This document shows, piece after piece, positions 1 to 64,000 of a stretch of DNA of 64,000 nt. This DNA comes from Isoetes taiwanensis (taxonomy: Eukaryota > Streptophyta > Lycopodiopsida > Isoetales > Isoetaceae), in contig JAJEKV010000238.1 in the NCBI GenBank assembly GCA_021234155.1, positions 560,001 to 624,000 of the forward strand. Reading direction: 5' to 3'. The notes under the pieces were generated by a model. The model was given only the letters and a program-made list of their open reading frames with translations. It was not told where the DNA came from and did no database searches. The position numbers and the translations under genes are program-made. Position 1 is the stretch's first letter, and the number at the start of each line of letters is the position of its first letter.

Positions 1-149
1 GCTCCTATCTAGTTTTATGATGATAGTATACCTGAACTTTGTGATCTTGGTTTGAAAGTGCCATCTAATGCAGATGAATTCAAGTCTACACATTTGCAAC
101 AACAACAGGACGAGTTCTTGTGGGGAATCTTTATCTTTTGCTGAAATGC

Positions 150-1127
150 CAAGACCTTTGGGTGCGAAAGCATGGCTCAGGATAAGAGCTAGAGTTGCTA
201 TAGCTCCACCAGATCTTGAAACAGCTCAGGAGCACCCTATGAACTTGTTCCGAAGTCTCCTTATTGCCATCATTAAATCTGTGGAAAGGATTGTTGGTCC
301 AAAAGCCCCTGATGAAACTTGTCACATTGTCATTGATCATGAAGGCAACGTCCCCTATTGGGAAGGATTGGAAAGGACAGAGTTATGGTGTCATACCTCC
401 GGTAGGTTCATCATCTTTTTTTTTCCATATGCCTTTTTCTACTAGGCTTATGTTGAATCCGATTGATCTGGTTTTTTGGTGAAGGGTGAAAATCCTAAAA
501 GCCTGGTACTCCAAATGCAGTTCGATTAATATACTCTATTGCTTCAACTAGATATAGATATGATGATGATTTTGATGGGAGGACAACTAGTTTATGTGTA
601 AGAAGGGCTGTTTATTGGGATCCAGAGACAGGCAAAGAGGATCCATCTGGCAAGGTTATGTTGCTGCCTAAAAATGATAAAAATGCAACACATATTATGG
701 TAGCCGCTGGAACAGGATTTGCTCCATATAGGGGCTATTTGAGAAGAATGTTTATGGAGGATGTTCCGACTTTTAAATTTGGGGGACTTGCTTGGCTTTT
801 CTTAGGGGTTGCTAACATTCAGATTCTTCTTTATGATGATGAATTTAAGACATGGGAACAAACAAACAAAAAGGGTAAAAAAAATGCAAGTACAAGATAA
901 AATTGAAGAATATAGCACTGAAGTATTCAACTTGTTAGATGGAGGTGCCCACATTTACTTATGTGGTCTTAAAGGTATGATGCCTCCACATTTAGTTATG
1001 TGGTCTTAAAGGTATGATGCCTGGGATACAAGACACTCTAAAGAGAGTTGCCAATGAAAGAGGGGAAAGTTGGGAGATTTTAACAAAATTGAAGAAGAAC
1101 AAGCAGTGGCATGTTGAAGTATATTGA
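150..1127 (+). pseudogene. FNR: ferredoxin-NADP(+) reductase pseudogene
   Basis: The intact enzyme is a plastid flavoprotein moving electrons between ferredoxin and NADPH. Recognisable pieces occur in family order: [11 protein letters not shown] and CHIVIDH (about 285-340), the FAD-binding stretch around [20 protein letters not shown] (590-645), the NADP-binding stretch [12 protein letters not shown] (780-815), [15 protein letters not shown] (945-985) and the C-terminal KQWHVEVY ending at the stop 1125-1127. It is broken in several ways. There is a 10-bp insertion near 370, frameshifts near 497-530, two internal deletions (about 24 codons between EDPS and GKVMLLP at about 650, and about 20 codons near 850), and a 37-bp tandem duplication at 957-1011. 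An 83-bp GT-AG intron remains at 402-484, so this is a decayed genomic copy and not a processed one. The N-terminal part upstream of 150 is not recognisable. Confidence 0.93.
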
Positions 1128-4100
1128 GATACATCAAAGCAGGATTTTGAAATTTATGTGTTTGCTTCATACAACAACAAACTTTCAAATAATGGTGCAT
1201 AGGTTCACCTCACTTGTTAAGAAACACATTTCTATGATGTTTGTTTCGCCCATGAACTTGAGGGTCTGATCAAGCATGATCTGAACTCAAATAAATAAAT
1301 TAATTAATTAATCTCGTAAGAGTCCAAAAGTGAAAAGTTTAACCAGCCCATTTGAACTTAAAAAACATTACAATCACGATAGCTTTAATTTTATATTTTA
1401 TACAACAAATGGGTCCCATTGGAATATTCCTTTATACATCACCTCCGAAACTCCTTTTGAGTATAGTGGAATTTTTATGTGAAATTCAAGAAAATGAACC
1501 ATGAAAGTTAAAGTTCTAGTTAGTATTAACCTAAATGTTATACAAAACATAGACTACCAGTATAAGTTATAGTGACTAGCATTATAAGTTATATGCAAGA
1601 TTGTTAGAGTCCATAGCATCTTGCTACATAGTAGACTTCCAATTTTGGTTTCTTTGCAGGCAGCAACAATACTCAGAGTTCTGGAGTATCATAGCAAAAG
1701 GTCAACTATGAATGTGTTCAGTTCATATGCAAATAATTCAGATCTTTGTGGCTTTCCATTATGAAAGTACTCCGAAAGCATTATTTCTGCTCTAAGTTCA
1801 CGTCTAGAGCATAAACGTTCTTAACTTTTATGCATAGTAGCAGTCATCTTAAAGTGTACTCTTTTAAAGAAATCTAGCATTGCACTTGACGTAGATCATA
1901 TACACATTTTGTTACTGGAAGGAGAAAATTATAGGTCAACTCTTTGCCAGATTTCAAACTTTCCATTTTGTATCTAGATATTTCTAAATATTTTCATCCT
2001 GAAACCTCCTTCAAACCTTAAGATTTAGTCAAAATGCATAAATAGACATTAGAGAAGCTAAAAGTTGAAGCGACATGTCACTAATAACTTGGTGAAAGTA
2101 AAATGTTGGCTACGATATCAAATCAATATACTCCTAATAGCAAATCAAAAGGAACAAATATGAAACCAAGTGATATCCATAATAGCATGTCTCAATATAC
2201 ATGGTAACAAGCCTAATGCTATGTTAAATGAACCGATAAGAAATCTTCAAGGAGTTCTCTCATTTCTATGCTGACAAAACAGGTATTTCCATTCTATGCT
2301 CTATTGGACTTGTCCTTATGCTTTTGCAATACTTGTTCCATGCCGAGCACCAAAGATTTCTTCAAGCCAATTTCCATAAAGTCATGGTATCGTCACTTCA
2401 CCTTCCGACCATGGAGGGCAACCCTCCGTGCGCAGCACCCTTTTTTTTTATTATCAAATTTGGACACCTTTGGCTCTGTACAATGTTGCAGAGATGATAG
2501 CATAATTTAGAACTTGTTCTTTTCTAATCTACCCATTTGGCTTAAAAACTGCCGCCTACGTGGAAATTGAGAAAAGATCTTAGACGATGACAAAGGAGTT
2601 ACCACCCCACAAACCTGTGGATGATATCCAAATTGTTGTGGGATAGATAGATATCCACCAACCCATTTTATCATCCTCAGTTCTAATGGATTAAATAGAA
2701 TGAAGGTAGGACAATATACAGACCATGGTTTCTGCATGCATGCTTGAACTGCAGCGAACGATGTCCGACTGTCAATAACCATAGAATCTAATACACTTGG
2801 AAGGTAAGGAAACTTAAATTGAGGAAATTTCAACTTGAACTATGAGCTTAATGCTTTAGAATAAGGAATGCTGGACATAAATCAGTGGTTTCACTTCAGA
2901 ATAAGAAAATGCTCAAAAGTTTTTAGAACTTCAACTAAAACCATGGGCTCAATGCTTCAGATTAAGAAATGTTGAATACAATATTCGGAACGATGAACAC
3001 AAACTATCGTTTTTAGGCTAAACCATATCTTATTTCTTGATAGTGAGGCCTATAAAGTATCGACAAATTATACAACTCAACTTACAAAAGTATTAGCATG
3101 AACAAATGGAACTTGAGATTGAGATCATTCTTACTTGACGCATCTCTTAGCAATCGATCTTAAATTCATACATCTGATATTCAACTATCAAATATGGGAA
3201 AATCAAGGAAGAGGCGACTTACAGAACGTCATCATCTATGTGCTCCTACAACATGCCTACCATCTTTTCTAGAAATATCATCAAAATTAATGAGTATGCA
3301 TACGTCTTTTGCAGAAACGATCTTGTTGCACCAAGTTTGTTATTTCACATCATTTTGTAACACTGAACTATAGTCCACTATGCTTACATCCAGTTCGTGT
3401 TTTCTCGATATTGTTCAACGAATATGGCATGGAAACAATACTGTACGACAACAATATTATGAAGTGACTGCAGCATAAAGAAGAAATTATATTTGAATCA
3501 AGAACCAAAAGCTAAGGACAAATTTCCATAGGATACAATGTTGAATGTGAATCCTTTGAGAATATTACCTATAGAAGCATATGCTACCAATTTATAAATT
3601 GGAATCTGCAGCATACCTTTTGACACCTTAAATTGGAAACTGAGAAAATCTTGCAGCAGATGGTCGCCCAACACTCTTGAAACAACCTTGTGCATCCTTG
3701 TCATTACGGTAAACCCACAAGTTCCTTTTGGTTCTGCATCTTAGATTTGATTATCGCATAATGTGAAGCATGCACATGGCACTAACTACAATTGCAGGTT
3801 ACTCTAGCTTATTGTCAATTATCAAATTGTCTGTGATCTTAAATTGTTTCCCTGTTTGCACCTATTTGATATGCTTTCTATAATCATTTAGTAGATTCTG
3901 CCATTTCTGTATCTTAATGAAATTGGTAGCAGGCATTAGATGTCATTCTGTCACTTTTAGGAGTTGATAGACCTTAATGCGATGCATGTACATTAGATTA
4001 TTTGCTTGCCAACTTCCTTTATATTTATCAGATTATTGCTACCTTGGATTTTTCGTAACGATTATCTGTGATTCTGAATTCATATAGATTGTACTGAGAC

Positions 4101-7100
4101 AGTTGGTCGTCCAGAATTATCAAGGTGCAATCTGCAATGAGTGTTATGGAGTTCACATACAATAGATGGTGAGTCTCCTAAAAGGAAAATGTAGCTTACC
4201 TTTGAGCAGCTGGCCTATTATATGGCTGTCTACTTTGAGCGTGACCCATTTTGAAGCAAATATGATAAGGAAATACCCATGGTATGTTTTAAGATGCAGG
4301 AAGATATAGAACATGTGTTAAACAGACCATAACAATGCTATAACAATGCTGTGAGTGTTTTTTTGAGCAGAAAGTTCTTCACATTTATTTCTAAGGCTCA
4401 TTCACCCTATGATTTTATTCTACTAAAGGCTGGAAAGATCGATCCAGAATAGAACATACATAAGGAGAGGATTGTGGAGACGGATGCCACATCTTTGGTA
4501 TCAATTGGCACAGATCAAAGTTGGGAGATCCTTCTAAATAAGGATAGTCTTACCTAATCTAAGCATGCCACTTTCTTATGTAAACGTAAACAAGAAAAAA
4601 ATGTGCAAGTTTTCTCCATATATCCATACAAGTTATCTAAGTAAGCTTTTATCTGATTCAGAGCTTTTGAGATGCTATTTTGTAAGCATTGAATCCAGGT
4701 TGTAGGGACAAGAAGAGCCACACGAAGCCTGCATAGAACTGGATTCATAATGCTCATTGTTATTTGCGAAGCTGTTCTTTTTGTTGATCAAGTTCTAACA
4801 GGGCTCTAAAAAGAGATATATGGTCCTCTTTCTACATGGATGACTGATCCCTAGCAATTTTGAATATATTTCTTGGAAATTCTCTGTGGAAGTTTCACAT
4901 AATGTAACAACCAAATCTCAGATGCAACCAAATGATCACGTAAAAGGAGCTGATAAAAAGATGTAGAAGTATCACCCTTTTCATCAGTATCGAATGAATG
5001 ATTTGCTCGGTGCAAATGAGGAAACAATTTAAGTCACCTTGATAATTGGCAATAAGTTATCGTAACCTGGAATTGTAATGAGTGCCCTGTGCATGTTTCA
5101 CATTATGCAACAACCAAATCTAAAATGCAGCACCAAAAGAAAATTGTGACTGCAATTAGTGCCCTGTGAAAGTTTCACATAATACAACAATCAAATCTAA
5201 GATGCAAAACCAAAAGATGAAGTAAAGGAGTTGATAAAAAGATGCAGAAACTCTCTCAAATTGGCAGCTTTTCATTTTCTTATTCAAGTATCACCCTGCT
5301 CCTCGGTGCTCAATGAATAATTTGCTCAAACTGACATGGATGACATTGAAGTACCAATTCTTTGCACTGCAAATCATTGCAGATGGTAAGAATCTCTTTT
5401 AAAGAAGATGATAATACAACAGAAGATAAGAGGTGCCGATTTAACTCAAAACTAAGAATCTAAACTGCAAAGTTCAGAACAGAGCTTCCTAGCTCCCAAA
5501 GTTCCAACCTAAATTTCTATTAAAATTATGAATATAAATGCGCAGATAATGCACAAAAGCTCTCTGTCTTTGCAACTTAAAAAGCAAGATAAGATATTGA
5601 AGCTAAAGGCTGCTAGGTTCTGCCTGATGTTAATCATGGGGCAGAATTACAGAATTCCAGTCATGCAAACATCAGCTTTAAGCGAGGCAGTGAGCCGAAA
5701 TTGATTTGCTAGAATTGAATCTATGGATTCTGGAAATCAAATGGGGCTCATTATAATAGTGATGCCTGCCATGAGCCGAGCATGAGGATAATAGAGCCCT
5801 CAAGTACAACAGATAAGAGCATAGATTTTAAGCAATGATCTAATGCATAAGCAATAAATTTGAAACAAAGTCTTGCAAAAAATCGCTTATCAAGGTGTAA
5901 AGGCAGATGCCCAGCCCAATACAAACTTTCTAGAATCTGAGAACCTATTGCTAGCATGTGATGAGGCGATGGATGTTGAACACATGAACATCTATAACAA
6001 ATAATCTTATTACACTTTGTAAGCTGAAAACATTAACCACATCATTTAAAATATCATTTACCAAGTAGAGCATACAGAAATGAAAACGTACAGCTAGTAC
6101 AGCTAGGGTTTAGAACTATTTACCAGCATCTTTGAGCCCTCTTGTCTGATATGTAGTCAGTTCTTATTCGATTCCACCATCTATCATGAAGAATTCCTAA
6201 ATCCAAGCAATTTGCAATCAAAGTTAGATAAAATGAGACAAAGATCTTTAAATGTCTACCATGGGCCACCATAATGCATTGTAATGTAATGTAACTACTC
6301 TATTTTTGATGAAAAGCAATGAGATATGTTTGCATACTTATATGGTTGAGCTATGCACACGTCTGCAAATATATCTTATTGAAGGAGACCATATCCCTTA
6401 GTTCGTCCAATGGCACCATCTGATTTCAAAGTGCTCAAAGCCCAATATTACAGTCTTTGAGAAGGATTTAAGCAGTAGAACCGAGCAACATGCTAGGTTC
6501 TGAGCTTAGAATACCTACAGAAGCTTAGCAACATGCGATGTTCTACTTGATGGATAGTCCCATAAAAAACCATGCTAATGAAAAATAAAGATGAGAAACC
6601 AGAAGTCCAATACGTAAAGTCTGGCTCGCATCACCTCTCTGTTTTCTTCTCAAAAATGTCGATGGAGCCTTTAATAATTGAAGACATCATTGATTGCTTG
6701 CTACTTTTGGTGCTTCAGTGGAAAAAAAGCAGAGAACGGTCTTTTTGTGACTCAGAATTTCCTTCTGAACATTGCCGGATATGCATGCTGAGATGAAAAA
6801 TTCAGACCCGAAAAAAAGCATCAAGGAAGCAAAAATGCATTCAAGAATGGTTTTAGACGGTAGCATATGATATGATTATAGAAGGCTGAGGCCTTCATGG
6901 CCATGCATGGAGTTATTTTATGGCATGCCCTCGAGTAGAAATCGAAGAATAAAAATCATAGGGAAAAAACTTCTACGATTTTTGGGAATCGATAAGTTTT
7001 TCCGGCGACCACAATCCAAAAAATCATAGGAAATCAAGTTAAAAAAAAATCCAAATTTTTTTTTGGTCAAACCTGAGAATCCCAAATTAACAAGATTGAT

Positions 7101-7582
7101 TATCTCAACAACTTACACTGTCATTAAATGATTTCATTGCCATAGATCAAAGCATATACAAAGTAAAAACCATCATTCAAAGTTTCGGCCTCATAAATAC
7201 AACCCCTTCAAACTCTCTCCTATCAAAGTTGGCATGGTTAAGAATCTTTAGTTGTATCGTCTTTGCTGCTAATATTTCACCCAAATATCCTCCCTATTGG
7301 ATCAATTAACGCTTGCAAAGAACACGAATTTATGTCATATTTATTTTTGATAGTATAATGTGAACAATGAAGTAGAGTGTGAGCTTCATCCTCCAATTCA
7401 GCATCTATATATAAGGTACAAATCCGTTGATTTTATCAAGTTTTATCCATCTTCCTGTTTTTAGTTCTCAAATCATACGAGCTCATCTAAAGCGTGCACT
7501 CATGCGACGTCAATGCACAAATACATGTTCTATCAGATACCTTACTTTCTGCAGTGTAGAAGTATAAATTCATTATAAAATA
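1128..7582. other. no gene recognised (6.4 kb)
   Basis: AT-rich DNA without a convincing coding region. Open frames here are short and lack family signatures. One possible exon on the minus strand lies at about 3620-3705 (reading KVVSRVLGDHLLQDFLSFQF, followed by a GT donor), but nothing joins to it. The only structure I see is the imperfect repeat at 4870-5335, listed separately. Confidence 0.5.
4870..5335. repeat. imperfect threefold local repeat
   Basis: Related blocks start near 4878, 5090 and 5162. Each holds a version of GTTTCACATAATGTAACAAC followed by an AATCTnAGATGCAacc element. The first and third also share the later parts GAGCTGATAAAAAGATG and the stretch around AATGAATGATTTGCTC. 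The copies differ by substitutions and small indels, so this is old local duplication. Confidence 0.7.
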
Positions 7583-7960
7583 CATAAATGGGTAGAAGCG
7601 ACTACTCATAAATGTCTAGACAGTTTTTCCCAGTTGGTTAAAGGCATGTCGGCTAGGAATGTTACATTTGATAACAGAGCAGGGCTCAAGTTCGATTCTA
7701 TGGGGTAAGTATGACCCAGAATACCGTTAGACAGTAGGTCATGACTTCGTCTTAGTTACAGGATGGTGTGGTCTATGGTCGTATTGTGATGCTCGAGGAT
7801 GAGCATAGTTTTAGTGGGAGAGATTGTAGAGATCGCTCAACTGGATCTTGGTGTCACATTCCCGAGACATCGGCATAAATGGGTAAAAGCAACTACTCAT
7901 AAACATCTAGACGGATTTGCCTAGTTGGTTAAGGGCATGCCGGTTATGAACGTTACAGGA
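7583..7960 (+). repeat. tandem pair of tRNA-like SINE units
   Basis: The block beginning CATAAATGGGTAGAAGCGAC at 7583 recurs at 7874, a period of 291 bp, with about 85% identity over about 85 bp before the second copy stops. Each unit has an A-box-like CCAGTTGGTTAAAGGCAT, and the first has a B-box-like CAAGTTCGATTCT at about 7685-7700, spaced as in a tRNA. This is the layout of a tRNA-derived SINE head. No full acceptor stem can be folded, so it is not a tRNA gene. Confidence 0.55.
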
Positions 7961-8983
7961 TTAGCTAATGTTATCATCCAAAGCTGCTGCAACTCATCCT
8001 GTTCTATGGATACAGGGTACAGAAGCCAAAGTTCAGGAATCTGCCTATTCATCAATGCTCAGCCATCCCAACCAAAACCATGTCTAAATCATTTGAGATT
8101 GACTCTTTAAGACGCTCTAAAAGTCAACTTTCAAATGATGACTCTGGCTTTTGCATGAATGGGAAGACAACTCCTACTCGATTGTTTATGTGAATGGCCA
8201 GTGCAAATAAAAAGGAAGCAGTAAACACGGCTTTCAATTTTTATTTGCTTTATATTTAATCTGAGCCCTCATCGTTACTCTCCCGACATTTCCACCTTCC
8301 AAATGGAATATGTGGGGCATAACCCACTTCCACACCAACCATCCCTAGCGTTTGCCCCCCTTCAAGCAACCCAAAAAATGGAAAACAACCAGAAGCAATG
8401 CATGTTGGGCAGTGCCACTCATCCTTCTTGAACATGACGCTTCCCTCATTGTGGATCTTTACCTGACAGTGCACCTACTGGCCATCTTGTCCAACACTGC
8501 AAAGCATTTGTAACTTTGGGGGGAGCATGTAATAGAAATAGTAGAGAGGGCTTCATCCATGTCTTGGTGTTACCAACGCATTTTTAAAGTAATCAAAGAT
8601 GCAAATAACGACATAGTAGAGGATGCATTAGAGGAAGTGGTTGCAGTCCACCTTTTCTATGGTGAGTAGGGGACGGAGTACCCTAGAATCGGTCGGCAAG
8701 AGACATTCGACTGGGCATCCTGCGAGATCTGCAATTGATAGCTGGTCTGTTATAAGCCGAGATTAGTAAACATCGAAGACAATGGAAAAATATTAAAAGC
8801 CAAAAAGATAAACACATATCCTAGGCTATCAACCTGCCTGTAAATTATGGGCCCCAATTCACAATTCGCCTAGAAAATCATGAGAAACAAAATACACACC
8901 AAAAAAAACTAGCAAAAAGGCACGACAGGGGTTGTGGCCAAGCAAGATCAAACTAAAAACTATACTTATAGACTAAAATTAAC
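7961..8983. other. no gene recognised (1.0 kb)
   Basis: A 72-codon minus-strand frame (8256-8474) contains the Cys-rich string WHCPTCIASGC but has no partner exon and no family I can name. The rest shows no feature before the LINE fragment begins. Confidence 0.4.
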
Positions 8984-10090
8984 ATGAAAAATTTGTACGG
9001 ATATGGAGCTCACCTTCTCTATCAGATCATCAGACAGTTAATATATGCTGATGATGTGGACCTCCTAGCTTACACACCAGCAGACATGCAACGACATCTC
9101 GATGCCCTGGACACATTCTGCCAAGCGACTGATATGCGCGTCAACCTGGCCAAGACTTTTCATATCATCTTCACGTCAGCCGAGGGTCCACTCCTTCAGT
9201 TACCGAGGCCAGAATGTGGAAATTGCATCCACATACAAATATTTGGGAGTGGAGTTTCCTTCTACTATGCACTGGGACACATCCATACGGCTATGAGTGA
9301 CGGCAGGCTGGAAGGCACTATATGCAATGCAAAACAATAGTCATAGAGCGGAGTTGTATGATTGGGCCCATCAGTCACACTTGTTCAAGGTCTTAGTGGA
9401 GCCTGTCCTTTTATACGGGGTGGAAGTATGGGGCCCAGTAGTATCACTTGCTACTTGGAATGACTTGGAGCAGGTCCAGAAAGCCTTCTTAATACGAGCA
9501 CTAGGGGTGAAGTCCACAGTCCCATATCAAATTCTACTGCAGGAGACAGGATTCTTGCCTCTTCAGAGGGCAGCCCTTGATCGCCACATTGTCTATTTTC
9601 AGAAGGTGGTCAATATAGACGATGCTCGTCTCCCTAAACTAGCTTATATCATGGCAATGGGGCTGCAGCGCCTCAAGGCCTGCTGGAGGGAAAAGAGCTC
9701 AATGGTTGGCTAGATGAAATGTGCAGGAGCACAGGTGCATACATGTGCAAACAGAGGCAGATCGCCATAGCTTGAGGCAATATCTTGACGCTTGCTTCCT
9801 CAGCAAGCTTTGGGATGCCAATGCCCTTGAACATGTCAAGACAGCACACTACCAGCGCCACATAAATCCCACATTGGAACGAGGCCCACAATACTACCTG
9901 CATACCCACTTGCCCATGAAAAGGTGCAGACTCATTGCCTCCATTCGCACAGGGGCACATCATCTTCGAATTGAGACTGGCAGATGGATTGGTGAGCCAC
10001 GCCAGACGTGCTCGCCAACGCCGCCAAATGGGAGTCATTGAGGATGAATCTCATACACTTCAAAGTTGCCCAAAGATATGATCAAATTCG
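8984..10090 (+). pseudogene. LINE ORF2 fragment: RT C-terminal half
   Basis: Read across frameshifts, the segment gives QLIYADDVDLL followed by MQRHLDALDTFC (RT motif C and downstream, 9030-9125), then LVEPVLLYGVEVWGP and the LEQVQKAFLIRALG helix (9390-9510), then a C-terminal block with HINPTLERGPQYY and RIETGRW (9860-9990). Shortly after, EDESHTLQSCP (10035-10070) matches the zinc-finger-like end typical of plant LINE ORF2. At least two frameshifts (near 9270 and 9715) and lost zinc ligands make it nonfunctional. Confidence 0.85.
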
Positions 10091-10420
10091 GACGCTTATG
10101 CCGAAGTTGGTCCCCCGCCACCGTTACATGTGACATTGAGCACAAAGATCCGTGACGGGTCGGGATCATACCTTCAGGAGGTTATGGACATGCGAGATCA
10201 GCTATGTCCTCGGGCACATACTTGACATGTATATATACATTGATGTATACTTGTACAGTTTGATGGCATTCTTATTACTGCCACGGTTTTTCCCTCGAAA
10301 ACCCTTCGGGGGGGGGGAGGGTTTAACTTGGGACAAGAATAAGTTTGTTGCACTCCTTATAGGTCCCATAGGCCGATTGGCCTCAGTGGACGATAAAAAA
10401 TCATTCTCATTCTCATTGAG
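8984..10420 (+). mobile_element. 5'-truncated LINE (non-LTR retrotransposon)
   Basis: This is the 3' part of an L1-like LINE. It keeps the reverse-transcriptase catalytic motif YADD, the thumb and connection region, a C-terminal domain and a 3' tail. The tail near 10300-10420 has a G-run (10307-10318) and ends in short TCATTC repeats at about 10397-10418, as expected for a LINE end. The 5' half (endonuclease, ORF1) is missing, the usual result of truncated target-primed insertion. It belongs to the same broad family as the LINE at 52100-56120. No target-site duplication could be defined because the exact 5' breakpoint is unclear. Confidence 0.82.
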
Positions 10421-10806
10421 TGCATGTATGAATTTGGTATCAATGTCATTAATGTCTTCTTCCAAGTTATGATCTTGCTACTTTGTATTAAGCTTTTTGC
10501 TCAAATATATGGGTAGAATCACTAAATAAATTTCTCCTTTAAAATAATCATGATGGTGCACTGTACATCTAAGGGGAGAGAAAGTTGTTGGGTCTGCGTT
10601 TTTGCACTAATAAGTGGAGTCATTGCTTTATGTTCATCTTTGTGCACATACTTAGAGAAAAATGCGTGGACCTAACACTAACATTTACCAAACACTAACA
10701 CTAACATTTGCCAACTCATGACTTGATAAATAAAATTGACATCTTATTTTGTAGGGATACCCATGCGACGTGAGGAAAAGGTGCCATGAAAATGCACGCC
10801 GCATAC
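10421..10806. other. no gene recognised
   Basis: AT-rich spacer between the LINE tail and the solo LTR. It contains a short duplicated phrase (CTAACACTAACATTTACC and a close copy, 10673-10705) and nothing else I can name. Confidence 0.4.
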
Positions 10807-11161
10807 TGTTGGAATATAAATATGTCGACTACATAATGTCTGAAACAAAGAAGTTGGTTCAAAGACTTAGCACACAGTGTGCGAGAAGGTGTTGAAATGT
10901 ACGTGAAGGCAAAGACTTTGTCAAGATCGCTAGCATAAACCCTAAATCAGTGCCATAATTAGTGGGCGGTGGTTAAACGGTAGACTACTATTCTTAGTCT
11001 CACCGGTTGTATATATTGATTGTACGTTATGTACTATGGAATGCTCAGAAGTAGAGATTGTATTTCCTATTGCTTTTCTCAATAGAGTTATTCTTGTTCT
11101 TCTATTCTATCTCTTGAGTCGATCTTGTGGGGTTTGTGCTAGTTTTGCACTAGTTCTATCA
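10807..11161 (+). mobile_element. solo LTR with 5-bp target duplication
   Basis: A 355-bp segment starts TGTTGGAATATAAATATG and ends TTCTATCA, so it has the TG...CA ends of an LTR. It is bracketed by a perfect CATAC duplication (10802-10806 and 11162-11166). The TGTTGG start and 5-bp duplication fit a Ty1/copia-type LTR. No internal retrotransposon sequence lies next to it, so it is best read as the product of LTR-LTR recombination. Orientation is set only by the reading direction used here. Confidence 0.82.
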
Positions 11162-11166
11162 CATAC

Positions 11167-14100
11167 AAATCCAAACCCAACTTCTATATTGCCCTTCGAA
11201 TTGAGGCGGGTCACAAGAGCATATAGTTGCTTCCAATAGGATAAAAGGAAAGAGGATTTAAATGACCTATGGCAGGGAATAAAATGGGCGGACTCCATCG
11301 TGAAAATCATTACCTAGAATATTCCTTTTCCACCCGCCCCTTAACATGAAAGCACGAAATGCTCAGATACGTCTCTAGGTAATCCTAATTCTATGGCAAC
11401 ATTTTTTTTAATAGTATCATGCTATCTTACATTTCCTTCTCATGAGCCCGCAAATGCCATAACCAGAGACAACAACTATGCAATTGACAACGTGGTTTTG
11501 TCAGTTTAGTCAGTTTAGTCGTACTCCTTTCGTTCCTTGCTTGATCTGGTGTAACAATCGCTTCTCTCGACTAAAACGGTTAATGATATGCTATATTATT
11601 CTTTCGCAAATAAATAATAGCTTGTATAACGCTTGGTTCAATGGTCCAGTCAGTGATTACAGTCAACTGGAAGGTAAGTCAACCTCTCTCCATGCTTTGA
11701 CGAGATGGTGCTCCGACCTTCTTTCCTGAATCTAAGAAAATGCATATGAAAATGGATGCCTCTTAGCAGTGAGATTATCAAACTCAAAAGATGACTTAGA
11801 AGCCCTAATTTCTCGTGATTCTTGAACGAGTGCACAACAAAGGCAAAAAACATGAGCCCAAAAGTCGTCACATGTTCCTCCCTGCATGGGATAGTTAATG
11901 AACATCAAACCAGGGAAGCATATATTTATAAGGAGAGAAATAACAGAATTTATGAAGTAGCAACGCCCCAACACAGCTTGAGATCTACTTATAGGTATGT
12001 CAGCGCTTTCGTAAGTCTCTCCGGTAACAACTTCTGTAACAACAGCACCCCAGAAGAAACGAGTACATCACACAATTGCTACAAGCCGCATGGGCAGCTG
12101 AGAACAGTTAACCAAATAACTATTAACCTTCTTTTTGCTTGATGTGCTAACTGATTTCTTAAAGAAAACAATGTGTACTTCCTATTGCAATGCAAAATAT
12201 CCATTTTCTCTGAGACTACATTTTCTCCGAGACTATCTTTAAACAATGAGGAAAAACCTTGTCATTATAGATTGCTTTTTTGAAGTGCAATCCTTTTCAT
12301 AAGTACACTCCCATCCTGATGTTCAGCATCATTGAAGCTCTAACATTTCCTTCTTAAAGCGCCTTCCAATGTTCCGTCCCTTTTCTTTCCCTAACTTTGC
12401 CAGATTATTGTATAACATTTGACTTGATTGCCCATTTTATTAAGTTTCAGTGCACGTAGCAACAATCTCAAAATTGATCATCCGCCTTAACTGGCGAGCT
12501 AATTGACAAATAAAGGACCTACTCTATGCCCTTGTAGGTAATGAAAAAGTATGCAGGTTTAGGATTCACCTTTAATCCTAAAAAGCATATAATAAAAAGT
12601 GTCTAGCCCTCTCCCTCCACTCACAAGTTTTCTATCTTTAGATCTTATTCATCAAGAAAATGATAAAAGCACACTATTTGTTCACATAATTACTGGAATT
12701 CAAAATTCAAACAGGAAGGGATGCAAGTACTTACAAACTATGCCATCACTTAGAGATGTTGCAATGTTCCCAATTGTAGGACAAGGGCACATAAAGCATA
12801 ACATACAACTTGCTAATATCAGGCCCTGAAATCAATAACATCTCTGACAAGGTAGATATAAACCACTAGCTTAGGCCTTGCTGGTAACATTCATGCTAGC
12901 AAGTTCCATTCATGTTTGGCAAACAATTGCAGAGTTTCATACCATCATCAAATTGGCTAAGAAATTCCAGAAATTCTAAACACTTTGCCATGTCTTAATA
13001 CAAGTTGATGTTTATTAACTTTGTTTTATAAGAAACTCATAAATTTAGTTCACCCTCTAGTGCTTAAAAGCAACGTTATGCACATTATCTGAGCTATAGT
13101 GAGGCACGAAAGCTTAAAAAGGATTTACGCTTCAGATTTAACTCAATATTGCTAAATGTGTCATAATGGGCACCGTATCATCTCAGAAAGAATGGCCTAT
13201 TCAGCAGAAAGGGGCGATACCCAGTTTTGGCTTGCAAGCAGAAAGTCTCATACTCAGCCATTCCACAATTATAAGCGCAAGCTGGTCCATGGCGGCACAA
13301 GAACACCAGGATAAATGCAAGGGTCTTGGCTAGGCAATGTTGCAAATCACCGGACAGATGGGATGCAAAGGTATGGGGTGATGTTTCCATTAAGGGGAAG
13401 TGTTGAGATATGTGATAATGGACGGGCCTATCTGATAGAAAGAATAGTAAAACACTCGGCTTGCTAGCAGGAGGTCCTGCATTCCATACCCACAGGGACA
13501 TGAGAGAGGTCACCTGTCAGGCCATCCAAGCACAATGCAAGATCAAGAAAGGAAAAAATTTCTACTGAGTTGCAGCTATGCAAAATATCCTACTGAGTTG
13601 CAACTACGCATCCATGTTAAAACGACCAGGAACTGAGTTACCTCAGAAACAATAAGTGCAAGAATTAAAAAACTTCATGACAGACAACTTTGCATCACGC
13701 CAATCTCCAGACAATGTAGAATGTCCATGTGAGTAAATCCCCTATTTCTCTAGTTAATTCCGGAAGACAGTAAACCATGAATGTGAAATATCAAGACTCC
13801 TAATCATTCATGCTGCTAACAATGATTTTTTTTTTTGGGTAAGATTATATGTAGTATTAAATGTAGGAAAATCATGTACAATATGAGAAGTAGTTACAGG
13901 AGTCACAGAACGTGTACTAAAGGGAGCATCTTCTCATCTTCCCTATTGTTTGGATACTATAAGGGAAGTCACCTATCTTCACCAAAAATCAGGTACTATA
14001 GAGAGAGGCAGCTTCGTTCCACTGCTTGATCCCCAGCTGATATCCTTAGTTCTGAATATACAGAGTACCTGTTTGACTATTCGCAGCTCCTTCCGCTTCC

Positions 14101-14675
14101 CTATTATCATTATCAACCCAATGACACTTGAAGTAGGAATAGAGACCATGGAAGGTCCCTAGTCTATCAAGCTCTTTGTTATAGTTTATACCATGCTTCC
14201 TGTGATGGGATAATGCCATGAGCACAACCTCTGAGTTGAAAGAGTTTCTTAACTTCCTTATGGATATCCCTTGACAATGATAAGCAACAACTGCTGCAAA
14301 GATGAAGAACTTCTGTGACTGACAACTTTGCCATCACCCCAATCTCCACAAGATATAAATGTCCAGATTGCTAAATCTTACATTTACTCTAGTTAATCCC
14401 ATAACAACAGTGAGCCCACAACTATAAAACTTCAAGCGAGACCATTTTCTGATCTAAGGTGGTTATTATAGTTATTATGTGCATCTAGCAATCCTAGCAT
14501 TATCTTGATTAGGGCATTCTTAGAAGTCACGCATTTCCTCGTATTCGAGATTGGAGCATGGTGCACAGCTATTTGCCATCAAGACTTTGAAGCAGGCTAA
14601 AAAAACATTTGCTAGTTGCCACAAAACAGAAACACGGACTGGAGAAAGTTCTGTACTTGTGCATCTATTGAACGC
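11167..14675. other. no gene recognised (3.5 kb)
   Basis: No coding family was identified on either strand. Two loosely similar blocks (about 13190-13265 and 13420-13500) share the theme of a tRNA-like GCTTGCAAGCAG/GCTTGCTAGCAGG stretch and could be old SINE remnants, but the match is too weak to call. Confidence 0.4.
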
Positions 14676-14828
14676 TATCAAGTCTGTTCCATTCTAAAAG
14701 CACAGAAAAGGCTATCATGTTTGTTCCATTCTAAAAGCACAGAAAAGCTATCATGTCTGTTCCATTCTGAAGGCTACTTGTCCTATTAGAGGCTATCATG
14801 TCTGTTCCATTCTAAAAGCACAGAAAAA
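14676..14828. repeat. about 38-bp tandem repeat, four copies
   Basis: The unit reads approximately CTATCATGTCTGTTCCATTC followed by TAAAAGCACAGAAAA. Four copies lie in a row, and the third is diverged after CCATTCTGAAGG. It is a local minisatellite, with no coding or CRISPR-like character because there are no unique spacers. Confidence 0.8.
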
Positions 14829-15399
14829 ATTCATAGTGAGTTAGAAATTTAGATTAAACTTTATTGCAAATGTTGAGAGGTTTAATTCAAAGAAAGCATG
14901 AACAGGGAGTAAATGGAAAGCAGAATCATCTGCAATATATGAACATGTTTAGAGGTTTAGTTTGTACAGATTTTGGGAACCTTTTCTGAAGTTGCAGATT
15001 TGTTTTGAGCGCAGGCAATGGTGTGACAGATATGGGGACATTGTTCTAGATGTGGTGCACAAGGAATTTAAAGGTCACATAAGCGACATGGAAGTGGCTA
15101 GAAAAGAGGCGAGGAAACGAAGAAAAGTGACAAAACACCACCAGGAGAATGATGAGAACAGCGAGAATGGAATTACAAATACCAAAAGGAGTGAGATGTT
15201 TCACCACAGCGGATGTAAACGTTGCCTATGTTCCTGATGGAATTACAAATACCAAAAGGAGTGAGATGTTTCACCACAGCGGATGTAAACGTTGCCTATG
15301 TTCCGTTGAGCCAGGAAAATCAACTTAAGACTCCCAGAAAGCTGAGCTCCCTTAGCGGCGAGGCATAATATGAAAGAGAGCTAGATGGCAAGCTTCATG
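14829..15399 (+). other. unassigned region with a 70-bp tandem duplication
   Basis: A plus-strand open frame (14962-15237) reads RQWCDRYGDIVLDVVHKEFK and then a basic stretch ARKEARKRRKV, but I cannot match it to a family. Inside it, a 67-bp segment beginning TGGAATTACAAATACC at 15168 is repeated almost perfectly from 15238 (period 70). This looks like a recent local duplication. Confidence 0.5.
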
Positions 15400-16365
15400 C
15401 CAAAATCCTCAAAATGCCTCATCGAAGAACACCTGCACTGCTATCAATCTTACTATTGCAGAACGCTCACTCAGATCATGATGGATGGTCCAAGGAATGA
15501 AACAAATTTTGTTGTCTATATCTATGGCATTCTGGTAGCAGGAGGCAATGTATCAGTTTATAGAAATAATGCTATAAATCCTTCATGGCGCAAGGCATTG
15601 TGGTCACTTACCTTTATTTCTCAATTCCTCAGAATTCTAGCAGCGTGCAGAGAAGAAGTTACATTGAGAAACTTAATAACATCAATGCTCCATTAAGGAA
15701 TTTGGTACCTGAATTTGGAGCCTACTTGAATGAGGCAGATTACATTGAGTCCAACTGGCCGGAAAGCTTTTTTGGATCCAACTATACCAGGCTTTTGAGA
15801 ATTAAGCAAAAGGTAGATCCTTTTACTTTGCTTACTTCACTTGCCACCTCTGTGTAGGTTGAAATATGATCCTTGCATCTAGATTAATACCTCAAACTGT
15901 GATAGAACAGAAGCCTAGAACATTCACTCAGATCATGATGGATGGTCTAAGGAATGAAACAAATTTCGTTGTCTATATCTATGGCGTTTTGGTAGCAGGA
16001 GGCAATGTATCAGTTTATAGAAATAATGCTCTGCTTACTTGCCACCTCTATGTAGGTTCAAATATGTTTCTTGCATCTAGATTAATACCTCAAACTGTGA
16101 TAGAACACAAGCCTAGAACGCTCACTCAGATCACGATGGATGGTCTAAGGAATGAAACAAATTTTGTTGTCTATATCTATGGCGTACTGGTATCAGGACA
16201 CAATGTAGCATGACACAATGTATCAGTTCATAGAAATGATGCTGTAAATCCTTCATGGCGCAAGGCATTGTAGTCACTTACCTCGCTCAGAATTCTAGCA
16301 GCGTGCAGAGAACAAGTTACATTGAGAAACTTAGTAACATCAATGCTCCATTAAAGTGGGAAGTG
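15400..16365 (+). pseudogene. berberine-bridge-enzyme-like FAD oxidase, broken C-terminus
   Basis: The intact family are secreted or vacuolar flavin-linked oxidases. The C-terminal BBE domain is visible as YGILVAGGNVSVYRN and NPSWRKALW (15520-15600), then NNINAPLRNLVPEFGAYLNE, ESFFGSNYTRLLRIKQKVDP (15680-15830), whose last part is the conserved YxN...GxNYxRL..iK..yDP signature. A frameshift follows KALW, and another precedes the stop at 15856. The segment RLIPQTVIE...TNFVVYIYGVLV then recurs twice (about 15875-16030 and 16075-16200), and the NPSWRKAL block recurs at about 16235-16270. No FAD-binding N-terminus is present. This is a rearranged fragment. Confidence 0.82.
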
Positions 16366-17946
16366 AAGTGCCTTAAGACGGTATGATGGTCATCACAAAT
16401 AGTATTTAGCATAATGTAGCACCAACTCATAGACTTAAATCATCATTTTTCTTGCAATTAAATATGAATACTAGCCGCCCTATCACTGCAACATTACGCA
16501 TACTAAAACTCCAAGGAACTTCCTTGTCCAGGCATCCATACCAAACCCATTATAACGAAAGGCATAAATGCTCAAATATGTTCATAGGCTAAAATTATGA
16601 AAAAAACCGTAATATTTCTTTTCCACTACATGGTGATGACAAGTTAGAAAAATTTGCAATGCTCATGTTCTGAATGCAGATCTGAACCATGTTGACGCAT
16701 TTTATGAGAAATGCAGACATCTCTTGCAGAGCTTCCTACCACGGTTGTAGATGCTTCTATGATTGAAGAGCATCTATTTATGCGTTATGTTCATGGTCTT
16801 TCCGTGTCTGGCAACGACATTGTCATCCTCGGGATCAGAAGGATCAAAAGATCGATCATTTTAGATCCTTTTCAGATCCTTCTGTAAATATAAATTTTAC
16901 TTAAAATATATATTTAACATAACCCTTCACCCTATAGCATCTGCAGCGGTTAACAAAATCTGTTGACTGTCACTGTTATAGCAAGAACTAAAGCCCATGT
17001 TCTATAACTATTCTAAATCCCCTGTGACCTGTTTTGAATCATTTAGGACTTTTTCTGAAACACAAAGAAATGCATTTGAATCAAAATACCTAAAGCAAGC
17101 AAAGACTCGACAGGCATTGATGTCCTCCTCCATAATCCATTCAAGCATTGCAAAGATTCGGCAGAGATGAGGCAGGTCCATTCCAGGCGAGATCATCAAG
17201 CATCGAGCAGAGAATAGATATCAGGTCGACTACAAGCGACAGTTCACATAGAAGACGTCAAAAGAAAGGAACCCTTTTTTTTTTAATATGAAAGGATCAG
17301 ACGTTAGATCCGGGATCGATACTTCAGCGAAGGATCTTATTGAAGACTGTATGCTAGGTTTGGAAGAGATCGAGATGAAGAAGTTCATTTCGCACGAATG
17401 GTAAGTAAGGAACGCGTGCTTTGCGACGTCTTTTGACATCTCCGTGATAATTTTTGGTTCTTTTCTAATTTCCTTGGCCCTACATCTACAAAAATAAAGA
17501 TTTAACGGACAATATTAGGATACATCAGATTTTGCTGATGTGGAGATGCTACATGGATAGCCTAGAATTGCAAGGAAGGCTGTAGGCTTGGTTAGGCTGG
17601 CGTGCTAAAAAGAAGGGAATTTTACCTAAACAGTTCCCAATTGCAATCGTGTGGTAAAAAATAGAAAAAGTAAAGAAAGACCATTGGATGATGGCCCTTT
17701 TAATGGTGTGCCCATTTTACAATTATGCCGCCTTGTGCTACCTACCCTAAGTCTGTACATTAAGGACCATGGGTTTTCATTTTTCCTAACATGGTGACGT
17801 GGCCGCCACGTGTCAATGACGTGGCATCCAACACTCTACCCCAACATCAGGTCTTTGTCATGCTAATGGAGTGGATTAGCCAAAATGTTCCGGTGCAGTA
17901 GTGGAGCTCACCAAAGGATCGCATTATAAGTTATAACTGATTGGCG
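16366..17946. other. upstream region of the SWAP70-like gene
   Basis: No coding family is seen. It holds an interrupted inverted repeat, CAGAAGGATC (16836-16845) with GATCCTTCTG (16875-16884). The segment nearest the gene includes an ACGT-core cluster at 17795-17826, listed separately. Confidence 0.5.
17795..17826. promoter_or_regulatory. cluster of three ACGT-core (G-box/ABRE-like) sites
   Basis: Within 32 bp lie TGACGTGGC (17795-17803), GCCACGTGTC (17805-17814) and TGACGTGGCA (17817-17826). This is about 120-150 bp upstream of the SWAP70-like start codon. In plants, ACGT cores of this kind bind bZIP and bHLH factors. Function here is inferred from sequence and position only. Confidence 0.5.
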
Positions 17947-20900
17947 ATGGCACACACCGACAAGAATGGAGCTCTGGTATTCTTCTTATCTTCCTTTCCT
18001 TCGCCACATCTCTGGGATGTCTACATTTTCTTCCTCATCTAAATTTCAGATTGTGGATTTGTTAAGGAGGGTCAGGTTCTGGATCCCGGCGACACCAAGA
18101 TCAGTCTTCAGAAGATCAAGCGCCAATTGTCTGCGGGATCAGGAAGTGTCATGCTCCAGGGTTCTTTGCTTAAACGTTCTGATACGGTAAATATATGCTC
18201 TAAGTTGGACTTTGGAGACTGAAGCTTGCGGTGCCTTTTTCCTGTTCTTCTGAATGATGTGTGTATGTCGTTGCTCCATTGACTTCGATGCACTTATGTC
18301 TTGGATCCATTCCTATTTAAGACCGTAAATTACCAGTGCTTCAGTTTTTTCTATTCATCAAATGGTTACATTTTGTGCAGAGCTTTTTATGTGAATGGAA
18401 TTGTCTTAGGGATCTCTTTTACCTAAGGTCGCAAGGCTTATTAATATAAAACATTTGTTGGGCAAGCTAGTCTTAATTTCAGAAATACAGTACAAAACTA
18501 TATTCCCAAACGTTCTGGACTTAGAGTCAATTTGAAAGAGATCATTGTTATGCTAAGTTAATGTCCATATAGGGAAAAAAATCAAGCACACAAGTAAAGT
18601 ATTAATTCGATTCAAATGGGTGGTTTTTGCATAGCTCCGTAAGTGGAATCAACGCTGGGTCACATTGGATCCAACAACTGCTAGAATGGAGTACAGGTCA
18701 GGTATTGTTTTAACTGAAATGCATCAAGCATGATTAGACATCTGGAATCTGCATCTGTTGATAAGAAGTTTGTGAAGCAGGACTGAGAGAGGTGATCTAT
18801 CTCCTCGGGGCTTAATTGTATTTGAAGCAGACAGCACGATTACAATCTCCCCTGTAAACTTTCAGTGAGTATATCAATTAATTGCCAGGCAAATATAGTA
18901 TGCTCTTTGGTGGTAAATCAACTGATATTTATGGCAATTATCTGCACCTTTTCTGCAGTGGGGCAAGAAAATATGATGGATGTTGCTTTTGTATCCTTTG
19001 TATGTCAATATTGAGCTGTAAACACATAGCCTTCAATTAAAAAAAGAAATTATGAGCTTTAAACCATATTATTTGTTGTAATATGCATTTCTTGACAGTT
19101 ATTGGATCAGATATTGGTACTCCACATAAGAAAGAGTATTTCTTTTGTGCTGAAACTCCAGTTGCGGCAAGATCTTGGGTGGCAACTCTAAGGCAAGTAA
19201 CATGTAATAGAAGAAATTTATTCCATGGCATATGTCCATTTTTAGACCTGTTTAGAGATGTAGTAAAGCTTTTAAAGGAACTGAAAGAAAAGTATGTTTG
19301 TTCAACATCAAAGAATCTTTTTCACACTGTACATAATCCATTGCCCACAATGGTTATTGCATTATTGTTTGATAGTTTTCCACGCTGGGTTGTGTTGGAA
19401 GGGGTGCAAAGCTCTAGTTCTTTTTTTCTGTAGGACCAGCAGTAATTTGCTATGCAACTGGCTAGACTTGAGTATTGATGTGTTCTGGAGAACAAATATG
19501 TGATAGAGTTTTCTTAACACGAACCGTTAATGTTATGTTGTGTTAACATGTTGATTCAAGCATGAAAGCAAAGTAACTGGATTGTATTGCATTTATTCCT
19601 AACATGTTATGCAGTGTGAAGTTTTATTTGGTTAGGCTTAATGCGAAAATGAAAGTCAGAATAAGTTCCACTTATGTTGTACTTATAGACTAATATAAAT
19701 AGATTCTGTTTCTATGAAATTAATAGGTCATTTCTAACAAACTGAGTTATTGAGCCTCATCAGCATTGTAAGCATCAACATGAAGCTCTCTATTTTGAAA
19801 TAATGTACAGGTGCCATTTCTAGGAATCTCATCTTATTGAGAATCTACATCAGCTGTGGAGAAAATAGCTGTAGAGAATCCTATGAGGAACAAATTCTGT
19901 GCCTTGAAACTTAGTATTTAAATTCTCCTGTAATGAAACCAATGTTTGACCAAAGTGAAGGCTTCGCCTTAAATATCTACCTGCAAAGTGCCCAGTGATT
20001 GGTGTCTTTTTATAGGAATCACATACCTGAGTTGCTGATGTAGTTTAACAAGTCAATTCATAGATTTACTAGGAAAGTTAGACTATGAAGTTGCAGGAAA
20101 TTGTTGCTATTATCTAACAAGGTAGATTGCAACAGTGTTGGAAGTCATAGTATACAAGAAACAACGCATTATGCAAAAAATGTTGTCTCCACAATGTTAT
20201 TTTCCTTTTCCTACTATCTCTAACTTAATAGATTTTAAATGCAGGGCTGCATCTTTGGTTCTGAAAGCGCATAAGGAAGCTGTAAGCTCTCTAAGTGGCA
20301 ATGGGAGTGCCAAGCTGGGAACAGTGGCGGCTGTTGTAGCAGCTGCAAATGAGACTGCACGAGAAGCCATGAAAGACATTGGGACTGAGATGAAAGCATC
20401 AATTAAAGCAGCATTGAGTGCAAGGTCATCACAAGCAGCTGACGGTGTCATGGATGATCTTTCTATTATGAAGGTATGGATGCCTTTGTCAAACATCATC
20501 TGAATGTTATTTGCCTTCGAATTGTATTTTAAGATTTGAACATCATCAGGAAACTATGAGAGTAAAGGATGAAGAGTTAAATCAACTGGTTAGAGAGTTG
20601 AGGGCACGTGATATAACCATCAAGGAGTTGGCAGATCGCCTTTCTGAGACAGCAGATGCTGCAGAAGCTGCAGCTGGGGCAGCTTATGCAATGGATAAAC
20701 AAAGGAAGGTTGCACTAGAAGAGGCTGCTCGCATGCGTAAAGAAATAGATGACAGGACAAAAGTTGCTAACATGCAGGTAATTTAGTTGCTGTCACATGC
20801 AGTGAATTGGATACAAATTCTTTAGTAACACGCGTTTTATGCCCAGTTGAGAGCAGCCGATGAAAGACTTGCAGAAGCATATAAGGTCCGAGATGAGGCA

Positions 20901-21973
20901 TTACGAGAAGCACAAACGTGGCAAAGAGAACTTGCGAAAGCACGTGAACAGATGTTGTTGATGGAGGCTGGTCTGCATCACTCAGAGGCGAGGGCAAGAA
21001 AAGCAGCCGCAGATGCAGCAGAAAAGGGGAAAATTCTGGAGTCGGTTATGGCATCCAATAGTTCCGATGTTTCAGAGTTAAATGGAAGGTGGTTATATTT
21101 GCCGTTCTCTGGTAACAAAGATGTGTGGTCATAGGATTATCTTGATATTCTACTTCAGTTCTTGGTTTGTATGACTTCACAGATAGAACATTATCGGAAA
21201 TATCTCAGCTTTGTTTAACCGATTTGCCACTTCAATCTCTTCTAGAAATCCTTTTGCGTCATAGGGTTTTGAAAGTTTTAATGCACGGTCGTATATTCGT
21301 GTTGTCACGAAGCAGTTTTCCTCATAAAAAACAGGATTCTATATATTGCTACTAAGTTGTCCTTTCTGTATCATTCAGGGTGGCAAGATTGCCAGAAAGT
21401 GGTCCACCTCCATTGGATTCAAGGATGCCAAACGAATCTGCTCCTGTTACTCCAGAACAAGGTCATCCTGTTGCATCTGTGGATGCAGTGATGGTGAAAC
21501 CTGAAGTGGTGATAAACAAGGAATCTCCCTCTTCTTTGGGGAGGAATTTTGATAAGTTGCAGGATACTGACAACCCAGAAGTGGAGCATGCGCATGATCT
21601 CAAGGTTGTGTCCAATCAGGAGCTACTCTTAGCTAACGAGAGGGAGATTTCCATTGATACTGGGATGAAGGTTTCTGAAAAAAGTGTACCAGAGCAAGGC
21701 CATGGATCTATTGAAATTGGTAGAGAATATCTGGATAGAAGTATGCCCCAGCATGTGCAGGGGCCAGTACAAGTTAATGCAGAATATGTGGAAAGAAGTG
21801 CACCTGAGCAGGGACATGGATCAATTGAAGTCGGCATGGAATATTTGGAAAAAGGTGTGCCCGAGCAAGGACAAGGATCAGTTACAATTGAAGCAAGCAC
21901 AAGCTTTTCAGAAAGAGATGCACCGCAGCAAGGTCCTGGGTTGGATGAAACATCATCTCAACATAAAGACTAA
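17947..21973 (+). CDS. SWAP70: SWAP70-like PH-domain and coiled-coil protein
   Basis: SWAP70 proteins bind phosphoinositides and act on Rho/Rop signalling. Ten exons give 567 aa: 17947-17976, 18067-18186, 18635-18696, 18781-18864, 18959-18990, 19111-19192, 20245-20473, 20550-20777, 20847-21088, 21379-21973. The total of 1,704 nt is divisible by 3 and every junction keeps frame. The first two exon boundaries are the least certain. Residues 38-137 form the PH domain (VMLQGSLLKRS, LRKWNQRW, then IGTPHKKEYFFCAETP and ARSWVATLR). Residues 205-365 are a charged coiled coil (VKDEELNQLVRELRARD, EAQTWQRELAKAREQ). The C-terminal exon holds 19-residue PEQGHGS repeats not expected from the family. Intron 6 starts with GC. 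The Arf-GEF-like or DH region is not separately evident. The gene looks intact. Confidence 0.93.
19193..20244 (+). other. GC-AG intron in the SWAP70-like gene
   Basis: Exon 6 ends CTAAG and is followed by GCAAGT; exon 7 begins after ATGCAG at 20245. Only this junction keeps the PH-domain reading frame (VATLR continuing into AASLVLKAHKEA). The AG|GCAAGT donor is the standard form of the rare GC-AG class. Confidence 0.85.
21689..21859 (+). repeat. 57-bp coding repeat in the SWAP70-like C-terminus
   Basis: Three successive 19-residue units begin PEQGHGSIEIGREYL, PQHVQGPVQVNAEYV and PEQGHGSIEVGMEYL. A longer, diverged fourth unit follows (PEQGQGSVTIEAST, to about 21925), then a terminal PQQGPG. 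A lone TPEQGHP occurs earlier at about 21450. Frame is kept throughout, so the expansion is compatible with a functional protein. Confidence 0.85.
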
Positions 21974-23318
21974 TAACGTGATAAATGTTCTTTTAGCTAC
22001 TGGGATATACATCTCCTTTTTGTCTATGAAGTGATTACTTATGCAAATGCTTTGAACTGGGCATGGTTACTTGTACATAGCTTTCCTTGCATGGTTTAGT
22101 GATACCACAGGCATTGGTAAATAAGTTTTTGTTGGAATAAATATTCTCATTTGACAATACAAGCATCATCCATTGGAAAGGAAAAGCAAACAAAAATTGT
22201 TGTTTCTTGGTAAACGTTGGCTGGGCTTCTTAATGGCTTAAATTTCTCTGACTTAGTCGTAGAAGAGTCTAGAAAAAACAATACTGATACTAAGTTTATA
22301 TCTTGTGTTTTTCGTTTTGGATGCTCCTGATGAGGCAGACCATACCAAAATGCAAATGGATCCAAAATGAATAATGAATAGATTCAATATTTGCAAGACC
22401 ACCGTGTGCATGCAATTCAGTCAAGGCGCAGAATTCGAAATTTGCAAGAAACCAAACCATGTGCATGAAAATTCATTGTACGTCTACCCATAAATGTTAG
22501 GTGAAATCTGCAATTAATTTTGGGTTTTTTTTTGGAATTTATTGAAGAATTAAGGGAATTTTGCTAAATTTCCCTTTTTAACCAGAATGCCTTAGCTTGC
22601 TTTAGACCTGGTAAGTACAAGTTTTACACTTTAAGAATGTAAAACAACTCGAAATTGATTAACTTGTGAATTCCAACTCCGATAGAAATTATAATCTTAT
22701 TTTTGAATAAATCATACTAATTTACAATGTACATCATATTCTCAAATCTACAATATTTCTAAAGTCAAGAATTTTGTGAGATATAAAATGGCATTTTGTT
22801 GAAAGTACATGCATGCAATAATAGTATTAATATTACATGATTTAGAAAAGTGTTAACACCGTAATAATTTCATCAAAATTCCTTTTACGTTACTATATTT
22901 GGTCAAAATGCCTCGGAACCTTTTAGAGCATTTTGGTAGTCAAAATTCCTAGGAACATTTTAGAGCATTTTGGTAGTTTAGTAAACTTGTAAGAGTTGAT
23001 TTTTTGGCACTCGCAACACAGCGCAAAAAAACCAAGGAATGCCGCACGAAACCAATGACCCCTTTGTACATCATGGCATCAAGCCGTTAGTGAAGGCCAT
23101 AGTCTTTACAGCGAATCATGAATCTGGAAATTACATTAAAACAGTTGAGAACATTTCTTGAACCATGTTTTGGGAGTCTTCCAGAATAAACCAGTGGTTG
23201 CGTTGTAAGTGGTTCTGTACAAACTTTCTCACATTGATTTTCGACTAAAATACAATTCGTTATAAACATGTATACACATCTCAGCAATTACAAAGGATTT
23301 GTATAGAGGACAGCATAA
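21974..23318. other. convergent intergenic region
   Basis: About 1.35 kb separates the stop of the SWAP70-like gene (+) from the stop of the next gene (-). It is AT-rich and presumably carries both 3' UTRs. A near-duplicate phrase AGAGCATTTTGGTAGT occurs at about 22925 and 22963. No further gene is seen. Confidence 0.6.
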
Positions 23319-25766
23319 TTAAAACTCCACACCACTGTTCAGCTGGATGGAAAAGGTTGTCCTCCTAAAGTTCTCAAGAGGAGACTCAACCTGCAGAACG
23401 ATTCCTGAACTTCCAATATTTTCACCATTTCTCTTTGACCTGCCAATCTGTTGAAATAGTAATTCTACCAGTCAGACAAACAATATTGGAAATCATATAA
23501 GTAAATGGCAGCAATTAATAACAGCATCTAGACATTTTACGATTGGTAAACTTGCAATTTTCCACATCCCAAATTAGAAGCTCAAAGGAAATTTGAAATC
23601 ATCCTTATTGGCAAGCTGCAAACCCCATTAGGCTTTTATCTCGAAATTAACACAATACAGGATACACATACAATCTGTTTACAGCATTGAAGGAAGGATT
23701 ATTGTTATTTGTCAAGATACAGATTTAAGTAAAATCACTTACAGAAACAGAGGCAAATGCAGAAGGCTCAATAGTAAGAGCACAACCACATGCCCAGCTA
23801 AGCTTTTCTTTTGGGGAATGAACAAACTCGGCTTTCCAACCAGCATTTCTCCCTCCAAATGTTGGCGTGACACTAGTAAAAATGGATGGTTTAAAGGGTT
23901 CAGCATTATAATTGATGAAAATGAAACATAGATTAGATACTTCAAATAAATTCACCATACCTTAACTGTATAGTTGGACGAAGCATTAGGCCTGACCTTT
24001 GCCAAGCTAATGGTTGAGTAAGACAAAGTGAGAGAGATTTCTCAGGTAGTTGAAGTGATGGATTAATTCTAGTTCCCCATTTATTCTGAAAAAATGGTCC
24101 ATAATTAAAATCAACCAAATTGAGCTAATAAAGGAAATGCCTTATCGATTAATAAGGACATGGAATATAACTAAAGCTAATGATGAAAAAGGCAAATCAC
24201 CTTGCATGAGAAGCTTAACTTGGATTCACCAGGCAATCGACCTTGTGCCTGAAGAAGACCACCAAGTGCAGGTAAAAATGCACTTCCAGTCAATCCTTCC
24301 CCGGCCACATATGTCAACTGCCCATTTGGAAATTGCAAATCCATAAACGACTGCAAGACAAGTACAAACGTTTTTAGAGTGAAGCATAGGCAATATGGCA
24401 CGTACAACGGATGATAACATCCATGTCTTGCATCAACTTACGCATGTCAATGGGTTCAGACAGATCATCGACATTAATAGCCACCTCCGATGCTTTGACC
24501 ACACTGCTGGGCACAGTGAATGGACACCATTCTGTAAATAGTTGAGAAAACTTTCAGATGCAAAAAATTTTTTATGAATTGCATGTTCAGCCTTCACTTT
24601 TCATCACCGATTATGCAACTGTTTAAGACGACGGCTTGAGACATGCAATTTGGCATAGGGATTGTTATGAGAATCACCTTTCGATCGAAACCATACCACA
24701 AGAGGTGCTGCTTAGATAAATGTATTGGCAACAGGAGGGTTGTATCTCGCACAAATAAAATAGGTCCAATCTGAACTAAGAACAATGGTGAGTTGCCATT
24801 GCCAGAAGAAGTGCCCCCATGTGAAGCCTCTGCACGCCACAAATCTCCTCTTGCAATGATGTTACTTTCAATATCTTGTGTCCGACTGTCATAAGTTGTT
24901 GTGACAGTAATGCTGCTCTGCTTCACCAAATCATAACATAATTAGCAACAAAATTTCAGCCAAAGCCAGATGTTTTATTTAACAATTCCAGCACAGCCAA
25001 CTTAGATACCAAAGATATACTTAATAATTTTAACTGCGGATCCAGCCATTTCTTGGAATTCATAGCTCACCTGCTTTTGAAATTGGCCCTGAGCTTTTGA
25101 CAAAAAGGACAGCAACTCTTCATTCGATGCATCATGAAAATCAGAAACAATATCCTGGTTTGAAGGCCCTTCATCTGACCTCCTCTGCCTTGTATTTTGA
25201 GCTTGCCAGACGACTCCTTCATTTGGACTCTCCTCAACATCCCTCCATTCAAGAGCGGTGCCACCTATACCTATGTTAGTGGCTGGAGCTTGTAAATTAT
25301 TTGTTATAGATTCTGCAGATATTATGGGGCCATCCCCATGTCCAGGCTTATAAAAGTGCTTGGTAACATTTCCCACGAAGTCACTCACACAAGCTCCTAG
25401 TTCAGCACCTGCTTGCCCCAATTTCTGCCCTATCTCATAAAAACCCGATGCGTTTTCTGTAACCACGGCTCGTCTCGAACTCTGAGATGATATTACCTTT
25501 CTATGAATATCAAACCCTACCCTTTCTACCTGGCTATGCCTTCCTGTAGATCGAGAATTTGGCCACGGCCATGACCATGAAGAAAGCCCAATATCAGACT
25601 GCGATCCCGGTCTTGAATCCTCCACCTGAGAGCTGCTGCAACCACTAGTAGACCGAATTTGGCTATGCAGCATACACCCAATTCCTTGGGCCAAGGAAGT
25701 AAACCTGTCTGCAATATCTTGGCCCTGTCTTTGCATACCTTCCCATCTTTCAAACGACAGCTCCAT
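23319..25766 (-). CDS. conserved plant protein of unknown function, beta-rich
   Basis: Seven exons on the minus strand give 519 aa: 25071-25766, 24678-24917, 24442-24531, 24201-24350, 23961-24085, 23743-23872, 23319-23447. The total is 1,560 nt, with all junctions in frame at GT-AG sites. Residues 1-232 are Ser/Gly-rich and likely unstructured. From about residue 233 the sequence becomes a series of amphipathic beta-like strands (SSITVTTTYDS, SPLFLVQIGPILFVRD, TRINPSLQLPEKSLSLCLTQ, SGIVLQVESPL) with the motif KHRRWLLMSM. It ends FSIQLNSGVEF, i.e. in Phe, as many beta-barrel outer-membrane proteins do. I believe this family is conserved in land plants but cannot name its function. A plastid or mitochondrial outer-membrane barrel is a guess. 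No signal or transit peptide is obvious. Convergent with SWAP70. Confidence 0.88.
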
Positions 25767-27644
25767 ATCTGCGGCTTATCAGACTTCCGATTAAGAAACT
25801 TTAGGGAAAAAGGATTCCATTAGGGCAAAAAAAATTGAACTCGATGGTTACTTGGATTGGGCAACGAAATGTTGAGGAAATGGGTTAGCCGAGAACCTGA
25901 TTGGAGGTGCCAGTGCCGGAATCTGAAGTGGGAGATTGAGAGTCCTTGGCGGCCAGAGTTGGGAAGAAAATGTAAAACAATTATTTTGAGTTTCCCTTCT
26001 ATCTTTGAGCCTGTTCCCAAAACAAGGCCTTGTGTGGTCCCTAGTACACACTCCTACCTCCCAACCTAAGTTTTAAGGTCAATTATGGCACCCAACATCA
26101 ACCAAATCATGGCCTCATTGCCAGTCTTGGAACATGGTGGACTCTTTCCATTGTCCACAGTGGTTGCTAGATATTATCAACATATGGCCCAGTCCACCAC
26201 CATTCACTTGATAATCTAATGCCTTCAAATGCGACCTGTCGCGACAAATATTATGTGTTGCATTTCTACCGGTACAAGAATATTAAGTCTATGTGTATCA
26301 AAACATGTGTTCACATGATGTGATTGCAATGTTGTCCTTAAAACTTCCTATATCAATACATGAAAAAATGTTGTTCTACTTTCAGGCGTCCAAACGAACT
26401 ACATTTCAAGCAAAAAGAAAATTTTGTTGCAACCTTTTAGTTTGCATTTGTATCACATCTATTATTACACCTCGTTGGGTATTTGTTTTGAGTAAAAAAT
26501 AAAAGACCAAGGTTGTGTACTTGTTTGAAGAAAGTACCCTGTCTAGGTTAATTTTTCCTTTGCTTTATGGATATAGTTGAGAACAAGTGCCTGGTTTGAC
26601 TCCAAAGCGAAGGTTGTCCAAACTCAAATATCTAGCACAATAACAGAAAGGTTTTCGTTTCATTTAGATGACTTATTCACTTGGATGTGCTAAATAGTAT
26701 TTATAAAGTGCACTCCTTTCTTAGCCATTGATTTTTAAGAAGAGGGAAAATCGTGTGGTGAATGTTTTTCTCCGGGGGGGGTTGTTGGGGGGAATGACGT
26801 GCGCCTATTTTCTTGAAAATTTTGTCTTTATCCCACATTTTCTGTTTGAAGTACTTTCCTAGCCAAAATTGTTTAGAGAATTCGAATTTTGCTTTCTCTG
26901 ATCTCAATTTTCTCTGAGTTGCTTACTAGCCTGGTGGAGGCTAGAAATTCATATGATTTCCGGTTCCAAGAGCTATGCCATTTTCATAGACGGACAGAGA
27001 GTAACTTGTGGTTTCGTATCCAGCACTACTTCTCAACTTTGGGACAAGCTTATAATAAACGTTCCCCGAAGAGCTCTTTCATTCTAAATATACAATTGTT
27101 CCGAGATGTGAAAAATTTAAAACTTAGACCATAGAATCTTGGTTGGAGAAATTTGTTGGAGACAATAATTGTCCGGCAGCAGGAATTTTTTGAGTTCATT
27201 GTGATTGGAGTGAACATTATGAGTGAATATATATAGCTTTGTTGCAATTGTGAGGTAATCAGTTTCAAATTGATCCAATTTTGCTTCCTTTCATTTGATT
27301 CCAACTTTTCTTTATGATTATAGGAATTGAGAAGCAATTTAACCTAAATGCCAAAACTCTGCCCATTCTTCATTGTTTTCTGGCGCTTCAGGAAGATGAT
27401 CGGACTCGCTTGCTCTCAAACTTGAAGGAAATTACATCTACAAACTCCGTCTTCATCCCTTTTGGAAATTTCAGTGATCTTTCTTCGTAAAAAAACTGGT
27501 GGATTCTTTGTTTGATCACACTCCAATTTGGGATAATTACTCTCTGATACTAATATTCCTAAGCCTTATGGCACTCCTCGGCCTATCAATGAAGTAAACT
27601 CTAATGCTGCTTGGGACGAGATTCTTCAACAAGAACAACCATAA

Positions 27645-28022
27645 ATGGGCCCCAAACTCGCCACTGTTCATGATATTTATTTAAACTCCCCTATAGTCTT
27701 TGAAAAAATGAAATGTCTTTCAAACTCTGCTGTTGTTTTGAAAGTTGACAAAACTAGAGTCAACATGGCTAATTTATGGCCACAACTTCTATCCATGCAA
27801 AAAGGCCTTTCTAATAATGTTGTTTATTGGCTAAGCTATCCTTCTATCATGATTAGGTGCGAAAACCAGAATTCTGCAAAGTTTCTACTTCATAGTGGTT
27901 CAATGGTGTATGAGAACTTTCATATTTCCTTCATTAAATGGAATCCTAGCTCTCGATCTCTGATCTTAATAACTATTGTGTGGCTTCTACCTCCCTTTAT
28001 GGACTTAACAAATTTGCTGTAA
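27645..28022 (+). mobile_element. possible LINE ORF1 remnant (DUF4283-like)
   Basis: A 125-codon frame reads VVYWLSYPSIMIRCENQNSA, then FLLHSGSMVYENFHISFIKW and NPSSRS. The pattern of a partly hydrophobic strand, a residue-poor loop, then a W-x-P resembles the DUF4283 domain at the start of plant LINE ORF1. A following frame continues as ASTSLYGL. No RT lies nearby and stops flank it, so this is a weak call. Confidence 0.27.
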
Positions 28023-28638
28023 TGAAGACTCTTTCAAAGCTCTATTTAACTCCATTGGTATCTATATCTCTACTATTTATGCTCCATACAAACCACTTGT
28101 AGCCTATGTCCTAGCTTGATTTATCCAAGGAGATTCCATCCATTATACCCTACACTGATTGTTTTAGCCAAAAAGCTATCTGGATCTACGATGGGCTAGT
28201 TTACCTCCAAATTGCACAAAATGCTTTTCTAGACATTTTTGGTATGCTGACTACAAAACAGACATGAATACTGATGGCTTGACGGAGAAAGAGGCTCCCA
28301 AAGAATCAACATTTGGCAGAAGTTTAGAGAAGAATACATTTATTGAGAAGGATTCATTTATTTCATGGACTAGAGTCAATGGTAGTGCTAAAAGAATTGC
28401 AAAATTTTTTAAAGAGAGTAAAAAAAATCTCCAACCTTGCAAACAAAAAGGGCATCAATGGAAATAGCTCTTCAATTACAACTCAATTAACTGATGTTAA
28501 AGATATAGTTTGAAAGGTAAGGCCAAGTTTGTTTTTGGAAATGATCACACTTTGGATTTCCACTCTACTCTACCTCAGATTGTAAGCTATATCAATGTGG
28601 TCCTATTCTAACACATGTATAGCAACACCAAGCACATG

Positions 28639-28731
28639 TTTTTTCCTATTTACTTGCGTATACTAGGGCCGTATAGGTTTTTCGCTTTTTCCTATTTACT
28701 TACATATACAAGGATTGTACAGTTTTTCCGT
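28639..28731. repeat. 48-bp imperfect tandem duplication
   Basis: TTTTCCTATTTACTTGCGTA with its continuation (from 28639) is followed by TTTTCCTATTTACTTACATA with a matching continuation (from 28688). The copies differ at several sites. Confidence 0.65.
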
Positions 28732-29985
28732 CGATTGCACTAATGGGTTTTTATATATGGTTTCTATTTGTCGTATCTGCGTGTAAACCAATTACTAAAC
28801 AATTGTTTACTTAAGAACTGTTAGACTTATGGCGTCCCTACTTGTGCGTGGCAACGCCGGACATACATTCTAAACTTATAGTAGAATCTCAAGATTTTAT
28901 GGTTTCTTATTAGATTTTTTCCTTTGCATGCCACCACTATTTTAGAAACCCAGGCCACTACAGCCAGGTTTGAGGCCTTTTTATGTGATGGACGGATTTA
29001 GGGCCTACAATAACACCTTGGCTATATTGGAACAAGCTGCTCAAGGCCACTATAGATTGCCCCAGACCATGCGAGATGAGGCGCAACAACATTCAATCGG
29101 GGTATTGATATTTTTGTTTGTTCTTATTGAACGAGAAGTTGGAGTTATTTCCTTAAAAGCACATACATGCTAGCTGAAACCCTTGCTTTAAATCCTCTAA
29201 AGAGCTCAAATTAAAGTTGAACTTTGATGTCCTTTGTTTTTTAAGTATGCATAGAATGCATCTCCATTTTGCTTACTATTCTGGGTATTACAAAAGTAAA
29301 TAATGTCCATTCTTGCAAATATCAAGATGTGCTATTGACAGATATTGCACATATGGATATTAAAGGGTGAGTAAAGACATATGCCAGGACATTAGCCTGG
29401 CAACGCTGGGCACACGTTTACTAAATATCTATTTCAAGCTATCAGAAGGAATGATGAAAAACTGCAAGGAAACAAGTCTAGCTAAATAATTCTGTTTTGT
29501 GACATAGACATATAGCAATATCTGAACGAACTTCATATGTTTGGATTTGTATTTTTTCAAATGAGATTTGGTGATTTTACTTTCAATGTGTATTCTTCAG
29601 TCCCAGTTAAGTGCATCATCTGCAACTTCTTTTCCATGCAAATGTCGTAGCAAGCTTAAATTTGACATGTAGCTATAGACAATAAGACCTTGCCCATCTG
29701 CATAGTAGCTTTGGCAAGGCTTTAATTCTGTTTGAAAAATCACATGATTGGTTTTTGATACCTGACTTTTATCTGCAAGGTATCCGTAGGCCTAAAAGTA
29801 TTTGAGCATTATTCGTTGCACAATTGTGGGTTATTCATGGGCAGTTGTGGTCTCACAACAGACCACTAGTGAAAGTGTCCAATGCTCAATTTTACATCAG
29901 ACTAATAAAAATAATTTCGGGCAATCAAACCTAAAACTAGCATATGCAAGTTGAGAGGTGTCGTTTTTATAAGTGAAAGAACCTT

Positions 29986-30242
29986 TTACAGAGTCATCCC
30001 AGCAGGAGCACTAGGAGCATTCTTTTGGTTCTTAGCTTGCTCAACAATGATAACTCGGGTGGTCAATACCATGTCTGCTACTGAAGCTGCACTTTGCAAT
30101 GCACATTTGCTGACTTTTGAAGGGCCAGTAACACCAGACTATAGAAGATTCTCATACTTGTCAGCTATAGCATTTAACCCATCTCCCACTCAATTTGTAA
30201 TGTTTTCTCGACTATCACTGCACCTTCAACACCCTCGTTATG
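29986..30242 (-). pseudogene. CPN60: plastid chaperonin-60 C-terminal fragment
   Basis: Read on the minus strand from about 30240, it gives EGAVIVEKT, DKYENLL, KCALQSAASVADMVLTTR and a terminal GMTL before the stop at 29986-29988. This is the end of the plastid Cpn60 (beta-type) equatorial domain, which folds newly imported proteins in the chloroplast. A one-base loss after EWEMG and an in-frame TAG after ENLL destroy the frame. Nothing further N-terminal is present. The tail after TTR is longer than usual. It is a dead fragment moved or duplicated from elsewhere. Confidence 0.85.
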
Positions 30243-30517
30243 GGTAACATCCAAATTTGTTTCAAAATAATTCGTTGCCCAATTATGGGCTGTTTGTGGG
30301 CAAATTTGGTCTCAATAGAAGACCCAAATTTGTTTCACAATAAGCTGTTGCCAAGTTGTAAGTGTCCCACAGACCCAAAATACAATCATTGTTCATGTTA
30401 AGGGAAAAAGTGTAATTTCAGAAAATACAAGGGCATTTCGCAAATACCCTAAACTATAGGGGCATTTTTTAATTTCCCCTAGTCTTTAAAGTGCAATTTA
30501 GGTTAGACGATGATCTT

Positions 30518-30627
30518 GGAATATGTAGCAAAATAACAGGGGGTTCCAGGGGGATTTGATATGGATGTAAAAAATAACGATTCCTGGAACCATAGACCAT
30601 ATATCCCTAAAACAATTGAATGGGTTG

Positions 30628-30662
<35 letters not shown>

Positions 30663-31094
30663 ATAGATTCAAGATAAAAAATAATTACATTAGCTCACTG
30701 GGTATATTGGTTAAAGTATTCTTATTAGGACATTGAGTTATTTTGGTAGAGGTTCGAGCCCCCGTATTTTATATTCTAAATTCTTAGGCAACGCCATATA
30801 GAGGTTCGTCATTCCCTCAAAGCCTTAGGCGAAATCGTATTTCATATTTCAAAATCATTGGCGCCTCCAATCATAAATGATTATAAGTTTAAACGAGAGG
30901 TGCTCCACAGCCCCAAGATACGATCGGGTCATTAGGATCGATGAATCCGACGATTATGGTAGTCCAGGGTGCACCTCGTTTAGAATATGTAGCAAAATAA
31001 CAGGGGTTCCAGGGGGATTTGATATAGATGTAAAAAATAACAATTCTTGAAACCATAGACCATATATCCCTAACACAATTGAATGGGTTGTTAA
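30518..31094. repeat. 115-bp direct repeats flanking a poly-A/SINE-like insert
   Basis: A block starting GAATATGTAGCAAAATAACA and ending GAATGGGTTGTTA occurs at about 30518-30631 and again at about 30979-31092, with roughly 94% identity. Between them lie the A30 run (30632-30661) and the tRNA-like unit (30662-30977). The right-hand copy of the 3.8-kb block has only the second member (about 49078-49190). Confidence 0.8.
30662..30977 (+). repeat. tRNA-derived SINE-like unit (left)
   Basis: It follows the poly-A run directly. A-box-like CACTGGGTATATTGGTTAAA (about 30701-30720) and B-box-like AGAGGTTCGAGCCCC (about 30750-30764) are spaced as in an RNA polymerase III promoter. The body continues to about 30977. 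The same unit is at 48775-49077, where 17 bp (ATTTTATATTCTAAATT) are absent. Confidence 0.55.
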
Positions 31095-31555
31095 CAGTAG
31101 GGCAATAAGTTAAACATTGGGCATAACACTATTTAAGGTGAATGAGTTCCGCCCGGTAAAGCGGAGGCATGTTTTTCCACAATTGGGTCATAAAGCATGG
31201 CCTTCAAATGATGTAGAATAGAAATTCTTTAGCACCAAGCAATAAACAGACTTTTGTATTTTATTATTGTCTAATCAATGATTAAGATAGTAGATAGGAG
31301 GTCTATACGCATGGGGATTTTGGCAAAATTCAAGGGTATAAATAGCGAATTGAAGTAATTATCAAGAAAGGTCGCTGGTTGCACACTTGAGCCGCAAAAC
31401 ACATGAAGCATCAAAATAAGCACCTTCCAAAGATAACATATCAAGCCGGGCAATGCCAACTCATCTTATGAAGTGCCAAAGTGGTGCGCAAAGGCTTGAT
31501 CCCTCAAGGTGGCATGCCTTTATTGAAGCTTCGTCTAGACCATGCCCCGCCGAGC

Positions 31556-31715
31556 ATGGTCTAGTGGCAGGATCTTAAACTATCACACCTGAGGTTACGG
31601 GTTCATACCTAGCCATTATTGGTCTAGTAATGGGGACCTTAAACATTCATTGCCTTGAGGTCACGGGTTCAAGTACAACCAACCGGTCCTGTGGTAGAGA
31701 CCTTAAACCTGCCAT
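31556..31715 (+). repeat. row of three tRNA-like heads (left)
   Basis: Two 62-63-bp modules follow head to tail: GGTCTAGTGGCAGGATCTTA ending GGGTTCATACC, and GGTCTAGTAATGGGGACCTT ending GGGTTCAAGTACAACC. A third, cut short, begins GGTCCTGTGGTAGAGACC. Each full module has an A-box/B-box pair, and the first resembles tRNA-Glu around GTCTAGT and the T-loop GGTTCA. Acceptor stems are absent, so these are retroposon heads and not tRNA genes. The right copy is at 49648-49808. Confidence 0.55.
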
Positions 31716-34119
31716 ATGTAATCACATGCAAAGCAAACTCCTAGCATGTCGTGCATAGGTAGTGGTTTGGCTTCCATGTGCAACTCCCAGCATATCGCGC
31801 CTAGGTAGTGGTTTGGCTTCCATTGATGTAGAATATACTCATGGTGTGATGGCGGATAGAATGACGTCCTTTAATATAAAAAGGATACTAGTACCACCAA
31901 GACTAAGGTGTCAATACAAAATTATTAGGCAAGGATAGGGTAGCCATTTAAGGCTGCAACACAAAATTGTTAAGCAAGGACTGGTTTTTTTCTCTTTCAA
32001 GTAACCCATTAAGATCTCAAACAACCAAATGGGAACTATAACTTATATCGTTAAAAGAAGAATTTTAATGACCATGTGGCATCCAGAAACCAACGCTCAT
32101 ATGATCAGTTAGCCTTCGAAGAAACAGAAAGCTCATTACACAGAGCTAGGCGGACAAGGGTCGGGTCCGTGTTTGGAACATGTTGTATGGTGATCCGCCC
32201 GTATGATAGAATATGCCTTATGGTAGATTACGAAAAGAAAATCCGATAAGGGAGAAGATATTGATAAAAGCAGACCTTTGGAAAAGAGGGACAAAGAAGA
32301 AGATATTGATAAATCGAGACCTAAAAAAGAGGGGTAAGACTTTGGTATGTGGGCGAAGAATGTTAATAACGAGGATTGTTGAATGCTAGAGAAGATAAAC
32401 CGCATTGAGCCATTAAGTACAAGGTAAGTGGAAGACTAATGAGTTAACAAATGCTTTGCTTAAGCGTATGAAGATTACATGTTAAAACGAAATGAAACTC
32501 TTTTTGGTTCAAACAATCATATGCACAAAATTTGTTGTATAGTACTAAGTTCTTTGGCATATATAATGAGTTTCCTTTTTTTTTGAGTTCTCGCTACAAG
32601 CTAATGAATTACTTTTATCTTATGGTGATGCTAGATTTTCTCTTATTTTTCCATCCGCGGTGCAAGTATGCCATGCTTGCTTAGAAATAAAGATGATTTT
32701 TGGTTTGCCGTGGTCATAATGGACATCATATTTTCTGGTGAGTATCTGTTTATCATAGGTCGTACTTCATGGAAGGATTATGGGAGGAACAAATAATGAT
32801 ATTGAAATAACATTTATTTTTTGAATAATGAGTTTTCTATCACCTATATGCGTCCATATTTTTCTACATAGCGGCAGGCACTATTCGCTGTGTTGACGAC
32901 CTTACTTGACCTTCACCATTGACCTGAGTATCTCCATCATATTTTCTTGAGTATTTGCAAGCAAATGCTTGAGTATTTAGTGTAAATATTAACAGGTCTG
33001 TGCAAGCAACAAATAATTGAGTATTATCGCTAGAAATAAAAACAGGAAAGGCAAGTTGCTTGTTTGTTCCAACCTGCACTATAGGCATGCAAAACGAAAC
33101 CCAGATTACACTCACATCATTGTACGTACCATGTCTTGACATATTGGAATGTCTGGATGGATGTGGAGGGAGGGAGGGAGGGAGGGAGGGAGAGATGTGA
33201 TATGGAGCATGCTAGGGGGAGTGATCCAAAAGCAAGGGATTAAGGCAATGGGGTATAAGGATACCAATGGTTACAAGAATTGACAAAAGGGGCAAGATAT
33301 TATATTCAAATATTACAAGCAAAAGAATAGGGCGAAATATCCTTCATGCAACTATATTTACAAAAAAGGGATGATATTTCAAAATAAAAGATAAGGAAAG
33401 TCTCATGCAACTATTTTTGCAAAAAGGGGGACGATTTGAGACCAGAATAGCGTGAAGATTCTTTATTAGGGAAAAAGAGGTTGAACTGCTATTAGAAGGG
33501 GGTTGTCGGCACAGATCAAAATCAGAAAAGATCCCTTTCATCAAATCCGGCACCAGCAAACCGGTCTATGCTTCGCTGCTTCCTATTCCGACTCCAGAGA
33601 TTCGATTCCTGTCTGCTGTGTCCAGATCCGATCCAACTTGCGAGTATCTGACAGCGATTGAGGATCCTGTAAGCGGAGCCTTAATTGCGACCTTCTTTGT
33701 GAAGTCCGAGATTGGTTCTATTTCTTACCATTGGCAGTTGTGATTGAACCCATCCAAACCCAAAGCTGTTGTAGAACGGATTGATCTTGTGCTGAAGGGA
33801 AATAGAATTCCTTTCGCCCTAAATCTCTTGGGAATTACCTTAATCTTTGGATCCGGTTGGGTGGAAACTAGATGCTCCATAGCTTGGTTGTGGAGACCAA
33901 GTACCTTTGTTCTTGAGCAGAGTTTAGCTTATAAGACTCGAGGATTATTTCTTCGCTTTCTATCTATTTAATGTTGGAACAAAGTGGATAACATCTTTAA
34001 GAATCCTTAAAGCATATCAAGATGAAATTGTATTATTACGCCCCTGTGGAGACCGCCAAACCTATAAGACGCCCAAACTAGTACATCATCGGTTATAAAG
34101 CAGATCATCTAATGCATCA

Positions 34120-34453
34120 TTCATAATGCATCCCCCCCCCCCCCCCCCCAATCTCTTCCTCATCCATCTCCTTCACATCCATTGTTTTCATGCACCCTTC
34201 CCTCAGTAGTCTAAAATATCAAATATACAAGCTCTTGTCCGAGTATCTGGGAAATAAAAAAACTCAACAAGGGTGCTAGCTTGCGTACCATGTTTAATGC
34301 GTAAGTCGGCATAAACACGGGTAATAAAGAAGAACATGTGCCTCATCTACCATTGCATATCCTACACGATCTAAGCTCATACATGGGATATCACTCCACC
34401 GCGCCTATTTCAACCCCGAAACCGGTGCAAACTTAATCTCATCCTGCAGATGG
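34120..34453 (-). pseudogene. LINE ORF2 C-terminal fragment (left copy)
   Basis: Homologous to 52208-52539, the C-terminal end of the LINE ORF2 in the right-hand block, including the region coding the zinc-finger-like CRICNG and HVLLYCPGY motifs. Here the cysteine-containing part is damaged by a 14-bp loss near 34349, and the fragment is cut at 34453 where the 345-bp array begins. Confidence 0.8.
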
Positions 34454-36303
34454 AAGGTCCAAGCTAGACTAGTCTTGTCACTAGAATATCATCTTGTACA
34501 CGACTAGCTAGAATATCCTACCACCTCCAAGGGGCCAGTGGAGGACATGTATAGGCTTTTAAGTTCTACCACGTCGGGGATCATCATCGATAACCCCAAG
34601 AAACCAACTCCCAAAGTTAAACATACACGGCCGGGTTTGAACCCCCGACCAAATGCACATTTATTTTGGCATTACTAAGTCTATACCAACTCACCACACA
34701 TCCGTTGGGCAAAACTTTAGCCATACATGCACACTTTGTAGGCATGTGGATACCTCCCTAGCCTTAGGATGTCAGCAGGGTATTTTTGTATTTTTGTTTA
34801 AGGTCCAAGCCAGACTAGTCTTGTCACTAGAATATCATCTTGTACACCCACTAGCTAGAATATCCTACCACCGGCCAAGGCCAAGTGGAGGACATGTATA
34901 GGCTTTTAAGTTCTACCACGCCGGGGGATCATCATCATGATAACCCCAAGAACCAACTCCCAAAGCTAAACATACACCGCCAGGTTGCTTGAACCCCCAC
35001 CAAATGCACATTTATTTTGGCATTACTAGGTCTATACCAACTCACCACACATCCGTTGGGGCAAAACTTTAGCCATACATGCACACTTTGTAGGCGTGAT
35101 ACCTTCTAGCCTTAGGATGTCCTGTATTTTTGTATTTTTTGTTTAAGGTCCAAGCTAGACTAGTCTTGTCACTAGAATATCATCTTGTACACGACTAGCT
35201 AGAATATCCTACCACCGTCAAGGGGCCAGTGGAGGACATGTATAGGCTTTTAAGTTCTACCACGTCGGGGATCATCATCGATAACCCCAGAACCAACTCC
35301 CAAAGCTAAACATACACCGCCAGTTTTTGAACCCCGACCAAATGCACATTTATTTTGGCATTACTAGGTCTATACCAACTCACCACACATCCGTTGGGCA
35401 AAACTTTAGCCATACATGCACACTTTGTAGGCGGGATACCTCCTAGCCTTTAGGATGTCACTGTGTATTTTTGTATTTTTTGTTTAAGGTCCAAGCTAGA
35501 CTAGTCTTGTCACTAGAATATCATCTTGTACACCCACTAGCTAGAATATCCTACCACGGGTCAAGGGGCCAGTGGAGGACATGTATAGGCTTTTAAGTTC
35601 TACCACGCTTGGGATCATCATCGTGATAACCCCAAGAACCAACTCCCAAAGCTAAACATACATCGCCGTGTTTGAACCTCGACCAAATACACATTTATTT
35701 TGGCATTACTAGGTCTATACTAACTCACCACACATCCGTTGGGCAAAACTTTAGCCATACATGCACACTTTGTAGGCGGGGATACCTCCCAGCCTTAGGA
35801 TGTCACTGTGTATTTTTGTATTTTTTGTTTAAGATCCAAGCTAGACTAGTCTTGTCACTAGAATATCATCTTGTACACGCACTAGCTAGAATATCCTACC
35901 ACCGGGCCAAGGGGCCAGTGGAGGACATGTATAGCTTTTAAGTTCTACCACGCTTTGGGATCATCATCGAGATAACCCCAAGAACCAACTCCCAAAGTTA
36001 AACATACACCGCGTGTTTGAACCCCCCACTAAATGCACATTTATTTTGGCATTACTAGGTCTATACCAACTCACCACACATCCGGTTGGGCAAAAAAACT
36101 TTAGCCATACATGCACACTTTGTAGGCTGGATACCTCCTAGCCTTAGGATGTCACAGGTATTTTTGTATTTTTTTGTTTAAGGTCCAAGCTAGACTAGTC
36201 TTGTCACTAGAATATCATCTTGTACACGACTAGCTAGAATATCCTACCACCGGTCAAGGGGCCAAAGTGGAGGACATGTATAGGCTTTTAAGTTCTACCA
36301 CGT
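34454..36303 (-). repeat. 345-bp tandem array, 5 full copies and one partial, tRNA-like
   Basis: Units start with AAGGTCCAAGC at 34454, 34800, 35145, 35486, 35831 and 36180, so the periods are 346, 345, 341, 345 and 349 bp. The sixth stops after about 123 bp at 36303. On the minus strand each unit carries an A-box-like TGGTGAGTTGGTATAGAC and, 45-50 bp on, a B-box-like GGGGTTCAAACCCG. This resembles the head of a tRNA-derived SINE. Differences among units are concentrated at a few sites such as CCACC(N)CAAGG, CACG(N)GGGATC and the B-box flank. The array lies exactly between the truncated LINE and a partial Penelope-like 5' end. Confidence 0.85.
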
Positions 36304-36743
36304 CCTGCATGTCATCTCTGCAATTGTTTTCTTCAAAAAATGCTGACGGCTTCTACATAACTTGCTTTTCTTTTTCTTCCTATACCTGGTTCTAGATTTC
36401 GCAGAAAGGAGGAAATAGCCATACTGACCTTTTGGGGAACAACCCATCTGCTCTTTGCTGGCCGGATGCATTTACTTCCCGCTACCGCCATACCACCCTC
36501 CCTTGCTTTCGCCACTTTAGCTATAAATAAATGCGGTTTTAGGGTTTTTAACAGTTAAGTTTTTGAGACCTTTGACTATGTTTTTCATAACTCCATTTAA
36601 TGGTTAAGAAAACATATTTGGGGTAGCCATATGGGGTTTTAACCTAGACACCTTTGTATTCCATTTTTATCTCTTCATTCTTACAAAGCAAGGAATTAAA
36701 TCCATAATAAACCATTAAGCTTAGGTTTTATGCCATTTATATT
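36303..36743 (-). repeat. partial extra copy of the Penelope-like 5' end
   Basis: It matches 48296-48740: the leader plus the start of exon 1 (MHPASKEQ start codon region, then the KKKKRK basic stretch). It is cut at 36303 by the 345-bp array. In element orientation it lies directly after the 3' end of the complete copy, so the element is flanked by direct repeats about 440 bp long. Penelope-like elements are known for such tandem partial copies (pseudo-LTRs). Confidence 0.8.
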
Positions 36744-36846
36744 ACATACATAAAAAAAATCCTTCCTCCTACCGTAGGTTTGGAATGGACCCCTTTTGTT
36801 TTGATTTTTAGAAAACCTAGAAAAGACACTGTAACTATAGGGAGAG

Positions 36847-36876
36847 TGGACCCCTACTTGTTACAGTAGGGGTCCA
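36847..36876. repeat. 11-bp perfect hairpin in the element 3' region
   Basis: TGGACCCCTAC (36847-36857) and GTAGGGGTCCA (36866-36876) are exact inverted repeats around an 8-nt loop TTGTTACA. It lies about 100 bp past the RT stop. A second short inverted repeat, CCTACCGTAGG, is at 36768-36778. No hammerhead ribozyme core was found here. Confidence 0.85.
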
Positions 36877-39245
36877 TTGCAACCCTATATACCATCTCAA
36901 TTTTTACAGTATTTCTGCATAACTTATTATTCCAATAGCAGATAAAGGAGACAATCGAAATAGTCATACCTTTCAGAAGTCTTTAAGTACTTGCACCAGC
37001 GTGTTGGTGTCATATTTCACTCCTGGAAAATCACTGCATTTTATGTATTTGATAACTCGCCTGGTGATTCCTTTTTTGTCAAAACCATTTTTGACAAAGC
37101 AGCACATTAACTCCTGTATATCTTGAGCTGCCTTAATGGGGCTAGAGTTAATGTATATGAATGGCATAATCTGTGATAGAATGACATTTCTAGCCTGCAT
37201 GTAGGGTCTGCAGCTACATGCATGCACGTACTTTATGGCTACAAAAGGCAAGGTTTCCCTTTTATCATATTTGGTAGTCTGAAATAGACCAGTAACATTA
37301 TCAAAGACCTGAATGGTCATGTTTAAGAAATTGGCTTTGCTACCAGAATATACGTTCGGGGAGGTCTCTGTGTATTTGGTTTCCTCTTTAATGCCCAAAA
37401 CTTCTAGATTGTATATCTGTAATTCCTGATCCGTTCCATCTTTGTCTAGGTACCTTTTTATATGCGGGCAGTTAATGGCCAATAAATCGTCCATGTACCT
37501 ATAAACATGTCTGAATCCTTTGATTACCTGAAATCTGCCTTGTTTGGCAAGGTTTTTAATAAACTCCATTTCATACCAAGCCAGATATATATTGCACCAG
37601 TTTGGGCTACAGGAGAAGCCCATTGGAATACCATTTATCTGTTGCCAAACACCTTTTCCCGTACTAAGAAAACAGTTAGTCAGTAACCAATTGTTAATTT
37701 TGAGAAATCTTTGTAGGCTCATCATACTCCAGCATTTACCTTGAGGTGGTATCTTAAACCATTTGGGTATGAGTTTCCCACTGCTGGTTGTCTTAATCCA
37801 TAACTCGTACCTCTTGTTTTTCCTTTTCATATATTCCCATGTTATATTTCCCACTTTCTCACTGATAGAGCAAACACCGTTATCTCCAAGCAGAGGAATG
37901 CTTTCATAGCATTTGGTGATATCAGCCACAAAAACCTCTTGGATTCCCTTGGGTAGATTCAGGGCAATATCATAGATGGAGTTAATAATCCAGTTTACAT
38001 TCAGCATGTTGGGTACAAAAGTGTTAATACTTGCACAGTAGTCCTTGGATACTTCTGGCCATAATTGTAAGACAGAATTCAGTACTACTGTAACCAATTC
38101 AGCAATTTCAGTGTATATAGTACCATGGGCGTTGGTTATCCACCGGTATTCTTTCTTGTGTGCCTTGAACAGGCCTAAAAGGTATGGTAGCTTTTGGGAT
38201 TCACAGTTGACCAGCCCCATACAATCCCATAAGCCTCTCTGAATGTCTATGCTTAGGGTTTCCTTTTCATGCCCTATCGGCAGAAAATCAGAGCTAGATA
38301 ATCTCAACATAGCCATGTCTCTAATATGTTTTGGACATATAAAGGACGGATTATTGGAAGCCTTATCTACACCGCTAATGTATAGATTTTTGGTCAGCCA
38401 TTCGAAGTTTTTTATGGCCAACTGATCATTTAGAGCAAACTTTACTTGTTTATCCTTACTATAGGCTTCTATAATCTCAGACCTAGCTTGTTCCAGCACT
38501 CCTATAATAACTTGCTCTTTATCCGACTCACTTAAGTCTGGAAATTGGAATTTATGTAGATCAAAAATTGAGCCACAAACTTTTCTAATTTCTGCACTCA
38601 TGTCCTTCCATACAAGCATTCGGTCTGGTATATGGTTCAGGCCTTTCCTGAACTCATTCCTGAGGATTTTATTTCGGACAATTTGAATGTTGGTGGTCCT
38701 GATATGCCCTATATCCTTATCTATAAAACTTTTTAGGTTGGGGTTGGAGCATGGGCAATTAGGCTCATCATCTTGTGCAAACACATAATACGGTTTGTAG
38801 CACAATTCCTTGAGGCTTTCAATATACTTCCAAGCAAACATGGTCTCCTCCATTATTGCATCTCCAGTATCCCCAAAAACCAACTTCATATGTCGCTGCA
38901 CAATTTTTGGTAAGCAAATCTTATCTATAATTTTAGATAAGAAAAAACAATGCACGATCTTCTTCTTGCACTTTTCCCCACTTTCTAAAATGTATAATCT
39001 TCCTTGACAGTCCTTAAGGATTGATCTTGTAACCTGTATACATTAAGTCAGTAAATATTAGATCTTATATTTTCAGTGTTGTTTTTAGTCACCCAGCTCG
39101 ATCCTGGCCACTTTGTGCCTTGTTCTTTGGCTCAAACAAAGAATCAGATATATCCCTTTTTGGCATGGCATGGACTATTGGCATGCCAGCTCATATTGTC
39201 AAATGGATCCCTCTTTCAAAAGGAGGTCCAGACTTAAAGATAGGT

Positions 39246-39367
39246 CTCCTATATTCAGGAAGTATAATATGTCACATATATTCAGGAAGTATAATATGTC
39301 TCCTATATTCAGGAAGCAAAATATGTCACCTATAATAGGTCTCCTATATTCAAGAAGTATATTATGT
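39246..39367. repeat. 27-bp tandem repeat in intron 2 of the Penelope-like element
   Basis: Four full units of CTCCTATATTCAGGAAGTAT plus AATATGT occur, with the second starting CACAT, and a partial unit between the third and fourth. It lies wholly inside the 458-bp intron (39034-39491). Confidence 0.85.
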
Positions 39368-40773
39368 TATTTTCTAGAAAATGCAAAGCTGCACAAAATA
39401 TAGCATAAGACTTTCCCATATAAATATGCTATCAATATCATAATAGAAATGGTCTTTTTAATTTATTTTTTTTAAAAAAAAACAGACGTACCTATTGGTC
39501 ATACTTTAGCTGCTGCACAATTCCATCCGTTGTCTTTATCTTAGGATTGTGTACCATCTTGCTAACCGAGTTGTCTATTGTACCAGGTGTACTCAGTTGT
39601 TCAATAGCCGAGTTCTCAGCTATGCTTGAGCTGCAACCTCCAGGTAGGACAGTGATTCGGGGTGGTGTATATCCCTTCCCAGCTCCACTAGCCATAGTTC
39701 TAGGTTTAGGTTGCTTGTTCTTCCTGTTTTGATTATTGCTATACCCTGTCTCCAATTTGAGCATGAAGGAAACAGGTTTTATGCTTTTCTCACATATTAT
39801 TGCCATTCGAGAGTGTTGGCCTTCCAGCTTTAAATCTGCCCAAGGATCTGCTGCCTGCAGAAAGGTCATGTGGATAAGAGTTTCTCTTATCTCCAAATAT
39901 GATAGATATGCAATTATGTTGTCCTTGATGGTGGTCTTCATGAACTTTCTCATGGAGACCATTTGGGCTACCGTGGACATGTCTGGGAAAACGGATTCCA
40001 GATTATTAAACATGTACCAAATGGCATGGTCCAACCATGTCATGTTGTCTTTGCAAGCATTTCCTCTGATTCTAGGTTCACAGCCACATTTGAAGTATGG
40101 GCAGAAGCTTCTCCACACCCTTTTGAGGTAAAATGTGTCCCTTGGGATGGTTGAGTAGGCCATGTGGCCCTTCTGTCTGATATATATGCAATCGTCCATG
40201 TTGCACTTTTTGTCAAAAAACCGATGATCGATTTTCAGTTTGATCCTTTCTTTGTGTATTATTTTCTCCATCCTTTCAGCAGCTACCTTAGCTCCCCTTT
40301 CCTGCTCTGGAGTGATGTCTCCTAACATTACCCATGCCTCTCGACTGATAGGTGCTAGAGCTCCGAAGTTTTTAGTGCGCCAAATTCCTTGGTTACAGAA
40401 CAAAGAATGGCTCTCTACAAGCCTCTCTGGTATAATGGGGAAAATGTGACAATTATGGAGTGTGAAGCAGAACTCCTTGTCTTCACCACTACCACCAGCA
40501 GTATTTTTATCCCCCATGGATTTTTTATCCTGCTCTGATAGTAGGCTATCCCCAAATGGGTCCTCTTTAGTCTCATCATTGCTGCTCAGTTTTCCTTTAT
40601 CCATATGCGCCTTGCTCAGACTAGGCCTTTTTATTTTGTTTGCTTTTTCCAGGGCTGGAACCCCTATAAAGAACTGTGTCCTGGCCTTGTCTTCTTCCAT
40701 AGTCCAGTTGTATACCTTAGTGGGTAGTTCTTCGTAGATTTCTTCTACTAACTTCACTGCTTCATCCCAATCC

Positions 40774-41307
40774 TGTTAGAATCAGAGCTTGGGATTCGAA
40801 CCCAAGTATGCCAAGACTCTGTCTCCTTCAAACCCCTCCCGCACCTATATTTGCATACACGCACCTGTATCTGCACTCAGCCACATATTTTCTATGACAA
40901 TCAGTCATATATATATTTTCTCATCAACCTGGATATATCCACTTGTCAAATCGTGCATGCCCTTCATATAGAAAGTTTTTCACCTTGCCTAAATAATAGG
41001 ATGCCCCCCTTTGTCCTTATCTTCTAGTCGTCGTTGACTTTGACCCGTTGACGATCAACCCAAAACCCTAAGTGGCGGGCGGGGGTGTCGTGTGTTTCTA
41101 GCGAGCCCAAAGAACACCGGGTAGGGTGTGCCCGCCACCTTTGACTTTGACTTTGACTTTGACCCTCGCCTTTGCTTCTCATAGGTCTTCCCCATTCAAG
41201 CTGCTTAACTTTGAATAACATGACACCATTTAACAACTCTAATCTCGCCCGCTTTGCTTCTCATAGATTAGAATATCACATGACACATAATTTTGTCATT
41301 TCCAACA
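40774..41307 (-). repeat. 3' LTR of the copia element
   Basis: 534 bp, same length as the other LTR. It contains a direct TTTGACTTTGAC repeat (about 41140-41163). Differences from the 5' LTR lie mainly at CAG/CTG/CCG-type sites. Confidence 0.95.
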
Positions 41308-41316
41308 TTCCCCTTC
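41308..41316 (-). other. polypurine tract
   Basis: GAAGGGGAA on the minus strand directly abuts the 3' LTR, the expected place for plus-strand DNA priming. Confidence 0.75.
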
Positions 41317-41349
41317 ATGTGATATTCCCCTGTCATCACATTGTAACAA

Positions 41350-44300
41350 TTTCCTTATTTCACGGAATCGGATAAAGGTAGAGCCTTTGTAAGAATATCC
41401 GCTCTTTGATCATTTGTACTAACATAGGTCAAATGCACTTGATTTCTTTTGACCATATCTCCGATAAAATGAACTTCCATTTCAATGTGTTTTGACCTTT
41501 CGATTGCAAAACTGGATTTTTTTGTCATGGCAATACAACTAGTATTATCACAATAAATGATTGTTGGTCCTCTTTGAGCAAATCCAAATTACGCCATAAG
41601 CCTTCTTTCCCAAATAAGTTCCTTAGTCAATGAGGGCTGCCGAGTTGTACTTTCACAAAGACTAGATAAAGCAATCTTTGCTTTGCTTCTTGCACTTCAA
41701 GCAAATGGGGCTCCACCTAATAAAACAACATATCCCCGAAGTTGATTTTCGTTTGTCTAAATCTCCTCCCCAATCAAGCATCACAATAAGCCCCCCGCAA
41801 TTGTAAGCTGGTTTCATTAAATACTATACCAAAATGCATTGTACCTTTTAAGTATTTGAGGATCCTTTTGTTTGCAATCCGGTGTCCTTTACCAGCCCTG
41901 TCATTGTACCTATCGAGAATATTAAGCGCAAATGCAATGTCCGGCCTAGTACAATTGGCTACATAGGACAAACAACCAATCAAACTTCTGTAAGGTATTT
42001 TCTCCATTTGTTTGCTTTCAGCTTCTGTTTTTGGACTCATATCTGCAGAGATTCTGTGACCAGGAACCATAGGAGTATATGCCATATTGCAATCTTCCAT
42101 ATGAAATTTCTTCAACATGTTTTGAATATGCCCTTGTTGACTCAAAGCTAATATCTTGTGATTTACGTCCCTGTAAACATCTATGCCCGTAAACCTCTTT
42201 AACTCTCAAGATCACTCATTTGGAATCGTTTCCTTAAGATATCTTTGCAATGATTTAGTACTTGAGTTCCCTTTGATATCATAATATTGTCATCAACATA
42301 TAAAGCAATAATGCTCCAGGCATCTCCCATTTTGAACCTATAGATATTACCATCATAATTGAGCTTCTCAAAACCTTGTTCTACAAGATATCCATCCATA
42401 CATTTATACCATTCCCTAGGAGATTGTTTAAGACCATAAACTGCTCTATTCAACTTCCAAATTTTTCCTTTTTCCTCTTCAAATCCAAAAGTGTGTCTTA
42501 AATAAATTTCCTCCTCTAACTTAGCATTCAAGAATCGTACTTACATCCATATGATGGATTTCAAGGTCACAAGCATTAGCAATAGCTAATAACATTCTCA
42601 AACTATTTATCTTTACCAATGGTGAGAATGTTTCATCAAAATCTTCTCCTTTTTTCGTGTAAAGCCTTGTGCAACAAGTCCGGCTTTAAATTTCTTTTTG
42701 TATTTTTGTCTACTCATGGTTTTATTCTATAGATCCACTTACTTCCAACTATATTCTTATCGGAAGGAATACCCACCATCAGTATAAGTGTTTATTCTTT
42801 TGAATGCTCTCATTTCTTCTTCCATAGCACATTTCCAGTTCTTTCCATTCACATCTTGAGCGCCTCCATATAATTTTGTGGAATCTTGTCTGTTTCAAGT
42901 ATCAAAATGTCAAAATCTGATATTAATTTCTCCTACCCGAGATCTAAGTCTTTTACTTTTTCCAAGTTCGGTTCTACCATGAGACTCTAAATCATGTTTG
43001 GCTTCTTACGCCAACATTTGAGCTTCGTCGTTCGGGTTTTCTTTTTGGTCTATCAATTTTATCCCGCCTCTTGGTGTTCAATCTCTTGCTCAACACCTGA
43101 TTCCACGGCTCAACAACATTACTTGGAATCATTTTCGACTCACTATCGAGTCACTCAAATCTACCTGCTCCAATCCTTGAGTTTTTTTTTCTTCTTCACT
43201 TATTGACTGATTTGTTTCCTCAATACTATCTTTCCTTTCACTTTCACATGGATCTTGATGATTTATCTTAGGAATTTTCCTATAAAATTCGTTTTCATTG
43301 AAGACCACATCTCTACTTACTATAATTTTTCTTCTAGCGGGGTCATATAATCTGAATGCTTTTGAGTTAGAATCATACCCTACTAGATAAGATACGTATG
43401 CTCTATCATCCAACTTTTTTCCTCGGTTCTTCAGAACATGTACAAAGCATAAACACCCATATGCTTTTAATCTATCATAAGAAGGTGACTTACGGACCAA
43501 AGCATTTCTGGAATTGCACCTTTAATACTTGATGAAGGTAACAAGTTTTGAATGTAGACAAATTTGTCTTCTGACTTCATCCCATAAATAATTTGGTAAA
43601 CCGGAATACTTCAACATGGATCTCCAAAGATCAAGCACGGTTCTATTTTTCCTTTTCGCAACTCCATTTTGTTGTGGTGAGTATCCGCATGTCAATTGCC
43701 TCTTGATTCCCCTGTTTACACAAAAGCTTTAAATTCATCAGAGATATATTCACCTCCCCTGTCGACCTTATGCACTTTATCTTTCTTCCGGTTTCTAGCT
43801 TCGGTTTCAATTGAATAAATAACTTCAAAGCATCACTAGCTTGGTCTTTTTGTTTTCAAAATATAACACTTGGTTTTTCTCGCTGAAATCATCAATAAAG
43901 CTCATGAAATATTTATGCCCACTCAAACTAGTAACATTTATAGGACCACATAAATGTATGTACCAAATCCAAAATGCCCTTTGCTCTTTTGTGTGACCTT
44001 TTAAATGGCAATCTTGATTGCTTTCCAAGTTGGCGACCTCCACATAAAAACTTTTCATTTTGTACCTTGGCGGATATTAATCCCTTTTCCTCAAGCCTTT
44101 TAATTATTGCACATTTTACATGACATAATCTGTTATGCCATACTTTCACATCGAATATTCCACAAGATTAATTTCATGAAGATGCTCCATATTCAATCCA
44201 AAAGATTACCAACTCTTTTGCCAATAAACTTTAATTCACCATTAAGAAACACTTTACAATGGATCTGTTCAAACAAAGACTTTATATCCCAAATCCACCG

Positions 44301-45600
44301 GATGGCATACGGATATGAGATTTCTAACAAGATCAAGGGCACACACAAAACATCTCTCAATTTTACAATTTTGCCATTTAAGTCAAACAACTCTAAAACT
44401 CAAGATCTTCTATTTTCTTCAAACCCCCATCACCAAGTTGCACCGTCCTTCTTTCTTTTCCCACTCCTTAAGCATATGCAAATCACACATCACACTTTTT
44501 CTCGCTCCTGAATCTATAACAACAAATTGGTTATTGCTTTTCCTTGGAAACTCAAACATTACAAGTTAAATTCTTCCTTACCTCCAAGGTGTCATCCTCA
44601 AGTTCACCTTCACTACTATCTTGTTTTTCTACCACATTAATACTTGAGCCTCCTTTGAATTTTCCCTTGCCCCCGCCACCTCTATAAGTTCCAAAATCTC
44701 CCTCGACCTCTTCCTTTTTTTAATGCTTGGGCAATCAGGAAGCAAAATGACCTTTGCCTTCATAATTGAAACATCTAAATTCCTTCTCACTATTGTTTGG
44801 ACACTCACTCTTTAGGTGACCAAATTGATTACATGCATAACAAGGTCCTACTTTTCCTCTTGAAAAACCACCTCTTTTAGTCTTACACGCATACAAGATC
44901 TCTCGAGGACTGATGAGCTTCCCGAGTAATAGTAGACTGTTCAAATTCTCGTATGTATCATTCGATAGCATGCTCCTTGGAAGTGGCTACATTTACGAGT
45001 AAAGTTGCCAAGTGACTATTATGAGATCTTGCTCTTGCCAAAGCTAGTATTTGATAATTGTTTCATTCAAGATATTTCCAGCTCCCTCAAGATCCGCAAT
45101 AATGGAATCAAATCTCTCCAAAAAGTCGGTCAAGTTATCTTTCTCAAACAATTTCATCTTCCTTAACTGTTTTTTTCTAGCACATCTATTTGTGAAGAAC
45201 TTTTTGTTCATAGTGCTTTATCAAATAATCCCACATTTCCTTAGGCTTCATGCCTCGAAGCTTCGAGTTTTAAAGGCGGCGCTTACCTACACATGATTAT
45301 GGCCTGGGCCTCCATAATCTTAGCTTCATCTTTCTGCTCGAACTCGGAGAAGTTGCCCTTCCAAGAGACACACCTTCACTGAAGTTCCCCCGCACTGGAT
45401 TGAGCATTACTACTACTAGCGGCGGGACTTGAATCACTCGAGCTAGTTGCACCCCTACTTGGACTACCATCAAACAAATACCACAATTTTTCAAACTCCA
45501 AGTCTGACTCTAATACTCTCCTTCCAGATTTGAAATCCTCCATCTCCTTTAAAAACTTCAATAGAGTTCAATAGATTTGCCCCGAACGGTTGTCATTATC
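41350..45600 (-). pseudogene. copia gag-pol, broken
   Basis: Minus-strand pieces in order: Gag start MTTVRGKSIEL (about 45593); zinc knuckle CYACNQFGHLKSEC (about 44800-44845); protease active site DSGA (44503-44514); pre-integrase VWHNRLCHVKC (about 44120-44145); integrase CGPINVTSLSGHKYFMSFID (about 43900-43960) and SPQQNGVAKRKNRT, where the catalytic Glu is replaced by Lys (codon 43654-43656); RT with VYGLKQSPREWYK and YVDD (42289-42300); then SLIGCLSYVANCTRPDIAFA and a decayed RNase H. The pieces lie in different frames, so no polyprotein can be made. Confidence 0.92.
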
Positions 45601-45619
45601 ACAGGCGGGGATTTAGTTA

Positions 45620-45631
45620 GCTCGATACCAA
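45620..45631 (-). other. tRNA primer-binding site
   Basis: Next to the 5' LTR the minus strand reads TTGGTATCGAGC. The standard copia site for initiator Met-tRNA is TGGTATCAGAGC, so one A of CAGAG appears missing. The same CAG-to-CG change occurs between the two LTR copies in AATCAGAGC/AATCGAGC, which suggests a consensus error. Confidence 0.8.
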
Positions 45632-46165
45632 TGTTAGAATCGAGCTTGGGATTCGAACCCAAGTATGCCAAGACTGTCTCCTTCAAACCCCTCCCCACCT
45701 ATATTTGCATACACGCACTGTAGATATGCGCACTCACCACATATTTTCTATGACAATGGCCATATATATATTTTCTCATCAACTTTGGATATATCCACTT
45801 GTCAAATCGTGCATGCCCTTCATATAGAAAGTTTTTCAACTTGCCTAAATAATAGGATGCCCCATTGTCCTTATCTTCTAGTCTAGCCGTTGACTTTGAC
45901 CCGTTGACCGGTCAACCCAAAACCCTAAGTGGCGGGCGGGGGTGTCGTGGTGTTTCTAGCGAGCCCAAAGAACACCCGGGTAGGGTGTGCCCGCCACCTT
46001 TGACTTTGACTTTGACTTTGACCTACTGCCACTGCTTCTCATAGGTCTTCCCCATTCAACTGCTTAACTTTGAATAACATGACACCATTTAACAACTCTA
46101 ATCTACTGCCACTGCTTCTCATAGATTAGAATATCACATGACACATAATTTTGTCATTTCCAACA
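45632..46165 (-). repeat. 5' LTR of the copia element
   Basis: 534 bp, TGTTAGAA to TTCCAACA as read on the plus strand. Near its U5 end the minus strand carries the T-arm-like GGGTTCGAATCCCAAGCTC, and the last bases can pair with the adjacent primer-binding site. Confidence 0.95.
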
Positions 46166-48736
46166 AATCCATACCAGCCTTATTTAGTTTTGGTATTAAT
46201 TTAAGCCAGTTACTGAATCCTAGATGGCTGATTGCTGATAACTGGTCGGGTTTTCTCAGCATTTCCTTTTCTATCAGCAATGCATGTACCATGGGATTTT
46301 TGATGCAGCATAAGAGTGTTTGGACTGCGTAGCTTGGACATGAGATTTTGCTAACAGCATACCCTATGGGTCCAAGGTCCTTATTCCAAGTTGGTGGCAG
46401 AAACTCCACCTGTGCTTGTATTTCTTCATCTTCCTGAAATATCATTTAGATTTCTCAATATAGTTGGAGAATAAAAAGTATTGCTCTTACTGTTATCAAC
46501 AGATAAAATGCAGCACTGATAAGACCAATGCAACGAAATTTCTAAAAAAAACCCGGAGTCAGCTAGTCTAGTCATCAGACCTACTAGCCAATCATACTAC
46601 CTTAGTCAATCCTTCAGTAGTTTTATCGTTCCGTACAATAATTGAGCTCATTAAGGACGGTGCATTTTACCTTGATTACCAAGTCTACTGACTTAAAAAA
46701 TATTTACCTTCTCTACACATTAGAGATCAGATTATTGAAACCACTATGTTATCTTTTGTGGCCTAAAGACCATGATTGAATCTTGCACATCACAATGCAC
46801 TTATAACCCTTAGTTTGTAAGTTATCCCTAGGCTCCATTAAGGTACCTTTAACTAAGTAGATATTTTCTTTAGATACAGCTATTTCTTTTTATGCAGGGA
46901 AACAGCAATAGAAGAGATAAAAGAGGATATATCTTTCATAGCCTTAAAAAATCCTTTTTCTCCTTCATTGCTATATCAGTTTCCTTCTTAGATACAAGAA
47001 ACAGAATATAAGGCTATTTTCTAGCCATATCTCCATGATTTTTTACTTATATTTGGTTGTCTCTATATCTGCCCTTTACTTTTCAGCCCTGTGATATCTA
47101 TTTCAGCATAGAGTTTTACCTGTACATTCCATCTATGTTGTTAAACTACTGAAGTACTTTCAGCCTAACAATGCCTCCCAAAGCACTGCTCGAACCATAT
47201 CCAAAAAGGGATTAAACTGTCATTTAATTATATGGAAAAAACATAGTCAACAGTAATAGATATATAGATCCAAAAACAAACGAGTTTTTTGCAGCCTCAT
47301 ACATATTTTTTTGACCTGCAATATGCTTTGTATTCTGTGGACACAGAGTAAAATCAGCAAAATACTTTTGTGTCTCTATACTCATAACTTACAGTTTATG
47401 TAACTAGAAGAGTACTAGTTTTTTTTGGGGAAAAACTGGAACTATAACAAAAATACCATAAGTCTTTAAAAAGAATTTTTTTTTGCTTCCTTAAGAAGGC
47501 GTCCACTTGACTGCACCAGCCTGCACTACTTGGTATTGAGAGTTTTTTTTGCACTATTCTTGAGCTTGTAATACTGATCCACACATCCTTCTGAGCTAGA
47601 ACACTTCATAACAGCAAAAAACAGCACATTGGGGAAAGAAAAACCATGTACCTGCAGCCAACCATGCAAACATTAGCGATATACTTGGTATTGATGCAAG
47701 GGCCAGAAGGTACGTTTGGTTTTTCTTGGCTTATCGCCCTTTACCAAATGTACCATTTTTGCCCTTGATTAGTAGTAGCTGTTCAAAGAATGCATATATC
47801 AAAAGCTCGGAAAATCAAACAAATACCATATCTGTTACCTTAGCAGATATGTGTCCTTTTATAAGACCATATTTTACTATTTTCTTCAATCCAGATGAAG
47901 TATTTTTAAACTAAAACTTCCAAAAGTTAGTCTAAAATAACCTGTAAATCTTCTTCTTCAGAGGAAACTTCATCGCCAAGTTGGGTTTCAGGTACAAACG
48001 AATCAGCAGCTCCTCTGTAGGATCCAGCTGCTCTTTTATTGAAACCACCACCTCTTTTGGTTACATAACCGTCACTATATCCCCTTCTGGAATCAAATCC
48101 CCTACCACTACCTCTTCTCTCCATATCTAAAGCTTCCAATCTCACAGAATTTTTACACCATAGAATTTCCCTATCAGTTTCCCAAGTCGGCTCTTCTTCT
48201 TCTTCAGCACTACTATAATCTGATAGGCTCTGAGACGAACTCATCTTCCTTATGGTATACGTTTTACCCGGGAAAAACCTATGCCTTAAAGACCGACTGC
48301 ATGTCAGCTCTGCAATTGTTTTCTTCAAAAAATGCTGACGGCTTCTACATAACTTCCTTTTCTTTTTCTTCCTATACCTGGTTCTAGATTTCGCAGAAAG
48401 GAGGAAATAGCCATACTGACCTTTTGGGGAACAACCCATCTGCTCTTTGCTGGCCGGATGCATTTACTTCCGGCGGCCTGCCATACCACCTCCTTGCTCC
48501 GCCACTTTAGCTATACGAAATGCTTTTAGGGTTTTTTTAACAGTTAAGTTTTTGAGACCTTTGACTAAGTTTTTCATAACTCCATTTAATGGTTAAGAAA
48601 ACATATTTGGGGTAGCCATATGGGGTTTTAACCTAGACACCTTTGTATTCCATTTTTATCTCTTCATTCTTACAAAGCAAGGAATTAAATCCATAATAAA
48701 CCATTAAGCTTAGGTTTTATGCCATTTATATTACAT

Positions 48737-48774
<38 letters not shown>

Positions 48775-48775
<1 letters not shown>

Positions 48776-49077
48776 ATAGATTCAAGATAAAAAATAATTA
48801 CATTAGCTCACTGGGTATATTGGTTAAAGTATTCTTATTAGGACATTGAGTTATTTTGGTAGAGGTTCGAGCCCCCGTCTTAGGCAACGCCATATAGAGG
48901 TTCGGCATTCCCTCAAAGCCTTAGGCGAAATCGTATTTCATATTTCAAAATCATTGGCGCCTCCAATCATAAATGATTATAAGCGAAACGAGAGGTGCTC
49001 ACAGGCCCCAAGATACGATCTGGGTCGTAGGATCGATGAATCCGACGATTGTGGTAGTCCAGGGTGCACCTCGTTTA
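48775..49077 (+). repeat. tRNA-derived SINE-like unit (right)
   Basis: Copy of 30662-30977 with the same A-box and B-box elements (CACTGGGTATATTGGTTAAA, AGAGGTTCGAGCCCC). Confidence 0.55.
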
Positions 49078-49647
49078 GAATATGTAGCAAAATAACAGGG
49101 GTTCCAGGGGGATTTGATATAGATGTAAAAAATAACAATTCTTGAAACCATAGACCATATATCCCTAACACAATTGAATGGGTTGTTAACAGGGCAATAA
49201 GTTAAACATTGGGCATAACACTATTTAAGGTGAATGAGTTCCGGCCTGGTAAACGGAGGCATGTTTTTCCACAATTGGGTCATAGCAGCATGGCCTTCAA
49301 ATGATGTAGAATAGAAATTCTTTAGCACCAAGCAATAACAGACTTTTGTATTTTATTATTGTCTAATCAATGATTAAGATAGTAGATAGGAGGTCTACTT
49401 CTGCATGGGGATTTTGGCAAAATTCAAGGGTATAAATAGCGCAATTGAAGTAATTATCAAGAAAGGTCAGTGGTTGCACACTTGAGCGTAAAACACATGA
49501 AGCATCAAAATAAGCACCTTCCAAAGATAACATATCAAGCTGGCAATGCCAACTCATCTTATGAAGTGCCAAAGTGGTGCGCAAAGGCTTGGATCCCTCA
49601 AGGTGGCATGCCTTTATTGGCTTCGTCTAGACCATGCCCGTCAGAGC

Positions 49648-49808
49648 ATGGTCTAGTGGCAGGATCTTAAACTATCACACCTGAGGTTACGGGTTCATAC
49701 CTAGCCATTATTGGTCTAGTAATGGGGACCTTAAACATTCATTGCCTTGAGGTCACGGGTTCAAGTACAACCAACCGGTCCTGTGGTAGAGACCTTAAAC
49801 CTGCCATA
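49648..49808 (+). repeat. row of three tRNA-like heads (right)
   Basis: Copy of 31556-31715. Sequence identity is essentially complete across the three modules, and differences begin again just after, where TACTCGATAATC replaces TAATC. Confidence 0.55.
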
Positions 49809-52207
49809 TGTACTCGATAATCACATGCAAAGCAAACTCCTAGCATGTCGTGCATAGGTAGTGGTTTGGCTTCCATGTGCAACTCCCAGCATATCGCGCC
49901 TAGGTAGTGGTTTGGCTTCCATTGATGTAGAATATACTCATGGTGTGATGGCGGATAGAATGACGTCCTTTAATATAAAAAGGATACTAGTACCACCAAG
50001 ACTAAGGTGTCAATACAAAATTATTAGGCAAGGATAGGGTAGCCATTTAAGGCTGCAACACAAAATTGTTAAGCAAGGACTGGTTTTTTTCTCTTTCAAG
50101 TAACCCATTAAGATCTCAAACAACCAAATGGGAACTATAACTTATATCGTTAAAAGAAGAATTTTAATGACCATGTGGCATCCAGAAACCAACGCTCATA
50201 TGATCAGTTAGCCTTCGAAGAAACAGAAAGCTCATTACACAGAGCTAGGCGGACAAGGGTCGGGTCCGTGTTTGGAACATGTTGTATGGTGATCTGGCCT
50301 GTATGATAGAATATGCCTTATGGTAGATTACAGAAAGAAAATCCGATAAGGGAGAAGATATTGATAAACAGAGACACTGGAAAAGAGGGACAAAGAAGAA
50401 GATATTGATAAATCGAGACTGAAAAAGAGAGGTAAGACTTTGGTATGTGGAGCGAAGAATGTGCTGAAACGAGGATTGTTGAATGCTAGAGAAGATGCAA
50501 CTGCATTGAGCCATTAAGTACAAGGTAAGTGGAAGACGAATGAGTTAACAAATGCTTTGCTTAACTGTATGAAGATTACATGTTAAACAGAAATGAAACT
50601 CTTTTTGGTTCAAACAATCATATGCACAAAATTTGTTGTATAGTACTAAGTTCTTTGGCATATATAATGAGTTTCCTTTTTTTTGAGTTCTGCTACAAGC
50701 TAATGAATTACTTTATCTTATGGTGATGCTAGATTTTCTCTTATTCTTTCCATCTGTGTGCAAGTATGCCATGCTTGCTTAGAAATAAAGATGATTTTTG
50801 GTTTGCCAGGGTCATAATGGACATCATATTTTCTGGTGAGTATCTGTTTATCATAGGTCGTACTTCATGGAAGGATTATGGGAGGAACAAATAATGATAT
50901 TGAAATAACATTTATTTTTTGAATAATGAGTTTTCTATCACCTATATGCGTCCATATTTTTCTACATAGCGGCAGGCACTATTCGCTGTGTTGACGACCT
51001 TACTTGACCTTCACCATTGACCTGAGTATCTCCATCATATTTTCTTGAGTATTTGCAAGCAAATGCTTGAGTATTTAGTGTAAATATTAACAGGTCTGTG
51101 CAAGCAACAAATAATTGAGTATTATCGCTAGAAATAAAAACAGGAAAGGCAAGTTGCTTGTTTGTTCCAACCTGCACTATAGGCATGCAAAACGAAACCC
51201 AGATTACACTCACATCATTGTACGTACCATGTCTTGACATATTGGAATGTCTGGATGGATGTGGAGGGAGGGAGGGAGGGAGGGAGAGATGTGATATGGA
51301 GCATGCTAGGGGGAGTGATCCAAAAGCAAGGGATTAAGGCAATGGGGTATAAGGATACCAATGGTTACAAGAATTGACAAAAGGGGCAAGATATTATATT
51401 CAAATATTACAAGCAAAAGAATAGGGCGAAATATCCTTCATGCAACTATATTTACAAAAAAGGGATGATATTTCAAAATAAAAGATAAGGAAAGTCTCAT
51501 GCAACTATTTTTGCAAAAAGGGGGACGATTTGAGACCAGAATAGCGTGAAGATTCTTTATTAGGGAAAAAGAGGTTGAACTGCTATTAGAAGGGGGTTGT
51601 CACGCAGATCAAAATCGAAAAAAGATCCCTTTCATCAAATCCGCACCAAACAAACCCGGTCTATGCTTATTTGCTTCCTATTCGACTCGTAGATTCGATT
51701 CGCATGCTGCGGTCCAGATCCGATCCAACTTAAAGTATCGACAAATGATTGAGGATCCTGTAAGCGGAGCCTTAATTGCGACCTTCTTTGTGAAGTCCGA
51801 GATTGGTTCTATTTCTTACCATTGGCAGTTGTGATTGAACCCATCCAAACCCAAAGCTGTTGTAGAACGGATTGATCTTGTGCTGAAGGGAAATAGAATT
51901 CCTTTCGCCCTAAATCTCTTGGGAATTACCTTAATCTTTGGATCCGGTTGGGTGGAAACTAGATGCTCCATAGCTTGGTTGTGGAGACCAAGTACCTTTG
52001 TTCTTGAGCAGAGCTGTTATAAGACTCTGAGGATTATTTCTTCTGCTTTCTATCTATTTAACTGTTGAACAAAGTGGATAACATCTTTAAGAATCCTTAA
52101 AGCATATCAAGATGAAATTGTATTATTACGTCTGTGAGACCGCCAAACCTATAAGACGTCCAAACTAGTACATCATCAGTTATAAAGCAGATCATCTAAT
52201 GCATCAT

Positions 52208-55200
52208 TCATAATGCATCCCCCACTCCCCCAATCTCTTCCTCATCCATCTCCTTCACATCCATTGTTTTCATGCACCCTTCCCTGTAGTCTAAAATATC
52301 AAATATACAAGCTCTTGTCTGAGTATCTGGGAAATAAAAAAACTCAACAAGGGTGCTAGCTTGCGTACCATGTTTAATGCGTAAGTCGGCATAACCTGGG
52401 CAATAAAGAAGAACATGTGCCTCATCTTCAAGTGCCCTACCATTGCATATCCTACACGATCTAAGCTCATACAGGATATCACTCCACCTGCCTATTTCAA
52501 CCCCGAGCCTGTGCAAACTTAATCTCATCCTGCAGATGGCATGTCTATATTTAACAGAAATATTTTCTTGCGAGTACTTGCCCCCTTGTAGCATAGGGTT
52601 GATATGATTCCTGTAAAATTTCTTTCTTAACTGCACCTTCCCTCCAACACACACGGTTGACATTCACCATGACTCAAGCCGGTATATCATCTTTATAAAC
52701 TTCCAATAGAACTTTATGTACATAGTGGAGAGTCTAGCAAAGTGCTTCTACTTCCAAAGAGAACATTCCACCAGGAGCATATCATACGAAGTCTGCATTT
52801 TTGTTCCAAGCTCAATGCAAAAAAATCTTTTCTGTATTTTTTCAATTTTCTTCCATCTATCTGAGGCCAAACCTGGCCCCCAGACCTCACACTGCACCAT
52901 TGATTGCATTAATGCAATGTATAAATGCTTCTTTATGTTAAAATTCCATATATCCAATTTCCTATACTTACGGTACGTAGCATATACGGCCTCAAGCCCA
53001 CCATCTACTTTTTGCTCAGCTGCTATGCTCCAATTCTGGCTTTTGTCTACAAGAAGGCCAAGATATTTATAAATATCCACAATATCAATGGGCTTTCCTT
53101 TGTAGGACACCGTTACATGGTCTACATTGGTAGCCCCAAACACTATTATCTTGGTCTTTAGTCATATTAACTCGCATGCTTTTTTGTATCACAGAAGTCA
53201 TTCAAGACATCCAAATGCCTTTGTAAGCCTGTCGCACTCCTAGATAGCAGAACAACATCATCTGCATACAACAATTGTAGAATGTATCCATTTAGGGGCG
53301 TTCCATCACCACCATTCTGAATTATCCATTCTTCCAATTGATCTGTGAAAAGACTAAAAAGTGTAGGTGATAGTGGGCAGCCTTGTTTAACGCCCATGTT
53401 GCTTTCAACGAATATCTCACTCGTGTGGGAAAAGAGAGCTGGACTAGTACTTTATCATAAAGTTTCATCACTGCTTGTCTATATGCTCGAGGGACCCCAA
53501 GAGCTATCATTCTGTCCCACAAGTGGACTCTACCAACCATATCAAAGGTTTTCGAAAAATCAACAAACAATGCATACAAAGGTTTCCTCTTACCAACTAC
53601 AGAATCCATCATGGCTCCCATGGTGACTAGATGGTCGATTTTACACTTTTTGACCCTAAAACCTGCTTGCCCTATGGCCCTCACATTATTATCATTCGGT
53701 AGTTATTCGGATTAGCTGCATCACCTGCCTTATGGAGAGGAACCGCCCTGTTGATTTGCCATATGCGGGGGAAGCCTTCACGCAAAACAGCATTGAACAG
53801 TTTCACTAAAACCTCTGACACTCTGTCACCTATCCATTTAAACATTTCAACTATAAGCCCGTCGGCATCTACAGCCTTGCGATTAGATAGCTTTCACAAC
53901 CCCCCATATATGTCCTCCAAAACAAACATAAACTATCATCATATGTGTCATCCATTTTCGTGTCCACCCGTGGTACATAATACAACTGTTTAATGTGTCG
54001 CATCAAAACATCAACTTCTATCAATGTATTTTTTTTTTGAGGTGGTTTTAGCCTATTCCAAAACTTTTTTGGGTATGCAAGCAACTCCATTACTATTTGC
54101 TCATGTTTCTTATGCAAATAGCTTCTCCTCTTTCCCTTAATCATTTTGATATATTCTTTCCTTGCTTTAGCCTTTGCATCTCCCCTTGCTAGTTTAAACT
54201 TTTTTCTTTGCATCCTACATTCATGGTCAAACCATCCATTACAAGGCATCCCCAATCTTTGCCTGTTTGAAATGAAGCATGTATTAGCAGATTCAAGAAC
54301 CATCTGAGTGAGAGTATAACTAAGGTCTACCGCCCTATGTGGCCAAGAGATGGTAGAAGCCATTTTTTCACAACAGTCCTTGTACCCTTGAGATTTGTCA
54401 TATCTCATAACAAGTTTAAGGGATGCTCGTGGCGCCTCAACATGTGCAGGCATACCTACAATACAGACGACAAGAAACAAAGGCTCAAGGTCTGATTCAA
54501 TATTATCTTTTCCAATAGCAAAGCTAACCACTTGTTGGGCAAAGGAAGGTTTTGCTAAAACATGATCTACCACACTTGTTTCTCTACATGTATATGACCC
54601 TGTGTCTAGGAACTTGTTCGTACCATTGTAAATTACCATATTTAAGCCACTGCAAAGTGACAGTACATGGTGCCCCTGCGGAGAAGACCACCGTATTTTG
54701 TCAGCTGAATTTCTACCCCAACCAGTTTCTGCCAATTCGCTATCATCTAACATTTCCAGCCATTCTGGATCACCTTTGGTACTAACCATGGCAGCTTGTC
54801 TTTGTGAGGTCCGTCCATTAAAATCACCCATTAATAAAACATCACATGTGTCCCCAAATGAAAAAACATCTTGCTCCAACTGTGCAAATGGGTTATCTCT
54901 ATCCAATTCCCCCGAATTATACATTGGAGAGCCTCTAGGTGGGAAATAGCACCCAGGAATGTAAATGTTATCAGATTGCCCAGGCACGACAATCCAGATA
55001 GTCTAAAGAGATGCCTTTGCATATAAAACTGTAACTAGATGCACAAACTCATTCCTAACAAAACATGCAATGCCACCATAGCTTTTGTACCTCCACCCTT
55101 TGGGAGACCACACAGAGTGTACTAACTTAAATAATATCAGGCAGACCTAGACCTGATTCTTCATGCTCACCTGTTTCAAGAAAAAAAATCAATATCTGCA

Positions 55201-55260
55201 TTGGCTAATATACTGCTCATAGTAACTGTTTTTTCCTTTGTCAAAGTGTTGATGTTCTAG
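52208..55260 (-). pseudogene. LINE ORF2: endonuclease and reverse transcriptase
   Basis: The apurinic-type endonuclease is visible as LLMGDFNGRTS (about 54815-54845) and VVDHVLAKPSF (about 54545-54580). The expected SDH near its end reads SDLEPLFL, so the catalytic His looks lost. RT motifs follow in another frame: QAGFRVKKCKIDHLV, ALFVDFSKTFD (motif A), GVKQGCPLSPTLF (motif B) and LLYADDVVLL (motif C, about 53250-53280). After RT come KYLGLLVDKSQNW and a C-terminal CRICNGRALEDEAHVLLYCP zinc-finger-like block (about 52400-52460). At least four frame changes occur. Confidence 0.88.
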
Positions 55261-55270
55261 CACACTACCC

Positions 55271-56053
55271 TTATGCGAGATCTTTACCAACCGCACTTTC
55301 TACTACCACACGCCCCCTCCTCCAAACGACTTTTTGACCATTCTTCTTGGCTTCCGTAGCCGTATATTTCAATAACTCTTTTTTGTGCTCTTCATATTGA
55401 CCCTTTATCAGGTCCTCATTCACCCAAATTCCCTCATCTTTTAACAATGCTTTTTTGCGCAGTACTTCTGCCTTTGATTCCTTCTGCCTTTGATTCCGTG
55501 TTTGCAAACTTGATCACAATATGGTGGGCTTTTTCAGCAGGTTTTCCAACTCTAAAAGCTTCCAGGATGCTACAATTTGGACATTGCATCAGAAAAAAGA
55601 AATTACTAATTTTAGACATAGTATTCTCCTTCAGCTCTTCTGGTGGGACGCCCACCAGACGGACATTAAGAGCTCGTTCCGCTTATCTTGATCCTCCATG
55701 AAAGCTGCAAGTGCTTTGTTATGCTACTCCCGAGCTTCCATGAAAGAGGCTAGTTGTTGCTGCACCCCGTCCATGTGATCTTCGTCATCTCCATCGGCCT
55801 TACATTCATCATCATTTTCTTGCGTAAATTCAGCCCATATTTGCCCCTTAAACTCATTAAGCTCTGCCCGCATTTGGTTTTTAAAATCCTCCAATTCCAC
55901 TTTCGTTTGGTTCAGGAAAGTTTGTTTAAGATCCTGTATACAAGAATCTATTGCAACTTTCAATGCAGCCTGTATTGCCCGTTGCATGGCTGTGAAGGCA
56001 GGATCAAAATAGCAACATGGCTGGTTCCTCTTAATGGTCTGTAGAGATGCCAC
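55271..56053 (-). pseudogene. LINE ORF1: coiled coil plus RRM-like RNA-binding protein
   Basis: Three frames continue one another. The first (from 56053) is a coiled coil with acidic end (FLNQTKVELEDFKNQMRAEL). The second has the ORF1 signature MGVPPEE and AFRVGKPAEKAHHIVIKFAN. The third has RKKALLKDEGIWVNEDLIKG, the usual C-terminal part of L1-like ORF1. Frameshifts near 55720 and 55500 break the protein. Confidence 0.78.
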
Positions 56054-56348
56054 AGAAAGTCCCGATCTACAGAGAAGGAGAGGGTTTTGGGGGGTGGGGG
56101 GTGGTGGGGAGGGATAGATCTCCTATCTCGTATTCAAATTTATCTTAATATTATTGCCAATATTAATGCCTCTTGATTCATGTTGAGTGGATTAGAATGT
56201 ATATGACACAATGTGCTCAAACAAGACCAATTGTATTTTACTCATTGAGAGATCTTGAACAAAACAAGCATCACGCAAAATGGAACCAGCACTACAAATG
56301 CTTCATGAACAAGAGCAACGTTATGCAAAACTTGTATGTCATGCCCTC

Positions 56349-59300
56349 TTAGACGAAAGAAATTTTTATGTCAATATCTCCATTGTGAGAGTTAAATGCT
56401 CCATTTACATGCAAAGTGCTAGCATGGCAATCTGTACATTTAACTTCCACAGGTACTTTAAAAAGCTTTATTCCTTGTTTCCCGCAGTTTTCACTAAAAT
56501 CTGCACATAAATGTTTCTTGTTAGATTTAAGAAAACTTTTGTAAGTACAAGAAATTAGGTAGACCTGATGGGCATGTACTAATGATGAAATTTTCTTCTG
56601 GATTCATCATCCATTCCATCCAAAGAACAAGACCATGACATACACCGGCTGTGCATATTGGCACCTGCAGAAGCACAAAGCCACAATGTTATCTGAATTT
56701 AATGAGAGATTAGTATTATAAAATGTATTGGTTACAATGGTTACAAACCTTGGCAAATCCAGTAACGTCCTCAAGCTGATGGGAGAAATTAAATACCATA
56801 AGATTGAAGCGTTCACTTAGAATCTGCAGCAGGATTATAAGTGCAGTTATCACGAAAGAGAGGCCTAATAATGATAAACACACTATGAAAATGAACTCAG
56901 TCAGACAATACATAATTCTCAGCATGGAAGATTAACAACAATCAGGATGGACACTAGTTACTGAAGCTATAAAGTGATGATATTTTGCTACGAATTGAAT
57001 GATTAAAAACCAGTGCATCTGACATCTTAGATGACGGTATACACAAGAATAAACAAGAGGCCACCAATTTTTACTTCGCATGAATACAATTTTATACTCT
57101 CGGGCTTGATCCATTTTCTGGTGTCTGCCATTAGCCTAGCAAATTTCTAGTTTTAACTTTTCGTTGATTGCTGCTTATCCAATAAGGAATGAAAAGGCTC
57201 GACTCTAACAAAACCTACAATATTGGAACACGAGGTCCAAGACTCATTATATTGAGCAGCACCGACATGTAGTTTATTTCATTGTTTCATCTAGAAAACA
57301 TGATACCCTAGTGACATGCATTTGTTAAGTTTTGACACAGATCTCAGCCCTTGATTTTGCAGATTGTGTGGTCTGGATTTGTGCCACGTCAGAGGGGGCA
57401 ATAAAACAAATGTGTCCCCGAGGATCAACCCCGATTAAGTTCCTTAACGTCTCTCTGAGTAGAACACATGCATTTACTGCTGCAGACAAAGTAGGACTAA
57501 GTTACCTCATATTCCCCAGATTGCCAAAGTGAATAAGGCACAATAGGAATCTCTGAAGATTCCAAATGGCCTCCACATGCTCCAAGTAAGGGGTTTGCTG
57601 CTGAATGATCAAATCCCTCAACCATAGATAGACTATGTCTACTCTTCCAAAGATCCTGAAGTAGAAAATCATGCAGCTTAGAACAAGTTAGAGAATAGCT
57701 TACATAGATTCCAAGGCGCATAAATATCCACGCACAGGAAGTGAAACAGCCATCCCACAAAGCACCCCTTGACAGGGAACAGTCAAAACATTGTCATCTA
57801 AGAGATGCCTTATTGTTGTCCTCTCGTACCTGACAAACAGAATAAAAATCTTGCATCATTTGTGATTCTGCATGGGCTTCTTAGAAATATTTGGAAACAA
57901 GCTGAAACAAGCATAGCCAGGGGATCATAAAGGAATGGCATAATTTTCTATAACCGATGGTTTGCAACAGACGATTTTCTATAACCCTATAACCGACGAA
58001 ACATATCTAAATCGTGGATATCCATGGTTGCTTTTAATTTATATGGAATCGGCTTACATTTTACTTCACATCATGTGGCTACAGCGCGGACTAAGCTTTA
58101 AGAGGTTCCGCCTCAAATGCACGTCCAAAAAAAAACTTGTAATGAGTATTCTTCCCCAAAAAACATAACACATAGACCAAACATTCAAACTCAAGATTGG
58201 TGGGATGTTACTGTATCAGCATTTGACTCATGATGAACTGTTCAGAGCAAAATATTATGTCTTTCTGGAGCTCTCACTCAGAAAGGAGAACATAAACCCA
58301 AAGAGACTGGCCAACATTAACGGTTTGTATATCTTCCCAGAGCCACTGTTTTGGATCTAATGCCCATATACATTGCAGTAATCCCAGTTAGGGGAACAAC
58401 ATCTCATCAGCTTACTTACGGGGCAAATGTTAAATACAGCAGGCTTCACTTCCCACAATTACAATGCTACACCTCGAATAAATTGCCATCAGAGATAATG
58501 ATCTGAGACACCATCATGGGAACTCTTTCTGAATGTAAACACGGCTACCAATTAGCTACTTCATTCCAGGGAATAAAGCATGTAAACCTGAGGTAGCAAT
58601 CAGGTTCATAATGGACAACCAGAAGATCCGAATGCAAAGGATACTTGCACTACATTAAGCTAATACGGTGCGAGTGTCTCTTTAGCCATGGTACAACAAT
58701 CTCTATTTTGGTTATGTATGCACATTTCTACACATTCAAGCCCACAGCACTTTAGTAATTACGTGATCAAAAGGAATGGAGCTTTTATTGGTTTTGTAAT
58801 CAAAGCAATCTATCATACTGGCATTGTTCTTAGGCAAAACATATTAGATTCTGGGATGCTAAGCCTAAAGAATAAGTTATTAACACTCAAAAGGATCAAA
58901 AAATGTAAGTGACAAAATCATAAGTGAGATGATTTCTAATAACCATTTGCTCTTTCTACACATAAAAACTAGTAACATTGTATCAAGTAATAGACAGCGT
59001 ACCAGAAATGTAGTTGATGCCATGGAAGCATGTCTTCATAAGCCATATAATATGGTTCTGCTAAAATCAAGTCAACCTAACAGAGCAGAAATCAACTAAA
59101 AGCCTGTATTTCAGATAATTGCGCAAGTGAAAGATATTCTAAGTTAAAAAAAAAACAACATGTTGAAACACAATCGTAAGAACATCAAATATAACTGCAC
59201 TTCCCGACTTAAAAGAGCTGCTCCAGAGATCATTGAATCTAGCACAATACGAACTGCTAACTTTGCATTTTGGAAGGCTGTTACAGGAGCATAAACTCCT

Positions 59301-62300
59301 GCTGCAGCTGAGAAGCTCATGCAAAAAATAGAAAGAAAACAGCGAGAACAGTGGTAAACAGATGCAAAAAAAAAAAAAAAAAAAAGTAAATTGAAATTGA
59401 CAAATGGAATAAGCTTGGGTGTCTGAAGTGTATGTAGCAGGCTGGCTTCACATGTAATAGGCTAGTTAGTATCAGCCATGTTCATAGTTTGTAAGAGGCA
59501 GTTAATGGAGAAAGTAGAAGAAAAACATAAGAATCAAACCTTTTACTTGGTCCATCACAAATATGGCTTTGCTAAAGCAAGAGAAAGTGGACGATGAATG
59601 TCTTTCATTATTGTAGCTTGTACTTTATAACCTTGTAATATAAAGTGATTTCATGTACTTCAAATTTCTATAATTTGCATGCCTAAGGTAGTTCTATTAT
59701 TCCCTTGATTACTCTTGCAGTTAGAATGCTGGTTGTCAAGCAGGCATGTTCTGAACAAAAATAGGAGGTCAACTATAAACTTATGCAAAGGACGCACGTA
59801 CCCAAGCATACAATGTAATTTGGTAATTTGTAGCTGCATAGTCATTCTACTACCTTGGAAACTATAAATATTCTTTCCACATCTATACATGCAGCAATAT
59901 AAGGTGGATAAATCGATTTCTTACCTTTTCTCCTTTCAAATCAGCAGCCAACAATCCAGAACTTTGCTTCCCAAGCACAGAAACCTTTGTAATGGGGAAG
60001 TTGTTTGCTTCAGCTGCAGCTTGCAAGAAAGTCAGACCAGTTCCTTTGAGGCTTGGGAACATTGCAAAAACATGTTTTACAGAGGCCGATTTTGCTGCGC
60101 ACACAGTAAGGATCAGACTGTCGTCCAAAACAAGCACTCGGAGAGATCTTCTGTTTTTTAACTGCATGTAAGGTACAGTACTCAAGTTTGGTAGTGCCAT
60201 AAACAACAATATAGCAACAATAATAAGTTACTAGCTAATGGTATCCAACAGTAAAGACACAAAAGAAGACCTAGAACAAAGCACTCACAACATATGCCAC
60301 TGAAGACATGATGGTTGATCGCAATGCCTGATTTCCCAGGAAGTAAATTCTCTCTGGTTTCATTAGAACTTCTGCCTGGGATTTTTGTACAACATCACAG
60401 GACTTCAACAGTTCTTTCTGTTCACCTGTTAGCCTGATATCATATTGAATCCTAGTTCCTTTACAACAAACATCCACGTCAACAATGTCACCAGATTGTA
60501 CACTAAAGCCCTTTGCTGGAATAAACCAGATGGACTGTCTCCAATGGTCACACCATCCTGGGAAATGAAGCAGAAACAAGTTCCATATCAGAATATGATA
60601 GAAGTCAAAATATCGAGCATAAGGAAATTTTGAAGGCAAAGCAGACCTCTATCACAGGCAGGGACTACATTCAAATAGTCTGGCGCTGTCGAATAGCGGA
60701 TCAAACCTTCCTCATCCAACTGAACTAACCACCTTGCCACAGATTGCCGCTGAATGAGTTTCACAGCTTGATCTGATAGAAATTTTATCTGATTACTATA
60801 GAAACTAACCATGTGATAAACACATGTGCTGTCCCATCTTTGACAGCAACAATCTTATGTGCTTCCCGATAACTTTCTTTAGGGTACTTAAAGAAGTCCA
60901 AGGTAAGAAGTCTAGAAGGCTCAGTAAGCTGACTCAAAACAAAGCACCAGAATCATCACATGCATGTGTGTCCACTATTGAGAAGCTTTAGATGGTTACC
61001 AATCGCATGTGACTTGATAAGGCGTCCACATGTAATGCCCACTGATTTAATGAGCAGCAATTCACCCACTGGGTGCCTGAGGGGGCGAGGGATAACCCAT
61101 CATTCAATTCAGCCTCCACACCTTTAAGGTCATGGCATCTCCAAAGAAAGTCACACTCAACAAGCTGAACAATAAGGCCAAAACAAATTAATAACTTTTC
61201 CAGTCCGATATCAGATGATTGGTAAAGGAATGCAATGTGCAACAAATGCCTAGTGATGCATGATTAATATATGCACACCTGTACGTCTAAATAAGGTGAT
61301 TGCTAAGTGTAATTTTTAAACTACAGACTTTATAGGAGGCTATGTCTACAGCGAAGCCAATTCCAAAGCATGTAATAGTGGCCCAAACCTGGCAGTGGCC
61401 AATCCCCTGTCTAGACTACGCAAACTAATAAATCCTGCGTATAAATGATAGACAATAATTCCCAGGTTGTGAACTTACACTACTGTGACTGACAATTGCA
61501 CAGAATAGTGGGTGCCTTTATATGGTAAAGACAGGCCAAATGTTTTAGATAGTCTGCAGCAATGATCCGAACAGCAAAAGAACTACATTACTTTACATTT
61601 TAGCAGTTTATGTAAGCTTGGAGAATTTGGCTCACCCTAAGCATTTTTCCATTTATACCCATCACATATCTGTCATAGATGATGCGATGCGCGTATGTGT
61701 CTTAATAGAACCAACCTAGATGTGCTATATGCTGTCTTCCTAATTGCATTGTATTCGTGTAAACATATTAGAAGTTCAATATAGTTGAGGTTAATGAATA
61801 AGCCATCCTACCTGTCCAAAGATAGTAGCACTGTAAGGAATAGTACGCGCAGATGCTTTCAGTAAATTTGAGTGCGCATGCTGGAAAGTTGGTATAATGC
61901 CTTCACCTATAAGATGTGAATCCAATATTTCACTAACCTGAAGCAAACATGTTGCTTAGCAACTATTCTCAACACATTAAAATGTTGTTTGAAGAGCATA
62001 GGTTACCAAAATATCCGCCCGGGAAGGCATATCAAGGCCTACTTCAATGTCGTCGGACCTCTTATTTATGATATTGATTGAAGATGCCAACCCATTTGCC
62101 TGTATCACTTTGTGTGCTAACTTTGCCATAGGTAGATAGGACTCACAAGCAGAAACTATGCTCGTGTCATCCTCTCCCTTTTCACCTGCCAGCGTCTGCA
62201 TGTGCTTGCAAACCATCATTGAAAGCAGTCCAGTACCAGCTCTGCAGAGTTCACTCATATTAGAGACAAATTCAAGAATACTACCAGTTTGAAAAACAGT

Positions 62301-62666
62301 TGAACCTTTGGCAGAATATCATAAGTTCTCTATATCAGTGCATAATATAAGGGCATTGTCTCATAACTATTAAGAGAATTCAGATGGACCTACTCTTCTG
62401 CATAAGTATAATCATGGTTTCGTACTTTGATTAAATATCTCATACCCAATATCGAGAACGTGGCATGGACTCCGGATAGTTTTGCAAATAGCTTGGTGGT
62501 AAGCTTTGTTTCTAGCACTGTCGTTGAGCATATCGAGATAAGACGAATTGATCAATGCAGCCTTTTCTGCGTTTGTTAGATTACAGCTCTGATCGTCAAC
62601 CTCATCGGATCGAACTACGACCCACTCCGACAGCCCGGTAAGGGGATTGATTTGCTGCTGGAACAT
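56349..62666 (-). CDS. PRMT7: protein arginine methyltransferase 7 (PRMT7)
   Basis: PRMT7 monomethylates arginine in proteins such as histones, using S-adenosylmethionine. Fourteen exons give 700 aa: 62446-62666, 62007-62241, 61812-61937, 61000-61164, 60810-60928, 60647-60732, 60289-60557, 59925-60161, 59003-59076, 57736-57829, 57506-57655, 56749-56823, 56565-56664, 56349-56500. The total is 2,103 nt, all junctions are in frame and all are GT-AG. The start is the only Met ahead of FQQQINPLTGLSEWVV. SAM motif I LDIGAGTGLLSMM is at residues 71-82, the acidic ACESYLPM follows, and the double-E loop SEILDSHLIGEG is at about 154-165. Then come ITWWLVQLDEEG and a second, degenerate methyltransferase core (VLVLDDSLILTVCAAK, LILAEPYYMAYEDMLPW, EGFDHSAAN, GVCHGLVLWMEWMM). 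Length and two-core architecture match the family. The gene looks intact. Confidence 0.95.
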
Positions 62667-64000
62667 GATTAACCACAGCGCATTTTATGACATTCTAAAT
62701 GTGGTCTTGAGCTTCATCGAACAACATTTGTTGCCTCAGAGAATCATCTAGCAGTCGTTTGGAACACTTACATGTATTTTTCCCCGGTCTTAGCCTAGTA
62801 AATAATTTTGGGAAAAACTAGAGAATGCCCTTATGTTTTATGTTTTATGTTTTGAGGATTTGATGGAAATTCCTCGAATATTCCATATTTTTTCTTTTAG
62901 GTAATTTTGGGTTTATGGGCTTCTGGTGGCGCCGCTTACAACGCCGCCATGCCCTTGCCGCAGCAGCCGGCCATTATTCCCACCATAGACGCCGGCCAGA
63001 GCCTCAAAGCTTCATCGCCGGCCAGATCTTCCTTTGCAGCAGCGGCGGAAGCAGTAGTGCAGCGGCAGTGCAGCGGTCGGATTGAGCGGCCTCCATCCTT
63101 AGCTCTCCATCCCTAGCTCCGGCACCTAAGCTTTGGTTTTTTTGTTTTTTCCCCTGAATGTAGTTCTTAGGTATGGATCTTCCCACTGCGTCATCCAAGT
63201 TAGTAAAGAGGATTATAATGCTTGCAATATACGTGATCCTATCAGTTCTCCGGCAAGCGGTACAGAGCCACTGTATTGCCGGAATGAAAGTTGCAATATT
63301 TGCATCCCAGCCTGCTTCGTTCCTGCAAAAGGCAACCTCAAGAAATCCATTGTAAACTCCGTCCCTTTATCAGTTCATTCTACAACATAGTCTTTCCTAT
63401 TGCGGCCGGAATGGGCGGAATGTATGATTTCTTTGTTCCGGGAAGATCTTGTTTCTTTGATTCTTCAAGCAGCGGCCGACGAAATGTAAGAAATGTAAGC
63501 TTGAATCTTGCTTGAATGTAAGAAATGTAAGCTTGAATCTTGCTTGAAGAATGTAGGAAATGGCTTGCAAACTCCCCTCTGTTTTCGCTTGCAAAATCCC
63601 CCTGTTTTGCTTGCAAGAATCAATGCCGGAAAACAAGACCAGAATTTCCATCAAACGGCGGCTTACATTTTGGTAGCCGCCTGCCGGTTTACCGGCCGGA
63701 AACCCCTCAATCCGGCCGGTTACCTAGCATATAATTTCACCAAATTTCATAATCTTCTAGGTTCACCAAAGGAAGTGACTATGAAAACCAGGCTCAAAGT
63801 ATATAAAAACTCGGCTCAAAATAATCCTTCCAATGATCGTCCATCGTAGATCTTTTTTTAGCAGGGTTGCCTAACCCGAGGTGCACACTTTGCTGTAATT
63901 CTAGGTATGCCACGTGTCCTGCCACGTAAGCCAAAAAAAATCATGTTCATGGGATCCTTTATTTTTGGCATCGACAATTGGGGAAATTCAAAGAACTCCA
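62667..64000. other. upstream of PRMT7, unassigned, GC-richer
   Basis: The first 240 bp should hold the PRMT7 promoter and 5' UTR. Between 62915 and 63130 and again near 63650-63725 the DNA is rich in CCGGCCGG-type blocks. It includes an inverted repeat, GGTTTACCGGCCGG (63686-63699) with CCGGCCGGTTACC (63712-63724). A G-box pair, GCCACGTGTC and GCCACGTAAG, lies at about 63909-63930. Open frames here have low-complexity composition and no family match. Confidence 0.45.
63483..63546. repeat. 32-bp perfect tandem duplication
   Basis: The unit AATGTAAGAAATGTAAGCTT plus GAATCTTGCTTG occurs twice in a row without a mismatch. Confidence 0.9.

Follow-up and report, generated by a model that had tools for sequence, protein, structure and literature searches.

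The window, a stretch of 64,000 nucleotides of the Isoetes taiwanensis genome (contig JAJEKV010000238.1, positions 560,001 to 624,000), contains a reverse transcriptase (RT) exon with two further coding exons upstream of it. The locus raises three questions: (i) what kind of element carries these exons, (ii) where the element ends and how it may insert, and (iii) how its exons are combined into proteins. A preliminary description had read it as a Penelope-like element encoding one long three-exon protein, the frame of which survived a copia insertion. The features of the element are collected in Table 1.

Table 1. Features of the Penelope-like element in the window (window coordinates)
Feature	Position	Strand	Remark
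3' terminal repeat	36305..36751	-	Truncated inside exon 1 by a 345-bp tandem array
Site P, GGAGGAAGGA-T8	36752..36759	-	Terminal repeat begins here
3'UTR RNA (outer stem, hairpin, pseudoknot)	36829..36888	-	Covariation
Exon 3, reverse transcriptase	36973..39033	-	686 codons and stop
Exon 2, second part	39492..40768	-	Final TAG abuts donor GTACGT
Copia-type LTR element within exon 2	40774..46165	-	GGATT at both flanks
Exon 2, first part	46166..46433	-	Preceded by acceptor TTTCAG; stops at copia insertion (GGATT 46170-46166)
Site Q, GGG-T8-AGA	46544..46551	-	In intron 1; 3' end of complete copies
5' terminal repeat (pseudo-LTR), putative extent	46544..48740	-	5' UTR, exon 1, most of intron 1; T-run to site Q
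Exon 1, coding part	47942..48244	-	About 101 codons, RG-rich; conserved ATG to donor CAG/GT, phase 0
A-run, 34 bases (T-run on the element's strand)	48741..48774	.	5' end of element

A search of the same genome for related copies identified at least 66 RT copies besides the one in the window. Exon 2 is followed by the RT exon in all 16 fetched copies, and exon 1 was detected in 13 of them; thus, the layout of the element is not due to chance. Genomic copies keep their introns, as the acceptor and donor sites read from the sequence are conserved across them, and head-to-tail units with pseudo-LTRs, a Penelope-like trait, were observed. The assignment to the Penelope-like elements with retained introns is supported by this anatomy. 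The window element is best explained as one copy of a large plant Penelope-like family that probably lacks a GIY-YIG domain; taken jointly with the splicing and priming model described below, we consider this explanation likely. The ratio dN/dS was measurable in very few copy pairs, because most pairs are saturated.

The Pfam family RVT_1 matched all 13 members scanned (best E 7.8e-07), and the window RT scored 25.6 bits, below the gathering cut-off of 29.6. Compared with single sequences, the RT profile gave weak matches throughout: the TERT of this genome aligned over 55 columns of the motif B region (E 0.0028, probability 11%), a gypsy RT at E 0.31, and a copia piece at E 0.21. Among PDB sequences, phmmer found no relatives of the RT up to E 10, and the three PDB matches of the RT profile (E 0.18-0.48) were discarded, as they are not RTs. 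Exon 2 encodes a conserved protein (about 514 aa) that falls into no Pfam family: its assignment to a known domain was rejected (best E 0.049, in single members; 0.11 in the window), and its profile matched PDB entries only at E 2.9 and above. The two upstream coding regions stand as uncharacterised, in agreement with the preliminary description. Two-pattern scans of IMG/VR gave no confirmed relative of the RT or of exon 2. AlphaFold2 models of the single window sequences had mean pLDDT values of 30.4 and 35.5, and no further use was made of them.

The absence of a GIY-YIG domain was borne out by Pfam at E<=0.1 in 13 exon-2 and 13 exon-3 members, and at E<=1 in the four pieces of the window, exon 1 included. 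Elsewhere in the genome, 121 GIY-YIG matches were obtained among 150 scored of 263 candidates; their longest open frame is 200 aa, and so none of them shares a single long frame with an RT. Hammerhead ribozymes are common, albeit not universal, in the pseudo-LTRs of Penelope-like elements; Rfam gave no hammerhead match at the gathering score in eight sources (the window and seven copies). Runs of two or more TTTAGGG or TTAGGG units were absent from both strands of the window and of 16 loci of about 10 kb, and a telomere association of the element was rejected on these grounds.

The copia insertion is present with its 5-bp duplication, and copia-free relatives have an uninterrupted exon 2, open over 513 codons in the copy L001. 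The claim that the element was recently intact is weak, since the copia LTRs (40774-41307 and 45632-46165) are 92.7% identical and the insertion junction recurs, at 85.5% identity, in a partial copy on contig C1092. A giant target duplication as the source of the 3.8-kb flanking direct repeat was rejected, because contig C1092 has the same right-hand junction.

Direct repeats are present in 13 of the 16 fetched copies. In all four copies read through both ends, the terminal repeats are 1.9-2.7 kb long and bounded by two conserved T8 sites, P and Q. The 3' end falls at site Q in these four copies and in all seven places predicted before fetching. The surviving repeat pair in the window is limited to 36305-36759 and 48297-48748, and the extent of its 5' repeat was set by analogy with the four copies.

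Almost all copies with ends read start and stop inside T/A runs. The outer 5' runs comprise 14-34 T in 12 of the 13 ends found (median 24), the 5' end of L012 having 7 T only, and the outer 3' runs 10-26 T in 11 of 11 (median 15); the internal runs comprise 7-13 T at site P (15 copies) and 7-9 T at site Q (16 copies). The outer runs could have been made by the element itself, by slippage at its T8 ends or by untemplated addition there, and have been absent from the target beforehand. T8 at both ends could seed such growth, and the 3' runs are shorter than the 5' runs; however, the internal runs of the same copies remain short, and the two targets that were resolved, in L007 and L011, are A-tails of other inserted elements. 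In L007, a dispersed repeat has the run as its tail, as all 31 other places matching the 3' flank begin at the run, and the insert is flanked by a target duplication that is single in two paralogous empty sites. In L011, the run is part of a tailed insertion 51 bp long, which shows a 12-bp duplication. We therefore regard element-made runs as unlikely. Empty sites were found for two copies only, and 6 of the 11 3' flanks showed no obvious tailed element.

Upstream of site P, covariation points to an RNA fold in the 3'UTR. Of the 55 aligned pieces, all picked by the T8 site, one came from the window, 14 from fetched copies, and 40 from the 44 new 3'UTR pieces; of the other four, three carried no flag and one (L081) was wrongly flagged. 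The pseudoknot helix is 94.2% paired, and six of its seven pairs changed on both sides; as a control, slid versions of the whole 3'UTR structure pair in 37-49% of cells. RNAalifold, which gives a single nested fold, kept five pseudoknot pairs and contained neither the hairpin nor the outer stem. Rfam matches in the 3'UTR were dismissed as chance-level (best E 1.5), and none was found around site Q up to E 5.

The splice sites and the RT of the preliminary description are present on the minus strand; the single long protein is not supported. The last codon before the exon-2 donor is an in-frame TAG (39494-39492), and stops at this place are conserved in the copies. The 515 codons given for exon 2 appear to include this stop, and the 174 codons given for exon 1 shrink to about 101 when counted from the conserved ATG at 48244 to the donor CAG/GTT after 47942. 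The exon-3 acceptor, ACAG, lies immediately ahead of 39033.

We surveyed splice sites in 57 copies, 53 of which have the exon-2 tail. In a search spanning the 3 nt upstream and the 14 nt downstream of the stop, 45 of these 53 copies showed a clear donor 0-9 nt past an in-frame stop and eight showed no clear donor. The stops of the 45 copies are TAG (25), TGA (10), and TAA (10), and their donors lie in phases 0, 1, and 2 past the stop in 29, 12, and 4 cases, respectively. An open scan of the 120 nt upstream of the stop in the 53 copies revealed a GT of similar score in five, and in a frame-keeping phase in two (L002 and L016). For exon 3, the C/T-AG closest to the predicted position was taken as the acceptor; it has phase 0 in 52 of the 53 copies resolved among the 57, the exception being L017. 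The exon-1 donor is in phase 0 in all 14 copies, of 17, with exon 1 located in either repeat. In the RT exon, 13 invariant residues precede the first near-invariant Met (position 49), and RT translation must therefore start upstream of exon 3.

The best reading of these patterns is alternative splicing, by which exon 1 would be joined either to exon 2 or to exon 3. The possibility that the three exons are separate genes, raised in the preliminary description, thus holds in part: exons 2 and 3 form separate reading frames, most likely with exon 1 in common. An improbable alternative is a separate transcript for exon 3, which would take its first exon or start codon from intron 2 or a site further upstream and would be independent of exon 1. 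The lack of a start codon at the 5' end of exon 3 makes it plausible, albeit indirectly; however, intron 2 is short (0.22-0.66 kb from the exon-2 stop to the exon-3 acceptor) and conserved at its ends only, and the phase-0 donor of exon 1 fits the phase-0 acceptor of exon 3. A single polyprotein, with exons 1, 2, and 3 spliced together and the exon-2 stop read through or the RT re-initiated, is quite unlikely: readthrough would keep the frame in the window and the 29 copies with a phase-0 donor, but the donor is out of phase 0 in 16 of 45 copies, all three kinds of stop occur 0-9 nt ahead of it, and exon 3 lacks a conserved ATG near its start at which re-initiation could occur.

Alternative splicing can be combined with the end structure in one model that we hold to be reasonably probable, in which two proteins would be made by exon choice, insertion would be primed from site Q at A-tracts, and the second strand would be started by pairing from site P. 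The transcript would start at a putative promoter in the terminal repeat and carry exon 1 (about 101 aa, RG-rich). Exon 1 joined to exon 2 would give a protein of about 615 aa ending at the stop of exon 2, and exon 1 spliced past exon 2 to exon 3 would give an RT of about 790 aa. Unspliced head-to-tail RNA would serve as the template; reverse transcription would begin at site Q, in intron 1 of the downstream unit, with U8 paired to the target A-tract, and A8 copied from site P would pair with the other, T-rich target end. A role of the pseudoknot and an agent that opens the target are presumed parts of the model.

More tentatively, this endonuclease-less lineage may have exchanged the telomere address of its relatives for a poly(A) address. 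The RNA fold and U8 might prime on A-tails, among them the tails of LINE-like elements in the course of insertion, and thus parasitise their insertion intermediate without DNA cutting by the element itself; mutually exclusive downstream exons would supply, besides the RT, another conserved protein unrelated to it, perhaps a nucleic-acid-binding or cutting factor. This extension is possible but doubtful. Many copies, precise ends, a covarying RNA fold, and A-tail targets make the movement of endonuclease-deficient Penelope-like elements away from telomeres testable. If true, alternative downstream exons in an intron-keeping element would link the choice of splicing directly to the expression of a retroelement.

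Endonuclease-deficient Penelope-like elements of plants were reportedly described by Gladyshev and Arkhipova in 2007 and by Lin et al. in 2016. The following comparisons draw on extracts of the cited papers, two of which report such elements in Selaginella, Pinus, and Picea (PMC9033089, PMC12477314). These elements and the present family have in common a plant Penelope-like RT without GIY-YIG. The Selaginella elements are described as telomere-associated (PMC12477314), whereas the outer ends found here are T-runs, and the window and 16 loci have no telomeric repeat. The Athena elements and Terminons of bdelloid rotifers (PMC6431247) likewise have head-to-tail arrays, and their 3' RNA fold precedes a short stretch able to pair with a target end; that stretch is the telomeric complement in Terminons and U8 here, and a further difference is the hammerhead, not found here by Rfam. 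Poseidon of Anolis carolinensis, PAc (PMC11167929), shares tandem units, pseudo-LTRs, AT-rich targets, and an internal start of reverse transcription, which is inferred here. Unlike the present element, PAc has a GIY-YIG domain and a hammerhead and encodes RT and endonuclease in a single ORF; the repeat here, by contrast, is 1.9-2.7 kb long and covers exon 1 together with the greater part of intron 1. The canonical Penelope elements of Adineta vaga (PMC3846280) also have pseudo-LTRs, and one family keeps an intron within its ORF; unlike them, the present element has no GIY-YIG endonuclease and two separate downstream coding exons. Thus, endonuclease-deficient Penelope-like elements are already known in plants, and the splicing, end, and 3'UTR features of the present family look new.

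The window (C268:560001-624000 in a 1.658-Gb genome of 1,110 contigs) contains a Penelope-like retroelement whose RT exon, exon-2 acceptor, and exon-1 donor are as the preliminary description placed them, and the copia insertion within exon 2 is indeed flanked on either side by GGATT. A single frame running through exons 2 and 3, proposed in the same description, is contradicted by the sequence: the exon-2 frame of the window copy reads ...YDQ-TAG, and the donor GTACGT directly follows this stop.

The stop at the end of exon 2 is conserved across copies. We compared 57 copies, comprising the window, 16 fetched copies (~10 kb each), and 40 exon 2-exon 3 stretches; the exon-2 tail was not found in 4 of them. 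In 45 of the 53 copies with a tail, the first in-frame stop (TAG in 25, TGA in 10, and TAA in 10) is followed 0-9 nt downstream by a clearly scored donor; a donor of that clarity is absent near the stop in the remaining 8. Counted after the stop, the donor phase is 0 in 29, 1 in 12, and 2 in 4 of these 45 copies, the count being restricted to the vicinity of the stop. An additional open search for GT over the final 120 nt upstream of the stop in the 53 copies found a similarly scored site in 5, including the window; its phase would preserve the frame in 2 of these (L002 and L016), and in 1 copy it equals or exceeds the later donor.

A shared frame for exons 2 and 3 predicts that the exon-2 donor keeps its phase and that the stop disappears. 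Joining of exon 1 to one exon or the other requires agreement only between its own donor and the acceptors of exons 2 and 3. The latter pattern is seen. Exon 1 was found in 14 of 17 copies, in either terminal repeat, and its donor CAG|GT has phase 0 in all 14. The RT-exon acceptor, defined as the C/T-AG closest to the expected position, could be assigned in 53 of the 57 copies and has phase 0 in 52 of these, L017 being the exception. No near-invariant Met precedes position 49 of the RT exon, and 13 invariant residues lie upstream of that position; thus, RT translation must enter via an upstream exon. From these sequences we infer that exon 1 is probably spliced alternatively to exon 2 or exon 3.

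The RG-rich exon 1 starts from a conserved ATG at codon 74 of the frame first described. Exon 2 encodes a conserved protein (13 copies, 50-75% identity to the first sequence) with no Pfam family and with a Cys cluster, C312-x4-C317-x-C319-x8-C328, invariant in the 13-copy alignment, which we guess may be a metal site. Exon 3 matches RVT_1 in 13/13 members. As noted earlier, a GIY-YIG domain is not obvious: none was found in exon 1, 2, or 3. Median dN/dS is 0.12 for exon 1 and 0.15 for exon 2 (only 1 unsaturated pair each); for exon 3 it is 0.10 (only 3 such pairs), and for the opening 48 codons of that exon 0.20 (only 4). Genome searches gave at least 69 RT matches (67 of 4,830 candidates scored), at least 101 exon-2 matches (99 of 3,312 scored), and at least 150 exon-1 matches (150 of 673 scored); all three totals are lower bounds, and exon 1, being within the terminal repeat, can occur up to twice per element.

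The 5' part is repeated beyond the RT in 13/16 fetched copies. In 4 copies read further, the terminal repeats span 1.9-2.7 kb, starting ~160-235 nt downstream of the RT stop at a T8 site (P); they end at GGG-T8-AGA in intron 1 (Q), ~100 nt or more upstream of exon 2. For 7 more copies, 3' ends were predicted beforehand from repeat arithmetic and 501 bases fetched for each; the Q motif with a T-run was near the middle in 7/7, slightly altered in L002 and L010. Among further pieces, P was flagged in 41/44 (one flag, L081, being wrong on inspection) and Q in 21/27. Internal T-runs measure 7-13 at P (15 copies) and 7-9 at Q (16 copies). Outer T-runs measure 10-26 in 11/11 3' ends and 14-34 in 12 of the 13 5' ends found (7 in L012), a count that leaves out L001, L005, L006, and L009. 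Locus L014 carries pieces of the terminal repeat in rearranged order.

Two insertions, L007 and L011, have A-tail targets. At L011, CTTTAAACTTAG flanks a 51-bp tailed insertion that contains the element and its T-runs, and the target is a copia reading frame, continuous once the flanks are joined. The 3' flank of L007 consists of a dispersed repeat: 31/31 other matches listed begin at query positions 432-457, where the T-run (451-470) starts, and 7 other places match the 5' flank, ending at the T-run. The composite of the element and a 2,052-bp piece of this repeat, which resembles an antisense A-tailed LINE, is bounded by TCATATTTTGATTT, single in the paralogous empty sites L142 and L143. By eye, the 3' flanks of L008, L013, and L015 resemble tailed ends, and the remaining 6 of 11 have no obvious resemblance. 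In L013 taken together with L060, a 1.67-kb direct repeat (98.4%), perhaps the LTRs of a host element, lies on both sides of the Penelope-like insertion.

In the window copy, the surviving terminal-repeat pair is 95.9% identical, the copia LTRs are 92.7% identical, and a tandem array truncates the 3' terminal repeat. The right-hand (5') junction is common to contig C1092 (L057; 85.5% identity). Arrays of the same tandem unit occur at many genome places, several with adjacent opposite-strand arrays, like a foldback element.

Features of the window copy and its flanks
Feature	Window position	Strand	Remark
Penelope-like element		minus	
Outer direct repeat, 3.8 kb	30632-34459 and 48745-52545		either side of element; 95.4% identical
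Tandem array, 345-bp unit	34454-36302		5.4 copies
Broken LINE-like frames	52208-54987	minus	endonuclease- and RT-like pieces; by eye; flank of element

A three-helix structure including a pseudoknot was written for the 3'UTR from the window sequence and scored on 55 sequences. Standard pairs occupy 90.6% of cells, versus 37-49% for the slid structure; the pseudoknot helix is paired in 94.2%, with both-sided changes in 6/7 pairs. Across 500 shuffles, whose figures are not probabilities because the copies are related, mean pairing was 87.6% and none reached the observed value; the covariation score was 0.163 versus 0.113 (0/500 as high), pairs altered on both sides 10 versus 5.5 (1/500), and further pair types 26 versus 22.8 (23/500). 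RNAalifold, which cannot draw pseudoknots, kept 5/7 pseudoknot pairs with no structure supplied and paired the hairpin 3' arm elsewhere.

These features suggest a mechanism in which (i) the 3' fold would take part in RT binding, (ii) U8 of site Q would prime on an A-tract in the target, and (iii) the second strand would be primed at site P. A host telomerase RT gene is present (L144:2120-4281; Telomerase_RBD, E 1.1e-31); thus, the Penelope-like elements do not have to serve as a telomerase substitute. Among the matches listed for literature on lycophytes, alternative splicing, target preference, and Selaginella, the features described here were absent, which does not establish their absence from print. 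Endonuclease-deficient Penelope-like elements have been reported in Selaginella, Pinus, and Picea (PMC9033089). Published parallels are the Terminons, where a telomeric complement stands beside a 3' fold (PMC6431247), as U8 and the fold do here, and PAc, with internal initiation (PMC11167929) like that proposed here at Q.
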